DNA of 64,000 nucleotides from the NCBI GenBank assembly GCA_019056805.1, contig DXJG01000002.1, forward strand, positions 347,103 to 411,102, read 5' to 3'. The DNA is from Candidatus Baldrarchaeota archaeon. GTDB lineage: Archaea > Asgardarchaeota > Baldrarchaeia > Baldrarchaeales > DXJG01. Both the position numbers and the translations under genes were made by a program. This document shows, piece after piece, positions 1 through 64,000 of this stretch; within the stretch, counting starts at the first letter, position 1, and every line of letters begins with the position of its first letter. The notes below the pieces were generated by a model, which did no database searches, was not told where the DNA came from, and saw nothing but the letters and a program-made list of their open reading frames with translations.

Positions 1-1898
1 ATCAAAATATCGTAGTCTTCAAGCTTCTCTACAGTCAGAATCCCTTCATAAACATCTAAATCAATTGACATGCTGGCTAGATACCTAGCAAAAAGATAAT
101 AATTGTGCCAAGGACTGTCTGTAAAATCGAAATTATGATACCAGTCGAATAATGCCTTAGCTTTGGGTATATCTACCTCCACTTCTAGCTCTATATTTGC
201 TAAAACCTCTGAATCAACGCTTGAATGGTTAATGAAGTTGATTTGCCCAATATATCTGCCCGGGATTATAGCCAGAGGTATTTCCAATTCTATTTCTAAC
301 GTAGCAACGCCAAAAATATTAGTAAAAGCAGTTTTATTCACACTTATGTTCAGATTGGTGATATTTCCAGAAATTTCAATATCTATATCACATTCAGCAC
401 CACTCAGCAAAATGACGGTAGTAACTAAGTCATCACCAGGAAATCTGATTATTTGAGGTGGTGTCGGGATACTACTAGGCAACACCTTTACAACAGGTAG
501 AAACGAGTCCCTTAAGTTTTGTTCAAGAAAACGATATGCTTCATAGACATCGACAATTCCCGCACCTTGGACATTGTCATCCAAACCAAGATTTTTTGCG
601 GTCTCCATTAAAGCAAGTCGAATGGCATGGGGATTGCTCCTTCTAAGAGTTGGGAATGCTTGAAGAAGAAGAGCCGCTGCGCCAGCAACAGCAGGGGTAG
701 ACATAGAAGTTCCGCTCAGAGAAATATAAGCATTGTCTATAATTGTACCTAATTTTTGCCCTGTTCCTTCTAAATACGAGTCTGGAGCTAACGGCGCGAC
801 TACATCAACTCCCGGTGCCAGAACATCTGGATCTGGGCTCCAAGCTAATGTCGGTCCCCTACTACTGAATGATGCCACATTTCCTTCCCAGTCGCATGCA
901 CCCACTGTGATAACACCGTAAGCAGCACCAGGAGAACTTATCGATGAATAATATGGTCCAGCGTTTCCAGCAGCAGCAACCACGACAATCCCTTCTTCAA
1001 CAGCTTTTTCAGCAGCTATGCTTATGATATCGTTTGGATCGCCGAGACTTGCACCGAGAGACATACTAATTATATCAACATCCATGGCAACTGCCCATTC
1101 AATCGCTTTTAAAATCGCTGCTGTTGTTCCCTGACCAAACATGTTAAGACATTTTATGTTGACAATTTGCGCTCCAGGAGCTACACCACTATACATTCCA
1201 TTTGAGGCTGCACCTGTTCCTGCTGCTATTCCGGCCACGTGTGTTCCATGACCATTAAAATCGGTAGAGTTCTCATCAAAATCAAAACCATATTTTTCTA
1301 GTACGAAAGATTTTTTCCAAAGAATTTTTCCTTTTAAATCTGGATGTGCTTCACTAACTCCTGTGTCGAGTATAGCGATCTTAATACCGCTTCCATTAAA
1401 GTTAGGCCATAACTTGTCAGCACTTATGAATTTTGGAACAGTTTCATTAGGTAAATCGTAACTTTTCATGAGGTTGAAGTGAGTTTCTATATCAGGTATG
1501 GCTTGAAATTTTTCGTTGAGATAAATAGTTTCTATAATTTGAAGAGATGCTAACTTTTTCACTTCACTAATTTGCACATAGTAAAGTGCAGCTGGAATTA
1601 TATTAAACACATCAACTTCTTTTAGGCTTTTTATGTTAATGTTGCTAAAATATTCTTGTCTCATACTTAAATGGGCATAATCTTTGAATAATATTATAAC
1701 TTGTATTTCCTTTTCAATATTAGAACTTTCTTCTAAAATCTTAAGAAGTTTAGGAGAAATTTTAGAATTCTCATTTTCATAGGAAATTGGAACTTTTGAG
1801 GAATAATGGTATGCAAAAAACGGAGTGATAAGCGTGGAAGTCACCAGAAAAAGCAATAACAAGCTAAGCATACATCTTAGGTGTTTCCTTATTTTCAT
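1..1898 (-). CDS. Secreted subtilisin-like serine protease (S8), C-terminus cut by window edge
   Basis: The frame is open from ATG at 1898 to the left edge, so the C-terminus lies outside the window. Residues 1-30 form a signal peptide (MKIRKHLRCMLSLLLLFLV...). Residues about 45-150 look like an inhibitor I9-type propeptide. The catalytic triad is visible: Asp178 in DTGVSEAHPDL, His217 in NGHGTHVAGI and Ser398 in GTSMSTPAVAG; the oxyanion Asn lies in AAAGNAGP. The protein continues at least 150 residues past the catalytic core with beta-rich sequence, probably an accessory domain. It should be exported, self-processed and act outside the cell. GGTGA lies just upstream of the ATG. Family assignment is very secure; substrate is unknown. 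Confidence 0.95.
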   Translation of the reverse strand, partial: MKIRKHLRCMLSLLLLFLVTSTLITPFFAYHYSSKVPISYENENSKISPKLLKILEESSNIEKEIQVIILFKDYAHLSMRQEYFSNINIKSLKEVDVFNIIPAALYYVQISEVKKLASLQIIETIYLNEKFQAIPDIETHFNLMKSYDLPNETVPKFISADKLWPNFNGSGIKIAILDTGVSEAHPDLKGKILWKKSFVLEKYGFDFDENSTDFNGHGTHVAGIAAGTGAASNGMYSGVAPGAQIVNIKCLNMFGQGTTAAILKAIEWAVAMDVDIISMSLGASLGDPNDIISIAAEKAVEEGIVVVAAAGNAGPYYSSISSPGAAYGVITVGACDWEGNVASFSSRGPTLAWSPDPDVLAPGVDVVAPLAPDSYLEGTGQKLGTIIDNAYISLSGTSMSTPAVAGAAALLLQAFPTLRRSNPHAIRLALMETAKNLGLDDNVQGAGIVDVYEAYRFLEQNLRDSFLPVVKVLPSSIPTPPQIIRFPGDDLVTTVILLSGAECDIDIEISGNITNLNISVNKTAFTNIFGVATLEIELEIPLAIIPGRYIGQINFINHSSVDSEVLANIELEVEVDIPKAKALFDWYHNFDFTDSPWHNYYLFARYLASMSIDLDVYEGILTVEKLEDYDIL

Positions 1899-2225
1899 TA
1901 ACTTCACCACTTTGTATCCGTAGATATCAAATAGATCTTATTTATAGAAACACTTGAAATCAACGTAATACGCATTAAAATAATTTATGCTTGTCGAAAT
2001 GGTTAGCCACAATAATTTAATAATTTTTTGAAGCAAGAATATTGTCGAGAATAGTTAGGATAATGACGCTTTTCAATTATCCAAAAATCCGTCTTCTTCT
2101 AAACATTTCTTACAAAACAAAGAGCATTAAAGAACCATAACATTTCACAAATTAAATCATATGATACAGATTTCGATTATTTTAGTGTTAGAAGCGAGTT
2201 AAAAATTAAGTGGAAATTAATAAAA
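1899..2225. other. Intergenic region with a promoter for the protease
   Basis: No gene is visible in these 327 bases. A TATA-like element (CTATAAATAAG on the minus strand, 1937-1947) lies about 40 bases before the protease ATG. That would give a short 5' leader. The rest is AT-rich sequence with no structured RNA that I can recognise. Confidence 0.5.
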
Positions 2226-2918
2226 CTAGCCACTACGTCTTACTAGTTTTCCATTCTTTATTTCGAATATCTTGTCTCCGCTCTTACTAAACTTCTTTAC
2301 TAATTCGTTTTTAGCTGTTATGAAAATTATTGCAGCCCTTTTTTCAGAGTTGTATTTCCTTAAAAGCTCTACTACCTTTTTCTCCCATTCCTCATCTAAA
2401 CCAGCGGTTGGTTCATCTGCAAAAACCATCTTAGGATCGTTTATTAAAGCTCTAGCTATTGCAACTGCACGCCGTTCACCATCGCTTAACTCTGTTGGAA
2501 AATGTTCAGCACGGTATTTCATGCCTAGTTTTTCGAGCAATTGCAAGCTTTTTTCACGAATTTCTTTATCTGAAAATTCTGACGGATACAAAGGAGCTTC
2601 TACATTTTCAACCGCCGTAAGTGATGGAATAAGATTTACATCCTGAAAAATAAGTCCCATTTTTTCTCTTCTAATTTTCGCTAAGTATTCCTCATCCTTG
2701 TCGGTGAGAGTATCGTTTTCAAATATTATAAGACCACTATCAGGCTTGTCTAAACCGCTTAGAACATTGACTAAGGTTGTTTTTCCTTGTCCACGCGGAC
2801 CAACAATAAATACAAAGTCACCTTCATCAATTGAAAAATTAACCTTATCTAAAACCGTTATAATCTCATCGTTCCTTTTGTAAGTTTTAACTATATTTCG
2901 AGCTTCCAATATAGCCAT
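2226..2918 (-). CDS. ABC transporter ATP-binding protein, LolD/MacB type, with atypical motifs
   Basis: This 230-residue ABC ATPase should power the FtsX-like permease encoded just upstream (gap of 10 bases). Walker A is GPRGQGKTT, the Q-loop is in IFQDVNLIP, the signature is LSDGERRAVAIARAL and Walker B is MVFADEPTAGLDEEW. Two points depart from the family. The signature has LSDGE rather than LSGGQ, and the H-loop region reads FITAKNE, where an active ATPase has a histidine (V-T-H-D). Length is typical for a LolD-like subunit. The ATG follows GGTGAT by about 6 bases. It ends in TAG. ATPase activity may be weak or need a partner. Confidence 0.9.
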   Translation of the reverse strand: MAILEARNIVKTYKRNDEIITVLDKVNFSIDEGDFVFIVGPRGQGKTTLVNVLSGLDKPDSGLIIFENDTLTDKDEEYLAKIRREKMGLIFQDVNLIPSLTAVENVEAPLYPSEFSDKEIREKSLQLLEKLGMKYRAEHFPTELSDGERRAVAIARALINDPKMVFADEPTAGLDEEWEKKVVELLRKYNSEKRAAIIFITAKNELVKKFSKSGDKIFEIKNGKLVRRSG

Positions 2919-2928
2919 TCATTATCAC

Positions 2929-4047
2929 CTACCTTTCAACTCTTCTTAAAGCTTCAATGGGCTTTACTTTTAGAACACCTGAAAACGCAATTTTCATCCC
3001 TGGGATTTGTGAAATTAATACAACAACTAGGGACAAAATAATTGTCAGAGGCCCTAACGGTATGAACACAAACCCTATTAATTTTCTGTACGATATTAAG
3101 ATGAGTAAAGCAACGACAAACCCCAGTATGAGAGATCCTAGATTCTCAGCTATTACTAAAGTTCCAAGATCACTACCACTCCAACCAATTGCTCTTAGAA
3201 TTGCTAAAGATCTTTTTCTCCACCTTACATTAAGAAATGCAAAAAGTACACCAACTATAATGCTACCAATTATTGCATAAATCAACATGAGAACTCTAGG
3301 TTGGAATTTTGCTGCATTCTGGCCATAAGTTCGATATTCTGGTGGTTTGAAATCTTCGCTGTATCTTTCTGCAAATTCAGAACCAAATTCCTCGACTTTT
3401 TTCCATGCATCCCAGAAAAATCCTTTAACTAAAACAACTATTGAATACACGTACTTTTCTAAGTTTTTCTGAGATGCTAGCGTATCTACGTCTTCCTCCC
3501 AACCAATAATCCACTCTTCTTCATCATAAGGAAGCACATCTCTATCGTAAAATCCTACTATGTTAAATTCTACTTCTCCGATTTCGATTTTGCTACCTAA
3601 ACCTAGACTTATAGTATCTCCAGTTCTTAGTCTAAGTTGATTTTCATCACTTATGATTGCCTCTCCTCTTCCCGCTATGTATCGCCCCTTTTCAATCGTG
3701 CTTGGGTTAACTTCTCTTAAACACCAAATCTTATCAGGAGATATTGCAAACATTTTTGCCCCAAGAGCATCTAATTTAACATACCATATAACTACGGCTC
3801 TACTTACTCCCTGCTTTTCGTTTAAAGTTCTTACAAGATCCGAAACTTCCTCAACAGTAAGTTCGGTTTTAGGTTTCAGTACTATGCCCTTAACATCTAA
3901 TAGTTCATTAGTTTGAAAAGCATCTACAAAATTTAAAGAATTAAGAGTTAAGGAAAAAACTACGAGATAAATTAAAGTGAAAATTAAAAACCGACGTTTT
4001 GCACGCAATAACAGAACAATTCCTTTCTCCAGAAGTCTTAGCTTCAA
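2929..4047 (-). CDS. FtsX/MacB-like ABC transporter permease
   Basis: A 372-residue membrane protein with the FtsX-family plan. One transmembrane helix lies near residues 18-38, then an extracytoplasmic domain of about 200 residues, then three helices in the last 130 residues (VLMLIYAIIGSIIVGVLF, NLGSLILGFVVALLILISY and LTIILSLVVVLISQ). The cytoplasmic turn KRSLAILRAIGWSGSDL matches the conserved FtsX loop R-x-x-I-x-x-L-x-A-x-G. It forms a two-gene unit with the downstream ATPase. Such exporters move lipids, lipoproteins or peptides or transmit force; the substrate here is unknown. The secreted protease gene follows on the same strand but 327 bases away. Confidence 0.85.
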   Translation of the reverse strand: MKLRLLEKGIVLLLRAKRRFLIFTLIYLVVFSLTLNSLNFVDAFQTNELLDVKGIVLKPKTELTVEEVSDLVRTLNEKQGVSRAVVIWYVKLDALGAKMFAISPDKIWCLREVNPSTIEKGRYIAGRGEAIISDENQLRLRTGDTISLGLGSKIEIGEVEFNIVGFYDRDVLPYDEEEWIIGWEEDVDTLASQKNLEKYVYSIVVLVKGFFWDAWKKVEEFGSEFAERYSEDFKPPEYRTYGQNAAKFQPRVLMLIYAIIGSIIVGVLFAFLNVRWRKRSLAILRAIGWSGSDLGTLVIAENLGSLILGFVVALLILISYRKLIGFVFIPLGPLTIILSLVVVLISQIPGMKIAFSGVLKVKPIEALRRVER

Positions 4048-4155
4048 TTTAACTCACCAAACCCAGTCAAACAATTCATAATTATAACTACTACAATAAA
4101 TAATCGATCTAATAAAGGTTAGTTAATTAAATATACTTTCTTGTATTTTTCGATA

Positions 4156-5577
4156 TTAAATGCTATACAAGGATCCTCGAGCTAAAACTACAATGTCTTT
4201 AGCATATTTTCGATAATATCTCTTAAATTGCATAGGTTTTTCAGTATGAATCGGAATTATTCTTTTTGGGCATATATCTTTTAAGAATTTTCTTATCTCT
4301 AAAGGACCTGCATGTCCTGATGAGTGTACATGTATCATGGACAACCCGTAAAATTCCAGCCAATTTAAAAGTTTTTCGAAGCTTAATTCTTTTTCTTCAT
4401 TAAAAGGCTCACTTGTACTTAATATATATAAACTACCTTCGGGAGGTCTTAATTGCTTTACTTGGGTAATGGAGTCTACAGAAGTGCAGAAAATGAACTT
4501 TTCCCCTTTCATTCTTATCTCGTCATAGCTTATCACTCTTCCTCTCTGCCGCAAATTTTCTAATATTTTCTTTTCCCAATTGCTGTAACGTTTCTTTTGA
4601 GGGTCAAAAACTAAAATGTCTTCGCTTTTTTCCAAACATGGTGTCTCTAGTCCTTTACAATTATTCATAGCTGACAAAACAAAATAGTGTCTCGTACTTA
4701 ATACAATATTTCTCTTACTTTCTCTCGCTACTCTCAGAAATGTTCTAAAACGATCAAAGTCTGTCATATTAAAATCTGCAATTATTAAATCTTCATATGC
4801 TTCCACGATTCTAGAAACCTTTTCTCTAACCTCATTTTCATTAGAAACTGTCGATTTGTCAACATGAGTTCCTTCGCAAATCAATATTTCGGGTGACCCC
4901 TCATCTAATATTTTATCTTTAAATTCTTGAGTTAAATGACTGGCATGACCATGCATTCTAAAGTCGCCAGTATAAACTATAGTTCCCCCGCTGCTGTGTA
5001 TTAAGAATCCGTAAGCTCCCGGAACGCTATGATCCACATGCACTGGTTCTATTTCAAGGCTGTGAATTTTTATTTTATCACCCGAACGAAATGTTTTAAA
5101 ACTAAGATGGAAGTAGTTTGTTTCTAAATTCAAAGTCGAAGTTTCCATACGTGCTTTAACAATTTTTTCTGCACATTCACCAAGATATATTGGAATTTTT
5201 CTATTAAGTAAACTTATGTGACCATAATGGTCTAAATGAGAATGCGAAATAAAGACGGCATCCACAGGTGGTTCAGGTTCTTCTTCAGAATAATCTTCGT
5301 TCTTCCACTTTTTTCTTTTTTCACGTGAAGCTGTAGTAATATCGCATGCGATGGTGTAAAGATTAGCAATGTCGGGTATAGATCCCACAGAAATAAGTTC
5401 CTCTATTGAAGAAGGTCTTGTAAAAGGAAATTCATAGTATCGCCGCGATATTTCAAAACTTTTACCAAAATCCAAGAAAACTCTTACGTCATAACCTTTA
5501 TCATCGATTAAAATTTTGTTACCACCAATCTCTTCTACACCACCAAAAGCAGTAATAACAACTTTTTCTACGCCCAA
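4156..5577 (-). CDS. RNase J-like beta-CASP metallo-beta-lactamase nuclease
   Basis: A metallo-beta-lactamase/beta-CASP protein of RNase J type, expected to degrade or process RNA in the cytoplasm. Zinc motifs are complete: HSHLDHYGH (residues about 112-120), HVDHSVPG, YTGDFRMHG, and near the C-terminus SSGHAGPLEIRKFL and IPIHTEKP. The beta-CASP part includes CEGTHVD. Length (473 residues) matches archaeal RNase J, which lacks the long C-terminal domain of bacterial enzymes. I choose TTG at 5577 because GGAGG sits 8 bases upstream; an earlier TTG at 5592 overlaps that ribosome site. A general MBL-fold hydrolase is the alternative. Confidence 0.85.
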   Translation of the reverse strand: MGVEKVVITAFGGVEEIGGNKILIDDKGYDVRVFLDFGKSFEISRRYYEFPFTRPSSIEELISVGSIPDIANLYTIACDITTASREKRKKWKNEDYSEEEPEPPVDAVFISHSHLDHYGHISLLNRKIPIYLGECAEKIVKARMETSTLNLETNYFHLSFKTFRSGDKIKIHSLEIEPVHVDHSVPGAYGFLIHSSGGTIVYTGDFRMHGHASHLTQEFKDKILDEGSPEILICEGTHVDKSTVSNENEVREKVSRIVEAYEDLIIADFNMTDFDRFRTFLRVARESKRNIVLSTRHYFVLSAMNNCKGLETPCLEKSEDILVFDPQKKRYSNWEKKILENLRQRGRVISYDEIRMKGEKFIFCTSVDSITQVKQLRPPEGSLYILSTSEPFNEEKELSFEKLLNWLEFYGLSMIHVHSSGHAGPLEIRKFLKDICPKRIIPIHTEKPMQFKRYYRKYAKDIVVLARGSLYSI

Positions 5578-5671
5578 TAAGTGTTCCTCCAAGAATATAA
5601 GTCAATATTTTTATTTTCCTAGGATTTTAGTTAAAATGTTTTCTTTCAACCTAAACCTTTTTACGATGATA

Positions 5672-5681
5672 ATTTATACAT
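5672..5681 (+). promoter_or_regulatory. TATA box of the DUF151 gene, probably leaderless mRNA
   Basis: The element ATTTATACAT lies 20-28 bases before the first possible start (TTG 5700) and no ribosome site precedes it. Archaeal transcription starts about 25 bases after the TATA centre, so the mRNA should begin at or next to the start codon. Confidence 0.45.
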
Positions 5682-5699
5682 AACTCAACACTACAAGAG

Positions 5700-6167
5700 T
5701 TGGTTAGTTTGTCTGAAAAATATGTTGAAGTAAAAATATTTGAAGTTGTAAGCTTAGTAACGCCCTTTGGCCCAGTACCCGCACTACTTTTGGAAGATAA
5801 TCAAGAAAGAATTCTTCCTGTTGTTGTTGGCAGAGAAGTCGCAAATTCCATTAAAGCGTTTATCGAGGGCAGAGAAGAGGAACCAACTGATATATGGACG
5901 CTCGCATACAATATTCTTTCCAGGTATGAAGGGGAAGTAAAACAAGCAATGATATACGATCTAAAAGAAAAAAGATTTCTGGCAAAAATGATACTAAATA
6001 TCAAAGGAGAAGACGTAGAATTCAAAGGAAGACCAAGCGATACAATATCCTTTGCAATTAGAGCAAATAAACCCATATTAGTAGCTGAAAGAATAATGAA
6101 TGAAGTTTCTATCCCAAAGAGCCAATTAAAATCCGAGCCAGAACGTGAAGAACAACCTCAATCCTAA
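5700..6167 (+). CDS. DUF151 (bifunctional nuclease-like) domain protein
   Basis: A 155-residue protein whose first 130 residues match the DUF151/BFN domain. Visible family features are the early VSLVTPFGPVPALLLED segment, the ILPVVVGREVANSI motif and the RPSDTISFAIRANKPILV segment. DUF151 proteins are small proteins widespread in bacteria and archaea; nuclease activity is reported for some, and the cellular role is unclear. The C-terminal tail is charged. Either TTG 5700 or TTG 5709 could be the start, and neither has a ribosome site, so leaderless translation is likely. A divergent paralogue lies at 7755-8204. Confidence 0.85.
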   Translation: MVSLSEKYVEVKIFEVVSLVTPFGPVPALLLEDNQERILPVVVGREVANSIKAFIEGREEEPTDIWTLAYNILSRYEGEVKQAMIYDLKEKRFLAKMILNIKGEDVEFKGRPSDTISFAIRANKPILVAERIMNEVSIPKSQLKSEPEREEQPQS

Positions 6168-6280
6168 TCTTTATCTTACCATCATTAGTAGTAATAATTG
6201 AAATAACATTAAATACCTAAAATACCCAGTATATCATGGAACTTTTCATAATATCATATTCCAAAATGTAGGTGAATTTA

Positions 6281-6859
6281 ATGGGACAAGAAGCTTCCAA
6301 AGAAAAAACGATTAGTGAAACGGGTAGTTCATCTATAGAAGAAATTAAGGCTAGCATAGAGGCATTAAAAATTGCTATAACAAGATTATCAAGTAGGGTT
6401 AAGGAACTAGAAAATACTTTATCAAATGTAGCAGCAGAGATCGGAAAAACTGTAGGAGATGCTGTAATAGGAGCGGTTCGTGAAGCAACCAAGGAACTCA
6501 GAGAAACTTCTGAAAAACTCCTTGAATCGTCGGAAGAAATTACAAAAGCAACAATAGATATGAATAAGAAACTCACTCAAAGCATAGATGAAATAGCTAA
6601 AAAAGATACACTTAACCGCCTCATGGAAGAGGTTCGTCAATTTGCAAATATTAAAGTCATGGAGCTCATTTTAGGATTAAATGCTATTAGAAGTTCTTCA
6701 CCCCAGTTAAGCCTTGAATCAAAAGAAACAGCCCCAGTAGCCGCACCGGTTAGGACAGCAACGACTTCAAAACAAACATCTAAAAGAGGAGAAAGAAAAA
6801 AGAGAGATGAAGAAGAGGAAGAAGGATTGATAAGACCATCTCAACTTTTCAGACGGTAA
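6281..6859 (+). CDS. Coiled-coil protein of unknown function
   Basis: 192 residues, nearly all predicted helix. A long heptad-rich coiled coil runs from about residue 20 to 130 (for example ALKIAITRLSSRVKELENTL and ETSEKLLESSEEITKATID). A low-complexity Pro/Ala/Thr and Arg/Lys/Glu tail follows and ends in QLFRR. There is no signal peptide or membrane segment. The ATG at 6281 is preceded by GGTGA at a good distance; GTG 6272 overlaps that site and is less likely. A TATA-like element (ATTAAATACC) lies near 6206-6216. The composition suggests a scaffold or filament-associated protein. I do not recognise the family. Confidence 0.75.
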   Translation: MGQEASKEKTISETGSSSIEEIKASIEALKIAITRLSSRVKELENTLSNVAAEIGKTVGDAVIGAVREATKELRETSEKLLESSEEITKATIDMNKKLTQSIDEIAKKDTLNRLMEEVRQFANIKVMELILGLNAIRSSSPQLSLESKETAPVAAPVRTATTSKQTSKRGERKKRDEEEEEGLIRPSQLFRR

Positions 6860-6914
6860 TATTAATATCAACAATTTATATGCATAGCACCCGCGTAGTG
6901 CTGGGGGTAACTCG

Positions 6915-7679
6915 ATGCCTCTTGAGAATTACAAACATTTTATTACACGCGTAATTCAAAATAATATTAACGAGTATGTACATTTAATCTTTAACAGGTA
7001 TGGGAGAGGAACATTTCCAGGACCTACCTTAAAACTAGTATTTCAGAGAAACAGGACTACTATAAACTCCAGTTTCTTGTATGAAAATTTCACCGGAGCT
7101 TTTCTAGCATATTTTCTACCAGATGGTGATAAATTTAAAGTAACGGGAAACATAGTTTCTCACCAAGATTTAACATCTCAATTATCAGAAATTATTTCAT
7201 CACTTTCGATGAAGAAAAGTAAGAACCTATATAAAGCTACGATACAAATGGAGCTTCTTGCAGAGAACATAAAAGATCTATACTCATTACTGGGTGAAAA
7301 ATGTTACCTTTTGATTTCAATTAAGCCTTTAAAAGGCACAATTCCCAGACTCCAAACCAAAAAGAGTATTCCAAAATTAACTGAGCAGATAATTGAGCTT
7401 AAACCCGATTTTTGCAAAGCATATCTACAGAGTAACGAAGAAATTTTAGATGTTTTTGTTAAAGAAGCTCTACCAGACTTCCAAGATAAAATTGATATTC
7501 CGTTTAAAAACCTCAATTTAAAAAACGAATTCGTTATCACGGATATAATTTTGCCAGAAAACTGGAAATCCATGCCTTCTAAAGAAGTGAGGCTTAAAGC
7601 AAAGCGGAAAGGAAAAATAGTAAGAACTCTTATTGTTGATGGAAAAACTCTAAAAACAGAACATGAGTTCCTAGTTTAA
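6915..7679 (+). CDS. Unrecognised 254-residue protein
   Basis: A soluble mixed alpha/beta protein without a signal peptide, membrane helix or a motif I can name. It has a basic stretch near the C-terminus (EVRLKAKRKGKIVRTL) followed by a short beta-like tail. A TATA-like element (CAATTTATATG) lies near 6869-6880, about 40 bases upstream. It sits between a coiled-coil protein and a DUF151 paralogue, all on the same strand but each with its own spacer. Continuous coding and position support a real gene; function is unknown. Confidence 0.7.
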   Translation: MPLENYKHFITRVIQNNINEYVHLIFNRYGRGTFPGPTLKLVFQRNRTTINSSFLYENFTGAFLAYFLPDGDKFKVTGNIVSHQDLTSQLSEIISSLSMKKSKNLYKATIQMELLAENIKDLYSLLGEKCYLLISIKPLKGTIPRLQTKKSIPKLTEQIIELKPDFCKAYLQSNEEILDVFVKEALPDFQDKIDIPFKNLNLKNEFVITDIILPENWKSMPSKEVRLKAKRKGKIVRTLIVDGKTLKTEHEFLV

Positions 7680-7754
7680 ATTTACATAAAATTTGTATTA
7701 TAAAAGTTTAAAAGAACATATTTAATATTTACTAACGCAAGAGGTGTAAAGTAT

Positions 7755-8204
7755 TTGGCTGAAATTAAAGTTGTTAAAGTTGAAATACGGTTACCTGCGT
7801 ATCCTTCTCTTCCTCCCGCATTAACTCTGCAACTTGAAGACGGCCGTATTTTTCCAATGTTTTCAATTCCTATTAACACAATAATTGCCATCGGAAATAT
7901 CATATATGGCAAAAGAATCGTTGACGATGAAAGAAAAAATTTTGGAGAAATTCTAGCAGAAATACCACTTTTAAGAGAGTATTTAAAGAAAATTGTTAGA
8001 AAAGTTGTAATAGATCGAATAGACAATAATGATAGATTTTATGCAACCGCTACTCTAACAGTAGATGGAGACGAAAAAATAATTACTATGGTACCTTCTT
8101 CAGCTATTCTTCTAGCATTGCTGGCAAATGCTGAAATATATGTTGATGAAATGCTTCTTGGACTTGTACAGCCAGAAGATGAGGAAAGAGAATTTTATGC
8201 ATAG
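7755..8204 (+). CDS. Divergent DUF151-like protein
   Basis: 149 residues, starting at TTG with GAGGTG 8 bases upstream. The layout parallels the DUF151 protein at 5700: an N-terminal beta segment rich in Pro and Leu (PAYPSLPPALTLQLEDGRIFPMFSIP), a helical middle, then RFYATATLTVDGDEKIITMVPSSAILLALL, aligning with RFLAKMILNIKGEDVEFKGRPSDTISFAIR. The conserved R-P-S-D is replaced by V-P-S-S, so any nuclease function is doubtful. It is probably an old duplicate of its neighbour. The assignment is an alignment by eye. Confidence 0.65.
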   Translation: MAEIKVVKVEIRLPAYPSLPPALTLQLEDGRIFPMFSIPINTIIAIGNIIYGKRIVDDERKNFGEILAEIPLLREYLKKIVRKVVIDRIDNNDRFYATATLTVDGDEKIITMVPSSAILLALLANAEIYVDEMLLGLVQPEDEEREFYA

Positions 8205-8465
8205 CAAAACTATCGATTTATTGTCAAGTCCTTGGTCTACACTACTTTTACCAAGTTAAATACGCTTACAAATTAAAGTTGCCTATCCATATTATCATTT
8301 CCTCTTTTTAGATTAAAAACATAAAGGAAATGCATTTTTATTAAAAAGATATTTATGTCCAATTATTTTACAATTTTGTTTTGTTATCATAAATTTTTGT
8401 TTTGTAATAATATTTATTACCACCAATAGATATATCAAATATAACAACTATGCGCGGGAATTTGA

Positions 8466-9077
8466 ATGAAATCACTTGACATCGAAGATAGCATACTAAG
8501 GGAAAAAAGGAAGAAAGAACTACATGTTAAAGAAGAAAAAAGAAAAGTAAGTATATCATATATTCGATCATTAGATGGCATATTTCAAGTCCTTGTTATT
8601 CATCGGAATGGAGAATGCCTCATTAGAAGATCATTCACTAAAGTAGACTTTAATGAAGATCTGTTCTCAGGATTCGTATCAGCTGCCTTCACGTTCACCA
8701 AAGATTTAGGTATTGGGGAACTTCAAACCTTAATTACTAAGAAAGTAAAAGTTTATTATCTTGAAGCTGACGAAATTATTTTTACTGTAATGGCTCATAA
8801 AGATGTAGATGCTGATTTAATTGAAAGTAGACTTAAACTCCTTAGAGACCACTTTCTCTCTAAATATAAGGAAGTTAGTGGTAGATGGGATGGAAATTTA
8901 AAAAACTTTAAGGATTTCGAAAGAATTATAGATGTTGTATTTGGAGATTGGCAACTAGATAAAAACGTGAGAAGAATCATAAGAAATCTCCGTGAGAGAA
9001 AAATAACAGCTATAGAAGCTGCCAATGCTATTATTGAGTTGTCTAGACAAATATCTAAGTTAAAATCAAAAAGTTAA
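8466..9077 (+). CDS. Longin-like domain protein
   Basis: A 203-residue soluble protein. Residues about 25-145 read like a longin/roadblock-type domain: ISYIRSLDGIFQVLVIHRNG, then the helix DEDLFSGFVSAAFTFTKDLG-like segment, then beta strands ending in EIIFTVMAHK, then a helix ending in FLSKYKEV. Similar proteins occur in TACK and Asgard archaea beside small GTPases or cytoskeletal genes. The C-terminal 60 residues form a helical tail. The convergent neighbour is argS. The longin call rests on pattern only. A two-helix adaptor of another fold is possible. Confidence 0.55.
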   Translation: MKSLDIEDSILREKRKKELHVKEEKRKVSISYIRSLDGIFQVLVIHRNGECLIRRSFTKVDFNEDLFSGFVSAAFTFTKDLGIGELQTLITKKVKVYYLEADEIIFTVMAHKDVDADLIESRLKLLRDHFLSKYKEVSGRWDGNLKNFKDFERIIDVVFGDWQLDKNVRRIIRNLRERKITAIEAANAIIELSRQISKLKSKS

Positions 9078-9083
9078 ATATTT

Positions 9084-11102
9084 TTACATTTTTTCTAGCG
9101 GCTTTATACCAGCAGTAATCAAAGCATTTCTCAAAGTTATTTGAAACGCCTTAACGAGGGCCAACCTTGCTTTTCTTAATTCTTCATTCTCAACTTTCAA
9201 AACTGGCCTTTTTTCATAAAATTTACTGAAAAGAATTGCTAAATTATTCATGTAATTTGTCAAAATTTCAAGCCGCATTTCATCAACAATATTAATAATT
9301 TTAATTGGGAACTCCCCTATACTTTTTATTAATTCCCATTCAGCTTCGCCGGTCAAAAAATCATAATTTATGCTATCTGGATTAATTTCTATATTTTTAA
9401 CTTTTCTTAATATGCTACAAGCCCTTGCATAATTGTATTGAATGAATGGGCCACTATTTTCTTTCATGTCAAGAATCTTTTTCATGTCAAAAATTACAGG
9501 TTTTAGAGGGGTCACGTTAAGAAGAGCATATTTTATTGCCCCTACGCCAACTTCCTCTGCTATCTTCTCTTTCTCCTCTTCACTATACGGGGACTTCTTT
9601 AGTATTTCTTTTACGTTTTTAATAGCTTCTTCTAATACTTCATCTGCTGTTACATATTGTGCTCTTCTTCCACTCATTTTTCTGCCTACAAGTTGCACTA
9701 ATTCGTATTTAAAGTGAATAAAATTGTCAGCCCATTTATCATATCCCATAATTCTTAAAGCAATGTTTATTTGAAGTTGTGGTAAGGTTTGTTCAGCTCC
9801 TATAACATTATAGACACGATCAAACCGTGCATCTTCAAACTTCCAAACTGCATATGCTATATCTCTCGTAGGATAGAGAGTAGTTCCATCAGATCTTGTA
9901 AGAACGAGAGGTGGTATCTCAAAATCCTCGCTTATACCTAATTTCTCTTTTAAATTATGCTCAGAAATGTAGCGTTCTAAGTCTAAGATTTTGACATTAC
10001 TACTTTCACTTTCTCTATATACGTAACCTGAACTTTCTAATGCTTTCAAAACTTTCTCAACCTTACCGGACCACACAAGATCTGATTCCCAGTCAAAAGA
10101 GTCAAAATGAATACCAAAGCGATTTAAAGTCTCTTTTATACCATTTAAAGTAATGTTGCACATTTCTCTAACAAGATCTTTAATTTCAGGGTCAGCTTTT
10201 TCATATTTCTTGGTCATTTCGTCACAGTAACCCTTTAAATCTCTTATTTTGGAAGTTTCTTCCAGTAATTGCTCCGTTAATTTAGGAAATCTTTCCTTAA
10301 GACTTTTTAGTACATTATTCCACTCAACGATCTCTTTTTTTAATTCTTTAAATTCTTCACTGGCATTTTCATATTTTAATATGAAATTTAATTCTTTTTC
10401 AGAAATATAATACTTGTTTTCAGAATATTTCATTGTCTCGGGAACTATCTTCCACAGTTTCTCTTTTAATTCTTGAACAGTTAAGAAAGCATTCATTAAA
10501 GCATATATGATTCCCATCCATAAGTCAGGTTTCATATCAGGTTTTATACCCCTATTTTTTAGAAGACTGTAACCTATTGCTGTCATCACCGACTGTCTAC
10601 CCACATCATCAACATAAAAATGTCTTTTAACAATTCCACCAGCCATTTCTAACACGTTAGCAAATACATCCCCTATACACGAATTTCTAAGATTTCCAAT
10701 GTGTATTGGAGCTATAGGGTTTACTGAAGTATGTTCAACCATGATTTTTAACTTTTTTAAATAATTACTTTTACCATAATTTTCTGGATCTGCTAAAACG
10801 GTTTTCAATATTTTTTCAGCTGCAATTTTTCTATTGAGGAAAAAGTTAACATAACCTCCAACAATCTTAATATCTTCTATAAGAGGTAGCTCTAAATTTT
10901 TCAGTTCATCAGCTATTGATTTTGCAAGTAAAGAAGGATCCTTCCTAAGTTCTTTTGCGATCATGAAAGTTGGAAAGGAGAAGTCCCCAAGCTCAGGTGA
11001 GGGGGTCTTTAAAATTCTTACCTCTGCCTTTATATTCCGATTCTCTAAAACATTTTTTACGGCGGACTGAAGATTTGAAAGCAGATCACCCAGAGGATTC
11101 AT
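9084..11102 (-). CDS. argS: Arginyl-tRNA synthetase
   Basis: A 672-residue class I synthetase that charges tRNA-Arg in the cytoplasm. The N-terminal additional domain spans about 1-110. The HIGH motif appears as APIHIGNLRNS and the KMSKS counterpart as KMSGRRAQYV. The anticodon-binding domain ends in ALITAGIKPLEKM. A helical insertion of roughly 90 residues (near 200-320) sits in the catalytic part, which explains the length. I start at ATG 11102 (MNPLGDLLSN), preceded by GAGGGGC; the in-frame upstream ATG at 11180 would add 26 unlikely residues. Confidence 0.96.
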   Translation of the reverse strand: MNPLGDLLSNLQSAVKNVLENRNIKAEVRILKTPSPELGDFSFPTFMIAKELRKDPSLLAKSIADELKNLELPLIEDIKIVGGYVNFFLNRKIAAEKILKTVLADPENYGKSNYLKKLKIMVEHTSVNPIAPIHIGNLRNSCIGDVFANVLEMAGGIVKRHFYVDDVGRQSVMTAIGYSLLKNRGIKPDMKPDLWMGIIYALMNAFLTVQELKEKLWKIVPETMKYSENKYYISEKELNFILKYENASEEFKELKKEIVEWNNVLKSLKERFPKLTEQLLEETSKIRDLKGYCDEMTKKYEKADPEIKDLVREMCNITLNGIKETLNRFGIHFDSFDWESDLVWSGKVEKVLKALESSGYVYRESESSNVKILDLERYISEHNLKEKLGISEDFEIPPLVLTRSDGTTLYPTRDIAYAVWKFEDARFDRVYNVIGAEQTLPQLQINIALRIMGYDKWADNFIHFKYELVQLVGRKMSGRRAQYVTADEVLEEAIKNVKEILKKSPYSEEEKEKIAEEVGVGAIKYALLNVTPLKPVIFDMKKILDMKENSGPFIQYNYARACSILRKVKNIEINPDSINYDFLTGEAEWELIKSIGEFPIKIINIVDEMRLEILTNYMNNLAILFSKFYEKRPVLKVENEELRKARLALVKAFQITLRNALITAGIKPLEKM

Positions 11103-11409
11103 AAGAGCCCCTCGTAAACATATTCTAAAATCACATAATTTAATATTTAATAAGGGTTTTGCATTTATTGACATATGCATATCGCTAAGTAAGGAGTTTT
11201 CTCGACATACTTTGTAAATTGTCTCACCTTTGGAAAATTGCTTTTATAAATTTAAAATATCTAAGTTTTACTAGATGAGATCCAAAAGTTATGTCAGTAA
11301 TAACCTAAAAACACGGGTCCATATTCATTTTACTTTTAAGGACAGACGATAAATTAGTAAATAAACATTAATATCTAGATTCTTCTCTAAAGTATAGGAG
11401 GTTGTTAAA
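11103..11409. other. Divergent intergenic region between argS and a membrane protein
   Basis: The 307 bases hold an AT element at 11242-11258 (CTTTTATAAATTTAAAATA) that could serve as a TATA box in either direction. GGAGG occurs at 11398-11402 in front of the plus-strand gene. I see no RNA gene here. Confidence 0.4.
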
Positions 11410-11463
11410 ATTCCAAGGGAAGGGTCAAGTATTAGCATATTCGTAAATATACGTAAAAGGCTT

Positions 11464-11940
11464 TTGTCCTCCGAGAATTGGAAAAATACCTTGCCACTGA
11501 TTCCACTCCTATTTTTCGGGATCTTCCTAGATATTTATATGACCTTGCTTTGTCTTCAACTCCCTTGGATGAGCGAATTAAATCTTCTAGCCATTTATTT
11601 GATGTATAAATTCGGCAAACTAACGGGACTAATAGTAAGTGGTTTATTTGTACTAATGATTTACACCACACTGGTTTCTTTAACTCCTAAAGAAGGAAAA
11701 CTTATCCTTGCTGGTCTTCTAACAGCAGCAAATATCTCAGCTGCCTTAAATAATTACCTAATATATTACGCTTGGAAATCTAAAACAACTATAACTTTAG
11801 GTAGCCCTTCCTTACTAATTATTCAATACTTCTTTTTACTAATAGCATTTATATTCCTACTCAGAGTACTTTCCTTTGAAGTAAAGTTACAGGCGTATTT
11901 AGAGAGAAATAAAGACCACAGAAGCCAGGAAGAAGTGTAA
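11464..11940 (+). CDS. Small membrane protein, about four helices
   Basis: Strongly hydrophobic, with helices near residues 9-27, 33-50, 56-75, 81-100 and 118-140 from TTG 11464, and a charged C-terminal tail. The first canonical in-frame start is TTG 11464, which has no ribosome site. The reading frame is open back to a TAG at 11395, and a strong GGAGG (11398-11402) sits 7-8 bases before an ATT codon at 11410. The true start may therefore be ATT 11410, adding 18 residues. I do not recognise the family. Confidence 0.65.
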   Translation: MSSENWKNTLPLIPLLFFGIFLDIYMTLLCLQLPWMSELNLLAIYLMYKFGKLTGLIVSGLFVLMIYTTLVSLTPKEGKLILAGLLTAANISAALNNYLIYYAWKSKTTITLGSPSLLIIQYFFLLIAFIFLLRVLSFEVKLQAYLERNKDHRSQEEV

Positions 11941-12034
11941 AATATTACAATAGAAAAGAAACTTTTTAATTAACTTAATATTATCCTTATATAACGGATT
12001 TAATGTGAAATATTAGTAACAGAGGTACTTTACA

Positions 12035-12301
12035 ATGATATCTAGTAACATTCTGTTTATAATAGGATATTTTCTCATCTTTCTCGGAATCATAATTATT
12101 TTTGTTACAATGTTCATGTTCCTCTTTAAATCAATTAAAGGTAAAACCGAGACAAAAGCCGGCGGGATAATATTTATTGGCCCTTTTCCCGTGATCTTTG
12201 GAACAGATATTGATATAGCGAAGTGGTTGGTAGTCATTGCACTAATAATTACGCTAATACTTCTTACTATAACTTTAATCCCCTTTATTACAGGAGGATG
12301 A
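12035..12301 (+). CDS. TIGR00304/DUF131 family membrane protein
   Basis: 88 residues with two membrane helices (residues about 5-33 and 64-83) around a short loop carrying the family motif GGIIFIGPFPVIFGTD. These small archaeal membrane proteins have no known function. The stop TGA (12299-12301) overlaps the ribosome site of the next gene, so the two are translationally coupled. The next protein contains the same IGPFP-IVFG motif. Confidence 0.8.
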   Translation: MISSNILFIIGYFLIFLGIIIIFVTMFMFLFKSIKGKTETKAGGIIFIGPFPVIFGTDIDIAKWLVVIALIITLILLTITLIPFITGG

Positions 12302-12306
12302 GTATT

Positions 12307-12732
12307 TTGTCTATACTTTGTGAACTTTGCGGAAAGAGGCCAGCCAAATATGTTTGTCAAGAATGTGGAAGGAGAGTTTGTCAACGTTGTTTTAATGTTT
12401 ATTATGAACTCTGTAAAGATTGTTTGAAACCTGTTTTGGAAGAAATGGAGCAATACCATGTAAAAGAAGTTTTTGATATAAACTGGATGCTTAAATTTAT
12501 GTTAATAGGATTTACTATGATATTCCTTGGCATTTTCTTTGTGATTCTAGCTTCTCTAGCAGCTATACCCGAGACAAGCGGTGTTTTCTTTTTCTTTATA
12601 GGTCCTTTTCCAATAGTTTTCGGATATGGGCCTTATGCTCCCTATCTAGCTATTTCAAGCTTTTTCCTATTTATATTTCTTCTATTCTTCATTTACTGGT
12701 GGTATAAGAGAAAAAATACCGAAAAAATCTAA
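12307..12732 (+). CDS. Zinc-finger membrane protein with DUF131-like segment
   Basis: The N-terminal 40 residues hold paired cysteines in a B-box-like zinc-binding pattern: CELC, CQEC, CQRC and CKDC. Two membrane helices follow, around residues 60-85 and 110-135. The loop between them has FFFIGPFPIVFGYG, matching the DUF131 motif of the previous gene. It therefore reads as a zinc finger fused to a DUF131-like module. GGAGG lies directly against ATG 12298 but 8 bases before TTG 12307, so I favour the TTG; ATG would add three residues. Confidence 0.75.
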   Translation: MSILCELCGKRPAKYVCQECGRRVCQRCFNVYYELCKDCLKPVLEEMEQYHVKEVFDINWMLKFMLIGFTMIFLGIFFVILASLAAIPETSGVFFFFIGPFPIVFGYGPYAPYLAISSFFLFIFLLFFIYWWYKRKNTEKI

Positions 12733-12853
12733 ATCTGCATGAATTTTCTTCTCTATTAGCATTATTTGATTTTATCATAAAAAATTATTTTTATATTGCT
12801 GTTGTCGGTTAACTTATAAGGTAAATATGTGAAGTTAGTGGATGTGAAAATTA

Positions 12854-15800
12854 ATGCTTGAAACGTTTAGAGAAATTATATTTCTTTCTAATGAGTTAAT
12901 TCAACAATTACCTGATCCTCGGGAGATTCGTGATAAATTTGAGGAATTTAATGACTGGGTTAATAAAATAAATGAGATAGAAAGAGAGTTTGCTTCTACT
13001 TCTAGATTTAATTTCAAAAAGAAAAGAGAGCTTAAGGAACGTCTCGAAAAAGAGATTGAAAAAGCTAAAAAAATGGCTAATGAACTTTTAGAAGCTAGTG
13101 AAAGACTACTTTTATCGCAATCAAGTATTGTAAGAGAGTTTGCTTCTAAACATTCTAACATTTGTGACAGGACGTTACTAGTAATTGTCCAAAAATTACC
13201 GGAACAAACATCTCTTGGCGACATTACAGTAAAAACAACACATGTTAAAAATATTCTTTCAACTCTTCGAAAAGCTGTTGCACAAATCAAAAACGACGTC
13301 TTAAAATGGGTAAATAACTTAGAAGCTGAAATAACCGAATCGGTTTTTATTATTCAACAAATATCAGAAAAACTAGGAGTACCGATCTCCGTAGAGAAAG
13401 ATAGTTTTATTGAAGAAATAAAAGAAACAAAAATTTTTCTTGAGCAGTTTTGGAAAATTGACGTATCTACAGTAGACAGTTTAATAAGTAAAGTTAAGAG
13501 AAGCTACGAATCATTAAGAAACGATATGAATACAAGTCTTTCAACCCTGATAACTTCTTTTAAAAATCAAATTTTACAATTAAGAGAAGATATACGACTA
13601 GTTGAAGATATCGTGGTCCCACCTTTTCCAATCATTCACACGAATCTTTCCGAAACAACCATGGGAAGTATTTCTATCAATTTATTGAGAACTCTCGCTA
13701 AGGACGTGGAAACTGTAAAACTTTTTGAAGATGATGTTAAAAGGAGACTTCTCAACAAAATAATTGTTTTAATGCGTAGAAATAAATCAAAAATGGAAGT
13801 ATTTAAGAAATACGTAGAAATAGATTCCTCAAAATTATCTCTTACATTAAAAGAGGCTCCGACGATAGACGAACCTTTAAATTCGTTACTAATACATCTT
13901 AAAGATCTCAAGGAGGAGGAAGAATATCTTAATAAAATGGAAAAGGCGGCAATCAATGGGTTAAAAAGTGATTTAAGAAGCAAACTAATGGAACTTTCTT
14001 CTAAAACGGAGGTAATTGTTGAAGAAGGGGTAAAACTTTCTCCAGAAATCACCAGAAAAATAAATGTTCTTTTATCTCAAATTGAAAATATTAAAGACGT
14101 GGATAGTGCCTTAAGTCTTGAAACAGAATATGTGAGGTTATTGGAAGGAATCAAGGATTCTATTAAAAGAGAATTTTTAAGTGAAAGAGGTAGAATCTTA
14201 GAAGTTGTGAGTGAGTTTTTAAGAGATGTAGAAGCTCCTGTGTTAAAGGGTCAAACTATAGAAGAACTTTTGCAAAATCTTCAAGAATTAAAAAGATGGA
14301 AAACAAAAGTAAAAAATCTACTAAAGGAAGAAGTTGTCAAGGCTATCGAAGAACTTGAGAGGGGGAATACTCTTTTAAAGGATACTTCTTGGGAAAATCC
14401 TGAGCTTTTTAAAATCCTTACTCAGATGAGAAATGAAATTAGAGCAGCAAATAAAATCGGAGAAATAGTAGAGATATTAAATAAGATTAATGACTTGAAA
14501 ACTGATGAGGAACAGAGACTTAAAGCAGCTCTTGAAACTATTAAAAAAGAATATATGGAAGTTGTAAAGGTTATAGAAGATCTTGTTGTTGACGTTTCTC
14601 CTTCAATACGTGCACCAATTCACGTAGATGTAAAAAACAAAACATACATTGAACTTACCGAGATTTTACCAGAACTGGGAGAAAAAATAAAACAGAGAGA
14701 TAAACTTGTAAAAGAAACACTTGAAAACTTTCTTTTAAAAATCAAAAATGAAGTTGAACGTATTCCATCACCGTATCGTGAGATTTTCGACCAAGTAATC
14801 AAAGAAATAGATAATAGTATTATCAATTTGAGAAAGGTAAATACTGTCTATGAGGTAAAGGAAGCCTTCAATTTAGCTATAAAAGAAATTAATGGTATGA
14901 TAAAAGAAAAATTCGCAGCATTAAAATCAAACTTAATACTGAAAACCAGGATGGCTTTCATAAAAACGAGAAATCCACCTGATGTAAGTGATGCGGTAGA
15001 AAAACTCAATGGAATAATTATAGAGCAATGGGAAATCTCTAGGGCAATATACGAAGTAAATAAAATATTTCAAGAAGAAATTCTAGGGAAATTACGAGAA
15101 TTTATTGAAAACGAAGCAAGAGATTACATTAACCTCTTAAACAAATTAAAGATGTACAATATTGAAGTAGAAGAATTTATAATAAAACTGGAAGAGGTAT
15201 TAGCAAAATTTTCATCAAAGAAGGAACTTGATATACAGGAAATTGGAGAATTAGGAAAAACGGTTAATGATGTAATAACTAGTTCAGCACTGAGACAAAC
15301 CTTCGCCAAATGGCTTAATTTAACCGTCGAAGCCTTAGAGAAAACTATAAACTATGTGTCTAAGTGGGTCCAAGTTGAAGAAGACTTCTACGAAGTTATA
15401 CCTACCCTTAAAAAACAATCAGAACTGCTCGATTCTCTAGAAATCGAAACTATTACAAAAATGATAGAACACACACATAAACTATGGGAAATAGCTAGAA
15501 GTTACCTTGAAGAAATCGAAAAACGTCGCGACATGATTTTTGAAGAAGAATTAAAGAAAATTCCATATCACGATTCAATAATGAAAATTTGGGATAAAAA
15601 TCGTAAAGAATTTGACAAAACCATTTTTCCCCTATCCAAATTATTTGAACTTAAAGAAGAAATATCAAAAGAGCAAACACCAAAAATATTAAAATTAATA
15701 GAAGAAAAAGAGAAACTCGAACAAGAATGGTTAGAAAAAGAAAAACAAATCTCTATCTGGCATAAATCAATAAAAATATTTTTAACGGGCATTAGTCCGA

Positions 15801-15925
15801 TGGACAACGAAGAGATTAAGGAAAGAAAACTGAAAGATGTCAAAGAAAAGATAAAAAGAATCTATAAAAGGAAAGATGTTCAAACATATCTAATTCTTGC
15901 AGCTCAAACATTATTAGGTGATTGA
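12854..15925 (+). CDS. Giant coiled-coil protein of the FtsZ-like operon
   Basis: 1023 residues, almost entirely helical and highly charged (rich in Lys, Glu, Ile, Leu), with repeated heptads and few Cys, Gly or Pro. I see no Walker motif, so it is not an SMC/Rad50 ATPase, and no signal peptide or membrane helix. Several spans resemble each other loosely (for example the segments ending in PFPIIHTNL near 255, SPSIRAPIHVD near 585 and RIPSPYREIF near 635), which suggests spectrin-like helical repeats. The stop TGA overlaps the ribosome region of the next gene, an FtsZ/tubulin-family GTPase, with a 2-base gap to its likely start. It probably acts as a long scaffold or linker for that GTPase. 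Function is inferred only from context. Confidence 0.85.
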   Translation: MLETFREIIFLSNELIQQLPDPREIRDKFEEFNDWVNKINEIEREFASTSRFNFKKKRELKERLEKEIEKAKKMANELLEASERLLLSQSSIVREFASKHSNICDRTLLVIVQKLPEQTSLGDITVKTTHVKNILSTLRKAVAQIKNDVLKWVNNLEAEITESVFIIQQISEKLGVPISVEKDSFIEEIKETKIFLEQFWKIDVSTVDSLISKVKRSYESLRNDMNTSLSTLITSFKNQILQLREDIRLVEDIVVPPFPIIHTNLSETTMGSISINLLRTLAKDVETVKLFEDDVKRRLLNKIIVLMRRNKSKMEVFKKYVEIDSSKLSLTLKEAPTIDEPLNSLLIHLKDLKEEEEYLNKMEKAAINGLKSDLRSKLMELSSKTEVIVEEGVKLSPEITRKINVLLSQIENIKDVDSALSLETEYVRLLEGIKDSIKREFLSERGRILEVVSEFLRDVEAPVLKGQTIEELLQNLQELKRWKTKVKNLLKEEVVKAIEELERGNTLLKDTSWENPELFKILTQMRNEIRAANKIGEIVEILNKINDLKTDEEQRLKAALETIKKEYMEVVKVIEDLVVDVSPSIRAPIHVDVKNKTYIELTEILPELGEKIKQRDKLVKETLENFLLKIKNEVERIPSPYREIFDQVIKEIDNSIINLRKVNTVYEVKEAFNLAIKEINGMIKEKFAALKSNLILKTRMAFIKTRNPPDVSDAVEKLNGIIIEQWEISRAIYEVNKIFQEEILGKLREFIENEARDYINLLNKLKMYNIEVEEFIIKLEEVLAKFSSKKELDIQEIGELGKTVNDVITSSALRQTFAKWLNLTVEALEKTINYVSKWVQVEEDFYEVIPTLKKQSELLDSLEIETITKMIEHTHKLWEIARSYLEEIEKRRDMIFEEELKKIPYHDSIMKIWDKNRKEFDKTIFPLSKLFELKEEISKEQTPKILKLIEEKEKLEQEWLEKEKQISIWHKSIKIFLTGISPMDNEEIKERKLKDVKEKIKRIYKRKDVQTYLILAAQTLLGD

Positions 15926-15927
15926 AT

Positions 15928-17301
15928 TTGGAAAGAGAAAGTGAAACTCAAACTTACACATCAAATGTATTTTTAATAGGCTTAGGGGAATGCGGAGGAA
16001 ATTTAGTCGGAGAATACATCAATAAAGAAAGAGAAGAAGGAAAACTGGAAAGAGTCACAGGATATCTAATTTTAAACACAAATCGTTATGACCTTGTAAA
16101 AACGAAAGAAAAATACAAAGTACCTCCAGAAAACATGTTAATGTTCGGAGATACTCCAATGGGTGTTGGCGGACGATTTATGGAAGCATACAACCTTATT
16201 GAAATATGGTGGGATGCAATAGCGGAGCAAATAAGAAACCTTGGTGGCGATGTTGCTAGTACCTTCATTATTTTAACATCAACGGGCGGTGGCACTGGTT
16301 GTGGCGCAACCCCGGCCTTAATTCGAAAAATTAGAGAAACTTTCGGTAGAAGTGGCCGTGTGTACATATATGTAATGGGAGTACTCCCATTTGAGGATCA
16401 AACAAGTGAAGCTCTTAACACTATATGGCTTCTTCACAGGCTTCTTCAAGAACCTGAAAAGGGAGAATCCGCCGATCTTGCCATACTTTTGTCTAATAGA
16501 ACTATGCTAAGAAGACGATTACAACATGAAAGATCAATGATAATGGATATTCTTGGTAGTCGTCTTGGAGTAGATATCACAGATGTAACACAATTAAATT
16601 CGATTGTTTTAGGTTCTGAACTTCCATTTAGCGCAAAAGTACTGGAACAAACTTTTGTAGATATTGTTAATCCATTGATCATACAAACACTTGTTAAATT
16701 GTTACAGCTTTCCACGTTTATGCCTGGAAAGAATATTTTTCCTGTCACAGATATGGCCGACATAGCTAATAAACTGGATACTATTTCTATTCCAGCTATT
16801 TTCACCGAAATACCTTACCAAACAACTATGGATGAACAAGGCAACATAGATATGGAGGGACTTGCGATGTTTCTCCAAGAGGTAGTTCATGTGGCTATTA
16901 AGTATTACAGTCTTGTAGATATTCAAGAACATCCTCAAGCATCAAGCGTATTATATCTCCTAAGCGGGCCTCGACATATCGTTGATGTACATTTGGATAG
17001 ACCAATAAAGACAGCATTAAATGAGTATATAGCGGAAGGTGCAGCAGTTACTCCAACATTTATTCAATATGATTCATGGGAAGTACCAATGGATCTTCTA
17101 ATACTGTTAGGACTTCCCAAGCTAGAGGAAATCCGAGATCTTGTAAGCGAAGCCGAAAAACTGATAAATCTTCATAGTGGCAGCAAAATTAAGGAGAGAT
17201 GGTTCTTAAAAAGCAAAGGCGTTTCGAAGGAGACGTTAGTTGAAGCTTTGAATGAGATAAAAGATTTATTTGACATTGGAGGAACTGCGGGTGAAGAGTA
17301 A
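15928..17301 (+). CDS. FtsZ/tubulin-superfamily GTPase, atypical lineage
   Basis: A 457-residue cytoskeletal GTPase. The nucleotide loops read in order: T1 GLGECGGN (18-25), nearer tubulin GQCGN than classical FtsZ; T2 LILNTNRYDL; T3 GDTPMGVGGRF; T4 signature STGGGTGCG (118-126); T5 PFEDQTSEA; T6 NRTML. The synergy loop T7 reads PVTDMADIANKL, keeping the two catalytic acids (Asp275 and Asp278) of N-x-D-x-x-D but not the Asn. It should bind GTP and polymerise, with hydrolysis plausible. It lacks the C-terminal FtsZ peptide that binds SepF/FtsA and ends in a helical charged tail. TTG 15928 follows GGTGA by 6 bases. It is flanked and overlapped by helical-protein genes. It might belong to the FtsZ-like families of Makarova and Koonin or to Tubulin_2. 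Confidence 0.88.
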   Translation: MERESETQTYTSNVFLIGLGECGGNLVGEYINKEREEGKLERVTGYLILNTNRYDLVKTKEKYKVPPENMLMFGDTPMGVGGRFMEAYNLIEIWWDAIAEQIRNLGGDVASTFIILTSTGGGTGCGATPALIRKIRETFGRSGRVYIYVMGVLPFEDQTSEALNTIWLLHRLLQEPEKGESADLAILLSNRTMLRRRLQHERSMIMDILGSRLGVDITDVTQLNSIVLGSELPFSAKVLEQTFVDIVNPLIIQTLVKLLQLSTFMPGKNIFPVTDMADIANKLDTISIPAIFTEIPYQTTMDEQGNIDMEGLAMFLQEVVHVAIKYYSLVDIQEHPQASSVLYLLSGPRHIVDVHLDRPIKTALNEYIAEGAAVTPTFIQYDSWEVPMDLLILLGLPKLEEIRDLVSEAEKLINLHSGSKIKERWFLKSKGVSKETLVEALNEIKDLFDIGGTAGEE

Positions 17302-18187
17302 CAACGAGGAAGCTTCTGTAAACGATCTAAAAAATGATATTCAAAAATTAAGGGAAGAACTAAAAATAATAATAGAACTTCAAAAAATCTTCTTACAAAT
17401 ATTAAAACAAATAATAGCAAACTACCATGCAAATTTAGATATAAATTTGACTGAAAATTTAAAATCTTTCCTTGAATTGAATAAAAATGGCGACAAACGT
17501 CTTAAATCACTATTTCAAGAGGTTCAAAACTTCCTGAACGAAATTACTATCTTACAACACTTAGAATACGAACAGATACCATTAGAAAAAGAGGTTGATA
17601 AATGGAGAATAATATCATCCACAGAAAGGCTAATTGAAAAATTCTCTCCCTCTCATGACACTTTAATTCCAAATCTACTTCTCGAAACAATTAAAATTAT
17701 ACATCAATGCGAAATACCTGAAAAATGGAGAGAAAAAATAGTTAAAAAATTATCATTGGAAATTAGAAGTCTAATTCAAGAAATGTTTACAAAAGACCCA
17801 TATATGGGGCTTCTTAAAAAAATTAAAGATGGACAAATTAAACTTAGTGAAAAAGAACTCAAATCTGTTGAGAAAATTGTTGAAGAGAGAATTAAAACAC
17901 TTATTAACTTACTAGAAAATGCTAATAAAAGTTGGAAAGATAGCATTCTGTCTGCGCAATTTTCTCTAGAGGCTTTTAATTGGGGGACGGCAAAAACCGA
18001 GAAAAGATTCTTACAATTATTTTATCAAAAAGCTAAGAAGCTTATAGAAAGCGTTGGCGAGGAATCAAAGTTTGAAAACAAAATATTAAATTCTGAGGTA
18101 GCTATATTAATTTGTGAACTCGCCGATCAAATTATAAAGATACCAAAAACTCGAATGAAAATAGAGGAGATGAAAAGAAAAATATAA
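17291..18187 (+). CDS. Helical protein of the FtsZ-like operon
   Basis: 298 residues, all-helical, with a coiled coil near residues 10-45 (LKNDIQKLREELKIIIELQK) and further helices to the end. There is no signal peptide, membrane helix or known motif. GTG 17291 lies 8 bases after GGAGG inside the end of the GTPase gene, and the two genes overlap by 11 bases, so they are translationally coupled. That makes it a probable binding partner or regulator of the GTPase. Function is unknown. Confidence 0.8.
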   Translation: MKSNNEEASVNDLKNDIQKLREELKIIIELQKIFLQILKQIIANYHANLDINLTENLKSFLELNKNGDKRLKSLFQEVQNFLNEITILQHLEYEQIPLEKEVDKWRIISSTERLIEKFSPSHDTLIPNLLLETIKIIHQCEIPEKWREKIVKKLSLEIRSLIQEMFTKDPYMGLLKKIKDGQIKLSEKELKSVEKIVEERIKTLINLLENANKSWKDSILSAQFSLEAFNWGTAKTEKRFLQLFYQKAKKLIESVGEESKFENKILNSEVAILICELADQIIKIPKTRMKIEEMKRKI

Positions 18188-18197
18188 GTTTTAACAT

Positions 18198-18212
18198 AAA
18201 GTTTAAATACGC
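18198..18212 (+). promoter_or_regulatory. BRE/TATA box for the 109-residue protein
   Basis: AAAGTTTAAATACGC is a strong archaeal BRE/TATA match. It lies about 60 bases before the ATG at 18265, predicting a leader of about 30 bases that contains GGGGGAG. Confidence 0.5.
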
Positions 18213-18264
18213 TTGCCTTATCAAATTCGAATTCGTAATAGTAGCTGGGGGAGTTGGATGATTT

Positions 18265-18594
18265 ATGAGGTTGCCCGATTTCATAAAATTATGTAATTCA
18301 TTAGGACTCGAATTGTCTGAGAGAAGCTTGAGCTTAATAAAAGAACTTGAAAAAGCTAAGTATAGAACAAAAGTTCCCATAACATTCTATTCTAAGCCTA
18401 GGACTATGAAAAGTGGAGGACGTTGGCGACTTCTTCTTAAGGCTGAGGTTGCCAATGTAGCCCTTTCGGTCTCTCGTCCAGAAATAATAGTTGAGGTAGA
18501 TGGGTCTCCGGTAAAAATTAGAAAAATAGCGATAGAGGATGTGAGAAGAGAAGTAAGAAATGAAATAGAAAAATGGAAGCAGTTTATGGTTTAA
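18265..18594 (+). CDS. Unrecognised 109-residue protein
   Basis: Helical N-terminus, then a beta-rich middle (VPITFYSKPRTMKSGGRWRLLLKAEVANVALS-like pattern read in short pieces: RWRLLLKAEV, PEIIVEVDGSPVKI), then a charged C-terminal helix ending in EIEKWKQFMV. There is no membrane segment. It has its own promoter and is convergent with metG at 18611, with a gap of 16 bases. Function is unknown. Confidence 0.7.
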   Translation: MRLPDFIKLCNSLGLELSERSLSLIKELEKAKYRTKVPITFYSKPRTMKSGGRWRLLLKAEVANVALSVSRPEIIVEVDGSPVKIRKIAIEDVRREVRNEIEKWKQFMV

Positions 18595-18610
18595 GCATAC
18601 TATAAGATTT

Positions 18611-20266
18611 TCAAGTCCATTTTTCATTAATAGAGATTTTTTTGAAGAGCGGACTTGGTTTCTTAATTAAATGTCCCGAAGGAATTAGTAGTTCTTTTGC
18701 TGTAGTCCAATTCTCCTTATCGTGTACTGAACCGTCAAGGTTTAACATTTCCCAGATTTTCTCAGAGCTAAAGGGTATAAATGGTTCCATTAATATGGCT
18801 AAGCAACGAGTTAATTGACAGCATAAGTTTAGTGTGGTTTCAGCAATTTCTTTTTCGCTTTTCATTTTGTGCCACGGGGCTTTATCGTTGAGGTACTTGT
18901 TTCCTTTCCTTGCTAAATTCATAGCTTCACTAAGTGCATCCTTAAATTTAAACTTCTCTAAAAGTTCAGCAACGGTATCTGGAGTTCTCTGAATACTTGC
19001 TATAAGTTCTTTGTCAAGCTCGTCAAGTTCATGTCTTTCAGGAACTTTTCCATCAAACTGTTTATAGATAAATACAAGGGTTCTATGCACAAAGTTACCT
19101 AAGATATCAACTAATTCGTTATTGATTCTCGCTTGGAAATCGTCCCAAGTAAAGCTTGAATCTTTTGTCTCCGGTCTTATAGATATCAGATAATATCTCC
19201 AATAATCAACTGGAAATTTTTCTAACGCTTCATCAGCCCAGACTCCCCATCTTCTACTCTTAGAAAACGGTTTTCCACAAAAGAGTAAGAATTCTGTGGA
19301 AGCAACGTTCCAAGGCAAAATATATTTTTCTTCACTTGCCATGAGTAGTGCTGGCAAAATTAATACGTGGAACGGTATGTTATCTTTGGCTATAAAGTAC
19401 ACACTCTTTGTCTGAGGATCAAACCAATATTTTTTCCACTTATCGGGTTTTCCTACATTTTTTGCCCATTCTATTGTTGCAGATATATACCCTAGAACAG
19501 CTTCCATCCAAACATAAATCGTCTTTTTCTCAGCACCTGGAAATGGTGCTGATATCCCCCACTCATTGTCCCTAGTAAGTGATCTAGGTTTTAACCCCTC
19601 ATTTAATAGGTTTAAGCTAAAGTTTCTAGCATTTTCTGGTAATTGCTTATTACTCTCTACATATTTCTTTAATTCCTCTTCAAATTTCGATAAGTCAAAA
19701 AACCAATGAGTAGTCTTTTTAATCTCTGGAGTAGAACCACATATCGCGCAACGCGGAGATTCTAATTCTATAGGATCTAAAAGTCTCCCGCAATTTTCAC
19801 ATTGGTCCCCTCTAGCATTTTCATAATTGCAATAAGGACAAACACCTTCAACAAACCTATCCGGTAAAAATCTTTGACATTTAGGGCAGTAGAGCATTTC
19901 AATTTCTTTTGAAAATATGTAGCCATTTTCATAGACTTTCCTATAAAAGTTTTGAACAAATTCCTTGTGAACAGGACTTTCTGTTCGTGTATAATTGTCA
20001 AAAGATATTCCCCATTCATCAAAAATCTTCTTAACTTTCTGATGCATCTCATCAGTGAGTTCACGTGGCGACATCCCTCTTTTTATCGCTTCAACTTCAA
20101 TTGGAGTACCATGTTCGTCAGAACCAGAGACAAACACTACTTCATCTCCTCTAAGCCTAAGATATCTTGCAAAAACGTCCGCAGATAATACTGAACCTAT
20201 CATGGTTCCTAAATGAGGTACATAGTTTATATATGGCCAAGCTGAACATACAAGCCATCTACGCAT
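18611..20266 (-). CDS. metG: Methionyl-tRNA synthetase, copy 1 (KDNIPFH type)
   Basis: 551 residues, class I MetRS. Signature HLGT in PYINYVPHLGTMIG, KMSKS counterpart PFSKSRRWG. The connective domain has two zinc knuckles (CPKCQRF...CPYC and CENCG...CAICG). The methionine pocket reads VWMEAVLGYISAT and FIAKDNIPFHVLILP, a type I associate with many archaeal MetRS. The C-terminal tRNA-binding (EMAP/Trbp111) domain is absent. ATG 20266 follows GGAGGT by 7 bases; the GTG at 20284 overlaps that site. It is encoded just downstream of a second, different MetRS. Which copy is the main enzyme cannot be told from sequence. Confidence 0.93.
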   Translation of the reverse strand: MRRWLVCSAWPYINYVPHLGTMIGSVLSADVFARYLRLRGDEVVFVSGSDEHGTPIEVEAIKRGMSPRELTDEMHQKVKKIFDEWGISFDNYTRTESPVHKEFVQNFYRKVYENGYIFSKEIEMLYCPKCQRFLPDRFVEGVCPYCNYENARGDQCENCGRLLDPIELESPRCAICGSTPEIKKTTHWFFDLSKFEEELKKYVESNKQLPENARNFSLNLLNEGLKPRSLTRDNEWGISAPFPGAEKKTIYVWMEAVLGYISATIEWAKNVGKPDKWKKYWFDPQTKSVYFIAKDNIPFHVLILPALLMASEEKYILPWNVASTEFLLFCGKPFSKSRRWGVWADEALEKFPVDYWRYYLISIRPETKDSSFTWDDFQARINNELVDILGNFVHRTLVFIYKQFDGKVPERHELDELDKELIASIQRTPDTVAELLEKFKFKDALSEAMNLARKGNKYLNDKAPWHKMKSEKEIAETTLNLCCQLTRCLAILMEPFIPFSSEKIWEMLNLDGSVHDKENWTTAKELLIPSGHLIKKPSPLFKKISINEKWT

Positions 20267-20312
20267 CTTTCTTACCTCCGACACGTAAAAATCTATTTAT
20301 CAGCGTGTTATT

Positions 20313-21986
20313 TTACTTGTTTTCAGTTTTCATTGATTCTAATATTTCTTCTATTTTTTCATCCGCAATTTTCTGAAATATTGGTTCAGGTTTTTTAATT
20401 AAATGACCTGGTGGAATTTCAACTTCAGTTAAATAACTCCAGCTAAATTTTTCTATATTTAGATATTCCAAAACTTTTTTGGCTGAGGAGGGTATAAAGG
20501 GAACTAGCAATATAGCTATAGTTTTTACAAGTTGAGCAGCAACAAACAATGTTGTCTTAGCATCATTCACATTGCTTTTAACCGTTTTCCAAGGTTCTTT
20601 GAGATTTAAATATTTATTTCCTTCTCTAGCCAAATTTATAATGTTTTCAAGGGCTAATTTTAACCTATATGTTCCCATAAGTTTTTCTATCTTTTCTATA
20701 TCTCTCTTGATAAGTTCTATGATTCTTTTGTCTTCTTCTTTATATTCAGATGGTTCTGGAACTTTACCTTGAAAATATCTGTAAATAAAGGTTAAAACTC
20801 GATGTATAAAATTTCCAATGATCCCAACGAGATCGTTATTAATTCTATCTTTAAATTCTTTCCAACTCCAGTCGGTATCATCTAAAGACAGAGGAGAAGC
20901 AAGTATTAAATAAAATCTTGCGTAATCTGCAGGGAAATGTTTAAGGAAGTCTTCAACCGCAATATACCATCCTCTACTCTTTGAAAACTTCTTTTTTTCT
21001 AATGTGAGAAATCCTCGAGTTGGTATAGCTGAAGGAAGGTTAAAGCCTAGGTTTGTACCCTTAAGCATTGCAGGCCAAAACAGATAGTGGTGGTAAATGA
21101 TATCCTTTCCGATATGGTGAATAATTTTTGTTTCTGGATTCTTCCACCATCTTTCCCAATTATCGCCGTGATCTTTACACCATTTCATGGTGGAGGCAAT
21201 ATATCCAATTGGAGCATCAAACCACACATAAACCTTTTTTCCCTTAGAGTCTTCATAGGGAAGTTCAAATCCCCAGTAGTCTTTTTCTCTTGTGATGTCC
21301 CAGTCTTTTAGTCCCTCCTCTATCCATCTAAGTACGTAATTCACAACTTGGGATTGCATTTCCTTATTGTTTTTTAACCAGTTTTTAAGGAAATCTGAAA
21401 ACGCTGAAAGTTTAAAAATGAAATGAGAACTTTCTTTAGGAATAGGAGTAGAGCCGCACAATGCGCATTTAGGGTCTAAAATTTCTCCAAATTCAAACGT
21501 TGTACCACACTTCTCACAATAATCGCTATACTGATCTTGGGCTCCACATCTCGGACATGTACCCTTTACATAACGGTCTGGTAGATAACGTTGACAGTTG
21601 GGACAATAATGCAGTTTCACATAGTCTTTGTATATGTAGCCATTTTCTCTCAGCGATTTCAAAAATAAATGAGTTAACTCTTCATTTTCGGGGCTATGTG
21701 TTCTGTAAAAAACGTCGAATTCGATGTCTAGTGATTTGAAAATTTTCTTGTCAAGTTCATGGTAATTCTTTACGAATTCTTCTACGTTTTTTCCAGCTTT
21801 TTCGGCTGCGAGCTGAATTGGGGTACCATGTTCATCTGTAGCACAAATATAGAGAGTTTCAACACCTTTTAAACGGTAAAAACGAGCAAGAACATCAGCA
21901 GGCAAATAGGTACTTTTCATATGACCTAGATGAGGTATTCCATTAGCATAGGGTAAAGCTGCTGTTATTAACACCCTTTTGAACAT
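20313..21986 (-). CDS. metG: Methionyl-tRNA synthetase, copy 2 (DAPIGY type)
   Basis: 557 residues with full MetRS features: PYANGIPHLGHM, KKFSKSRGW, two zinc knuckles (CPNCQRY...CPRCG and CEKCG...CALCG), and a standard methionine pocket VWFDAPIGYIAS with HHIGKDIIYHHYLFWPAM. This pocket resembles the E. coli-like type more than copy 1 does. It also lacks the C-terminal tRNA-binding domain. ATG 21986 follows GGAGG. It lies 46 bases upstream of copy 1 on the same strand, so both may be co-transcribed. Confidence 0.94.
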   Translation of the reverse strand: MFKRVLITAALPYANGIPHLGHMKSTYLPADVLARFYRLKGVETLYICATDEHGTPIQLAAEKAGKNVEEFVKNYHELDKKIFKSLDIEFDVFYRTHSPENEELTHLFLKSLRENGYIYKDYVKLHYCPNCQRYLPDRYVKGTCPRCGAQDQYSDYCEKCGTTFEFGEILDPKCALCGSTPIPKESSHFIFKLSAFSDFLKNWLKNNKEMQSQVVNYVLRWIEEGLKDWDITREKDYWGFELPYEDSKGKKVYVWFDAPIGYIASTMKWCKDHGDNWERWWKNPETKIIHHIGKDIIYHHYLFWPAMLKGTNLGFNLPSAIPTRGFLTLEKKKFSKSRGWYIAVEDFLKHFPADYARFYLILASPLSLDDTDWSWKEFKDRINNDLVGIIGNFIHRVLTFIYRYFQGKVPEPSEYKEEDKRIIELIKRDIEKIEKLMGTYRLKLALENIINLAREGNKYLNLKEPWKTVKSNVNDAKTTLFVAAQLVKTIAILLVPFIPSSAKKVLEYLNIEKFSWSYLTEVEIPPGHLIKKPEPIFQKIADEKIEEILESMKTENK

Positions 21987-22059
21987 TATCCCTCCAAACG
22001 TAAATCCATTAGTAGAATTTGTTTCCTTCTTAAAAATTTAACTGTTAGTAGATGAAAGA

Positions 22060-22872
22060 TTAAACAGTTATCTCTGCTAAAGATTTAAGAATAAAGTTAG
22101 GCTTGATCTTACTCCTTTTGATGTCATTTAGGTTGGTAGCACCTGTGAGGACAAGAAGAGATTTACATCCTACTCTCTTAGCAGCTAAAATGTCTGTTTC
22201 TATTCTATCTCCGATAACCAAAACATTTTCAGGCTCAACGTTTAGTATCCTTAAAGCAAAATTCATGATTTCAACATTAGGTTTTCCAACAATTATCTCC
22301 GGTTTCGTGCCGGTTGCTGTTTCTAGAAAAGAAACAATAGCCCCTGCACCGGGCAACAGTCCTTTTTCTGTCGGAATATTAGGATCAGCATTTGTTGCGA
22401 TGAATTTCGCACCATTAAGAATTGCATACGCCCCTGCTGCCAGTTTATCATATGTTAATTGTCTATCAAGACCGACAACAACGGCATCTACTTTAGAACT
22501 CCAGGAATTGTCTTCAGAGATAATGGTAAATCCAAAGTTTCTCATTTCTTCTTTAAGACCATTTTCACCTATAATTAGAATTTTGAGGTTGATCCCGTAT
22601 TTCCTTTTAAGATATTGTCCTGTTGCGTAACCACTAGTTATGACCTCGTTTACATTGGTTTTTATTCCGAAGGCATTTAGCTTTCTGACGTAATCTTTCC
22701 TTGTTTTAGTAGAGTTGTTTGTAAGAAATATTATTTTTTTATTTTTCTTTCTGAGAATTTCTATAACTTTGTCTACTTCCTCTATTTTTGTTTCTCCTCT
22801 CCAAATTACTCCATCGCAATCAAAAATGAATCCGTCAAATTTTTGAAATTCTTTTTTAAGTTCCATGTCCAT
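22060..22872 (-). CDS. HAD-superfamily phosphatase, NagD-like (HAD-IIA)
   Basis: 270 residues with all HAD motifs: FDCDGVIW (nucleophile Asp18, acid Asp20), LTNNSTKTR (motif II), GKPN (motif III Lys) and VIGDRIETDILAAKRVG (motif IV). The C2-type cap and length fit the NagD/phosphoglycolate phosphatase group. It probably removes phosphate from a small metabolite in the cytoplasm. It lies 73 bases upstream of the metG pair on the same strand. Substrate cannot be deduced. Confidence 0.9.
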   Translation of the reverse strand: MDMELKKEFQKFDGFIFDCDGVIWRGETKIEEVDKVIEILRKKNKKIIFLTNNSTKTRKDYVRKLNAFGIKTNVNEVITSGYATGQYLKRKYGINLKILIIGENGLKEEMRNFGFTIISEDNSWSSKVDAVVVGLDRQLTYDKLAAGAYAILNGAKFIATNADPNIPTEKGLLPGAGAIVSFLETATGTKPEIIVGKPNVEIMNFALRILNVEPENVLVIGDRIETDILAAKRVGCKSLLVLTGATNLNDIKRSKIKPNFILKSLAEITV

Positions 22873-22946
22873 CTCATCCTTCTTAAAAAATGTTTCTTAT
22901 TTTACACCGTAAACTTTACAAATTAAAGGTGGATTACAGTTACCGT

Positions 22947-22974
22947 GGTTCAACTTATCAGGTTTAACTTATCA
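22947..22974 (+). repeat. Tandem 14-base repeat upstream of the aRF1 promoter
   Basis: GGTTCAACTTATCA (22947-22960) is followed at once by GGTTTAACTTATCA (22961-22974), one mismatch. The pair ends about 15 bases before the TATA element at 22988-23000. The spacing suggests a protein-binding site, but chance in AT-rich DNA is possible. Confidence 0.5.
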
Positions 22975-22987
22975 CAAAGTTTTCTTA

Positions 22988-23000
22988 ATAATTTATACTT
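22988..23000 (+). promoter_or_regulatory. TATA box of the aRF1 gene
   Basis: TAATTTATACTT-like element about 45-55 bases before the ATG at 23044, with GGGTGA in the leader as ribosome site. Confidence 0.45.
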
Positions 23001-23043
23001 ATGCCAATGTGATTTAGATAAAGAAATTCTAGGGTGAACTAAT

Positions 23044-24150
23044 ATGACTGTTCTCATGGACATGGATCCCGAACTTGCAAGAAGAAAACTAAAGAGAATA
23101 ATTGAAAAACTTAAAAAAATTAAAGGTAGGCATTCTTCTCTTACAACTGTGTATATTCCCCCAGATAAGAGCTTAGTTGATGTAATAAATTTCCTAAGAC
23201 AGGAATACATGACCGCCAGCAACATTAAAGACAAAACAAACAGAAAGATGGTTCAAGATAACATTTTAACTATGATAAATGAAATTCAAAAACTTAAAAA
23301 AATACCCGAGAATGGTGTTGCCCTTTTTTACGGATATTATGAGACTTCCCCTGGAAAATTTGAACAAGTAAAAGAGATAGTTGTTCCTCCATTTCCAATT
23401 AAAAATTTCATTTATATTTGTGGTAAGGACTTTGACCTTAAACCACTAGAAGAAATGACTACTCCCAAAAACATCATTGTTGTTGTTTTAATGGAAGCAG
23501 GAAACTACGTTATAGGAATAATTAGAGGTAAAGATATAGAGGTTCTAAAGGAAGGAGAATATTATGTCATTGGAAAGACAAGGCGTGGAGGTCAAAGTGC
23601 AAGACGATATGAACGCATTAGAGAAGAACAAATTCATAACTTCTATAAACATCTTGCTAAAGAGGTAAACGACCTTCTTTTACCGGAGTTAGAAAATATC
23701 GACGCTATCGTATTTGGTGGAAACACAATTAGGGTACAGGAATTTTTGGAGGAAAACCTTTTAGATTACCGATTAAGAGACAAAATCGTGACAAATATAA
23801 TTAGTGTACCAATAATTGATGGCGATGGAATATTTTTAGCTGCAAAAGAAGTTGCAGAAATAGTAAAAGAGTCGGAAATACATCGAGAAAAAAGACTCTG
23901 GGAAGAATTCAAAACTAGACTTATGAAAGACGATCCACTCGTAACCTATGGTAAAAACGAAGTCATAGAATGTCTTAAGCAAGGTAGAGTAGAAACCATC
24001 CTTATATCAGAAGCATTAGAAGATATTTTAGACGAAGTTATAGATCTAGCTGAAAAATACGGTACGAAAGTAGAAATTTTTGGAAAAAACACAGAATCTG
24101 GAAAAGAACTACTTGGCTTCGGCGGCATAGCTGCCATACTAAGATGGTAA
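23044..24150 (+). CDS. prf1: Peptide chain release factor aRF1
   Basis: 368 residues, the archaeal/eukaryotic class I release factor that reads all three stop codons. GGQ lies at residues 182-184 in RRGGQSARRYERIREEQ and triggers peptide release. The stop-codon pocket has YICGKDF, fitting Y-x-C-x-x-x-F. The TASNIKS motif is TASNIKD here (Asn60-Asp63). NIKS is the usual form, and a NIKD variant is known in some ciliates with altered stop codons. In this window TAA, TAG and TGA all end genes. The last 205 bases overlap a convergent ORF on the other strand. Confidence 0.96.
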   Translation: MTVLMDMDPELARRKLKRIIEKLKKIKGRHSSLTTVYIPPDKSLVDVINFLRQEYMTASNIKDKTNRKMVQDNILTMINEIQKLKKIPENGVALFYGYYETSPGKFEQVKEIVVPPFPIKNFIYICGKDFDLKPLEEMTTPKNIIVVVLMEAGNYVIGIIRGKDIEVLKEGEYYVIGKTRRGGQSARRYERIREEQIHNFYKHLAKEVNDLLLPELENIDAIVFGGNTIRVQEFLEENLLDYRLRDKIVTNIISVPIIDGDGIFLAAKEVAEIVKESEIHREKRLWEEFKTRLMKDDPLVTYGKNEVIECLKQGRVETILISEALEDILDEVIDLAEKYGTKVEIFGKNTESGKELLGFGGIAAILRW

Positions 24151-24554
24151 TCTCCCTGAATATCTTCGAAGACTATCCACAATATGGAATCTTCTAACCA
24201 TATTTTTAATTCATATTTACCTGATAAACTAGGTGGAATAACCCGAATTTCGAAAGAAAAACTTTTTTGATAAGTTTTTACCGCCCCATTGTCATCATAG
24301 TATTTGATGTAAAGTGTATTGTTCTTGCTCCATATTTCAAATCCCTCTGGAACAGTTACGTTTGAAGAATACGTCTTTGACGTGGTTAATACATAGCTTA
24401 TCCCTCTTTCAATTTCGCTAACCAATTCTTCACCACTATCTTGTAAGGTTAAACTCATGATATCCAAAGTTATATTCAACAAAGGTATACACAATGCTGT
24501 AACAAAAGATAAACTAATAGCCATTAACAACATTTTCTCAACCGAGACATTCAA
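23946..24554 (-). CDS. Pilin-like membrane-anchored protein overlapping aRF1
   Basis: Residues 1-35 give a short polar N-terminus and one hydrophobic helix (KMLLMAISLSFVTALCIPLLNI), followed by a beta-rich extracytoplasmic domain (residues 60-135), as in archaeal pilin-like or secretion-tethered proteins. The stop lies 205 bases inside the 3' end of aRF1 on the opposite strand. The last 65 residues are antisense to aRF1 and low in character, so the natural C-terminus may have been extended by loss of a stop codon or a frameshift. GGTGG lies about 10 bases before the ATG. Confidence 0.55.
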   Translation of the reverse strand: MNVSVEKMLLMAISLSFVTALCIPLLNITLDIMSLTLQDSGEELVSEIERGISYVLTTSKTYSSNVTVPEGFEIWSKNNTLYIKYYDDNGAVKTYQKSFSFEIRVIPPSLSGKYELKIWLEDSILWIVFEDIQGDYHLSMAAMPPKPSSSFPDSVFFPKISTFVPYFSARSITSSKISSNASDIRMVSTLPCLRHSMTSFLP

Positions 24555-24681
24555 AGAAAGCCACCATTAATTTTGCTCATTATAAATTTCTAAGCAAAAT
24601 ACTTAAACCTCTAACAATCACTAACAACAAAGTGTTTCATTTAACCACATGTAAGTTGAATCTACAGACACCGGCAATTCA

Positions 24682-24692
24682 AAAACTTATAA
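24682..24692 (+). promoter_or_regulatory. TATA box of the arginine decarboxylase gene, leaderless
   Basis: AAAACTTATAA lies 21-31 bases before ATG 24713. Transcription should begin close to the start codon, giving a leaderless mRNA. Confidence 0.45.
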
Positions 24693-24712
24693 CTTCTTAG
24701 TAGTGATGAAAA

Positions 24713-25192
24713 ATGAAGGTAGGAATGTTGGGAAAACCTAAAAAAGCCCTGATAAAAGCTGTTTCAGCAGAAGGAGAAACCCCTCTAAACGCCTTTGATA
24801 ACTGCCTAATAAAAGCCGGAGTAGGAGACGTATCACTAGTCAAACTCACAAGCATTCTACCACCAGACATAGAATTCATCGAAAACATACCACAACTTCA
24901 CCCAGGTTCCAACGTACCAGCAATATATACAAGTATAACCTCAGAGAAAAGTGGTCAAAAAATAGCAGCCGCCATAGCGGTAGCAAGAACAAAAAACGGG
25001 CCAACCCTCGTTGCAGAATACTCCAACATTAATATCTCAGCAAGCAAAGCCGGAGAAGAAGCTTTAAAAAGAGTCACAGAAATGGCAAAAAACAGAAAAA
25101 AAGAAATAGAAGGAAAAATAATAATAAAATCAACCGAACACACCGTCAAAAAGTGCGGATGTGCACTAGCAATCGTAATAGAAATCGAATAA
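24713..25192 (+). CDS. pdaD: Pyruvoyl-dependent arginine decarboxylase
   Basis: 159 residues, full family length. It makes agmatine from arginine, the first step to polyamines and to agmatidine in tRNA-Ile2 of archaea. The proenzyme cleaves itself between a hydroxyl residue and Ser to make the pyruvoyl group. That region reads GDVSLVKLTSILPPD, with Thr-Ser where M. jannaschii has Ser-Ser. AFDNCLIKAG and HPGSNVPAIY are also typical. Its coding strand is rich in A-ending codons, like the genes that follow. ATG 24713 is the only frame-consistent start; an ATG at 24705 soon meets a stop. Confidence 0.93.
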   Translation: MKVGMLGKPKKALIKAVSAEGETPLNAFDNCLIKAGVGDVSLVKLTSILPPDIEFIENIPQLHPGSNVPAIYTSITSEKSGQKIAAAIAVARTKNGPTLVAEYSNINISASKAGEEALKRVTEMAKNRKKEIEGKIIIKSTEHTVKKCGCALAIVIEIE

Positions 25193-25247
25193 ACAAAACC
25201 TAATTTTAAATTATTTATCGTACTTTATTAATTTGAGGAGCAAAAGA

Positions 25248-26018
25248 ATGGAAATCCTAAAAGATGTTGAGATAGTTGATGGATACCCCGCATTATATCT
25301 CAAAAAGTTAGAAACTCTAGTTATAGCTGATCTACATCTAGGATTTGAATGGGCAATCGCCCAAGAAGGTATATTCATACCAACAACACAATACCAAGAA
25401 ATATTCAAAGATCTCCAACATCTATTAGAAGAAAAACAACCAGAACTACTAATCATTAATGGAGATCTAAAACATGAATTTAGCAAAGCAACGAGCCAAG
25501 AATGGAGGGAGGTAATAGATCTTCTAACATATCTCGACAAAAATGTCAAAAAAACAATAGTAATAAGAGGTAATCACGACAATTTCATAAGAGGATTCTT
25601 CAAACGCTACAACAACGTTGAGTTCGTAGAACCCTACCTTCAATTGGAAAACTACCTTTTAACACATGGTCACAAAGAAATAGAAGAAGATATACTCACA
25701 AGAGAAAAATACGACCTACTAATCATCGCACACGAACATCCAGCAATACTCTTAATCGACGACCTAGGAGCAAAAATAAAAACAAGAGCATTCCTACACG
25801 GGAAAACAAAACAAGAAAAAGAAATAATAGTATTACCAGCATTCTCACCACTAGCAACAGGAGTAGAAATAAACCTAACACCACAAGAAGAACTATTATC
25901 ACCAATTCTCAGAGAATATGTAGACATAATGCAACTAGAAGTATACGCTATAAGTAAAAAAACAGAGACACTAAAATTCCCCAAACTAGCACTATGGCAC
26001 AGTCTTACACACCTATAA
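25248..26018 (+). CDS. Metallophosphoesterase, PdeM-like, next to Lhr
   Basis: 256 residues of calcineurin-like phosphoesterase. Metal ligands are visible in IADLHLGFEWA, LIINGDLKHEF, VIRGNHDNF, LTHGHKE and IIAHEHPAI. It resembles the PdeM family (ligase-associated DNA damage response endonuclease). Such genes are often found beside Lhr helicase genes, as here (gap of 68 bases), so a DNA repair role is likely. ATG 25248 follows GAGGAG by 8 bases; the TTG at 25233 precedes that site and is rejected. Confidence 0.85.
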   Translation: MEILKDVEIVDGYPALYLKKLETLVIADLHLGFEWAIAQEGIFIPTTQYQEIFKDLQHLLEEKQPELLIINGDLKHEFSKATSQEWREVIDLLTYLDKNVKKTIVIRGNHDNFIRGFFKRYNNVEFVEPYLQLENYLLTHGHKEIEEDILTREKYDLLIIAHEHPAILLIDDLGAKIKTRAFLHGKTKQEKEIIVLPAFSPLATGVEINLTPQEELLSPILREYVDIMQLEVYAISKKTETLKFPKLALWHSLTHL

Positions 26019-26086
26019 CCTCGATAACCCACAATAACACTACACATATAGCTCCTCATCTACAATTATCCATAGAGGAGACGTAA

Positions 26087-29000
26087 ATGGGTATCAAATA
26101 CGCCGAAAACCCTTGGAACGATGAAGAAATACTAAAAACGTTAAAACCCTACGTAGCAAAATGGTTCAAACAAACATTCGAAACATTCACCCCACCACAA
26201 AAATACGCAATCCCACTAATCCAAAAAGGAGAAAACACGCTCGTATTCAGCCCCACTGGTAGCGGAAAATGTATAACACCAGACCAAAAAGTCTTAGTAA
26301 AAATAGACGGGCTTGTATACCTATTAAAAGGCGAAGAACTGATACAAATGGCTAAAACCGAGGGAAAAACACTACAAAAAATAGATAATGGAATTCTATA
26401 CGAAATCCCTTCCCTTAAGGTATTTTCGTTAAAAGAAAATAAGATAGTTGAATCTCCAGCTTATATATACATCGAAGACTATAATGGAGAAATTATCGAA
26501 ATAGAAACAGAAGCTGGGAGAAAGATTAAAGTCACACCAAATCATCCGCTGTTAAAAGAGGACATCGACGGAACCTGGAGATGGACTCCAGCTGAGAAAT
26601 TGAAAGTCGGTGATAGAATAGCTGTAGCTAGAGAGATAAACTATAAATCTTCTATTAAAAAGCTTAAACTAAAAGAATCACTAAAAGCGTTGAAAACGAA
26701 GTTTAAAGAAGTCCTTACATACAAAGACTTTCTTAAACTTAGGAAAAGAATAGATCATGTTGGTTTTAAAAAGCTAAGTTTAGAAGAATTAAATCAAGTC
26801 AGAATCTTCTGCAAGTTAAAGTATACTAAAATAGCTAAGGAAACCGGTATTGGGCTAACTACAGTATGGAACTTCTTTAGAGGAAAAACCATTTATAAAA
26901 AGGACTTGATTTTAAAAATCCTAAGAGAAAACTTCCCTAACTCTGTAGAAGAAAATAGAATCTTCATTCTAGGAAGAAACGGCGATATAATAAGTTTTAA
27001 ATATCCTAAAAAGATAGATGAAAAACTTGTCAAGTGGGTCGCTTTCGTCTTAAGTGAAGGTCACATTCAAGCAAGTTCCCGCGATAATTTTATAGACTTC
27101 ATGATGGTTGCTCAAGCAAAAAACAAAAAATTATTAAAGGAGTTTCTATCCATCACCAAAGAGCTTTTCGATGTAGAATTTAGAAAAAAAGATGAAATAA
27201 ACTGGGTTTTGAACTCTAGAGCTTTCCTCGAATTCATCTCAGTGTATCTAGATCTACAGCCAAATAGCCGAGAAAGAAGGAAAAAAATGCCAGAGTGGAT
27301 ATTGAGCCTCGATAAACCCTTAATGCGCATTTTCCTTAGATGGTTCTTCACACTAGATGCGGAAGTAAGAGACCAAATAGTCCTCTTTCAAGCAAGCGAA
27401 GATATCATCGACAAAATTGCATATATGCTACTTAGATTTGGAATTTTCCCTAGCCTAAATGTAAAATATAAATTTGCTTCAAACACTACCGAGAAGAAAA
27501 AAAGAAAATACTATAGTGTCAGCATATTTGGCATAAGAAACCTAAGAAAATTCGATCAAGAAATTGGTTTAGAAAGAGAACCACCTGCTTCCTACATTAA
27601 TCTATTAAAAGCCAAACCAAGCGGTGAACATGTAGGAAAATTCCACTTAAATTTCAAGGAAATATCTGAAATTAGAAAGATACTTGGGTGTTCTTGGCAC
27701 GACGAATTTGAAAAAAGATATGGAAACATATACGAGGTTGTAAGAAGAACAGGAATGATAACCTTAGGTGCAACACAAAAACTACAGGAACTATTAAAAC
27801 AAGATCTTCAAAAACTAAGCTTTAACGGAAATATTAAACTAATAGATTCCTTAAGAAAAATCCTAGGCTCAGAAATCTTTTTCCTAAAAATAAAGAAAAT
27901 TACCAAAATTCATTACGAAGGTAAATTGCTGGATTTCACCGTACCAAAGCTAAGAAACTTTATTGGCGGCAAGGGCGCTGTAGTTCTCCATAATACTCTT
28001 GCGGCTTTCTTATTTGCTATAAATTGGCTTTTTGGGCTGGGTGAGGAGGGGAAGTTAGAAGATACTGTTTATGTTGTTTATGTTTCGCCTCTTCGTGCGT
28101 TGGCGAACGATATTCGTAAAAATCTTCTTGTTCCTTTGGAGGGGATCCGTGAAGTTGCAAATGGTATGGGTTTAGAATTACCTGAAATTAGAGCATTTGT
28201 AAGAACTGGAGATACTCCTGCAAGTGAAAAGGCTAAGATGCTTAAGAAACCTCCTCACATATTAATAACAACTCCGGAAACTCTTTCAATAGTTTTGTGT
28301 GCGCCTAGATTTCGTGAAAAACTAAAAACAGTTAGATATGTCATTGTGGACGAAGTACACGAGCTTTGCGATAATAAACGGGGAGTTCATCTCTCATTAA
28401 GCTTGGAACGACTGCGAGAAATAGCAGAACAAGAATTTGTACGCATAGGACTAAGTGCAACTCAAGCACCATTAGAAGAAATAGCAAAATGGCTAGTAGG
28501 ATATAGAGAGAATGAAAAACTAAGAGATGTAACCATAGTAAACATATATGAAACAAAGAAGCTAGATATGAGAGTGATATGCCCAGTAAGAGACCTAATA
28601 CACACAGACTACGCATATGTAAACGCAAGAATGTACGAAATACTAAGAGACCTTGTAGAAAAACACAGAACAACCCTAATATTCACAAACACAAGAAGCG
28701 GAGCAGAAAGCGTAACATTCCACCTAAAACAAGTATTCGGAGAAGAATACATAGACCAAATAGCAACACATCATGGAAGCTTATCAAGAACAACAAGACT
28801 AGAAGTAGAAGATTTACTAAAACAAGGACAATTAAAAGCAGTAATTTGCGTTTCAGAGGACTCAAGAATCTTAACAAATCACTACTGGAAACCAATAATA
28901 GAGGTTAAACCACAAGACAAAGTTGTATACCTAGATGACCAACTAAAATTAAAAGAAGGAACATTCGCCGGACGTGTCTCTGTGCCCTATTACGACGAGG

Positions 29001-32000
29001 GATTTATGATAAAAAGCAGACTTGGTTTTGAAATCAAATGTACCAAGGAACACAAGTTTCTCACTATAAGACGTTCTAAACTTACGTGGATCGAAGCAAA
29101 AGACTTAAAAGTCGGTGATAAAGTCGCCGTAATAAGAAAAATTCCGACGTTTCAGCAAAAAATACCAAGTTATTATGAGCTCATTCCTGAAAATGCCTAT
29201 GTATGGTTAGAAGAGAACTTCTTAAAATCTCTGCGAGATGAAATCGTATCAAAATTTAATAGCATCAAACATTTCTGTAAACTAATTAATCTAAGATATT
29301 CTACAATCAAAGAAAACTTAAATGGAACGTATCCTATCAAATTTGCAAATCTCATGAAGATTTTAAAAAAGCTAGAAAGAGAAAACGAGATATTAGAGGA
29401 AATAAAAAATATAGGGACAGATAAACGAAAATACAATATACCTAACAGAAAAATTTCGAAAGATTTTATAAGATTTCTAGGTTTCTGGCTTGCTGAAGGT
29501 TCTTGGGACGCGTCGGGGATATCAATAGCTGGAAATGAAAACCTTCTTAAATACTATTCAAGTTTACTAACCAAAGAGTTCCCAGTTAAATTCATAAAAG
29601 ATAAAAATCCATATGGGATACCTCAAATAAAGTTTTATTCAACACTTTTACTTGGAATATTTAAAAAATTAACTGGCACTTTACATAAAAAATCTTTATA
29701 CGCTAAATTTCCGACTATTCTGTACGAATTACCATCTAGTTACAAATGGGCTTTTCTTTCGGGATACTTTGATGGTGATGGGTACTTAGAAGTAAAATCT
29801 GGAAGAATATATTCAGCTGGTTTCACCACATTTAACTTAAACCTAGCGAAGGGAATGCAAAATTTACTTCTCCAATTAGGGGTCATAGCTTCCATAAGAA
29901 AGAAAGAATACAACGAGTCAAGAGAATTCAGAGGAAGAAAAATAAGAAAAAGGGGTACTTGTTACACGGTTTCGATTTATGGAGGAGAAAATCTAAGGAT
30001 CTTTGCGACCAATATTGATCCGAAACGAGAAGAGTTCTCCAAGATTAAGCGGGTATGTGAACTTAAAGGCTATTGCAATAGGGATGTAGTGCCAGGCATG
30101 GGTGAAATTTTGCGAAAAACCAGAGAAGAAGCTGGAATTAGTACATACAAGCTTCAAAAACTTGGATACAATCCGGTTAAAGTAGAACTCGAGAAGAGAG
30201 AAATTCGAAGAGAAAACTTGAAAAAGTTAGCTGAAATCTACAAAGAAAGCAACCATAGTTATCTATTAAGAATATTGTCTAACTCTGATGTTTTCTGGGA
30301 TGAGATAATAGAGAAAAAACCCTTAAAGCTGAAACAAGTCTATAGTCTTGTTGATACAACGAATCATAATTACGTAATAGAAGGATTTATTTGTCGCAAC
30401 AGTTCGACAAGTCTTGAGCTTGGTATAGATATTGGTTATATTGATCTTGTGGTGCAGATTGGTAGTCCTAAGAGTGTAGCTAAAGGACTGCAGAGAGTTG
30501 GAAGAGCAGGACACTTTTTACACGAAGTTTCAAAAGGACGATTAATTGTTTTTGATAGAGATGATTTAGTTGAATGTACAGTTCTTGTAAAGGCAGCATA
30601 CGAAGGAAAAATAGACAGAGTACAAATACCTAAAAACTGCTTAGATGTACTTGCACAACACCTCGTAGGAATGTCAGTAAATAAGAAATGGAAGGTAGAT
30701 GAAGCCTACAAACTTATAAAAAGATCCTACTGCTATCACAACCTTTCCAAAAAAGATTTCATAGAAGTTCTAAGATATTTGGGAGGACACTATGTACACC
30801 TAGAAGATAGAGGAGTGTATAGAAAACTTTGGTACGACGAAGAAGAAGGTGTCTTTGGAAGAAAAAGAGCGGCAAGAATGATCTACTTCATGAACATTGG
30901 AACAATACCCGATGAGGCAGACTTCAGAGTAATATTAGAAGATCAAAGAACAACAATAGGAAGAATAAGCGAAAAATTCCTAGAAAGACTAACACCAGGA
31001 GACATATTTGTTCTGGGAGGAAAAACCTACCAATACCTAAGAACAAGAGAAAGTAAAGTATTCGTTAGAAGTGCTTACGGAAGAAGACCAACAGTTCCAC
31101 AATGGATAGGTGAAATGTTACCAAGAAGCTTCGACCTCTCAATAGAAGTTGGAAAATTCAGAGAACTTATTACAGAAAAGCTAAGAGAGCTGCCGGTTGA
31201 AGAAGTAAAAGAATGGCTCAAAAAAGAATACTATTTAGATGAAGCAGCAGCAAACAGCCTCATTCAATACTTCATAGAACAGTTAACATACGCAGGAAAA
31301 GTAGCATCTCACCGAAAAATAATACTGGAAGAGTTTTTCGACGAAAGAGGAAGACAAAACATAGTATTTCACGCACCCTTTGGAAGAAGAACAAACGACG
31401 CTCTTTCAAGGGCTTATGCTTATCAAGTCTCAAAACTTGTAAAAGCAAATGTAGCAACAACCGTAACAGATGACGGATTCATGTTAATCCTGCCTTATGG
31501 AAAAGTAGTAGACTTAAGAGAAATACCACCATTAGTAACCTCGAAAAACCTAATTGAAGTATTAAAGAAAGCAATTAGAAACACAGAGCTCTTCAAAAGA
31601 AGGTTTCAACATGTGGCAGCCAGAAGCTTCATGATACTTCGAAAATACAAAGGATACGAAATTTCACTATCAAAACAGCAATTCAGAGCATCAAAAATTT
31701 TAGATCTTATCGCGGACTGGGAAGACTTTCCAATAATAAAAGAAACATACAGAGAAATATTGGAAGATGTTTTCGACGTTGAAAACGCTAAAAAAGTTTT
31801 ACAATGGATAGAAGAAGGAAAAACAGTATTTGACTTCTTACCAGCAATGGAAATACCCTCACCATTCGCTCATGGAACAATTCTAGTTGGAATAAGCGAC
31901 ATAGTGATGATGGAGGACAGACAAGCCTTACTCAAAGAACTACACCAAAAAATTCTTGAAAAAATACAAAGAATGCCAGCGACTATCACAATAGAGAGAA

Positions 32001-33628
32001 GATCTTTCGAAACAATACCAGAATCTATAGTTTCCGAATTCTTAAAGAAAAGGCGAATGTTAACTATTAGAACAAAAGAAGACATAATAAAAATTTTACA
32101 TGAAATAGGAGCAATAAAACCTAGTGAAATAAAGAAATCAAAACATTTTGAAATAATAATATCAGGAACTGAAGATTCATCCAAGGAGAAAATGTGGAAA
32201 CAAATTAAAAATTGGATATTGAAACTCGAAGAAGAAGGCAAAATCATACAAGTACCCTGCTTAAAGGGAATGACACTTCACTACATAACAGTTGAAGATT
32301 ACCCAATATATGCCACCGCTTATCAAGAATCCGTAAAAATAAAAAGTGTAGAAAGAAAAATTCTAGATTACGTCAGAAGCTATGGCGGAGTAACCGCTGA
32401 TCAAATAGCGGAAACACTACAAATAGAGAAGAAAGAAGTGAATAGAGCGTTAAAGAAACTTGAAAAAGCATACATACTACATAGAAAGAAACAAAAAACA
32501 AAAAAAGAAACAAAACGGCTCCGTACAGCATGGTACATTGCAGAAGAAATACTTCCAAGAAGAATTCTAATAAAAACAGCTAAGATGAATAAAGCAGAGG
32601 CTCAAAAACAAATAATTTTAAAATTCCTTCACATAAACGGACCATCCACGTTCAAAGAGATAACAGATTATACGGGATTTCCCCAAGATGAAATATCAAA
32701 AATCTTATCCATATTAGAAGCAGAAGACATGATTGAAAGAGGAAAATTTGTAGACTACAAACCTACACCACAAGTAATCATAAAAGAAGACCTAGAAGAA
32801 CTAAGAAGATTATCAGAAATAATTGTAGAGAAGAAAATAATACCAACAGAAATACTAGAAGCTTATTATATGAAAATACAACATCTAACAGAAGATACTA
32901 AAGGATTTACAGAAAGCGATATACTAAAAATCTTAGCTGACTGCGGCCCCATGTACACCCTCGTAAACCGAACACCCACCCTATTAAACAGAATGAAAAT
33001 ACCAAGAGAAGAAATAGAAAAACTAATCAAAAAACTATGGAAAGAGAAAAAAATCTTTTGGATAAGATGCTTGAGAGAAATGAAAGCCCTTTGGATAATA
33101 GACAAAGAATATCCATTATTCTATAAATTATATGCTAAACAAATCAAACTTAACGACATAGATCAAAAAATACTTAATGAGATAAGAGAAAACGGACCAG
33201 TAGCCACTCACATTCTTGCACGCAAACTAAAAATTAAAACCGGGCAACTAAGAGCATCTCTACAAAAACTGGAAAGAAGCTACAAAATAATAAGAGTAGA
33301 CATCACAACAGACGAAAAGGGAAGACCAGCAATACTATGGGACACAGCAGAAAAATTTGTACCAAAACACCTACTCAAAGAAGCCAAGAAAATAAGCATA
33401 GAAACAGCGCTCAAAAAATTAATTATAAAATTCCTTCACATAAACGGACCATCCACAATAGATGAAATATGCGGATGGATAGGCTTTCCAGAAGACAAAA
33501 TCAAACCACTATTGAATGAACTACAAAAAGAAAAAATTACAAAACACGGCATGTTCACAAGAACAAAAATAGCAACACAATGGATATTAACAGAAGATTT
33601 AGAAAAACTATTCAAACCAGAAACTTAA
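26087..33628 (+). CDS. lhr: Lhr-family ATP-dependent helicase precursor with two inteins
   Basis: The 2513-residue precursor should splice to about 1420 residues. Helicase motifs of the extein: motif I PTGSGK-T (56-61, completed by Thr637 after splicing), motif II DEVH (755-758), motif III GLSATQ, motif IV TLIFTNTRS, motif V STSLELGID after intein 2, and motif VI QRVGRAGH (about 1469-1476). A winged helix and the Lhr core domain follow. The last 450 residues or so add tandem winged-helix modules with an internal duplication, making it longer than the usual 850-950 residue archaeal Lhr and similar in plan to long bacterial Lhr. Lhr unwinds 3'-tailed DNA and DNA:RNA hybrids in repair. ATG 26087 follows GAGGAG. 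The PdeM-like gene lies directly upstream. Confidence 0.95.
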   Translation: MGIKYAENPWNDEEILKTLKPYVAKWFKQTFETFTPPQKYAIPLIQKGENTLVFSPTGSGKCITPDQKVLVKIDGLVYLLKGEELIQMAKTEGKTLQKIDNGILYEIPSLKVFSLKENKIVESPAYIYIEDYNGEIIEIETEAGRKIKVTPNHPLLKEDIDGTWRWTPAEKLKVGDRIAVAREINYKSSIKKLKLKESLKALKTKFKEVLTYKDFLKLRKRIDHVGFKKLSLEELNQVRIFCKLKYTKIAKETGIGLTTVWNFFRGKTIYKKDLILKILRENFPNSVEENRIFILGRNGDIISFKYPKKIDEKLVKWVAFVLSEGHIQASSRDNFIDFMMVAQAKNKKLLKEFLSITKELFDVEFRKKDEINWVLNSRAFLEFISVYLDLQPNSRERRKKMPEWILSLDKPLMRIFLRWFFTLDAEVRDQIVLFQASEDIIDKIAYMLLRFGIFPSLNVKYKFASNTTEKKKRKYYSVSIFGIRNLRKFDQEIGLEREPPASYINLLKAKPSGEHVGKFHLNFKEISEIRKILGCSWHDEFEKRYGNIYEVVRRTGMITLGATQKLQELLKQDLQKLSFNGNIKLIDSLRKILGSEIFFLKIKKITKIHYEGKLLDFTVPKLRNFIGGKGAVVLHNTLAAFLFAINWLFGLGEEGKLEDTVYVVYVSPLRALANDIRKNLLVPLEGIREVANGMGLELPEIRAFVRTGDTPASEKAKMLKKPPHILITTPETLSIVLCAPRFREKLKTVRYVIVDEVHELCDNKRGVHLSLSLERLREIAEQEFVRIGLSATQAPLEEIAKWLVGYRENEKLRDVTIVNIYETKKLDMRVICPVRDLIHTDYAYVNARMYEILRDLVEKHRTTLIFTNTRSGAESVTFHLKQVFGEEYIDQIATHHGSLSRTTRLEVEDLLKQGQLKAVICVSEDSRILTNHYWKPIIEVKPQDKVVYLDDQLKLKEGTFAGRVSVPYYDEGFMIKSRLGFEIKCTKEHKFLTIRRSKLTWIEAKDLKVGDKVAVIRKIPTFQQKIPSYYELIPENAYVWLEENFLKSLRDEIVSKFNSIKHFCKLINLRYSTIKENLNGTYPIKFANLMKILKKLERENEILEEIKNIGTDKRKYNIPNRKISKDFIRFLGFWLAEGSWDASGISIAGNENLLKYYSSLLTKEFPVKFIKDKNPYGIPQIKFYSTLLLGIFKKLTGTLHKKSLYAKFPTILYELPSSYKWAFLSGYFDGDGYLEVKSGRIYSAGFTTFNLNLAKGMQNLLLQLGVIASIRKKEYNESREFRGRKIRKRGTCYTVSIYGGENLRIFATNIDPKREEFSKIKRVCELKGYCNRDVVPGMGEILRKTREEAGISTYKLQKLGYNPVKVELEKREIRRENLKKLAEIYKESNHSYLLRILSNSDVFWDEIIEKKPLKLKQVYSLVDTTNHNYVIEGFICRNSSTSLELGIDIGYIDLVVQIGSPKSVAKGLQRVGRAGHFLHEVSKGRLIVFDRDDLVECTVLVKAAYEGKIDRVQIPKNCLDVLAQHLVGMSVNKKWKVDEAYKLIKRSYCYHNLSKKDFIEVLRYLGGHYVHLEDRGVYRKLWYDEEEGVFGRKRAARMIYFMNIGTIPDEADFRVILEDQRTTIGRISEKFLERLTPGDIFVLGGKTYQYLRTRESKVFVRSAYGRRPTVPQWIGEMLPRSFDLSIEVGKFRELITEKLRELPVEEVKEWLKKEYYLDEAAANSLIQYFIEQLTYAGKVASHRKIILEEFFDERGRQNIVFHAPFGRRTNDALSRAYAYQVSKLVKANVATTVTDDGFMLILPYGKVVDLREIPPLVTSKNLIEVLKKAIRNTELFKRRFQHVAARSFMILRKYKGYEISLSKQQFRASKILDLIADWEDFPIIKETYREILEDVFDVENAKKVLQWIEEGKTVFDFLPAMEIPSPFAHGTILVGISDIVMMEDRQALLKELHQKILEKIQRMPATITIERRSFETIPESIVSEFLKKRRMLTIRTKEDIIKILHEIGAIKPSEIKKSKHFEIIISGTEDSSKEKMWKQIKNWILKLEEEGKIIQVPCLKGMTLHYITVEDYPIYATAYQESVKIKSVERKILDYVRSYGGVTADQIAETLQIEKKEVNRALKKLEKAYILHRKKQKTKKETKRLRTAWYIAEEILPRRILIKTAKMNKAEAQKQIILKFLHINGPSTFKEITDYTGFPQDEISKILSILEAEDMIERGKFVDYKPTPQVIIKEDLEELRRLSEIIVEKKIIPTEILEAYYMKIQHLTEDTKGFTESDILKILADCGPMYTLVNRTPTLLNRMKIPREEIEKLIKKLWKEKKIFWIRCLREMKALWIIDKEYPLFYKLYAKQIKLNDIDQKILNEIRENGPVATHILARKLKIKTGQLRASLQKLERSYKIIRVDITTDEKGRPAILWDTAEKFVPKHLLKEAKKISIETALKKLIIKFLHINGPSTIDEICGWIGFPEDKIKPLLNELQKEKITKHGMFTRTKIATQWILTEDLEKLFKPET
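26270..27994 (+). mobile_element. Intein 1 in Lhr, inserted in Walker A
   Basis: 575 codons. It starts with Cys62 (CITPDQKVLV) directly after GSGK and ends in VVLHN before Thr637, so splicing restores PTGSGKTLAAF. Block A is CITPDQKVL, block B is ETEAGRKIKVTPNHPLL (T-x-x-H). The homing endonuclease has two LAGLIDADG-like segments, WVAFVLSEGH and LRWFFTLDAE; the second is degraded, so cleavage activity is uncertain. A helix-turn-helix-like segment (TKIAKETGIGLTTVWNFFRG) lies before the endonuclease. Endpoints are exact to the codon by motif logic. Confidence 0.93.
28847..30400 (+). mobile_element. Intein 2 in Lhr, inserted in motif V
   Basis: 518 codons, from Cys921 (CVSEDSRILT) to Asn1438 (GFICRN) before Ser. 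Splicing restores AVI-SSTSLELGIDIG. The block G end is Arg-Asn, not the usual His-Asn, so splicing chemistry may be altered. Block B is KCTKEHKFLT. The endonuclease motifs are FLGFWLAEGS and FLSGYFDGDGYLE, the second intact. Two helix-turn-helix-like segments occur (FCKLINLRYSTIKENLNG and ILRKTREEAGISTYKLQKLG). Confidence 0.93.
32619..32649 (+). repeat. 31-base direct repeat in lhr, copy 1
   Basis: Identical to 33426-33456, 807 bases (269 codons) downstream in the same frame. It encodes KFLHINGPS-type sequence at equivalent positions of two duplicated winged-helix modules. Confidence 0.9.
33426..33456 (+). repeat. 31-base direct repeat in lhr, copy 2
   Basis: Second exact copy of 32619-32649. 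The surrounding protein modules are similar but diverged, so this identical stretch stands out. Confidence 0.9.
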
Positions 33629-33739
33629 CCTCCAACACAAATTCATTTTAATATTAAACTACGAGATAAAGCATCAAATAAGTGATCTCTTGTTACCTAA
33701 AAAACAAGAACTGCAACATAATCAAAAGATAATTAGTAT

Positions 33740-34996
33740 TTAATCCCAAGGTTTTCTATCTAATTCCATCTTCTCTAATTGCGTTAAAACATATTTTCGA
33801 GTTTCTTCTGGTTTAGGGAATTCTCGTATTATCTTTCCATTCCTAACAAGAGGCTTTAACATATTTTCCATGTTTTTTCCACATTTAGGACATTTTGGAG
33901 CAGGCTCATTTTCTAAGCGAACCACATCTATAAGACACTCAGAACATCTATACACTCTCTTAACACCGCTAAATTTTCCCCTCTTAGCACAAGGAACCCA
34001 TTTACCCTCATGATGAATGGCAACAATATCCATAGCAAAATCGATTATCCTAGCATTAGCTATCGAAGAACCAACACCAAATCCAGAAACACCAGCTTTA
34101 ACAAGTTCAGGAATCGTATCCTCATTAATACCGCCAGAAACAAAAACTTTTCCATCAAAACCTCTAGCTTTAAGTTCCCAAATAACTTCCCGAACGATAT
34201 CCGCAAATTTACCACGCCTAGAACTTGGAGTATCAAGTCTGAAACCCCATATTCTATCAGGTCCAACAGTTTTCACAGCTCTTATTGCCTCAGAAACCTC
34301 GTCCAAATAAGTATCACAAAGAATTATTCGAGGTACATCCTCAGGCATAATACGGTCAAAAGCTTTCCAAGCCTCACTATGATCACCTTTCAAAACAGAG
34401 TAAATAATCATTAAACTATGAGGCATCGTACCAACAGGCTTCATTCCCAAAAATCTTTCAGCCCCCAATACACAAGACACTGCATCGCAACCACCAATGT
34501 AAGCATAAAACGCATTAAACGGTGAGATTGCAGGATGCGTTCTCCGTGCACCAAAAGAAACAATCAACACATTATTTCCAGCAGCTTTTCTTATTCTAGC
34601 AGCTTTCGAAGCAATACCAGAACCAACACAGAGAAAACCAAGAAGAGGAGTCTCATAAATAACAAATTTACCATAAGGACCTCTGATAGTCATAACAGGC
34701 TCCTTAATGCCGTAATAATCAGTTTTATAAATTACTGATCCTTCCGGAAAAGCATCAATATCAACAGGGACACCTTCAAACAACTTTGCAACATCTCTTA
34801 ATCCCCCAAAAATGCCCCAAGGATAACCATGCGGCAAACCACTAATAGTAATTTCAGCATGAACCAAAGTATCCGCAAGATTCTCTTCTTCTAAGATCCT
34901 TAAAGTCCTGTAAAAATATATGTCAGTAGTCTTTCCTTCCTTAACATCCTCATGCTTCGCAAAAATAAATAAATAGTTATCATCCTTCCAATTCAT
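33740..34996 (-). CDS. pncB: Nicotinate phosphoribosyltransferase, archaeal type
   Basis: 418 residues. It forms nicotinate mononucleotide from nicotinate and PRPP, the second step of NAD salvage from nicotinamide. Type II features are present: GLPHGYPWG-like N-terminal segment, SFGARRTHP (substrate-binding region), GTMPHS, DTYLDEV, RLDTPSSRRG, VFVSGGINE and GVGSSI. The C-terminal 60 residues add a zinc ribbon (CSEC and CPKC), common in archaeal members. It is divergent from the nicotinamidase gene, and the two share a 125-base promoter region. Confidence 0.93.
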   Translation of the reverse strand: MNWKDDNYLFIFAKHEDVKEGKTTDIYFYRTLRILEEENLADTLVHAEITISGLPHGYPWGIFGGLRDVAKLFEGVPVDIDAFPEGSVIYKTDYYGIKEPVMTIRGPYGKFVIYETPLLGFLCVGSGIASKAARIRKAAGNNVLIVSFGARRTHPAISPFNAFYAYIGGCDAVSCVLGAERFLGMKPVGTMPHSLMIIYSVLKGDHSEAWKAFDRIMPEDVPRIILCDTYLDEVSEAIRAVKTVGPDRIWGFRLDTPSSRRGKFADIVREVIWELKARGFDGKVFVSGGINEDTIPELVKAGVSGFGVGSSIANARIIDFAMDIVAIHHEGKWVPCAKRGKFSGVKRVYRCSECLIDVVRLENEPAPKCPKCGKNMENMLKPLVRNGKIIREFPKPEETRKYVLTQLEKMELDRKPWD

Positions 34997-35048
34997 GTTA
35001 ACTGCCTCTCATCACTCACTTGCCACTTATCAAGACATTATCAAATAC

Positions 35049-35060
35049 CTTATTAAAATG
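35049..35060 (-). promoter_or_regulatory. TATA-like element for pncB
   Basis: CATTTTAATAAG on the minus strand, about 53-64 bases before the pncB ATG. It abuts the inverted repeat at 35060-35086 in the shared promoter region. Confidence 0.4.
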
Positions 35061-35086
35061 ATTTCACTTAAAAGTAAAATGAAATC
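35060..35086. promoter_or_regulatory. Inverted repeat around the pncA TATA box, candidate operator
   Basis: GATTTCA (35060-35066) and TGAAATC (35080-35086) are perfect inverted arms around a 13-base spacer that holds the TATA-like CTTAAAAGTA. A dimeric repressor bound here would block TBP at pncA and also touch the pncB promoter. It is a candidate site for control of NAD salvage; the regulator is unknown. Confidence 0.5.
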
Positions 35087-35121
35087 CAAGGGGTAGAGAC
35101 AGGATCTATGGAGGAAGAGCG

Positions 35122-35664
35122 ATGAAAAAGGTAATTCTGGTAATAGATATGTTGAATGATTTCATAAAAGAAGGAGCACCGCTAGAATTACCAGAAGGGA
35201 GAAAAATAATACCAAACATAAAGAAATTACTGGAAGAGGCAAGAAAGAAAAAAATACCAATAATATATATTTGTGATGCTCACCGTCCTGACGATACAGA
35301 ATTTAATCAATGGCCAAAGCACTGTGTTGAAGGTACATCTGGGGCAGAAATAGTGGAAGAACTAAAACCAGAAAAAACAGACATAATAATAAAAAAGAGA
35401 AGATATAGCGGATTCTACTCCACGGATCTAGATCTAACCCTCAGAGAACTAAAAATAGACACACTGATACTGACAGGAGTAGCAACAAACATTTGCGTAC
35501 TACATACTGCAGCTGACGCTTACTTTAGAGGTTACAAAATCGTGGTGGTTAAAGATTGCGTAGCAACATTAAACGAAGAGGCACAGAAAATAGGATTGGA
35601 GCACATAAAAAACGTATTGGGAGGAGAAATAAAAACACTAAACGAAACAATAAAAGAACTATAA
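35122..35664 (+). CDS. pncA: Nicotinamidase (isochorismatase family)
   Basis: 180 residues. It hydrolyses nicotinamide to nicotinate, feeding the divergent pncB enzyme. The triad is visible: Asp9 (VIDMLNDF), Lys in IIIKKRRYSGF and Cys in GVATNICVLHTA with the cis-peptide A-T/V-A region. Metal ligands are in DAHRPDDTEF and WPKHC. GGAGGAAG lies before the ATG. Two small downstream genes follow closely and may share its mRNA. Confidence 0.93.
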   Translation: MKKVILVIDMLNDFIKEGAPLELPEGRKIIPNIKKLLEEARKKKIPIIYICDAHRPDDTEFNQWPKHCVEGTSGAEIVEELKPEKTDIIIKKRRYSGFYSTDLDLTLRELKIDTLILTGVATNICVLHTAADAYFRGYKIVVVKDCVATLNEEAQKIGLEHIKNVLGGEIKTLNETIKEL

Positions 35665-35675
35665 GAGGGAGAAAA

Positions 35676-35825
35676 ATGAGTGAAAACGAAATACTTGAAT
35701 TAATAGAAAAAATAAAAGATGAACTAGACGACCTAACAATAAGATATCCACAAATAGAAGACGATGTAAGTGACATACTACTCTTAGTAGAAGAACTAGA
35801 AAGAAAAATCAAAGAAACACTATAA
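35676..35825 (+). CDS. Small acidic helical protein, 49 residues
   Basis: ATG 35676 follows GAGGGAG by about 5 bases. The product is a single amphipathic helix-rich protein (EILELIEKIKDELDDL and a second helix VSDILLLVEELERKI) that could dimerise as a coiled coil. It lies 11 bases after pncA and 28 before the phosphohexomutase gene, all on one strand. The ribosome site and tight spacing support it as real. Function is unknown. Confidence 0.7.
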   Translation: MSENEILELIEKIKDELDDLTIRYPQIEDDVSDILLLVEELERKIKETL

Positions 35826-35853
35826 CTAAAGCACATCTCTCGGAGGAAACATA

Positions 35854-37218
35854 ATGTACGAAGAAATTGAACACATATTCAGAGCATATGACATTAGAGG
35901 AATATACAACCAAGATCTAACACCTGAAACGGTAACAAGAATAGGAATAGCTTTCGGAACACTCTTAAATGGTGAAGGAACAATAGCAATGGGAAAAGAC
36001 GTGAGAACAAGTAGCACAGCAATAGAACAAGCCCTAACCGCAGGAATAACATCAACAGGGGCCAACGTAGAACTCCTAGGGACACTACCAATACAAGTAA
36101 CAAACTGGGCAACATGGCAGGGAAACTACAAAGCAGGAATCGTAATAACAGCAAGTCATAATCCACCAGAATATAATGGAATAAGATTCCGTCGCTGCGA
36201 CGGAACAGGATACATAGACATAGAAAATCAAGAAGTAAAGAAGATATTCTACCGAGGAAATTTTAAACTAGCAAAATGGAACAAAATAGGGAAAACAAAT
36301 CAAGTAGACACCGAAAATATAATCCAAAACTATGTAGAGTTTGCATTAAAACATGTACAACCAGAAAGAAAAATAAAAGTAGTTTTAGATCTCGGAAACG
36401 GAGCAGCAACCTACGTAGCACCAAAACTATTCAAAGAAGCAGGATGCGAAGTAATAACATTAAATGAAACACCTGATGGAACTTTTCCCGGAAGAACACC
36501 AGATCCACTAGAAGATCCATTGAATGATCTTAAAGAAACAGTTGTTCGTGAAAAAGCAGATTTAGGTGTAGCTTTTGATGGAGATGGAGACAGGGCAATC
36601 ATGGTAGATAACCTAGGAAGGAAAGTACAAACAGAGAAAGCAGGAATAATAATGGCAAAATACTTACTTCAAAAAAGAAAAGGGAAGATAGTTGCAAACA
36701 TATCATGTAGTATGATAATAGAAGAAGAACTAAGTAAAATAGGTGGAGAAGTAGTTAGATGCAGGGTAGGAGACGTATTTGTAGCAAAAGCAGCAAAAGA
36801 AAACAACGCAATATTTGGAGTAGAAATATCAGCCCACTACTTCCTACCAATCTTCGGATTTTACTTCGACGATGCAATACTAGCATCTCTACTAATGACA
36901 GAAATATTATCAAAAACTGAAAGAAAACTAAGCCAATTACTTGATGAAATACCCACATACCCAATAAAAAGAATAAATGTACCTTGTCCAGACAAAATAA
37001 AATTCAAAATAACAGAACAACTGAAAAAAGACCTTATAAAAGAAGGATACAAAGTCGATGCGACTGATGGAGTTAAAGTAATTTTCGAAGATGCATGGGT
37101 ACTAATAAGACCCTCAAATACAGAACCAAAAATAAGAATAACGGTGGAAGCCCGCACTGAAGACAAAGTAAATAATCTACTAAAGATTTACTCCAAGAAA
37201 ATAGAGAACATGATATAA
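35854..37218 (+). CDS. Phosphomannomutase/phosphoglucomutase
   Basis: 454 residues of the alpha-D-phosphohexomutase family, interconverting hexose 1- and 6-phosphates for nucleotide-sugar synthesis. The phosphoserine loop is TASHNPPEYNG (around residue 100), the metal loop FDGDGDRAI (about 240), the sugar loop GVEISAHYF where GEMSGH is usual, and the phosphate loop RPSNTEPKIRI. GGAGG precedes the ATG. Glucosamine mutase (GlmM) is an alternative specificity. Confidence 0.93.
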   Translation: MYEEIEHIFRAYDIRGIYNQDLTPETVTRIGIAFGTLLNGEGTIAMGKDVRTSSTAIEQALTAGITSTGANVELLGTLPIQVTNWATWQGNYKAGIVITASHNPPEYNGIRFRRCDGTGYIDIENQEVKKIFYRGNFKLAKWNKIGKTNQVDTENIIQNYVEFALKHVQPERKIKVVLDLGNGAATYVAPKLFKEAGCEVITLNETPDGTFPGRTPDPLEDPLNDLKETVVREKADLGVAFDGDGDRAIMVDNLGRKVQTEKAGIIMAKYLLQKRKGKIVANISCSMIIEEELSKIGGEVVRCRVGDVFVAKAAKENNAIFGVEISAHYFLPIFGFYFDDAILASLLMTEILSKTERKLSQLLDEIPTYPIKRINVPCPDKIKFKITEQLKKDLIKEGYKVDATDGVKVIFEDAWVLIRPSNTEPKIRITVEARTEDKVNNLLKIYSKKIENMI

Positions 37219-37681
37219 CCAAAGGGAAAATCTCAAACCAAAATAGATAGCTAAAACGTTCAAAGTTCAAGTAAGTGTTAAATTTTAATATTCTATAATC
37301 TTTTCAATTTACTGTTCAAAAATAAGTTTTATATTTCTTTTTCCTAGAATATTCAGAGATATTTATGTTTTCGAATAATCGGTTTTCATGGGAATCTATC
37401 ACCATAGCAATATTGTATTTTAAGCCTGTTCGGATTTTGATTAACATTTTCCTATAAACCGAGAGATTTAACTCTTCTTAATAATTTCCTAACATACTTG
37501 TGTGAAAGCATTGAACATACAGACTAGAATTCCTAAATTATATAGCCGTTATTCAAATTAAATAAAATCAAGCATTTATAAGCAAAAATTTGGCATGTGC
37601 ACTCAACGTAAACTTTTTAAGTAAGAACATAAGGAAATACATGATAACAGAATATTTGTGGGAGAAGGAGAGTGTAAACAC
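37219..37681. other. Intergenic promoter region of the peptide transporter cluster
   Basis: 463 bases without a gene. TATA-like elements occur at 37574-37582 (ATTTATAAG) and 37612-37625 (ACTTTTTAAGTAAG), the second about 60-70 bases before the binding-protein start, leaving a leader with GGAG at 37669-37672. I see no riboswitch or RNA gene here, but the length leaves room for regulatory sites. Confidence 0.45.
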
Positions 37682-39640
37682 TTGAGAATGTCACATAAAA
37701 TAGCATCACTTATACTATTAGTTTTAATAGTAGCAGCCTTTCTAAACTTCTCACCGCCAGCAACCGCCCAAGAAGGAGAAGCATTGGTCTTTCGATACGC
37801 AATGTTAGATGATATGGACACAACAAACTTCCTACATGGAGATACAACTTGGGACTGGGATGTATACGGAGTAGTTCTAGACGGCTGCTTTGCAAGAAAC
37901 TGGACAAACTGGCCAGAGCTAATACCCTGGATAGGAAGCTGGACAATTGAAAATATAACAGTTCCAGACGGTTGGAGAATGAAAATAACAGTGAAACTAA
38001 GAGAAGGAGTTCTATTCCACGACGGAACAGAACTTACCGCAGAAGATTGTGTATTCTTCCTAAACATGACCCTAACACTAGACATCGCATTATATGCTCC
38101 TGCATTCTACAGAATCGAAAGAGTATACACCATTGACAAATACACCTTTGCACTTGAAACATACACAAACACCTCAGACGCATGGGTACTACCGGCAATA
38201 CCCGGATTACTCTATCCAAAATGGGTATGGAAAGTAAGATTCGACCTAGACTGGGACAAACTAGCATACTTCAAAGAACACCCCGATGAAGCAGCAGAGT
38301 TCCTCGAAACAGTATTATTCCCATGGGAACCAGCAGAAGAATATATCGACGAATACCTACCCGAAGGTGCCCAAAACATAACAACGTATACCGATCCGGT
38401 AACAGGAGAAACCTTCAGACTAACATTCCTATTCGGAACAGGACCATTCATATTCAAGAAGAGAATACCTGGAGCATACATTGAATTAATTAGAAACCCC
38501 AACTACTGGGCTGAGAAATACCTAGCAGAAATAGGAGCTGTACCAGAAGGTACAAAAGTACCAAAGATAGACAAACTAATCTACTCAATTATAACAAACC
38601 CAGATGCACAACTACTAGCACTAAAGAAGGGAGAAATCGACTACATGGGCTGGTACGTACCACCAGCATCAATAGAAGCAGTAAAAGCACTGCCAGACGT
38701 TGAAGTAGTAATAGCACCAGCATACAACATGTACTACTTCTCATGGAACATGAGATTCAGACCCTTCAGTGACTACTGGTTCAGAAAAGCCTTTGCACAC
38801 TGTGTAAACCAAACAGAAATCGTTGAAAAACTACTACTAGGCTACGGATATCCACTAGATGCACCACTACCAAAAGAAGTCTACAGCTACTGGTATAACG
38901 AGGAATACGTCGTTAAATATGAATTTGACATAGAAAAAGCAAAAGAAATACTAGATGCCCACGGATTCGTAGACACAGATGGTGACGGTATTAGAAACGA
39001 CCCAGAAACCGGAGAAAACTTAGAGTTTGAATTAATGACACCAAGCTACGACCCAATAAGAGTTAGAGCCGGAGAAATGATCGCTGCATGGGCTGCAAAA
39101 GCTGGAATAAAAGTTATCGCAAAACCAACAGACTTCAGCACAATCGTAGACAGAGTATTCTATACAGGAAACTTTGAAGCATGGATCCTAGGTTGGGGTC
39201 TTGGCGTAGACCCAGACTTCTTGTACTACTTCTTCCATAGTGCCTTTACTGAATTCCCATGGGCATGGAACCCAGAAGGCTTCGTAAACTCAACCTTTGA
39301 CATGTACGCAGACAGATTCATGCAGGAAATGGACCCAGAAAAGAACAGACAGGAAAATGTATGGCCAATGCTAGAAATATTAACAGACGCACTACCGTAC
39401 ATTCCACTATACTCAAGAGCAGCAGCTGATGGTATAAGAGCCGAATGGAAAGACTACGTAGTTGCCACTGGCGGAATACTACTATGGTACAGCTATCACT
39501 TCATGTACAAGAAAGCTGCACCACCAAAGCCAACATTACCATACAGTGCAATATTTGGTGGAATTGCGGCTTCATGGATATTCTTCATAGCTGTTGCAGC
39601 AGTATTTGCAAGATGGATTAGAAAAGTCGGCGCAACATAA
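37682..39640 (+). CDS. ABC transporter substrate-binding protein, family 5 (peptide type), membrane-anchored
   Basis: About 652 residues. It begins with a signal sequence (KIASLILLVLIVAAFLNF...ATAQEG) and ends with a transmembrane helix (IFGGIAASWIFFIAVAAVFA), so it is anchored on the cell surface by its C-terminus, as is common in archaea. Family 5 features include LREGVLFHDGTELTAEDCVF, GTGPFIFKKR, NPNYW, FRKAFAHCVNQTEIV and a calcium-loop-like DTDGDGIRNDPETG. It should bind peptides or oligosaccharides and deliver them to the dppBCDF proteins downstream. TTG 37682 follows GGAG; GTG 37658 and ATG 37688 are alternatives. Confidence 0.92.
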   Translation: MRMSHKIASLILLVLIVAAFLNFSPPATAQEGEALVFRYAMLDDMDTTNFLHGDTTWDWDVYGVVLDGCFARNWTNWPELIPWIGSWTIENITVPDGWRMKITVKLREGVLFHDGTELTAEDCVFFLNMTLTLDIALYAPAFYRIERVYTIDKYTFALETYTNTSDAWVLPAIPGLLYPKWVWKVRFDLDWDKLAYFKEHPDEAAEFLETVLFPWEPAEEYIDEYLPEGAQNITTYTDPVTGETFRLTFLFGTGPFIFKKRIPGAYIELIRNPNYWAEKYLAEIGAVPEGTKVPKIDKLIYSIITNPDAQLLALKKGEIDYMGWYVPPASIEAVKALPDVEVVIAPAYNMYYFSWNMRFRPFSDYWFRKAFAHCVNQTEIVEKLLLGYGYPLDAPLPKEVYSYWYNEEYVVKYEFDIEKAKEILDAHGFVDTDGDGIRNDPETGENLEFELMTPSYDPIRVRAGEMIAAWAAKAGIKVIAKPTDFSTIVDRVFYTGNFEAWILGWGLGVDPDFLYYFFHSAFTEFPWAWNPEGFVNSTFDMYADRFMQEMDPEKNRQENVWPMLEILTDALPYIPLYSRAAADGIRAEWKDYVVATGGILLWYSYHFMYKKAAPPKPTLPYSAIFGGIAASWIFFIAVAAVFARWIRKVGAT

Positions 39641-39649
39641 ACTCTAACT

Positions 39650-39680
39650 TCACACTTTATTTTATTTTATATTTTTAACC
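39650..39680 (+). terminator. T-rich termination region after the binding-protein gene
   Basis: A run rich in T (TTTATTTTATTTTATATTTTT-like, 39655-39677) follows the stop by about 15 bases. Archaeal RNA polymerase stops at such tracts, so the abundant binding protein may have its own short mRNA. Confidence 0.45.
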
Positions 39681-39703
39681 TTATTTAACCGAGGAATATT
39701 AAT

Positions 39704-40222
39704 ATGAGTTTTCACACAGAAAGATACCCTCAGAGAAAAGAGTATACAATACTAAGTTCTATAAGTGTAATTTTTATGATTTTTATCCTAATCGTAGCTT
39801 TTTTCTACCAGTTGATTGTAGTGCTTCTTTTTTCTTCCCTTTTAATTTTTACATTAGTTAGTGGTATTTTTACATATCGTTTTTTCAATTTTCTCAAAAT
39901 TAAAGAAGAACTTGCTAGAGTCGGAAAAGTTTCCGAAAAAATATCAGAAGAAGAAAAAAGAATGAAAGTTTTAAAAGCTCGCTTTTTCTTTTTTCTTCTT
40001 CTCTCAACGCCACTAGTAATGATGCTTTTTCTCGACCCAATCACATGGACAAGCCTTGTGGTAGGATTGATGGGTGGAGTAAGCTTAGGAAACCTTTCTT
40101 TTTCACTTTATGTACGTGCTTGGGAGCATCGAAATAATCTTACTTTATACAGATATGTTCAAGATGTAGGCAAAGGGTTAATAGAACAAGGAATTATTGC
40201 TTACCGCAAACGAAAGAAATAA
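39704..40222 (+). CDS. Membrane protein inside the transporter cluster
   Basis: 172 residues with two hydrophobic pairs: residues about 18-55 and 93-130. A charged loop (KIKEELARVGKVSEKISEEEKRMK pattern) lies between them, and a basic tail ends in YRKRKK. GAGG precedes the ATG. It uses less A-biased codons than the transporter genes around it. I do not recognise the family; position suggests a link to the importer but does not show it. Confidence 0.65.
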   Translation: MSFHTERYPQRKEYTILSSISVIFMIFILIVAFFYQLIVVLLFSSLLIFTLVSGIFTYRFFNFLKIKEELARVGKVSEKISEEEKRMKVLKARFFFFLLLSTPLVMMLFLDPITWTSLVVGLMGGVSLGNLSFSLYVRAWEHRNNLTLYRYVQDVGKGLIEQGIIAYRKRKK

Positions 40223-40269
40223 ATACACTGGCTATTTTTAAAACCCTAGATATTCTGGATGGAGAAAGA

Positions 40270-40806
40270 ATGAGATCAAAACTATTTAGTATTCTAATGA
40301 TCTTAGTATTGTTAAGTGTCTCGGTCACTTTCTATCTTTACTACGTTATGGTATCATTTTGGGTTATCAATTTTAAGACAGCTGCGTATTTTGAAGTGGA
40401 AGTTATAAGCTTTGAGGTTGTATCTGCTGATAACGGTACAATAGCTGTGGATATAAAACTATACAACCCAGGCAAGCTACCCGTAGAAATATACATGATA
40501 CAATATCGAGTATATGTTAGCAAAGACAGTTATGCAACTTTCCTTTCTCCACCCTATATTGTATACTATAAAGACCCTTTACAAATTAAACCTAATGAAA
40601 CTCTAATCTATCAAACAATATACAGAACGGATTATATTGAAGTACTACAGTCGGCTGTTAAAAGCAAAGAAATGGCATGGCTAGTTGCAGGTGAAGTACA
40701 CATCTCTCTTCCTCTATATCCTGGTATAATAGTATCATTTTACAAATTAAACGGAACAATGGAATACCTACCAGTAGGATCACCATCCTCAGGCTTCAAT
40801 CCATAA
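40270..40806 (+). CDS. Membrane-anchored protein with an LEA14-like domain
   Basis: 178 residues. One N-terminal helix (residues 7-27) anchors a beta-rich outer domain. The segment VISFEVVSADNGTIAVDIKLYNPGKLPVEI-style pattern (an N-P-x-x-x-P-V-x-I motif) fits the LEA14/WHy fold. Its role is unknown. It sits in the gap between the binding-protein gene and the permease genes. Confidence 0.6.
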   Translation: MRSKLFSILMILVLLSVSVTFYLYYVMVSFWVINFKTAAYFEVEVISFEVVSADNGTIAVDIKLYNPGKLPVEIYMIQYRVYVSKDSYATFLSPPYIVYYKDPLQIKPNETLIYQTIYRTDYIEVLQSAVKSKEMAWLVAGEVHISLPLYPGIIVSFYKLNGTMEYLPVGSPSSGFNP

Positions 40807-40832
40807 ATTTCCGTATATCTAGGTGACGCAAT

Positions 40833-41231
40833 GTGAAAAACGAAAAATTCGTAAATATTTTAAAAGATTTATCAGTTCTCATCCTAGCGAACAACATCAT
40901 TGTTGTCTCAAGTTTAGCAAGGATAATTTACCACTTTAGTAATTATGCACTTATATATATTCTCACTTTTCTCAGCGGAGTTATTCTAGGTCTTGTAGCA
41001 AGAGATATCAAACGAACTTTCCTATATAGTTTAGTAGTAACAACCTGTTCTTCTCTAATTCTTTGGATAACTCTTAACCTTCCTGTTTTTCTAAATGTGG
41101 TAACAGGTGAATCGCTAGTAATAGCGTATATCATTGGAAGAACATCGCAAGTAATTATTACCTTCCTTATAACATTAATTTTAATAGTTTCTTCCAGTCT
41201 ATTTACGGTAATGATTCTAGGTGAAAAATAA
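40833..41231 (+). CDS. Small membrane protein, four helices
   Basis: 132 residues, four hydrophobic segments (about 10-28, 33-50, 58-77 and 103-128). GTG 40833 follows AGGTGA by 6 bases; the overlapping ATG at 40831 meets a stop at once. Unknown family. It is the third of three small membrane-associated genes in the importer cluster. Confidence 0.65.
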   Translation: MKNEKFVNILKDLSVLILANNIIVVSSLARIIYHFSNYALIYILTFLSGVILGLVARDIKRTFLYSLVVTTCSSLILWITLNLPVFLNVVTGESLVIAYIIGRTSQVIITFLITLILIVSSSLFTVMILGEK

Positions 41232-41302
41232 TTGTCAAAACCTTGCCCCTTTGAAAATATTTAAAAGATACTATAAATAACGTGTAAAAGAGGTGGCAAA
41301 AC

Positions 41303-42283
41303 TTGGGTATGAGAGAATACCTCATTAAAAGAATCATCCAAGGAATAGTAACAATATTCGTAGTAATATCGATAAACTTCTTCCTATTCAGAGCAATGCC
41401 AGGAAACCCCTTCATGAGATTCATAGAAAGCCAACCACGTGGCAAAGTCAAAGAAATGGTCGACATATACATAAAACTATTCGGACTAGACAAGCCACTA
41501 TGGGAACAATACCTAATATACATCAAAAACCTACTCATGGGGAAATTCGGCTACTCCTTCCGTCAAGTAGGTGTTCCGGTGTCTAAAATAATCATGGAAA
41601 GACTACCAAACACACTTATACTAATGGGAACAGCAACCACGCTCACAATAATAATTGGTATTGCCTTTGGTGTCATTGCAGCTGGAAGAAGAGGAGAACT
41701 AGCGGACATATCAACCGTAGTAGTAGGACTAACTCTATATTCGATACCAATCTTCTGGCTAGGCCTTGTATTTATACTAGTGTTCGGCTTCTGGCTCGGC
41801 TGGTTCCCACTATGGGGAATGATAACTCCAGGAAAATACTTCTCAAACCCATTTGAATACGCAGTAGACTATCTATGGCACATGACCATGCCATGCACAG
41901 TTCTAGTTTTAGTAAGTGCTGGCGGTTGGGCTTTAATCACAAGAAACGCTCTTCTCGACGTCTTTACAGAAGATTACATATTGACAGCAAAAGCAAAAGG
42001 ATTAGATGAAAGAACAGTATTTTACAAACACGCACTACGAAATGCTATGCTACCCCTAGTAACAATGATAGCCTTAAGCTTTGGTTTCATAGCAAGCGGA
42101 GCAGTACTAACAGAAACAGTATTCTCATGGTACGGAATAGGAAGACTACTTTATGAAGGAACAATGCAACACGACTACCCAGTAGTCCAAGCGGCATTCT
42201 TCATGATCGCAATATGTGTAATAGCAGCAAACATAATCGCAGACATACTATACGCGTACCTAGACCCCAGAGTAAAGTACTAA
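41303..42283 (+). CDS. dppB: Peptide-type ABC transporter permease, DppB-like
   Basis: 326 residues with six helices. The N-terminus has YLIKRIIQGIVTIFVVISINFFLFRAMPG, typical of DppB/OppB. The EAA loop that contacts the ATPases is around RNALLDVFTEDYILTAKAKGLDERTVFYKHALRNAMLP, seen here in pieces as DYILTAKAKGL and HALRNAMLPLVT. TTG 41303 lies 6 bases after AGGTGG; ATG 41309 is an alternative. It pairs with DppC. Confidence 0.94.
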   Translation: MGMREYLIKRIIQGIVTIFVVISINFFLFRAMPGNPFMRFIESQPRGKVKEMVDIYIKLFGLDKPLWEQYLIYIKNLLMGKFGYSFRQVGVPVSKIIMERLPNTLILMGTATTLTIIIGIAFGVIAAGRRGELADISTVVVGLTLYSIPIFWLGLVFILVFGFWLGWFPLWGMITPGKYFSNPFEYAVDYLWHMTMPCTVLVLVSAGGWALITRNALLDVFTEDYILTAKAKGLDERTVFYKHALRNAMLPLVTMIALSFGFIASGAVLTETVFSWYGIGRLLYEGTMQHDYPVVQAAFFMIAICVIAANIIADILYAYLDPRVKY

Positions 42284-42370
42284 CAGCCGCAAATTAAACC
42301 ATTTACAAATATTTCCTTAATTCAAAACTTATAAGTTCAATTTCAAGTTTATGATAAGGAGGTATATGAA

Positions 42371-43261
42371 ATGTCAGATGATGATGTTGAAATGGCACCA
42401 TGGAAAAGGAAAGTAAAAGGTTTTTGGGAAGCATTCAAAAGAAGTAAACTTGGAATGACAGGGCTAATATTACTATTAATCTTTCTCATAATAGCAATTG
42501 CAGCTCCCATTATTGCTCCTTACCCAGTGTATGGGCCAGAATCAAGAGTAGGAATACCCTTTGAGCCTCCAAGCAACGAACACTGGCTTGGATGCGACGA
42601 ATTAGGAAAAGACATTTTCAGCCAATTACTATGGGGAACCAGAGTATCCTTATTCGTAGGCTTTTTAGCAGCATTAATGGCCACTTTCATAGGCTTAATA
42701 ATCGGAATAGTCTCAGGATACTTCGGCGGTGTTATAGATGACTTACTTATGAGAATTACAGACATAATACTTGTCATACCAGGCTTACCTTTCATGATTA
42801 TATTGGCAGCAGTACTTGGACCAAGCATCATAAACATCGTATTCGTTATAGGAATCCTCGGCTGGACAGGAACTGCAAGGCTGATAAGATCGCAAGTACT
42901 CTCCCTTAAAGAACGTCCATTTGTAGAAGCTGCAAGAGCAGCAGGCGCAAGCGACGCGCATATAATGTTTAAACATATAATGCCCAATGTAATGCCACTA
43001 GCATTTGCACAAATGATTCTCGGAGTTTCTGGAGCAGTACTATCCGAAGCAGGTCTAAGTTTCTTGGGACTTGGTGATCCAACACACATAAGCTGGGGAA
43101 TGATGTTACATTACGCTTACGAATTCGGTGCACTACACATAGGAGCATGGTGGTACGTGATACCCCCAGGAATACTAATAACTGCTGTCGTGGTAGCATT
43201 TACATTCATGGGATACGCATTCGATGAGATATTAAATCCAAAATACAGGAGGAGAAGATAA
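42371..43261 (+). CDS. dppC: Peptide-type ABC transporter permease, DppC-like
   Basis: 296 residues with six helices. The first helix is followed by the family motif HWLGCDELGKDIFSQLLWGTR (read as HWLGCDELGKD and FSQLLWGTR). The EAA loop is FVEAARAAGASDAHIMFKHIMPN in short form EAARAAGAS and HIMPNVMP. It ends with a helix and NPKYRRRR. AAGGAGG precedes the ATG. With DppB it forms the membrane channel. Confidence 0.95.
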   Translation: MSDDDVEMAPWKRKVKGFWEAFKRSKLGMTGLILLLIFLIIAIAAPIIAPYPVYGPESRVGIPFEPPSNEHWLGCDELGKDIFSQLLWGTRVSLFVGFLAALMATFIGLIIGIVSGYFGGVIDDLLMRITDIILVIPGLPFMIILAAVLGPSIINIVFVIGILGWTGTARLIRSQVLSLKERPFVEAARAAGASDAHIMFKHIMPNVMPLAFAQMILGVSGAVLSEAGLSFLGLGDPTHISWGMMLHYAYEFGALHIGAWWYVIPPGILITAVVVAFTFMGYAFDEILNPKYRRRR

Positions 43262-43285
43262 CAACAAGAGATGGAGGTATGTATA

Positions 43286-44260
43286 ATGGCGATGCTAGAA
43301 GTTGAAGATCTTAAAATCTACTACGAAGTCATCGGAGGAGATGTAAAAGCCGTAGATGGAGTATACTTTGATTTAGAAAAGGGAGAAGCATTAGGATTAG
43401 CAGGTGAATCTGGCTGTGGAAAAACCACCGCAGCCCTCGGTATACTAAGACTATTACCTTCAAACGGAAGAATAGCAGGTGGAAAAATACTATTTGAAGG
43501 CAAAGATCTAGCAAAAATGAGCGAAGAATCCATAAGAAAATATAGATGGAAAAGAATATCAATTATATTTCAAGGAGCAATGAACGCCTTAAACCCCGTT
43601 ATAAGAGTCGGAAACCAGATAGTTGAAGCAATATTAGCACATGAAAATGTCACAGAACAGGAAGCATGGAGAAGAACGGAAGAACTATTCGAAATGGTTG
43701 GATTAGATCCAGAAAGAGCAAAAGACTATCCACATGAACTTAGCGGTGGAATGAGACAAAGAGTAATGATAGCCATGGCATTAGCATGCAACCCTGATCT
43801 AGTAATTGCAGATGAACCAACAACAGCCCTTGACGTAACAATCCAAGCACAAGTCTTAGAATTAATGAAAAAATTACAAAAAGAACTGAATCTATCATTA
43901 ATACTAATTACTCATGATCTAGCTGTTATAGCAGAAACATGTAATAAAGTAGCCATTATGTATGCTGGTAAAATAGCGGAATATGCCGATACCTACACAA
44001 TTTTTAAGAAACCGTTACACCCATATACAAGAGGACTTATCAAAGCAGTACCAAGCATAAAAGGTACAAAAGAAAAACTTGTAGCAATCCCAGGAAGTCC
44101 ACCAGACCTATTATATCCTCCGCCTGGCTGCAGATTCCACCCACGCTGCAAATACGCCAAAGATATATGCAAAGAAAAAGAACCAGAACTCACCGAAGTA
44201 GCACCAGGACATTACGCCTCATGTCACTTCGTAGATGAAATGAAAAACATACCATTCTAG
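43286..44260 (+). CDS. dppD: Peptide-type ABC transporter ATPase, DppD-like
   Basis: 324 residues. Walker A GESGCGKTT, Q-loop in IIFQGAMNALNP, signature LSGGMRQRVMIAMAL, Walker B LVIADEPTTALD, H-loop LITHDLAV. The C-terminal oligopeptide-transporter domain has YPPPGCRFHPRC with cysteines that can bind an iron-sulfur cluster. ATG 43286 follows GGAGGT by 7 bases; ATG 43271 overlaps it. A 34-base stretch (44112-44145) is identical to one in dppF. Confidence 0.95.
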   Translation: MAMLEVEDLKIYYEVIGGDVKAVDGVYFDLEKGEALGLAGESGCGKTTAALGILRLLPSNGRIAGGKILFEGKDLAKMSEESIRKYRWKRISIIFQGAMNALNPVIRVGNQIVEAILAHENVTEQEAWRRTEELFEMVGLDPERAKDYPHELSGGMRQRVMIAMALACNPDLVIADEPTTALDVTIQAQVLELMKKLQKELNLSLILITHDLAVIAETCNKVAIMYAGKIAEYADTYTIFKKPLHPYTRGLIKAVPSIKGTKEKLVAIPGSPPDLLYPPPGCRFHPRCKYAKDICKEKEPELTEVAPGHYASCHFVDEMKNIPF

Positions 44261-44270
44261 GTGAGACAAA

Positions 44271-45263
44271 ATGGAAAATAAAACTGTAATAAAAGTAGAA
44301 AACTTAAGAAAATGGTTCCCAATCAGAAGGAGCTTCTTTGCAACACTGTTTTCAAAAGAAGAACTTTATGTCAAAGCAGTCGACGGAGTAGACTTTGAAA
44401 TAAAAGAAAGAGAAGTTTTCTGTCTAGCAGGTGAATCTGGCTGTGGAAAAACAACAACCGCAAGAACCATACTCAGACTTGTAGAACCCACAGATGGAAA
44501 AATCTATTTTGATGGTGACGACATAACACACTTAAAAACAAAAGAACTCAAACCTTACAGAATAAAAATGCAAATAATATTCCAAGACCCCTACGAATCT
44601 CTAAACCCTAGACTATCAGTCTTCGATATAGTTTCAGAACCCCTACAAGTAAACAAACTATATGAATCTCAAAGAGAACTTAAAGAAAAAGTAGCAACAG
44701 CACTAGAAGAAGTTGAATTGATCCCCCCAGAAAGATTCATGTACAGATTCCCACACGAACTTAGTGGTGGACAAAGACAAAGAGTAGCAATAGCAAGAGC
44801 AATAATAACAAGACCAAGATTCATAGCTGCAGACGAACCCGTATCAATGCTTGACGTTTCAATAAGAGCAGAAATTCTCGAATTAATGGACCGCTTTAAA
44901 CGCGAGTTTAACATAGCTTACCTATACATTACTCACGATCTATCAACAGCACGATACGTAAGTGATAGAATAGGAATCATGTACCTCGGAAAAATAGTTG
45001 AAACAGGCAACATAGACAAAGTATTAGATGACCCACAACACCCATACACACAAGCTCTAATATCAGCAATACCAGTACCAGACCCAACAATGAAAAGGAA
45101 ACGTGTAATATTAAGAGGCGAGCCACCAAACCCGATATATCCTCCGCCTGGCTGCAGATTCCACCCACGTTGTCCCTATGCTAAAGATGTATGCAAAGAA
45201 AAAGAACCAGAGATGGTAAAAGTCGGAGAAGAACACTACGCAGCCTGTTGGTTACTCAGCTAA
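44271..45263 (+). CDS. dppF: Peptide-type ABC transporter ATPase, DppF-like
   Basis: 330 residues, with Walker A GESGCGKTT, signature LSGGQRQRVAIARAI, Walker B FIAADEPVSMLD and H-loop YITHDLST. The C-terminal domain repeats YPPPGCRFHPRCPYAKDVCKEKEPE in shorter recognisable pieces (YPPPGCRFHPRC, KDVCKEKEPE). The gap to dppD is 10 bases. The two ATPases work as a heterodimer. Confidence 0.95.
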   Translation: MENKTVIKVENLRKWFPIRRSFFATLFSKEELYVKAVDGVDFEIKEREVFCLAGESGCGKTTTARTILRLVEPTDGKIYFDGDDITHLKTKELKPYRIKMQIIFQDPYESLNPRLSVFDIVSEPLQVNKLYESQRELKEKVATALEEVELIPPERFMYRFPHELSGGQRQRVAIARAIITRPRFIAADEPVSMLDVSIRAEILELMDRFKREFNIAYLYITHDLSTARYVSDRIGIMYLGKIVETGNIDKVLDDPQHPYTQALISAIPVPDPTMKRKRVILRGEPPNPIYPPPGCRFHPRCPYAKDVCKEKEPEMVKVGEEHYAACWLLS

Positions 45264-45616
45264 ACCAAAATAATTCTCTCAGTTTTTTCACTTAATAATT
45301 ACTTAAAATTGGCTTCCATCCCAACATATATTTTTCTATTTCCTTATTGTTGAAAATTACAGTTTAGTATGTACCCTGTTATTGAAATAGTTGTGCTATG
45401 GTAAATAGTATATCTAATAGCATTTTATTTTAAAAGTAGGTCAATAAATTTTTCGCGTCACCTATATAAAATAGCATCATTGTTTTGCTGAAGCTTTATC
45501 GAACCTTTTACTCAGATGTTTAAAATCCATAAATCGAAAACTATATTAGTAAGGTTATGAATAAAAAATTAAAAAGCTGTTACCGAATATGCATGTTTAG
45601 TGGAGAGGTGGATAGC
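45264..45616. other. Intergenic region after dppF
   Basis: 353 bases without a clear gene. A T-run (45283-45288) after dppF may end transcription. TATA-like elements are at 45461-45472 (CCTATATAAAAT) and 45516-45527 (ATGTTTAAAATC); the second could serve the Ig-like protein gene. I see no structured RNA. Confidence 0.45.
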
Positions 45617-46516
45617 GTGAAAAAAGCTGCAATCTTAATAACACTATTTGTCTTAACCTTAGCCTTGGCATGGATACCAACAAACAGTGGAGTAGTTGCT
45701 GCTCCAACCGTTACAATCAAACAAATCAGTGTGAAAACAATACCACGCGTCGATGCGCCGCAAGCTCTTTATATCAGCAATGAACCACTCGTTACTGGGA
45801 GTGTAAAAGCTGATGTAGCTATCGAGGATGTTACAATCGAGGTATCTCCAACAACAGATGGTTTTGTAGAGTCGATAGTCAGTATTCACATATATGTTGA
45901 ACCTGAAAATGCAACGTTCAGCGGTACCTACTCCATAATTAGTTCGGAAGGAGATGTTATTAGAGAAGAGGAAATAGAATTCGAAGGTTTTTACGGTGCA
46001 ATATGGGATACAACGACAATACCAGATGGCGAGTACACAGTTAACGTTACTGGTGTGGATTATTTGGGTAACAGATTTACTGATGCAGTAACCGTGAAAG
46101 TTGACAACACTCCACCAGAAATAACATTCGTAACCCCAGCAAATGGATCGTCACTACTCGGAACAGTAGTAATAAACTTTACCATAACTGATCTATACCT
46201 AGAAACTGAAGCAACCTTAAGAATAGATGCAGTAGAAATAGCCTTAACTGTCACATCAGGTACACCTGTACTATACACATGGGACACAACAGAGGTTGGT
46301 GATGGAGTCCACACGATCGTAGTAACGGCACGTGACGCTTTAAGAGAAGCATCAGCATCATTGATAGTTGAAACACTAAATTACATAAAAATAGCCAATT
46401 CCGCATTAACATACGGTATCCTACTAGGACTTCCACTCGGTCTCGGCATTGGTGTAATAATCTCATTTGCACTAGCAAAAGCTATGATTCCAAAGAAACT
46501 CAAAGAAGAGGGTTAA
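45617..46516 (+). CDS. Surface protein with Ig-like domains and membrane anchor
   Basis: 299 residues. Signal peptide (KKAAILITLFVLTLALAWIP...VVAAP), then beta domains with Ig-like wording (YGAIWDTTTIPDGEYTVNVTGVD, VDNTPPEITFVTPANGS, VLYTWDTTEVGDGVHTIVV in short pieces), then a C-terminal helix (YGILLGLPLGLGIGVIISFALA). It should sit on the outer face of the membrane. GTG 45617 follows GAGGTGGA by about 5 bases; an ATG at 45557 would add 20 residues unlike a signal peptide. It may assist the importer, but this is inference. Confidence 0.8.
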   Translation: MKKAAILITLFVLTLALAWIPTNSGVVAAPTVTIKQISVKTIPRVDAPQALYISNEPLVTGSVKADVAIEDVTIEVSPTTDGFVESIVSIHIYVEPENATFSGTYSIISSEGDVIREEEIEFEGFYGAIWDTTTIPDGEYTVNVTGVDYLGNRFTDAVTVKVDNTPPEITFVTPANGSSLLGTVVINFTITDLYLETEATLRIDAVEIALTVTSGTPVLYTWDTTEVGDGVHTIVVTARDALREASASLIVETLNYIKIANSALTYGILLGLPLGLGIGVIISFALAKAMIPKKLKEEG

Positions 46517-46530
46517 CGACATTTACTCTT

Positions 46531-46560
46531 TCTTTTATTTTGTATCTTTTTTCTTTTTAG
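46531..46560 (+). terminator. T-rich termination region
   Basis: A T-rich tract with runs of 3-6 T lies 15-45 bases after the surface protein stop, a likely archaeal termination site. Confidence 0.5.
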
Positions 46561-46621
46561 TTTCTAATTTTGATAAACTTTAAAATCCATATATGTACTG
46601 AGTTTAATTTGGTGGATATTG

Positions 46622-47041
46622 TTGGAAGAGAAGAGTCTGGAGGAACTAGTATCAAAATTAAAGGAAGCAAGAGAATATTTGAGTAAAGCAATAAATGTAT
46701 TTGAAACACCTAAAAAACTAAAATTTTTTGACGCTATCCTTGGAGGTCTTTTCGTACGCGTAGGAGTAGCAACCTTACCGGCAAAATATAGAAAAGCACT
46801 GATCTATGTTGCAAAAGCACAAGAGTCGCTAAATAATATGCAAAAACTACTTGAGGAACTATCAGAAGAAGCATATGATATAGTGGCCCCTGCTTTACAA
46901 AATATTCATAATATAGATCTAAATCAAATCATGCTAATTTTATCTAAAGAATGGCCAGAAAATGAAATAATCCAACAAATAGACAACAAATTACAAATAA
47001 TTGAAAATATCATAAAAAACGTAGAGAAAATCAAAATTTAA
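46622..47041 (+). CDS. Unrecognised helical protein
   Basis: About 139 residues, nearly all helix (LEELVSKLKEAREYLSKAI, then a hydrophobic turn FFDAILGGLFVRVGVATLP, then more helices). There is no signal peptide. GGTGG lies 6 bases before TTG 46622; TTG 46619 is also possible. Its TATA region (ACTTTAAAATCC) resembles that of the gene before it. Function is unknown. Confidence 0.65.
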   Translation: MEEKSLEELVSKLKEAREYLSKAINVFETPKKLKFFDAILGGLFVRVGVATLPAKYRKALIYVAKAQESLNNMQKLLEELSEEAYDIVAPALQNIHNIDLNQIMLILSKEWPENEIIQQIDNKLQIIENIIKNVEKIKI

Positions 47042-47105
47042 AAACAACTAATTTTAAAATCAAAATTCAAAATTTCAAAAGACTTAAGAAAATTTTATCA
47101 GCATA

Positions 47106-47213
47106 CTACTTCTTTCTTCTTCTCTGTTTTCTCTTCATTCTTCTTCTTCTCTTCTTAAGCCATTTTCTCCTCATTCCATGCCGCTTAGCTTTAACACCCC
47201 ATAAATGTCCCAC
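47106..47213 (-). CDS. rpl41e: Ribosomal protein eL41
   Basis: A tiny gene: GTG 47213 lies 7 bases after GGAGGT (47221-47226), and the product is 35 residues. The last 22 residues read MRRKWLKKRRRRMKRKQRRR plus KK, matching the eukaryotic eL41 pattern M-R-A-K-W-R-K-K-R-M-R-R-L-K-R-K. eL41 is a single helix that bridges the ribosomal subunits. A TATA-like ATTTTAAATC lies just upstream on the minus strand. An in-frame ATG at 47228 overlaps the ribosome site, and ATG 47174 would give just the 22-residue core. The extra 13 N-terminal residues are not typical of eL41. Confidence 0.8.
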   Translation of the reverse strand: MGHLWGVKAKRHGMRRKWLKKRRRRMKRKQRRRKK

Positions 47214-47434
47214 TTTCTTAACCTCCATCCAACTGGTCAAGATTTAAAATTACGCTGATTTAATGAACACATAGCTTAAAAACTTTAAGCTAGGAAAGAT
47301 AATACTTCATCTTCTAAAAAATTATAAAATTTAAACATTTCCTTTAATACTACTATTACCCAATTAAATATACTACAACAAAGAAGTGTAAGTAAAAGAT
47401 AAAATACTGATTGACAAACTTTGGAGGCTTAGCT

Positions 47435-48472
47435 TTGAGTATAAAGTTACCAGAAGGGAAAATTCCTCCAGAGACATTAAAAAATATCGTTTTTAAAAAT
47501 CTTGGAGTATCAAATCCAAGAGTGCTGTTAGGACCTGGAATAGGAGAAGATGCGGCGGTAATAGAATTAGAGCGGAAAGTAATTGTAGTAGCTACAGATC
47601 CAATCACGGGAGCAATAGAGGACATAGGATGGCTAAGTGTGCATATAAATGCTAACGATATTGCGTGTCACGGCGCAAAACCCACATGGTTCCTATCCAC
47701 AATTCTCCTCCCAGAAGACTCAGATGAAAAAATATTAGAAAAAATAGTTGTACAAATGGACAAGGCAGCAAAGGAACTAGAAGTAACCATTGTGGGAGGA
47801 CACACCGAAGTTACACCTGGACTAAAACGACCAATAGTCACAGGATTCATGATAGGAGAAGTAGAAAAAGGTAAATTTATTACAAGTAGTGGAGCCTCAC
47901 CCGGCGATAAAATCATCCTAACAAAAGGAGTAGCCATCGAAGGAACAGCAATAATAGCAGCCGAAAGAGAAAAAGAACTTCTCAATATACTCGATAAAAA
48001 CTTAGTAGAGAAAGCAAAGCAGTACAAATGGAAAATAAGCGTTGTTAAAGACGCATTAACAGCAGTAGAGGTTGGGGGGGTAACTGCAATGCACGACCCA
48101 ACAGAGGGAGGAGTTCTAGGAGGTTTACATGAGATAGCAGATGCAAGCAAAGTAGGATTCGCAATACAAGAAGAAAAAATAAAAAAGATGATCAGCAAAG
48201 AAACAAGAAAAATATGTGAAACATTGCAAATAGATCCCTTATGTTTAATAGGCAGTGGAGCATTGCTCATAACGGCAAAACCTGAAAAAGCGGAACAAAT
48301 AGTTAATACTCTTAACGACAAAGGAATATTTGCAGAAATCATAGGTCACATACTAGATAACCCTAAGAGAAGAATATTCTTTAGAAAAGATGGGAAAACA
48401 AAGAAAGCTCAAAGACCCATGCAAGACTCTCTCTGGGAAGCTTTATCAAAAAAATTAAAAGTTAATCGATAG
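47435..48472 (+). CDS. AIR synthase/HypE-related protein
   Basis: 345 residues of the AIRS/HypE/ThiL fold, which binds ATP and transfers phosphate to an oxygen or amide. Visible family parts are LLGPGIGEDAAVIEL, VVATDPITG, INANDIACHGAKP, VGGHTEVTP, SPGDKIILTKGVAIEGT, MHDPTEGGVLGGLHEIAD and IGSGALLI. HypE proteins end in a conserved P-R-I-C cysteine; this one ends in KKLKVNR, so it is not a normal HypE. No hydrogenase genes are in the window. TTG 47435 follows GGAGG. The 3' end overlaps the convergent next gene by 11 bases. Confidence 0.88.
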   Translation: MSIKLPEGKIPPETLKNIVFKNLGVSNPRVLLGPGIGEDAAVIELERKVIVVATDPITGAIEDIGWLSVHINANDIACHGAKPTWFLSTILLPEDSDEKILEKIVVQMDKAAKELEVTIVGGHTEVTPGLKRPIVTGFMIGEVEKGKFITSSGASPGDKIILTKGVAIEGTAIIAAEREKELLNILDKNLVEKAKQYKWKISVVKDALTAVEVGGVTAMHDPTEGGVLGGLHEIADASKVGFAIQEEKIKKMISKETRKICETLQIDPLCLIGSGALLITAKPEKAEQIVNTLNDKGIFAEIIGHILDNPKRRIFFRKDGKTKKAQRPMQDSLWEALSKKLKVNR

Positions 48473-48956
48473 TTAAACCAGCTTTCTTAAGCAATTCCAA
48501 TATTATTATACCAATAAACACCCAAAAACCAGCTTGGAAAGTATCAATTAAAGCATAAAAAGCAGAAGCAAAAATAGGAACGAAAAATATAGAAATAAGA
48601 AAAGTAGGTAAAAATCCTCCAATCAATGCGCCAGAAACTACATATAAAACCTTCTTCATTCTCTTTCTTTCCTCACTAACAACATCCTTTACTATTCCCG
48701 TCGAAAATCCTAAAGCTACATTACCCAACAATGGGATAAGAGGAAATTCACCTCCACGAATAGAACCAGCAACACCCACAATTACACCACATAAACTCCC
48801 ACCGAGAGAACCCATAAGCATACCAGCTAATTGAGGAATTAAAAATGAAGGAGTAAGTTCTACGACGCCAGGTATAACCACAATAGCAGCAAAATATCTT
48901 AACAAAGCTCCGAGGGCACCTAAAACAGTTACAATCGCAATCTGTTTAGCATTCAC
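48462..48956 (-). CDS. Membrane protein, possible ECF transporter S component
   Basis: 164 residues with about five to six helices. The start (NAKQIAIVTVLGALGALLRYFA) and the glycine-rich segment (LAGMLMGSLGGSLCGVIVGVAGS) resemble substrate-binding S components of ECF vitamin importers. No ECF ATPases are nearby. GTG 48956 follows GGAGG by 7 bases; ATG 48977 would overlap the preceding stop (ATGA) but has no ribosome site. The call is tentative. Confidence 0.6.
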   Translation of the reverse strand: MNAKQIAIVTVLGALGALLRYFAAIVVIPGVVELTPSFLIPQLAGMLMGSLGGSLCGVIVGVAGSIRGGEFPLIPLLGNVALGFSTGIVKDVVSEERKRMKKVLYVVSGALIGGFLPTFLISIFFVPIFASAFYALIDTFQAGFWVFIGIIILELLKKAGLTID

Positions 48957-48973
48957 CTCAAAACCTCCACATA

Positions 48974-49966
48974 TCATTTAGATAAAGCGTCAAATAATGC
49001 TCTTACCAGAATATTTAACTCTTTCGTTGAGGCTACACCAACCATAAGGAATTTCACATATTTTAAAGCAAATTCAATAGCTTCTAACGGCTTTAACCTA
49101 CCCCCAGCTAAAACCTTAATAGCAATAACTGGCCTTTTTGCTTCTTCAACAGCTTTAAGAGACAACTCTTTTGAGGGAAACATCATGACACCAAGCATAT
49201 TTATAGGGGTCATAAAACCATTAAAACTAAGTTTAGATTTTTCTAATACCGGAATCGTGATGCCAGAATGATGAGAACCAAGAATTACGAGGCCTCCATA
49301 CAAACTTTGTAGAAAACTTAACAAACTATCCAAAAGATCAAACCGTCCGGAAACAACTAAAAAATCAATCTCAGAACCTGGTTCAACAAACACTACTTTA
49401 TATCCATCAAAAATGTTTAAAATACGTTCAACAGGACGTAAATTTATCGAAAGTCTCTTAAAATCTTCTTTCGCATAGGGCTTCAAATGTTTGGATGCTT
49501 TTAAAAACTGTTTTTTCCATCCTTTTCTCCACTGTAAAACCGGATCATTCAGATATCTTTTTAAAAGATCATTCTCATCAACAAGTTTCTTTTCGTTATG
49601 ATAATAGGTTAACCATCTTCTAAATACATCAATTGGTTTACCGTCGATTTCAAGAGGCACTGGTATACAAATTCCAAGACCAATTTCAATTCCATAGTTA
49701 GCTTCCACCTTTTTAATAGCATTAAGTAAATTATTGAAAAGAGAGTTTTCTATATCTGGCATAACACCTAAAACATCAATACCATATTCAACGGCAACCG
49801 ATAAAATTTCTATAATATTCTCTATATTGCTAAAGCGTTTCCTGTAAATTTCGTCATGCTTAAAAGACTTATAAGAAACACCGATGAAAGGTAATGAACC
49901 TAATATCAACATCGGAAATTTGTATTTTTCTATTTCTAGGCGTGGAATTACATTTTCATGTTTCAA
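48974..49966 (-). CDS. Unrecognised protein, TIM-barrel-like
   Basis: 330 residues of alternating strands and helices without a membrane segment. The beginning (KFPMLILGSLPFIGVSYKS) and end (RPVIAIKVLAGGRLKPLEAIEFALKYVKFLMVGVASTKE in pieces such as VIAIKVLAGGRL and FLMVGVAST) look like barrel strands closing with a phosphate-binding-like loop. It is coupled to the membrane protein gene that follows. I cannot name a family; an aldo/keto reductase-like or aldolase-like barrel is possible. Confidence 0.65.
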   Translation of the reverse strand: MKHENVIPRLEIEKYKFPMLILGSLPFIGVSYKSFKHDEIYRKRFSNIENIIEILSVAVEYGIDVLGVMPDIENSLFNNLLNAIKKVEANYGIEIGLGICIPVPLEIDGKPIDVFRRWLTYYHNEKKLVDENDLLKRYLNDPVLQWRKGWKKQFLKASKHLKPYAKEDFKRLSINLRPVERILNIFDGYKVVFVEPGSEIDFLVVSGRFDLLDSLLSFLQSLYGGLVILGSHHSGITIPVLEKSKLSFNGFMTPINMLGVMMFPSKELSLKAVEEAKRPVIAIKVLAGGRLKPLEAIEFALKYVKFLMVGVASTKELNILVRALFDALSK

Positions 49967-50149
49967 TTTTCTTCCCCTTTTCCGCCTGATACACTTTATG
50001 ATACAATTCTAATAAAATAGATTTTGATGGAATTACTTCTAGGATATACGGCAATTATTTTTTAGGTTTATTGACTCTAAAGTTAAAATAGAAATGTCTT
50101 TCTGAAAACTCGAAGTCTTAAATCCACTCGCAATTCGGTGAAGCGTAGG

Positions 50150-50653
50150 ATGATAAAGACATTAAAAGTGAAGATACGTCCTTATATGGAAGAAGATTTA
50201 GAGGGTGCTTCAAAAGTAGCTTATAGAGCTTTTAAGGGTACCCTCGATGCTAAATGGGCAATTTGGGGACTTAATAGATGTGAAAAAGTCCTAGTAGCTG
50301 AAATAGATGAAAATATAGTTGGTGTGGTGGAATTAGAAAGTTTCTGGTTTAAGAATATCCTTCATGGATACATATACTACATATTTGTTGACCCTGACTG
50401 GCAAAGACAAGGGGTTGGAAGCGCTTTACTTAGAGGTGCTGAATCTTATTTCAAGGAACAAGGAGCCAAATACATTTGGGCAACAACCGGTAAAAGAAAT
50501 TTCAAAGCCAAAAAATTCTTTGAAAAAAATAAATACAAAAACATTGACCCTCAAGAACTCAAAAAGAAGTATAGTAGGCGAGAATTTAAATATCTACTCT
50601 GGCATCTCTACTACTGGAGTGAAGATGTAATTTACCTCAAAAACATAACGTAA
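50150..50653 (+). CDS. GNAT-family N-acetyltransferase
   Basis: 167 residues. The acetyl-CoA loop is seen in WQRQGVGSALLRGAE (Q/R-x-x-G-x-G/A), after the strand YYIFVDPDW. The N-terminus (VKIRPYMEEDLEGASKVAYRAF) is typical GNAT. The acceptor is unknown; many archaeal members acetylate protein N-termini or small amines. ATG 50150 follows GGTGAAG; GTG 50138 overlaps it. The PRPP synthase-like gene follows after 23 bases. Confidence 0.9.
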   Translation: MIKTLKVKIRPYMEEDLEGASKVAYRAFKGTLDAKWAIWGLNRCEKVLVAEIDENIVGVVELESFWFKNILHGYIYYIFVDPDWQRQGVGSALLRGAESYFKEQGAKYIWATTGKRNFKAKKFFEKNKYKNIDPQELKKKYSRREFKYLLWHLYYWSEDVIYLKNIT

Positions 50654-50676
50654 GAAAATACTAGGGAGGAGAAAAC

Positions 50677-51675
50677 TTGAGTAGGGAATGGGAAATCATT
50701 CTATGCTCTGGCGCCGAACATTTAACAGACCAATTTAAAAAATTAAACTATAATGTTCATGTAAGCGGCTTAAACTATGATGAAAAACGTTTTTTCCCAA
50801 ACAGCGATCTCTACACAAGACTTGATACCGTGGAAGAACTAAGTGAAAAAAGAGTCTTGGTAATTCAAAGTGCAACCTATAGCGGAGAACTAGATAAAGA
50901 GAAATTTACCACTGCTGATCGACTCTGGGAAACCTTACAAGTATTAGATATACTTAAACATCCGCTAAAAGTCTCTGAAAAAGCACATAAATTTTACGAA
51001 TACCAAAAACTCGAACCTCCAAAAGAAATAATTGTACTTTACACGTTTTTACCATGTGCTCTCCAAGACAAAGCTTTCAAAACAGGTGAAGTAATATCTG
51101 CTAAGCTTGCAGCTGAACTAACCTTGATGAAAGCAAATAAAATAGTTACAATAGATCCACATCCACCTGAAAATGTGCTTTGGGTAAAAAAGCTAGTGGA
51201 AGATGGCAGACTAGAAGTGATATCGGCAGTACCAACACTAATAGAAGAGGCTGAAAAAAGATTTAACTTGAAATCCTACGATTTACTAACTCCTGATGAA
51301 GGGGCACAAGAAAGATTTGGAATCAAAGGCTTTAAAAAACAACGATTTGACAGCTTTACAGTTATGATAAGTGGTGACTTCGACGTTAGAGGGAAAGAAA
51401 TAATTGTTGTAGATGATTTAACAAAAAGCGGATCAACTTTAATAAAAGCTAGAAACACCCTACTAGAGAGTGGAGCAGAAGAAGTTGTATGTTGTGTAAC
51501 CCATGTTCTACCCACTGTAAGTGAAGGCGAAAAACTTCTCAGAAGACTCGTTGAAAAACTTGAGGGAAAAATTCTAACAACAAATACGGTTAGAACTAAA
51601 ACCTTTGAAGAAGAAAACCCCCAATGTCTAGTAGACATAGTACCAATTATCCATAATTGGTTACAAACCACGTAG
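50677..51675 (+). CDS. Ribose-phosphate pyrophosphokinase-like protein, divergent
   Basis: 332 residues with the two-domain PRPP synthase plan. Family parts are altered: ARQD appears as ALQD in LPCALQDKAFKTGEVISAKL, D-L-H as DPHPPEN, and the PRPP loop as VVDDLTKSGSTL rather than D-D-x-x-x-T-G-G-T. The flexible-loop basic pair may be KKQR. It probably makes or binds PRPP, needed by pncB and purine/pyrimidine synthesis. The loss of the Arg in ARQD leaves activity open. TTG 50677 follows GGAGGAG. Confidence 0.8.
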   Translation: MSREWEIILCSGAEHLTDQFKKLNYNVHVSGLNYDEKRFFPNSDLYTRLDTVEELSEKRVLVIQSATYSGELDKEKFTTADRLWETLQVLDILKHPLKVSEKAHKFYEYQKLEPPKEIIVLYTFLPCALQDKAFKTGEVISAKLAAELTLMKANKIVTIDPHPPENVLWVKKLVEDGRLEVISAVPTLIEEAEKRFNLKSYDLLTPDEGAQERFGIKGFKKQRFDSFTVMISGDFDVRGKEIIVVDDLTKSGSTLIKARNTLLESGAEEVVCCVTHVLPTVSEGEKLLRRLVEKLEGKILTTNTVRTKTFEEENPQCLVDIVPIIHNWLQTT

Positions 51676-51740
51676 ATTTCAAGCAACATTTTAATAAAAC
51701 TAAGTTTGGGAGTTTATGTTAAGTTTAGGTGAAAGACAAA

Positions 51741-53186
51741 TTGAATATACCATCCGAACACACAAGATTTTCATTGGAAGTAGAATTGGACCCGTCTCAA
51801 TTTGATAAGTTTTTAAATTTCATTGAAGAATATTACATATTGCCAAAAGTTTCACTAATTTTCAGACATATTATAGAAGAGAGTATTGAAGGATATGTAG
51901 TTAAATTTATTGAGATCTGTCCAGCATACCCACAACTATATGCTCAAATATTCATACATGTCACAACTAGACCATATGTTGAAATATATTATCCGTCTAC
52001 ATGTCCTTCTCAATGGATAGCATCCATAGTATATCATCTAAAACGAACAGCACAGATTTTCGCTAAAACAGAGGGAAATGCTGTTCTTTCACTATTATTT
52101 GTAACAGGTAAACCTCCAATAATGGAAAAATTAAAAACACCAAGATCACTTGGCCTATTTAGCGATAGTATGATCATGCTATACATGTTTACCTATTTCA
52201 TCATTCTCCTAGCCTTTTTTGCAAACCCCATGTTGGCTCCAATAGTTTTTGTCGTTGTACAATTATTTATTCTTTTTAACGCTGATAAAATAGTTTATTC
52301 GATGGGAAAATGGAAAATAACCGATGAACATAATATCGTGCAACTAGTAAAGATAGTAACACGATACAGAGACCTCCAATGGTTCTTACATACCTATGGA
52401 GATTCCATAACAGAAATTAAACAGGCTATCTATGAAAGAACAATTGCACTTGGAGAACTAATAACCCCTCCACGAGTTTTAGAAATACTTGAAGACATTG
52501 GAATAAATATAGAAATTCGACAACTAGAAGTAAGAAATATCGATCTATATAGGTTAGTTTCGATCTTAGCCGCTAAATTCAAAGCTCATATGCCTAAAAT
52601 AGCAATAGCTAATGTTCTTCTACCGAATGCTGCTGCAGCAGGAATATCCCATAAGAGATCAACATTACTTATAACCTCCGGTCTTCTAGGCATATGTGAC
52701 GAAGGAGAACTTGAAGTAATTGTTGGACATGAGTTTTCTCACATTAAAGGAAGAGATCCACTTTTTCTCTTCTCTCTCTTTATAGGAGAATTTGCATTAA
52801 GATTCCTAGTGTTTTCCATTTTTCCCTTCCTTATACAACTATGGCTTCTATATTTTCTTGCAATATTCTCTCTTTTATTCTTCTTTGCGAAATTCTTCGA
52901 AGCTAAAGCAGACTTAGAAGCTATCTATATTTCTGGAAAACCTAGAGAACTCGCTTCGGCCCTCAGAAAATTCACTATATTTATGCCCCCTCGAAAACTA
53001 CGTAGATCTGTCATTAAATGGTTTAGCTGGGATCCTCACCCACCCTTATGGTTTAGAATCGAAAGAGCGGAAGAATATGCAGCAAAAGGACTAAAGCCTG
53101 TAAAGCATTTTCTGCTTAGAAGTGTAATCGACGTAGTTAAAGGACTATTTCGGGATTTATTCAAAATAAAACCCAAAAATATGTAG
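51741..53186 (+). CDS. M48-family membrane metallopeptidase, HtpX-like
   Basis: 481 residues. Zinc site HEFSHIKGRDP (H-E-x-x-H), with the third ligand Glu in FFEAKADLEAIYISG. Two helices near residues 150-200 and two after the zinc site anchor it in the membrane. The first 140 residues are a soluble domain that I do not recognise, so it is longer than normal HtpX (about 290). It likely takes part in membrane protein quality control. TTG 51741 follows AGGTGA by 8 bases; GTG 51729 overlaps that site. Confidence 0.9.
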   Translation: MNIPSEHTRFSLEVELDPSQFDKFLNFIEEYYILPKVSLIFRHIIEESIEGYVVKFIEICPAYPQLYAQIFIHVTTRPYVEIYYPSTCPSQWIASIVYHLKRTAQIFAKTEGNAVLSLLFVTGKPPIMEKLKTPRSLGLFSDSMIMLYMFTYFIILLAFFANPMLAPIVFVVVQLFILFNADKIVYSMGKWKITDEHNIVQLVKIVTRYRDLQWFLHTYGDSITEIKQAIYERTIALGELITPPRVLEILEDIGINIEIRQLEVRNIDLYRLVSILAAKFKAHMPKIAIANVLLPNAAAAGISHKRSTLLITSGLLGICDEGELEVIVGHEFSHIKGRDPLFLFSLFIGEFALRFLVFSIFPFLIQLWLLYFLAIFSLLFFFAKFFEAKADLEAIYISGKPRELASALRKFTIFMPPRKLRRSVIKWFSWDPHPPLWFRIERAEEYAAKGLKPVKHFLLRSVIDVVKGLFRDLFKIKPKNM

Positions 53187-53202
53187 AAAAAGGATGAGGT
53201 TG

Positions 53203-53640
53203 TTACTTATAAGCAAAGAATGCGCAGTGAAGATCTTTAAGTGTGGAGTACCTTAGCTCTACTGAAGTTTTTCCGAACAACTTATCAATTATTTCCTGCA
53301 TAGCTTCAGAAAATAAATCTAAATCTTTGTCTTCAAAGGATTTCAACAATTTTTCTGCAACTTTAAAAGCTTCTTCATCTAAAATTTTACCATATTTGTC
53401 TGGTTTCTTTTTCATAAACTCTATGACTTTCCTAGGTGACTCTGTATTATTGACAAGCATAGAATTTATAACCATGTCAAGAACAAATTCAGCGGCAGCT
53501 TTATAATTCTCTTCCTTCACCTTACTGGACACCATTTCAGCATCATTTCGAGCTATCGTGTATAAATCTTCACGTGCATTGTTTATGTATTGTTTAAAGT
53601 TCCTTATGTCTTCTTCAGAGGGAGGTTCTTTCCATGACAT
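53203..53640 (-). CDS. Unrecognised helical protein, 145 residues
   Basis: A soluble all-helical protein starting MSWKEPPSEEDIRNFK, convergent with the M48 gene (gap of 16 bases). There is no known motif. Helical charged composition throughout suggests a real folded protein. Function is unknown. Confidence 0.65.
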   Translation of the reverse strand: MSWKEPPSEEDIRNFKQYINNAREDLYTIARNDAEMVSSKVKEENYKAAAEFVLDMVINSMLVNNTESPRKVIEFMKKKPDKYGKILDEEAFKVAEKLLKSFEDKDLDLFSEAMQEIIDKLFGKTSVELRYSTLKDLHCAFFAYK

Positions 53641-53713
53641 TAAACCACAACCATTTTAATTAATGTAGAATTCAAAATCTATTACTTACTTTAAAATATT
53701 TCCACTTCAAGTC

Positions 53714-54112
53714 CTACTTAACTGAAAACTTAGTTTTTTGTGAAACGATGATTTTTAATTCTTTTACGTTAGTATCATTCACAAAGTTCTCAACATTTGA
53801 AATTATTTTTTCTGCTGGTTGTTCTGCAAACATCTTGGGAGTTGCAGCAACGATCCTAATTCCTAGACTTATCCATTCAAAAATCACACCTAACGGTTTT
53901 TCTGTATTTGCCGTATAAACGATTACGGGTGCATAGTAATCAATAGCCTTATTTCTACCGTTACAAGTTAACTCGAAATCTGAAAAGACCATTGTTCCCT
54001 TCCTTTTTAAATCATCAATCATATAATGCCTAAGAATGATGCTACCAAGTTTATTAGTTACATCATAAAAAATCAAAGCTTCTTCTCCAAGTTTTAATTC
54101 CCAAATGTTCAA
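53714..54112 (-). CDS. Unrecognised protein, 132 residues
   Basis: Mixed alpha/beta protein without membrane or signal segments. TTG 54112 follows GAGGGAT. Together with the genes on each side it forms a row of three small minus-strand genes. Function is unknown. Confidence 0.6.
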   Translation of the reverse strand: MNIWELKLGEEALIFYDVTNKLGSIILRHYMIDDLKRKGTMVFSDFELTCNGRNKAIDYYAPVIVYTANTEKPLGVIFEWISLGIRIVAATPKMFAEQPAEKIISNVENFVNDTNVKELKIIVSQKTKFSVK

Positions 54113-54160
54113 GTATATCCCTCTTAATAATTCTTGAATAATAATCTTAAAAGTTAAGTA

Positions 54161-54463
54161 TTACCCTTTATTCTTACTTAAAAAGTTAAATATCCCTGCT
54201 CTTGCATCGTCCAACTCAGCAACTTCCCTAGAATAAGCAGTAATTTCCACTTTCCCATCTTTTTTAAAAAGTATTTCACACATTAAATAACCATAATCAT
54301 CATAAAATATTTCAAGCCTCTCATCAAAATCAAAAACATCCGCCAAGAAGATTGAACGCAAATTATATAATCGAATTAATTTTCTTCTAAAAGCATTAAA
54401 CTGCCTATTCATTTTATGACTAATAGACTCAAAAACATCTGGAAGCTCCATAAACCACTTCAC
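54161..54463 (-). CDS. Unrecognised protein, 100 residues
   Basis: A helical N-terminus (ESISHKMNRQFNAFRRKLIRL), then beta strands (LEIFYDDYGYLMCEILFKKDG) and a short C-terminal helix. GTG 54463 follows GAGGTT by about 7 bases. Function is unknown. Confidence 0.6.
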   Translation of the reverse strand: MKWFMELPDVFESISHKMNRQFNAFRRKLIRLYNLRSIFLADVFDFDERLEIFYDDYGYLMCEILFKKDGKVEITAYSREVAELDDARAGIFNFLSKNKG

Positions 54464-54652
54464 ATCAATAACCTCGCTCTTTAAAATAAAAATTGCATAT
54501 ATTTAAACCTTATCGAGCTAGAAAGTTAATATACCACTTTCATCTATTTAGCAAATAACCAAAAATATAAACAAAGTAATTTAGGATTTACAAAAAACAA
54601 AAGTCTATTAGAAAATCCATATACCCTTAAAAGTCATTGGAGATGTTAAAAG

Positions 54653-55612
54653 ATGCAAATACTTATAACAGGTGGTACAGGCTTTATTGGACAGTATTTA
54701 ATTGAAAGTTTAAAGAAGGAAGGACATGAAATTACCGTATACGCGATAGATCCACTCCAAATAGAGAATATAGATGTCGTTATAGGTGACATAAGAGACG
54801 AAACAAACCTTAAAGAAACCTTTGAGAAAGTTCGTCCAGAACTGGTTTTTCACCTTGCTGCGATTGTAAGCTACTCAGCACCAAAGGAATTAATGTATTC
54901 TGTTAATGTTGAAGGTACAAAAAATGTAGTAGATAAATGTCTGAAATACAATTCAAAAATGGTATTCACAAGTTCCGTATCAGTCATAGGAAGATTTAAA
55001 GGCATAGCAAACGAAGAGACACCCTGTAAACCATTTACAACCTATGGAAAAACAAAATTAGAAGCAGAAAAAATAGTGGTAAAAGCATATCAAGAAAATG
55101 GGCTTCCAATCTCAATAATAAGACCCGCTCCAGCATACGGAGAAGGATCCCCCCAATATAGAGTTCTTATACCCTTAATAGCAAAAGGAAAACTACCAAT
55201 AATTGGCTCAGGAGAAACAACAACACATCAAATATATGTTAAAAATCTAATTGATGCGCTCCTCCTGCTAGCCCGTGAGAAAAGAGCGGAAGGAGAGATT
55301 TTTATAGCTGCTGATGAAGAAACAATAACATTAAAAGAACTGTATTATTTCATTTTAGATTATCTGGGAATTAAAAGAGAAATAAAACATATACCAGTTT
55401 TTTTAGCAAAAACGGGGGTTCTTCTGTCAGAAATTAAGGCGAAGTTAACAGGTAAAAGACCAAAAATAAGTAGAGAATTCTTAGAAACAATACTTGCACA
55501 TCGACACTATGATATTTCTAAAATTAAAAACTTAGGATACAAACCGAAATATTCCCTTAAAGAAGGTATGACTAGGACAATTGAATGGTGTAAAGCAGAA
55601 GGACTAGTTTAA
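54653..55612 (+). CDS. NAD-dependent epimerase/dehydratase (extended SDR)
   Basis: 319 residues. NAD-binding TGGTGFIGQYL at the N-terminus, HLAAIVSYS, the catalytic Ser in VFTSSVSVIG and Y-x-x-x-K in YGKTKLEAEK, then RPAPAYGEG. These proteins act on nucleotide-sugars or related substrates. The phosphohexomutase at 35854 is the only other sugar gene here, and they are far apart. Substrate is unknown. Confidence 0.92.
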   Translation: MQILITGGTGFIGQYLIESLKKEGHEITVYAIDPLQIENIDVVIGDIRDETNLKETFEKVRPELVFHLAAIVSYSAPKELMYSVNVEGTKNVVDKCLKYNSKMVFTSSVSVIGRFKGIANEETPCKPFTTYGKTKLEAEKIVVKAYQENGLPISIIRPAPAYGEGSPQYRVLIPLIAKGKLPIIGSGETTTHQIYVKNLIDALLLLAREKRAEGEIFIAADEETITLKELYYFILDYLGIKREIKHIPVFLAKTGVLLSEIKAKLTGKRPKISREFLETILAHRHYDISKIKNLGYKPKYSLKEGMTRTIEWCKAEGLV

Positions 55613-55753
55613 GCTTAACACTTCAAATAATATCTTTAAACTCAAGTAGTATAAAGGGATGGCGCCATTTCAAGCCCCATATTAGTGCTATTTCTCGCAT
55701 TGTTTATAAACATAGTATTATAAGATTTAAATCGGCTTGGATGGCGATGAAAT

Positions 55754-55999
55754 ATGAAAACTTCTCAGCAAGTCGACGGACCAAAACATAAACATGTATG
55801 GCGCCTAACTATCATTGCACAAGGTAAAAATCCTCGAAAACCTCCAATACCTCTCTCTGCAGTAAAATGGAAGAGCTCAGGGATATTTTATACATTTTGG
55901 TTTCTAGAAGAGAAAGAAGCAGAAAAGTGGAGAAGTTATTTCGCATCTAAAAAGGATTTTTTAGTATTTTGGTTCTTAAAAGAAAAAATAAAAGCGTAA
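55754..55999 (+). CDS. Unrecognised small protein, 81 residues
   Basis: Basic and aromatic-rich, without a membrane helix: HVWRLTIIAQGKNPRKPPIP, then two similar hairpin-like pieces FYTFWFLEEKEAEKW and LVFWFLKEKI. A TATA-like ATTATAAGATTT lies about 30 bases upstream. Function is unknown. Confidence 0.55.
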   Translation: MKTSQQVDGPKHKHVWRLTIIAQGKNPRKPPIPLSAVKWKSSGIFYTFWFLEEKEAEKWRSYFASKKDFLVFWFLKEKIKA

Positions 56000-56113
56000 T
56001 TTTTGCCAACAATTTTAAATAAGGATTTTTAACCTTAAAATTCGACCATAACAAAAAATACCCGACAACTTCATCGTAATAACTATTTCAAAGTTGAATG
56101 AGGGTATTTAATA

Positions 56114-56647
56114 ATGCCCCTAATACCCTGGAAATATGTTGCGACCTGGACTTGTTTTGCATGCGGTAAATGTTGTCGCAAATTTAAAGTCCAATTAAAC
56201 CTCAGCGAAGCAGAAAAACTAGTAGAAAAATATGGTACAAACACCATAGAATTCGAGAGAGGTAAACCATATCTAAGAAGGAGAGGGGAAACATGCATTT
56301 TCCAAGATGGAAATATCTGCGGTATACAAGAAGACAAACCAATCGCTTGCAAACTTTGGCCCTTCTACGTCAAAAATGCACCAATACACCCAAACGACTT
56401 CTTTTCAGCACACTACAGATATAAAAATAAAACTTTTTACATCTATATTCACAGCTGGTGCACAGGAGTCAATAAAGGACACATCCCAGTATATAAAATT
56501 TTACCAGAAGTCGTATCACTATATTTAGGAGAACAAAAAAACCAGTTGTTCACAACATCAACACTCCTACCAACGATACCTTACCAAGTAAATTTCCCAG
56601 CAAGCATCCTAAGAATGAGCAAACTGAACCCACATAAAATCTTGTAG
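56114..56647 (+). CDS. YkgJ-family cysteine cluster protein
   Basis: 177 residues. The cysteine cluster reads CFACGKCCRKF, then CIFQDGNICGIQ and PIACKLWPF, matching the YkgJ/UPF0153 family, which binds zinc or iron-sulfur. GAGGGT precedes the ATG. Its 3' end overlaps the convergent next gene by 39 bases. The role is unknown. Confidence 0.88.
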   Translation: MPLIPWKYVATWTCFACGKCCRKFKVQLNLSEAEKLVEKYGTNTIEFERGKPYLRRRGETCIFQDGNICGIQEDKPIACKLWPFYVKNAPIHPNDFFSAHYRYKNKTFYIYIHSWCTGVNKGHIPVYKILPEVVSLYLGEQKNQLFTTSTLLPTIPYQVNFPASILRMSKLNPHKIL

Positions 56648-57487
56648 TTCCCGTAGAAAGTCTGAATACTCTAGTGAACCTAATGGCAAATAATCACAAA
56701 TAATAATTCTCAAAATACTGTCTCTCACATGTAGAACAATTCTCTCACTATTGGATAGAGAGATATACTTTCTTAGAAGGGCAACAATTTCATGAGACCA
56801 CTCCGGCGCTACCACATTATCCTTCTTAGACTCTTCCCGTTCTTCGTCTTCTGTAGCATCCACAGTGACAGAAAACGAGTTCTCAAACTTAAAGGGAATA
56901 TTAAATTGAAAAATTAAGAACTTTCCATATTGATCGTTAAAAACCTCCGTATCCTTAATGAAAAATTTTAAACCATTTTCAACAAGGAATACTAATTCAC
57001 GCGGTCCGTAAGCCAACTTTTCTCCATCTTTTTCAAGAATCATATTTGCTAAGTCTTTCTCTTCCAATTTGTTTTGTAACTTCACCTTAGCATTCAAAAA
57101 TCGTCGAAGAAAATTTAATTCTTCCTCTATTATTGTCCTACCGATATCTAGAAGCGATTTATCGCTTTTTACTGCCTTAATTTCAGTTCGCTTTGCCCAA
57201 AAGGCCAAAACGACATTTATTGGAAGAACTATGAGCAACGAAGAACAAAGAAAGGACAAAAAAAGCAGATCTACAAAATTTGAAAGCAAGATAACTTTTG
57301 GTGAAAAAATTAGCAGAAACAAAGGAGTAAACAAAGCAAAAACAATAAGCGTTTCAAATAAAACAAACCTTAATTTGCCCGCGTAAGAAGCAAATCGAAC
57401 AATCCTGCTAGTGGAATACAATCTTGATTTAAAACCCTTAACTCTTTCTAAAAACTCTTTCCTTAGAAATTCCAGATCCTTTCTCAT
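56609..57487 (-). CDS. Membrane protein with two helices
   Basis: 292 residues. Two adjacent helices (ETLIVFALFTPLFLLIFSP and LLFLSFLCSSLLIVLPINVVLAF in part) lie near residues 35-90, and a charged cytoplasmic domain follows. ATG 57487 follows GGTGA; an in-frame ATG at 57517 would overlap the archaemetzincin gene end. Unknown family. It may share an mRNA with the genes upstream. Confidence 0.7.
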   Translation of the reverse strand: MRKDLEFLRKEFLERVKGFKSRLYSTSRIVRFASYAGKLRFVLFETLIVFALFTPLFLLIFSPKVILLSNFVDLLFLSFLCSSLLIVLPINVVLAFWAKRTEIKAVKSDKSLLDIGRTIIEEELNFLRRFLNAKVKLQNKLEEKDLANMILEKDGEKLAYGPRELVFLVENGLKFFIKDTEVFNDQYGKFLIFQFNIPFKFENSFSVTVDATEDEEREESKKDNVVAPEWSHEIVALLRKYISLSNSERIVLHVRDSILRIIICDYLPLGSLEYSDFLRELQDFMWVQFAHS

Positions 57488-57509
57488 CGAATCACCTGAC
57501 TTCAATAAT

Positions 57510-58058
57510 TCATACATACTGCTTTAATAGGTGTTCAATTTTCTTTCTGCAAGCTAAACAAAAATTTTTGGTTTTAAAATCTGTCTCTCCAACATGATTG
57601 CTAAACTTCATAACACACCTAGGATTACTACAATGACCAAGACCAAACGTGTGACCAATCTCATGAATAACGGTTTTTATAATTCTCTCTGATAAAAGTT
57701 CCATATTTGGAGGGTCACCGTAAACTTCGGGTCGAAGCATGAAAAAGGAAACAACAGCTCCACGGCCGTGCAAATTTGCTTGCCCAAAAACGAAATTTAA
57801 ACCTGGAACAAAGAGATTAACATCAGTAATAGCTATAACTCTTGTGAAATTAAGTTTTTTAGCATATTCCTCTGCTATTGACACAAAGTATGAAGCAAGA
57901 TATTGTTTTCTTTCTGGAACGTAAGCTTCCTCAGGAACGGGGAGACTTTCCGAATAGATTTCGCAAACTGCTGTATATACTTCTTTTAATGCGGTACAAA
58001 TATCTTCAAGTATTTTTCTTTGAATATTTCCTATCGGAAGAACCAGTATTTTAAACAA
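57510..58058 (-). CDS. amzA: Archaemetzincin
   Basis: 182 residues. The zinc site and following cysteines are diagnostic: HEIGHTFGLGHC, then CVMKF and CLACRKKIE, giving the H-E-x-x-H-x-x-G-x-x-H-C signature with a second zinc site. It is a soluble metallopeptidase with unknown natural substrates. TTG 58058 follows GGAGG by 8 bases. Confidence 0.95.
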   Translation of the reverse strand: MFKILVLPIGNIQRKILEDICTALKEVYTAVCEIYSESLPVPEEAYVPERKQYLASYFVSIAEEYAKKLNFTRVIAITDVNLFVPGLNFVFGQANLHGRGAVVSFFMLRPEVYGDPPNMELLSERIIKTVIHEIGHTFGLGHCSNPRCVMKFSNHVGETDFKTKNFCLACRKKIEHLLKQYV

Positions 58059-58082
58059 TATTTGGCCTCCGTTTCTCTTAGA

Positions 58083-59447
58083 TTACTCCTCTGAACTTTC
58101 AATGTTTTCTCCTCTTTCTTCCCCTTTCACCGTTTCCTTAGCTTGCTTCTGGATCAGTTTTTCTCTCCAAGCATTAATTTTCTCTTTCAGATTCTTATCT
58201 ATAAGTAATTGTTCTATTTCATTAAGAATAAAGCCTACGGTTTTAATATTGATTTTTGCTTCATCTATTTTTTTATCGCGCAAAAGCAAATCTGTTTTTT
58301 CTAAAAGTTCTTTTGCATCATTAATCATGCGAAGAAAAGCATATGTTAAAAATTCGGGGAATTTTCTCAGTTTCTCTTCTAATTGCGATGTTTTTTCCTT
58401 TAAGCTTTTGAGATTTTCCTTTACTTTTTCACTTTCCTGAATCAAATGTAATGTGATGTTCACTGGACCTACAATGGTTGAATAAGCAGTTCCAAGAGAA
58501 TCAAAGTATTCTAAATTTACACTAATACTATATTCTTTCTTTTCCACACCTTCATCTGGAACTCTCAACGTCAATTTTAAATCAACGTCCTTACCAGCAG
58601 GAAGAGTATCTATTTTAACTTTTGTCTCTCCCTTTAGAATTTCCACTTTTTCTGGCATACTAAATGAAATTTTTATATTCCTAGCTTCTCCCTCACCATT
58701 GTTTTTTAGTTTCAAATTTATAACAAATGGTTTTCCAAAAGTTATATCAAATGGAACGTGAAGCATAGGAACTATCTTTGGAAACTTAATTTCCTTTCTA
58801 ACTTTCTTACTGATAGTTTGAACCGCTTCATCGACCAATTTTGAAAATACATTACCCTTAATGAGTGGAAGCATCGGCTTAAGTCTAGAATTCACTAGGC
58901 CTTCAAGTTCAGAGTATTTTGAAATATCCGAACTAGTCACAACCTTTTGAATGAGAGATGCAACACTTAGTATCCTAGTAGCTTCAAAGTCCTCAGCAGA
59001 AATTTTCGTTTTGAAATTTTCAATAATGTTTTTGGCATCGTTAATCTTACCAGTAGCAAAGTAAATTAAACTTGAGAGAACAATACAAGTGGCAGCTCCT
59101 CTAACTTCTTGCCACATTAAGTATTCACTGGCAGCGTTTGCGAGATCAGAAGCTATATCTAAAATTAAAGAATCCTTTTTGTCCAAGATATTCAGTTTTT
59201 TATAAACCTCTAAGGCCATAAGAGAATTTTCAGCTGCTTTTCTAAAAGACTTAGTTCGTCTAGCTTCATTTGCAGCTACAATAAAATTGTCAACAGCAAG
59301 GCGAAGATAACGTTCCGCATCCTTTAACTTTCCTTCTTTCTCAAATAACCCGGCAATTTCAAGATATTTATATGCTGCTTTCGAATAATTTCTCTTTCCA
59401 AGGTATTCTTCAGCCTCTTCCATTAATTTACGTATAGAAGCTTCCAA
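58083..59447 (-). CDS. TPR-like and CARDB-like domain protein
   Basis: 454 residues. Residues 1-210 are helical repeats like TPR/alpha-SNAP (SKAAYKYLEIAGLFEKEGKL, DAERYLRLAVDNF, AAENSLMALEVYKKL). Residues about 225-335 form a CARDB/NEW3-type beta domain (INLKLKNNGEGEARNIKISF, LPAGKDVDLKLTLRVP). The rest is coiled coil. There is no signal peptide, so it should act in the cytoplasm as a scaffold. TTG 59447 follows GGAGGAG by 6 bases; the ATG codons upstream overlap it. It is 24 bases upstream of amzA. Confidence 0.75.
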   Translation of the reverse strand: MEASIRKLMEEAEEYLGKRNYSKAAYKYLEIAGLFEKEGKLKDAERYLRLAVDNFIVAANEARRTKSFRKAAENSLMALEVYKKLNILDKKDSLILDIASDLANAASEYLMWQEVRGAATCIVLSSLIYFATGKINDAKNIIENFKTKISAEDFEATRILSVASLIQKVVTSSDISKYSELEGLVNSRLKPMLPLIKGNVFSKLVDEAVQTISKKVRKEIKFPKIVPMLHVPFDITFGKPFVINLKLKNNGEGEARNIKISFSMPEKVEILKGETKVKIDTLPAGKDVDLKLTLRVPDEGVEKKEYSISVNLEYFDSLGTAYSTIVGPVNITLHLIQESEKVKENLKSLKEKTSQLEEKLRKFPEFLTYAFLRMINDAKELLEKTDLLLRDKKIDEAKINIKTVGFILNEIEQLLIDKNLKEKINAWREKLIQKQAKETVKGEERGENIESSEE

Positions 59448-59571
59448 CCCATACTCCTCCATTATAACTAACATTTGTCAAGACAAATATTAAAACTCTT
59501 TCCACCTCTAATTCAACATCAACAATTTTGGCAATTGGTACATTAAACCTCATTAAAGAAGGTGATTTAAA

Positions 59572-60417
59572 ATGGAGGAAGGAAAAACAACCAATAAACA
59601 TCATAGACCGACAGTTCAAGAAATTTTAATTGAAAAACTCAAAGAGCACGTATCAAAAAGTGAAAAATGCAGAAAGGCTCTAGAAATTCTATTGAATGAT
59701 GGAGAGGTAAATGCTTTACTTGAAGCAGTAAACATAGCAGCAGTAGGAAGATTGAGATACAATGATCACGGCAAAACCCATAGCATAATCACAAGTCTAA
59801 ATGCTTTAAAAATCCTAGATCTCCTGTACGAGGCTGATATACAACCAAACACGGTAAAAGAGAAAAGCGGCGACATAGATGACGCAAGAGTAACAGTATT
59901 ATTAGCAGCCTATCTTCATGACTTGGGACATATAATACATAGAGAACGCCACTATCAGTTTTCTTTATGGATAGCAAAACCAATAATCGAAAGAATACTA
60001 AAAGAAATATACGGTGAAAACATTAGAAAACGAATCCAAATCTTAGCAAATACACTTCATGCAATTTATGCACATGATAAAGATGTAGTGGCATTAACAG
60101 TGGAAGCAGGAATAATTGGAGTTGCAGATGCAACAGACATGGCAAAAGGGAGAGCAAGAATACCTTTCGCACTCGGAGAAGTAAGCATACACAGCATATC
60201 AGCATTAGCAATAGATTACGTAGAAATAAAAAAGGGAAAGGAAAAACCAGTAAGAATAGAAGTACATATGAGCAACAGCAGCGGCATATTCCAAATACAA
60301 GAACTACTACAGAAAAAACTCAAAGCATCAAACCTAGATCCATACATCGAAGTAGTAGCAAAAATAAAACCAGAAGAACGAAGAATACTAAGAGAAACAG
60401 AAATAAGAATCGTATAG
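59572..60417 (+). CDS. HD-domain phosphohydrolase
   Basis: 281 residues. The metal ligands are in NDHGKTHS (first His), AAYLHDLGHII (HD pair) and a later D (GVADATDMA). These proteins cleave nucleotides or cyclic nucleotides. A C-terminal domain of about 90 residues (VRIEVHMSNSSGIFQIQELL) follows. GGTGA precedes the ATG. The coding strand uses A-ending codons heavily. Substrate is unknown. Confidence 0.88.
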   Translation: MEEGKTTNKHHRPTVQEILIEKLKEHVSKSEKCRKALEILLNDGEVNALLEAVNIAAVGRLRYNDHGKTHSIITSLNALKILDLLYEADIQPNTVKEKSGDIDDARVTVLLAAYLHDLGHIIHRERHYQFSLWIAKPIIERILKEIYGENIRKRIQILANTLHAIYAHDKDVVALTVEAGIIGVADATDMAKGRARIPFALGEVSIHSISALAIDYVEIKKGKEKPVRIEVHMSNSSGIFQIQELLQKKLKASNLDPYIEVVAKIKPEERRILRETEIRIV

Positions 60418-60432
60418 TCACGAGAAATTAAA

Positions 60433-60493
60433 GGGGTCAGGAAAGCCAGGGCTCATCACATAGATCACAGTCGGTAGTCCTCTCATCATCCAA
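60433..60493 (-). ncRNA. C/D box guide sRNA targeting 16S rRNA
   Basis: Read on the minus strand: C box ATGATGA (60483-60489), a 12-base guide GAGGACTACCGA, a degenerate D' box CTGT, a 7-base spacer, C' box GTGATGA (60453-60459), a 12-base guide GCCCTGGCTTTC (60441-60452) and D box CTGA (60437-60440). GG before the C box and CCCC after the D box close the terminal stem. Both 12-base spacings are the archaeal norm. The D guide pairs with GAAAGCCAGGG and the D' guide with GGTAGTCCT; I recall both from the archaeal 16S rRNA stretch around E. coli positions 765-806. It should direct 2'-O-methylation there with fibrillarin, Nop5 and L7Ae. Confidence 0.8.
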
Positions 60494-60596
60494 ACCAGAT
60501 ATATCTGTAATTCCTTTATCAACCTATCCTCATAGAGCTAAAAGCCTAAAAAATAAAATTTAACAAATTTCTCTTTCCAAAGGATGGTTACACAAT

Positions 60597-61295
60597 ATGA
60601 ACAAAGATTACACAAATGAAATACTAGAATTAGCTCTCTCACTTGGAGCTGCTCTCGCAGGCGTAGCAGACTTAAAATTATTGGAAAAACTCAAAACACA
60701 TCCACCAGACCTATTTAAAAACTTTAAATACGCCATATCAGTAGCAGTTTCATTACCTAGAAATGTCTTTGAACTAATAACCAGAGAAAGTCCAGGAGAG
60801 CTATATGCCCATGCTTATAAAACAGCAAATATACTCCTAGACCAATTAACCTTTCAAATTTCCGAAAAAATAACCGAATACGGATACAAAGCTCAACCCA
60901 TACCCGCTTCCATGATAGTAGACAGAAACAGCCTCATGGGACATGCTCCACATAAAGCATTTGCAAGAGCTGCAGGACTCGGCTGGATAGGAAAAAATCT
61001 ACTTCTAATCACACCCAAATATGGCCCCAGAATACGTCTTGCAACAATTCTAACAGATATACTTCTAAAACCTGGAAAACCGATCAAAAATCAATGTGGA
61101 AATTGCACTAAATGTATAGAAGCTTGTCCATCTGGAGCACTTAAACCCTCAAACTTCGAAGAATATCCAGCAAGAAGAGAAGATGCATTTGATGCTGAAA
61201 AATGCTATACTAGACTAAAAAAGATTAGCAGATTACCAAACATTGGAGCAGAAATTTGTGGTATGTGTATTAAAGTTTGCCCCATAGGTAAATAA
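60597..61295 (+). CDS. QueG-like iron-sulfur protein
   Basis: 232 residues. The N-terminal part resembles epoxyqueuosine reductase (ISVAVSLPRN, PASMIVDRNSLMGHAPHKAFARAAGLGWIGKN in shorter pieces such as AAGLGWIGKN). Two [4Fe-4S] motifs follow: CGNCTKCIEACP and CGMCIKVCPIGK. It is shorter than QueG (about 350-380) and lacks its C-terminal domain. Such short archaeal members are generic corrinoid- or flavin-linked reductase relatives; the substrate is unknown. Confidence 0.85.
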   Translation: MNKDYTNEILELALSLGAALAGVADLKLLEKLKTHPPDLFKNFKYAISVAVSLPRNVFELITRESPGELYAHAYKTANILLDQLTFQISEKITEYGYKAQPIPASMIVDRNSLMGHAPHKAFARAAGLGWIGKNLLLITPKYGPRIRLATILTDILLKPGKPIKNQCGNCTKCIEACPSGALKPSNFEEYPARREDAFDAEKCYTRLKKISRLPNIGAEICGMCIKVCPIGK

Positions 61296-61311
61296 AAATT
61301 AGAAATGGGTT

Positions 61312-62487
61312 CTACGTTTCTTCTATCTTCTTTTTCTGTGCTTCTGGAATTACCCATTCCAAAGCATATTCTCTGCTTCCTAAACCTAGCTTTTCTGCAA
61401 CTTCTAATTGTAGAACCGCGGAATTATGACCAAATATTTTAGAGAACTTATCAATTCCCGGGGTCATAGCATCTTTCTCTTCAACTAAGCTTCCAGGAAT
61501 ACCTGGAGCCTGGTTAACAAGATCATACGATGCTTTATCTATAGCAACGGGGTCGAAGGATGCTAAAATTCCTTGATCAGGTACTATAATTTGATCACTA
61601 AAAGGTGCACAGTCACAGGATGGTGTGACATCGATTACAAAGTTAATATAAGCAAAATTATCCTTACCAAGATAGTTTATAACCCCAAGAGCATTATCAA
61701 CAAATCTAATTGTACCTTCTTCGTTGCTAGTCCACTTAGGTCTAAGAACCCTAGGTTCGCATATAAGCCCAGAATAGCAAAAGCCACAGAAAATGCATTT
61801 CTCAAAATCTATAACAGGTTTATTATTAACTATTGTAATAGCTTTAACAGGACAAATCTCCATACATCGAGCACAACCAGTACACTTAGCATCCTCACGC
61901 TCTTCAAGCTTGATTTCTCCATCTATATGAATTAATCCCTTACTAGGTTTAGCAACAAGCCCAACACCCATATTTTTCAACGCGCCACCAAATCCTGCCA
62001 TATCATGACCCTTAAAATGACTGGCAACAATCATAAAATCTATACCCCTCAGACCATTAGGTAAATAGACTTTTGACAATCTATTACCTTTAATTTCAAA
62101 AGTAAAGAAATCAAGACCCCATTGACCATCCAAAATAAGAATATTGGCACCTAGAGACTGCGGAGTAAAACCATTCATCGCAGCAACATCTAAATATCCT
62201 GTAGCTGTAGATCTAGCACCCCAAATGCCACCACCATAACCATGTCCACAAGTCTCAACAACAACAGGCCTGCCGCCAAGTTCCTTAACTTTATCAACAA
62301 TCATTCTAATATACATCGGTCGAAGATGCCTAGTTGTTCCCAAGCTTCCGAAATGAGTTTTCACTCCAACAACATCGCCTTTGTCGATTTTATTTTCCAA
62401 ATTTAGCTTGTTCATTAAAAGCTCCAATTTATCAAGTAAACTATATCCAAAACCGCTTCTAATATCAGCAAAATATACCCTCGACAT
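61312..62487 (-). CDS. DUF362 iron-sulfur protein
   Basis: 391 residues. DUF362 body (GVKTHFGSLGTTRHLRP, DFMIVASHFKGHDMAGFGGALKNMG in shorter pieces such as SHFKGHDMAGFGG) with an inserted ferredoxin-like pair: CTGCARCMEICPVKAI and CIFCGFCYSGLICEP. The second cluster has an altered spacing. GGGAG precedes the ATG. It is convergent with the QueG-like gene. The reaction of the family is unknown; a redox role is likely. Confidence 0.9.
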   Translation of the reverse strand: MSRVYFADIRSGFGYSLLDKLELLMNKLNLENKIDKGDVVGVKTHFGSLGTTRHLRPMYIRMIVDKVKELGGRPVVVETCGHGYGGGIWGARSTATGYLDVAAMNGFTPQSLGANILILDGQWGLDFFTFEIKGNRLSKVYLPNGLRGIDFMIVASHFKGHDMAGFGGALKNMGVGLVAKPSKGLIHIDGEIKLEEREDAKCTGCARCMEICPVKAITIVNNKPVIDFEKCIFCGFCYSGLICEPRVLRPKWTSNEEGTIRFVDNALGVINYLGKDNFAYINFVIDVTPSCDCAPFSDQIIVPDQGILASFDPVAIDKASYDLVNQAPGIPGSLVEEKDAMTPGIDKFSKIFGHNSAVLQLEVAEKLGLGSREYALEWVIPEAQKKKIEET

Positions 62488-62624
62488 TACAAACTCCCCA
62501 AAACATCAATACAAGTCGCATATATATTCTTTTATTTTTATTTACTTTGCATTATACAATAACTACTAGATAAAGTTTCTATAAGCTTTTTGATCAAAAA
62601 GTGTTGTAAAGGTTGTTTGCATAT

Positions 62625-64000
62625 CTAGATTAATCCAGCCTCTCTGGCAAATTCTCCATAACCCATTCTCATAAGCTCTTTTGTGCTTCTATGAAGAATT
62701 ACATCAATAAACTCTTCTTCTGTCGGCTCGTTGAAAAAGTTTCCAAAAGCCTCCGCATATTCACTTCTTTCTTCACATTTAACAAGTTTTTCAGCCGCTG
62801 GCTCAGAAATAATAATAGTTACATCCGGATTATCCGCAGCACCCATAGAAATCTTAATTTTAGGACGTTCTCCACTCTCAAGCACCATCACATAAAATTT
62901 CAATTTAGGTTCTTGAGTTTTCCAATCAACAATTTCATAATTAAACTTACAGCCCACCCTTAGCCCCTTAAATATTTCAACATGTCCATTTAAATAATCC
63001 ATAAGTCTTTTACCAGGACTTATCTCAACAACTTCCACAGTTTTAGGAGCGACTTCAACAACTTCATGAACTTGGGTTTCAACTAAGAATTCTGCAATAT
63101 CTAAAACCTTTAACCCATTATCTGCTGCCTGTTTCAAATTTAACTTGCAGAACGGACAAGCAGACAAAAGAATACTCGCATTAACTTCTAAAGCTTCATC
63201 GATTCTATTTCTAGCAACTTTCAACGCAAGATCTGGAAATGTGCTTTTAACACCGCCCCCAGCGCCACAACAATGAGCAAAATTCTTTATAGTTTCCATT
63301 TCAATAAGTTTAATATCTTTAATTCGCTTTATAATGTTTCTAGGAGCTTCATACACATCTAAATGCCTACCTAGATGACATGGATCGTGATAAGTAACTA
63401 TTTCATCATTTTTTGCTTCAAATACGATATTTTTATCCTTTAGATAAGTGTCCAAGAACTCAACTAAATGAAGGGTTTCAAATCCCAGGTCTCTACCGAG
63501 AATTTCAGGATAATCCTTCTTAAAGGTCCTATAACAACCGGGACAAGTGAAAATAACAGTTTTAACATTCATTTCATTGAGTTTCTTAACAAGTCTTTCT
63601 GCTTGTTCTTTAGCTTCATTAACATAACCATATCTTAATAGTATTGATCCACAACATGTCTCATCTCTCAATACTGCAAATTCTTTTTTAAATTGCTTTA
63701 AAAATTTAATCGCAGCCAAAGCTATTTCTTTAGTTCTATAAGATGATGTACAACCGATGAAATACACAATATCTGCTTTTTCTGGAATATTTGAAAGTTC
63801 TTCTCCAAGAAAACTTAGCCTTTCTTCTTTAGGTTCCCCATAAGGATTATCAAGGTTCTTAATGTTCTCCAAAATCGAAAGATGTTTCTCAAACCTAAAA
63901 CCTTGAGAAACTAAGTCACGTCTTAAAGCTTCCATTATAGAAGGTGTATCTATTCCACCTTCAACTGCTAGGCACGTTTCTCTACAAGCTCCACAAGTAG
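62625..64000 (-). CDS. HdrD/GlpC-like iron-sulfur protein with SCP2-like tail, 5' end beyond window
   Basis: The frame stays open to the right edge; upstream of the internal Met at 63935 it encodes CGACRETCLAVEGG, part of a [4Fe-4S] motif, so the true start lies outside. Two CCG domains follow: CTSSY...DETCCGSILLRYG...CPGCY and HDPCHLGRH...HCCGAGGG...CPFCK, as in HdrD/HdrB and GlpC subunits that handle disulfide or quinone electrons. After residue 305 or so comes a C-terminal domain of about 130 residues with the SCP2-like NPDVTIIISEPAAEKLV. That fusion is unusual. Partners may lie beyond the window. Confidence 0.88.
   Translation of the reverse strand, partial: TCGACRETCLAVEGGIDTPSIMEALRRDLVSQGFRFEKHLSILENIKNLDNPYGEPKEERLSFLGEELSNIPEKADIVYFIGCTSSYRTKEIALAAIKFLKQFKKEFAVLRDETCCGSILLRYGYVNEAKEQAERLVKKLNEMNVKTVIFTCPGCYRTFKKDYPEILGRDLGFETLHLVEFLDTYLKDKNIVFEAKNDEIVTYHDPCHLGRHLDVYEAPRNIIKRIKDIKLIEMETIKNFAHCCGAGGGVKSTFPDLALKVARNRIDEALEVNASILLSACPFCKLNLKQAADNGLKVLDIAEFLVETQVHEVVEVAPKTVEVVEISPGKRLMDYLNGHVEIFKGLRVGCKFNYEIVDWKTQEPKLKFYVMVLESGERPKIKISMGAADNPDVTIIISEPAAEKLVKCEERSEYAEAFGNFFNEPTEEEFIDVILHRSTKELMRMGYGEFAREAGLI

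What the first reader, a model, noticed from the sequence alone, without database searches (positions are those of the whole stretch)
12854..18187. Candidate undescribed cytoskeletal operon: giant coiled coil, FtsZ/tubulin-like GTPase, helical partner
Three genes are coupled (a 2-base gap, then an 11-base overlap). The middle one has all tubulin/FtsZ nucleotide loops, a T1 loop nearer tubulin (GLGECGGN), and a T7 loop that keeps both catalytic acids. It lacks the FtsZ C-terminal peptide. The partners are a 1023-residue and a 298-residue helical protein with no known motif. Inference: a filament system with a dedicated long linker, perhaps for membrane or chromosome organisation and separate from division FtsZ.
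Basis: partly seen in the sequence, partly recalled or inferred. Interest (0 to 1): 0.85.

Follow-up and report, generated by a model that had tools for sequence, protein, structure and literature searches.

The report
Asgard-only tubulin-like operon with helical partners
[quoted passage not shown] it likely builds a GTP-driven filament that the long partner would scaffold, separate from the cell's ordinary division FtsZ.

Summary
The three genes are real and coupled as described: A (12854-15925), B (15928-17301, GTPase), C (17291-18187), in a Baldrarchaeota-like Asgard genome. B passes the Pfam Tubulin model (58 bits, cut-off 33) but not the FtsZ model (23.5 vs 295). Trees reject grouping B with CetZ (p-AU 0.00085) or FtsZ (0.0099), not with tubulins (0.19); long branches make this fallible. 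The genome also has two ordinary FtsZ, SepF and actin. Of 227 Asgard genomes, B is in 72, A in 70, C in 68, all three in 65; 54 of 60 near-full-length B genes have A upstream and C downstream. In three genomes a second B has its own second A. Beyond the phylum only weak GTPase-domain matches appeared. A and C have no Pfam family or significant solved-fold match. The GTPase group was probably glimpsed in 2023 as 'Asg.Tub' (PMC9871819); I found no description of the fixed partners. Filament formation by B and scaffolding by A are inferences. The 'coiled coil' is better called a predicted series of short helices, and the T7 assignment is likely, not shown.

The parts
12854..15925 (+). Gene A: 1023-aa predicted all-helical protein, no known family; most conserved in its C-terminal ~120 residues
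   Evidence: ORF; orthologue directly upstream of the GTPase gene in relatives; no Pfam family for the window protein; AlphaFold2 32 helices, pLDDT 64.5; 11 of 23 invariant columns of a 14-row alignment lie after residue 900
15928..17301 (+). Gene B: tubulin/FtsZ-superfamily GTPase, 457 aa (TTG 15928; alternative TTG 15922)
   Evidence: Pfam PF00091 58.1 bits, cut-off 33; TIGR00065 ftsZ 23.5 vs 295.2; family conservation; trees
17291..18187 (+). Gene C: 298-aa predicted all-helical protein, no known family (GTG 17291; longer ORF from TTG 17270)
   Evidence: ORF; orthologue directly downstream of B in relatives; AlphaFold2 pLDDT 82.7, 12 helices; no PDB fold at E<=0.001
15916..15921 (+). Likely ribosome-binding site AGGTGA before B
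   Evidence: read from sequence
17278..17282 (+). Likely ribosome-binding site GGAGG before C, inside the end of B
   Evidence: read from sequence
16750..16761 (+). Invariant D277xxD280 pair of B (numbered from TTG 15922), likely the T7 catalytic loop
   Evidence: D277 and D280 in 68 of 68 distinct family members; position assigned by motif and spacing, against two automatic alignments

Best explanation
This is a conserved, likely cytoskeletal three-gene module of Asgard archaea in which B, a tubulin/FtsZ-family GTPase that groups with neither FtsZ nor CetZ, likely polymerises into GTP-dependent filaments, A is predicted to act as a long helical rod that binds and organises those filaments, and C would serve as a helical accessory or regulator. 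Shown: the fixed order A-B-C, the family-wide conservation, the joint presence and absence, the paired duplication of A and B, the separate FtsZ copies, and purifying selection. Inferred: head-to-tail protofilaments (from the conserved nucleotide loops and the likely DxxD catalytic pair), A as scaffold (size, all-helical prediction, constant neighbour, conserved C-terminal part as the likely B-contact), C as regulator, and a role outside division such as cell shape, protrusions or membrane positioning.
For: GTPase core: Pfam Tubulin above cut-off; T1, T3, T4, T6 and D277/D280 conserved. Distinct family: one side of a branch with 100/99 support in two trees; B+CetZ rejected p-AU 0.00085, B+FtsZ rejected 0.0099. 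Module: in 227 Asgard-phylum genomes B is strong in 72, A in 70, C in 68, all three in 65; C never without B; 54 of 60 near-full-length B genes have the A match upstream and the C match downstream within 3 kb on one strand. In 23 compared loci (22 genomes) A, B and C are found in 22, 23 and 21, while the next commonest neighbour family is in 10. Second copies of B in three genomes each have their own A next to them. Not the division FtsZ: two FtsZ at 169 and 166 bits and a SepF in the same genome. Selection: dN/dS 0.01-0.17.
Against: I found no report of a polymer, GTPase activity or A-B contact for this family. B's structure was not predicted (both jobs went to A and C), and its C-terminal half (219 residues) matches no tubulin-family profile significantly. 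Two automatic alignments put T7 elsewhere. A's model is of low confidence, and the C-terminal part that I take as the contact is among its poorest (pLDDT under 60 from about residue 890). Neither A nor C has a significant fold match. Conserved neighbourhood shows a functional link, not binding. Of the 72 B genomes, four lack a C match and three an A match; all seven have only partial B matches. The second B copies have no C beside them.
Confidence: 0.55

Rival explanations
1. B is a regulatory, non-polymerising GTPase: A and C form a stable helical complex and B acts as a nucleotide switch on it.
For: The C-terminal half of B is unlike known polymer-forming families by profile; B has about 40 more residues than FtsZ and CetZ between T6 and the likely T7; the partners make up about three quarters of the module's residues.
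Against: The nucleotide loops and the DxxD pair are near invariant, as expected where one subunit completes the next one's active site; B evolves slowest of the three (dN/dS 0.01-0.04).
Confidence: 0.2
2. The module segregates DNA, like the TubZRC plasmid systems, with C as adaptor.
For: Plasmid genes that I take for TubZ (annotated 'cell division protein FtsZ') also sit beside a small partner gene. Two of 28 C-family members have a weak match to the BEN domain (E 0.0023), which binds DNA (recalled).
Against: B to TubZ profile match is poor (48% probability); no plasmid match to B at E up to 10; the window's C has no Pfam family at E up to 0.01; the neighbours look like ordinary chromosomal genes (by eye).
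Confidence: 0.07
3. B is a divergent CetZ and the module a CetZ-type cell-shape system with lineage-specific helpers.
For: CetZ gives the only near-full-length profile match (98.3%, 340 columns). A GLPKxxEL...EA stretch after the last strand resembles CetZ, though not significantly on its own (-1.8 bits; E 0.029). PMC9871819 leaned to CetZ-like for Asg.Tub.
Against: B+CetZ clade rejected (p-AU 0.00085); B lies outside a CetZ clade that takes in CetZ-like proteins of unnamed other archaea. Long branches make the tree fallible.
Confidence: 0.15
4. B is an accessory part of the FtsZ division ring.
Against: B+FtsZ clade rejected; 155 of 227 genomes lack a strong B while 219 have some PF00091 match; the only neighbours found in over half of the loci compared are A and C.
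Confidence: 0.08

Closest known systems
Asg.Tub group of Santana-Molina et al. 2023 (PMC9871819; sections 8 and 9 and passages read)
   Same: Asgard-only tubulin/FtsZ-family paralogues between CetZ and tubulins; neighbours said to be mostly unknown coiled-coil genes. A Heimdallarchaeota LC_3 member of the B family (P0045) carries the public name 'Tubulin-like protein CetZ'.
   Different: The text that I read names no fixed partner families and speaks of unknown and unrelated genes; I could not match accessions (no supplement look-ups) or see its Figure 6.
CetZ (haloarchaeal plasmid genes used here, annotated 'tubulin/FtsZ family protein')
   Same: Closest profile over most of the length; non-division role reported in the literature (PMC12583498, passage).
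   Different: B is a separate clade, is longer (437-502 aa against 360-394 in the rows used), and has fixed partners A and C.
OdinTubulin locus (L084; genome unnamed, recognised by its tubulin gene and the weak ATG16 match of a neighbour, as PMC9871819 describes)
   Same: A tubulin gene flanked on both sides, same strand, by genes of 539 and 484 aa that look helical.
   Different: The A and C profiles do not match those flanking genes; the protein groups with the tubulins.
FtsZl1 / Tubulin_2 (Makarova and Koonin 2010, PMC2875224, passages read)
   Same: Divergent FtsZ-like family beside conventional FtsZ, with helical parts.
   Different: B scores under the Tubulin_2 cut-off (20 vs 27 bits); its constant neighbours A and C match no vWA, kinase or OmpA family; the helical parts are separate genes.

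Membership tests
Tubulin/FtsZ GTPase superfamily | Pfam PF00091 above gathering score | tested here: met
   58.1 bits, cut-off 33
Tubulin/FtsZ GTPase superfamily | GGGTGxG nucleotide loop (T4) conserved in the family | tested here: met
   G122 68/68, G123 68/68, G124 67/68, T125 67/68, G126 68/68, G128 68/68
Tubulin/FtsZ GTPase superfamily | T7 loop with catalytic acids after helix H7 | tested here: inconclusive
   Invariant D277/D280 fits by motif and spacing; searches align T7 elsewhere; no structure of B
FtsZ | NCBIfam TIGR00065 score over cut-off | tested here: not met
   23.5 bits vs 295.2
FtsZ | Groups with FtsZ in a tree | tested here: not met
   p-AU 0.0099 against B+FtsZ; long branches
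CetZ | Falls in the CetZ clade | tested here: not met
   p-AU 0.00085 against B+CetZ; tree; long branches
CetZ | Controls cell shape | not testable with these tools
   no genetics possible
Tubulin (AtubAB, OdinTubulin, eukaryotic) | Groups with tubulins | tested here: inconclusive
   on the tubulin side of a 97/95 branch; B+Tub not rejected, p-AU 0.19; only three tubulin rows, long branches, no eukaryotic tubulin in the tree
Tubulin (AtubAB, OdinTubulin, eukaryotic) | Pfam tubulin C-terminal domain | tested here: not met
   no such family listed up to E 1
FtsZl1 / Tubulin_2 | PF13809 above cut-off | tested here: not met
   20 vs 27 bits
TubZ | Strong TubZ similarity | tested here: not met
   hhalign 48% probability over 110 columns
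TubZ | TubR-like DNA-binding partner | tested here: inconclusive
   no Pfam family in the window's C at E up to 0.01; weak BEN match in 2 of 28 C members
Asg.Tub (2023) | Asgard-only tubulin/FtsZ paralogue distinct from FtsZ1/2 and tubulin | tested here: met
   (within the genomes sampled)
Asg.Tub (2023) | Same accessions as the published group | not testable with these tools
   supplement look-ups not available

The most novel reading that the evidence does not exclude
Asgard archaea own a third tubulin-superfamily cytoskeleton, on the tubulin side of the family tree and beside FtsZ and true tubulins, that comes with its own operon-encoded filament-organising protein: a filament plus dedicated microtubule-associated-protein-like scaffold that predates or parallels the eukaryotic arrangement.
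Probability: 0.35. Interest if true: 0.88.

Novelty: new variant of a known kind. Interest (0 to 1): 0.76.

Why it matters
How the eukaryotic cytoskeleton arose from Asgard archaea is an open question, so far pursued through actin, FtsZ and the AtubAB and OdinTubulin proteins. Here is a further tubulin-family GTPase, present in 72 of 227 sampled Asgard genomes, that brings two partner families, A and C, which can be expressed and tested with B at once. The A-B-C order and the family profiles give a definition that annotators can use; where the B and C hits carry a name it is 'hypothetical protein', or 'CetZ' in one case.

Tried and rejected
Tubulin-like tail of B. The MAFFT alignment lines B's C-terminal W-F-x-x-S-K-G...A motif up with the tubulin H11-H12 stretch, which would matter because microtubule-binding proteins dock there (recalled). 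The lead failed independent tests: a profile of that stretch ranks an AtubA-like tubulin second among 27 real sequences and 5,400 shuffled decoys, but with a score that decoys also reach (7.3 bits), and it finds no tubulin in 177,635 PDB sequences at E up to 10; profile-profile gives only E 0.0036, probability 9%. Kept as a lead only.

Homology of A or C to the genes beside OdinTubulin: none found at E 1e-3. Plasmid origin: no plasmid match.

Placement. A tree without tubulins and TubZ keeps B as one clade. The program warns that long branches meet in all three trees, and the AU test assumes groups named before the tree was seen, which was not the case. Row labels (CetZ, TubZ, FtsZ, AtubAB, Odin) are mine, from annotation or similarity. 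In one search I left out 8 FtsZ and 3 B rows to save time and added 15 CetZ-like or other rows.

Dropped rows. From I set aside G018 and G032 (34-36 bits, residues 11-136 only); G051, G112 and G079 (17-27 bits). In the list typed into I left out 11 weak second matches of A in genomes already listed; they change no genome count. The 17 B places without one neighbour that I do not call departures are partial matches; I did not check every contig end.
Full report
WHERE IT IS. The window lies in a 1.92-Mb genome. The nearest named records are Candidatus Baldrarchaeota and, for one locus and one C protein, Candidatus Odinarchaeota; I call the source Baldrarchaeota-like.

WHAT B IS. B passes the Pfam Tubulin model (58.1 bits, cut-off 33) and fails Tubulin_2 (20 vs 27) and the FtsZ equivalog (23.5 vs 295.2). 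In 68 distinct family members the nucleotide loops are near invariant: G-x-G-E-C-G at T1 (E23 in 65 of 65 rows with a letter there, C24 in 61), GGGTG at T4 (each position 67 or 68 of 68), N192 in 68, and a D277/D280 pair in 68 of 68 that is likely T7 (numbered from TTG 15922). B has 85 residues between the T6 asparagine and that pair, against 43 in FtsZ and 46 in CetZ (read), so there is a family-specific insert if the T7 reading holds. Against that reading, hhalign with CetZ and MAFFT align T7 to an earlier stretch, and the C-terminal half alone has no significant match.

WHERE B FALLS. Profile comparison ranks CetZ first (98.3%, 340 columns), then FtsZ (96.5%, 188), tubulins (96.1%, 126) and TubZ (48%, 110). 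In trees of 45 and 49 rows, B is one side of a branch with 100/99 support and is in neither CetZ nor FtsZ. Holding B with CetZ is rejected (p-AU 0.00085) and with FtsZ (0.0099); with tubulins it is not (0.193). In one search, B, the three tubulins and three other archaeal rows lie on one side of a 97/95 branch, but the program warns that long branches meet there. The 2023 study (PMC9871819; sections 8 and 9 and passages read) reported unstable positions for its Asg.Tub group too.

THE MODULE. I compared 22 fetched loci (L026-L047; L027 and L047 are one contig) and the window. A and C orthologues flank B in the same order and strand wherever the contig allows, except L036 (below), although A is only 18-20% identical between the window and the more distant genomes. 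Clustering of all neighbours finds B in 23, A in 22 and C in 21 of the 23; the next neighbour family is in 10 and the one after in 6, so the flanks turn over while the trio stays. The missing A lies beyond a contig end (L045), as does one missing C (L046); the other missing C (L036) is the G021 case below.

PHYLUM-WIDE. In the 227 genomes of the phylum held, B is strong in 72 (74 at E<=1e-5, two set aside), C in 68, A in 70 (73 at E<=0.001, three set aside), all three in 65. C occurs without B in none; A without B in one (G191); B without A in three; B without C in four. There are 77 B places. In 54, the A match lies upstream and the C match downstream within 3 kb on the same strand. Seventeen others are partial B matches. 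Six are true departures: G021 (C about 8 kb away; a relative of the same genus, G221, has it adjacent), G089 and G092 (extra genes between A and B), and second B copies in G088, G092 and G098 that have a second A beside them but no C. Duplication of A and B together is good evidence that they work together.

SPECIFICITY. Among 392 relatives, 31 genomes outside the phylum match the B profile, at most with 73 bits and only in the GTPase domain, against 594-794 bits for near-full-length Asgard members. One A hit is labelled Bathyarchaeota (P0129), possibly a misassigned contig. These searches scored only the roughly 8,000 candidates sharing most words.

WHAT A AND C LOOK LIKE. Neither window protein has a Pfam family at E up to 0.01. 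C (297 residues modelled) is 12 helices at pLDDT 82.7, with its C-terminal two thirds most confident. A is modelled as 32 helices, the longest 49 residues, best between about residues 490 and 810 (pLDDT about 80), mean 64.5, and under 60 after about residue 890. No fold match is significant. No transmembrane stretch is apparent in the three window proteins. The C-terminal ~250 profile positions of A are matched in all three second copies, and the last 120 residues hold 11 of the 23 invariant columns of a 14-row alignment, so I infer that this part is the likely contact with B.

SELECTION AND CONTEXT. dN/dS is 0.01-0.04 for B, 0.08-0.16 for A and 0.09-0.17 for C in three pairs of relatives. The same genome carries two FtsZ (169 and 166 bits; both in the FtsZ part of the tree), SepF (46 bits, cut-off 27) and an actin (459 bits). 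B is therefore an addition to the division machinery, not its replacement.

HOW IT LIKELY WORKS. B likely forms head-to-tail filaments driven by GTP; A would be the long scaffold or cross-linker and C an adaptor or regulator; the job is probably shape, protrusion or membrane organisation rather than division. Each of these steps is inferred; none was tested.

LITERATURE. Searches 'Asgard/tubulin/FtsZ/CetZ' (17 of 19 listed), 'Asgard/coiled-coil/tubulin/CetZ-like' (15 of 24), 'Thorarchaeota/cytoskeleton/FtsZ/tubulin-like' (20 of 220), 'Asg.Tub' (one paper), 'AtubA/Asgard/tubulin' (one paper) and 'Baldrarchaeota/tubulin/FtsZ/cytoskeletal' (20 of 13,330) gave no paper whose listing or read passages describe the A-B-C module. 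Only open-licence PMC papers are covered. PMC12583498, PMC9856176, PMC13394414, PMC10936438 and PMC2875224 were seen as passages only. I did not see Figure 6 of PMC9871819, which draws gene neighbourhoods.

Noticed in passing
window 18611-20284 and 20313-21986 (- strand): Two adjacent genes of 557 aa each that look like methionyl-tRNA synthetases (by eye; no family search run); members of the same family lie beside the module in its nearest relatives (L026, L027, L028, L047).
   Followed up: no
window 26087-33628 (+): A single 2513-aa open reading frame, not examined.
   Followed up: no
L029-L032, L034, L035, L041-L044, downstream of C: A gene family is in 10 of 23 loci, in nine of them 80-208 bases after C on the same strand; the one scanned (L044) is an ADP-forming acyl-CoA ligase-like protein (Pfam Succ_CoA_lig, CoA_binding). 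A non-Asgard tubulin-like gene in L129 is also followed by such a gene.
   Followed up: partly
L091 (second A-B copy), 1841-5369: Two genes with GxxxxGK-type loops, which look like small-GTPase proteins (by eye), lie beside the second A-B pair.
   Followed up: no
L084, OdinTubulin locus: OdinTubulin is flanked by genes of 539 and 484 aa that look helical, a layout like A-B-C but without detectable homology.
   Followed up: partly
L036 (G021), from 8643 to about 16869: About 8 kb of extra genes separate B from C in one genome, while G221 of the same genus has them adjacent.
   Followed up: partly
L127 (non-Asgard archaeon), 3309-7326: Two different tubulin-like genes (408 and 450 aa) flank a 479-aa gene with a weak Spc25 match (E 0.0019, below cut-off).
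   Followed up: no
L090, L092, L093, L096, after C: A further gene of 284-297 aa, helical by eye, follows C, then an opposite-strand gene of about 245-265 aa; no Pfam family in the pair scanned (L090).
   Followed up: partly
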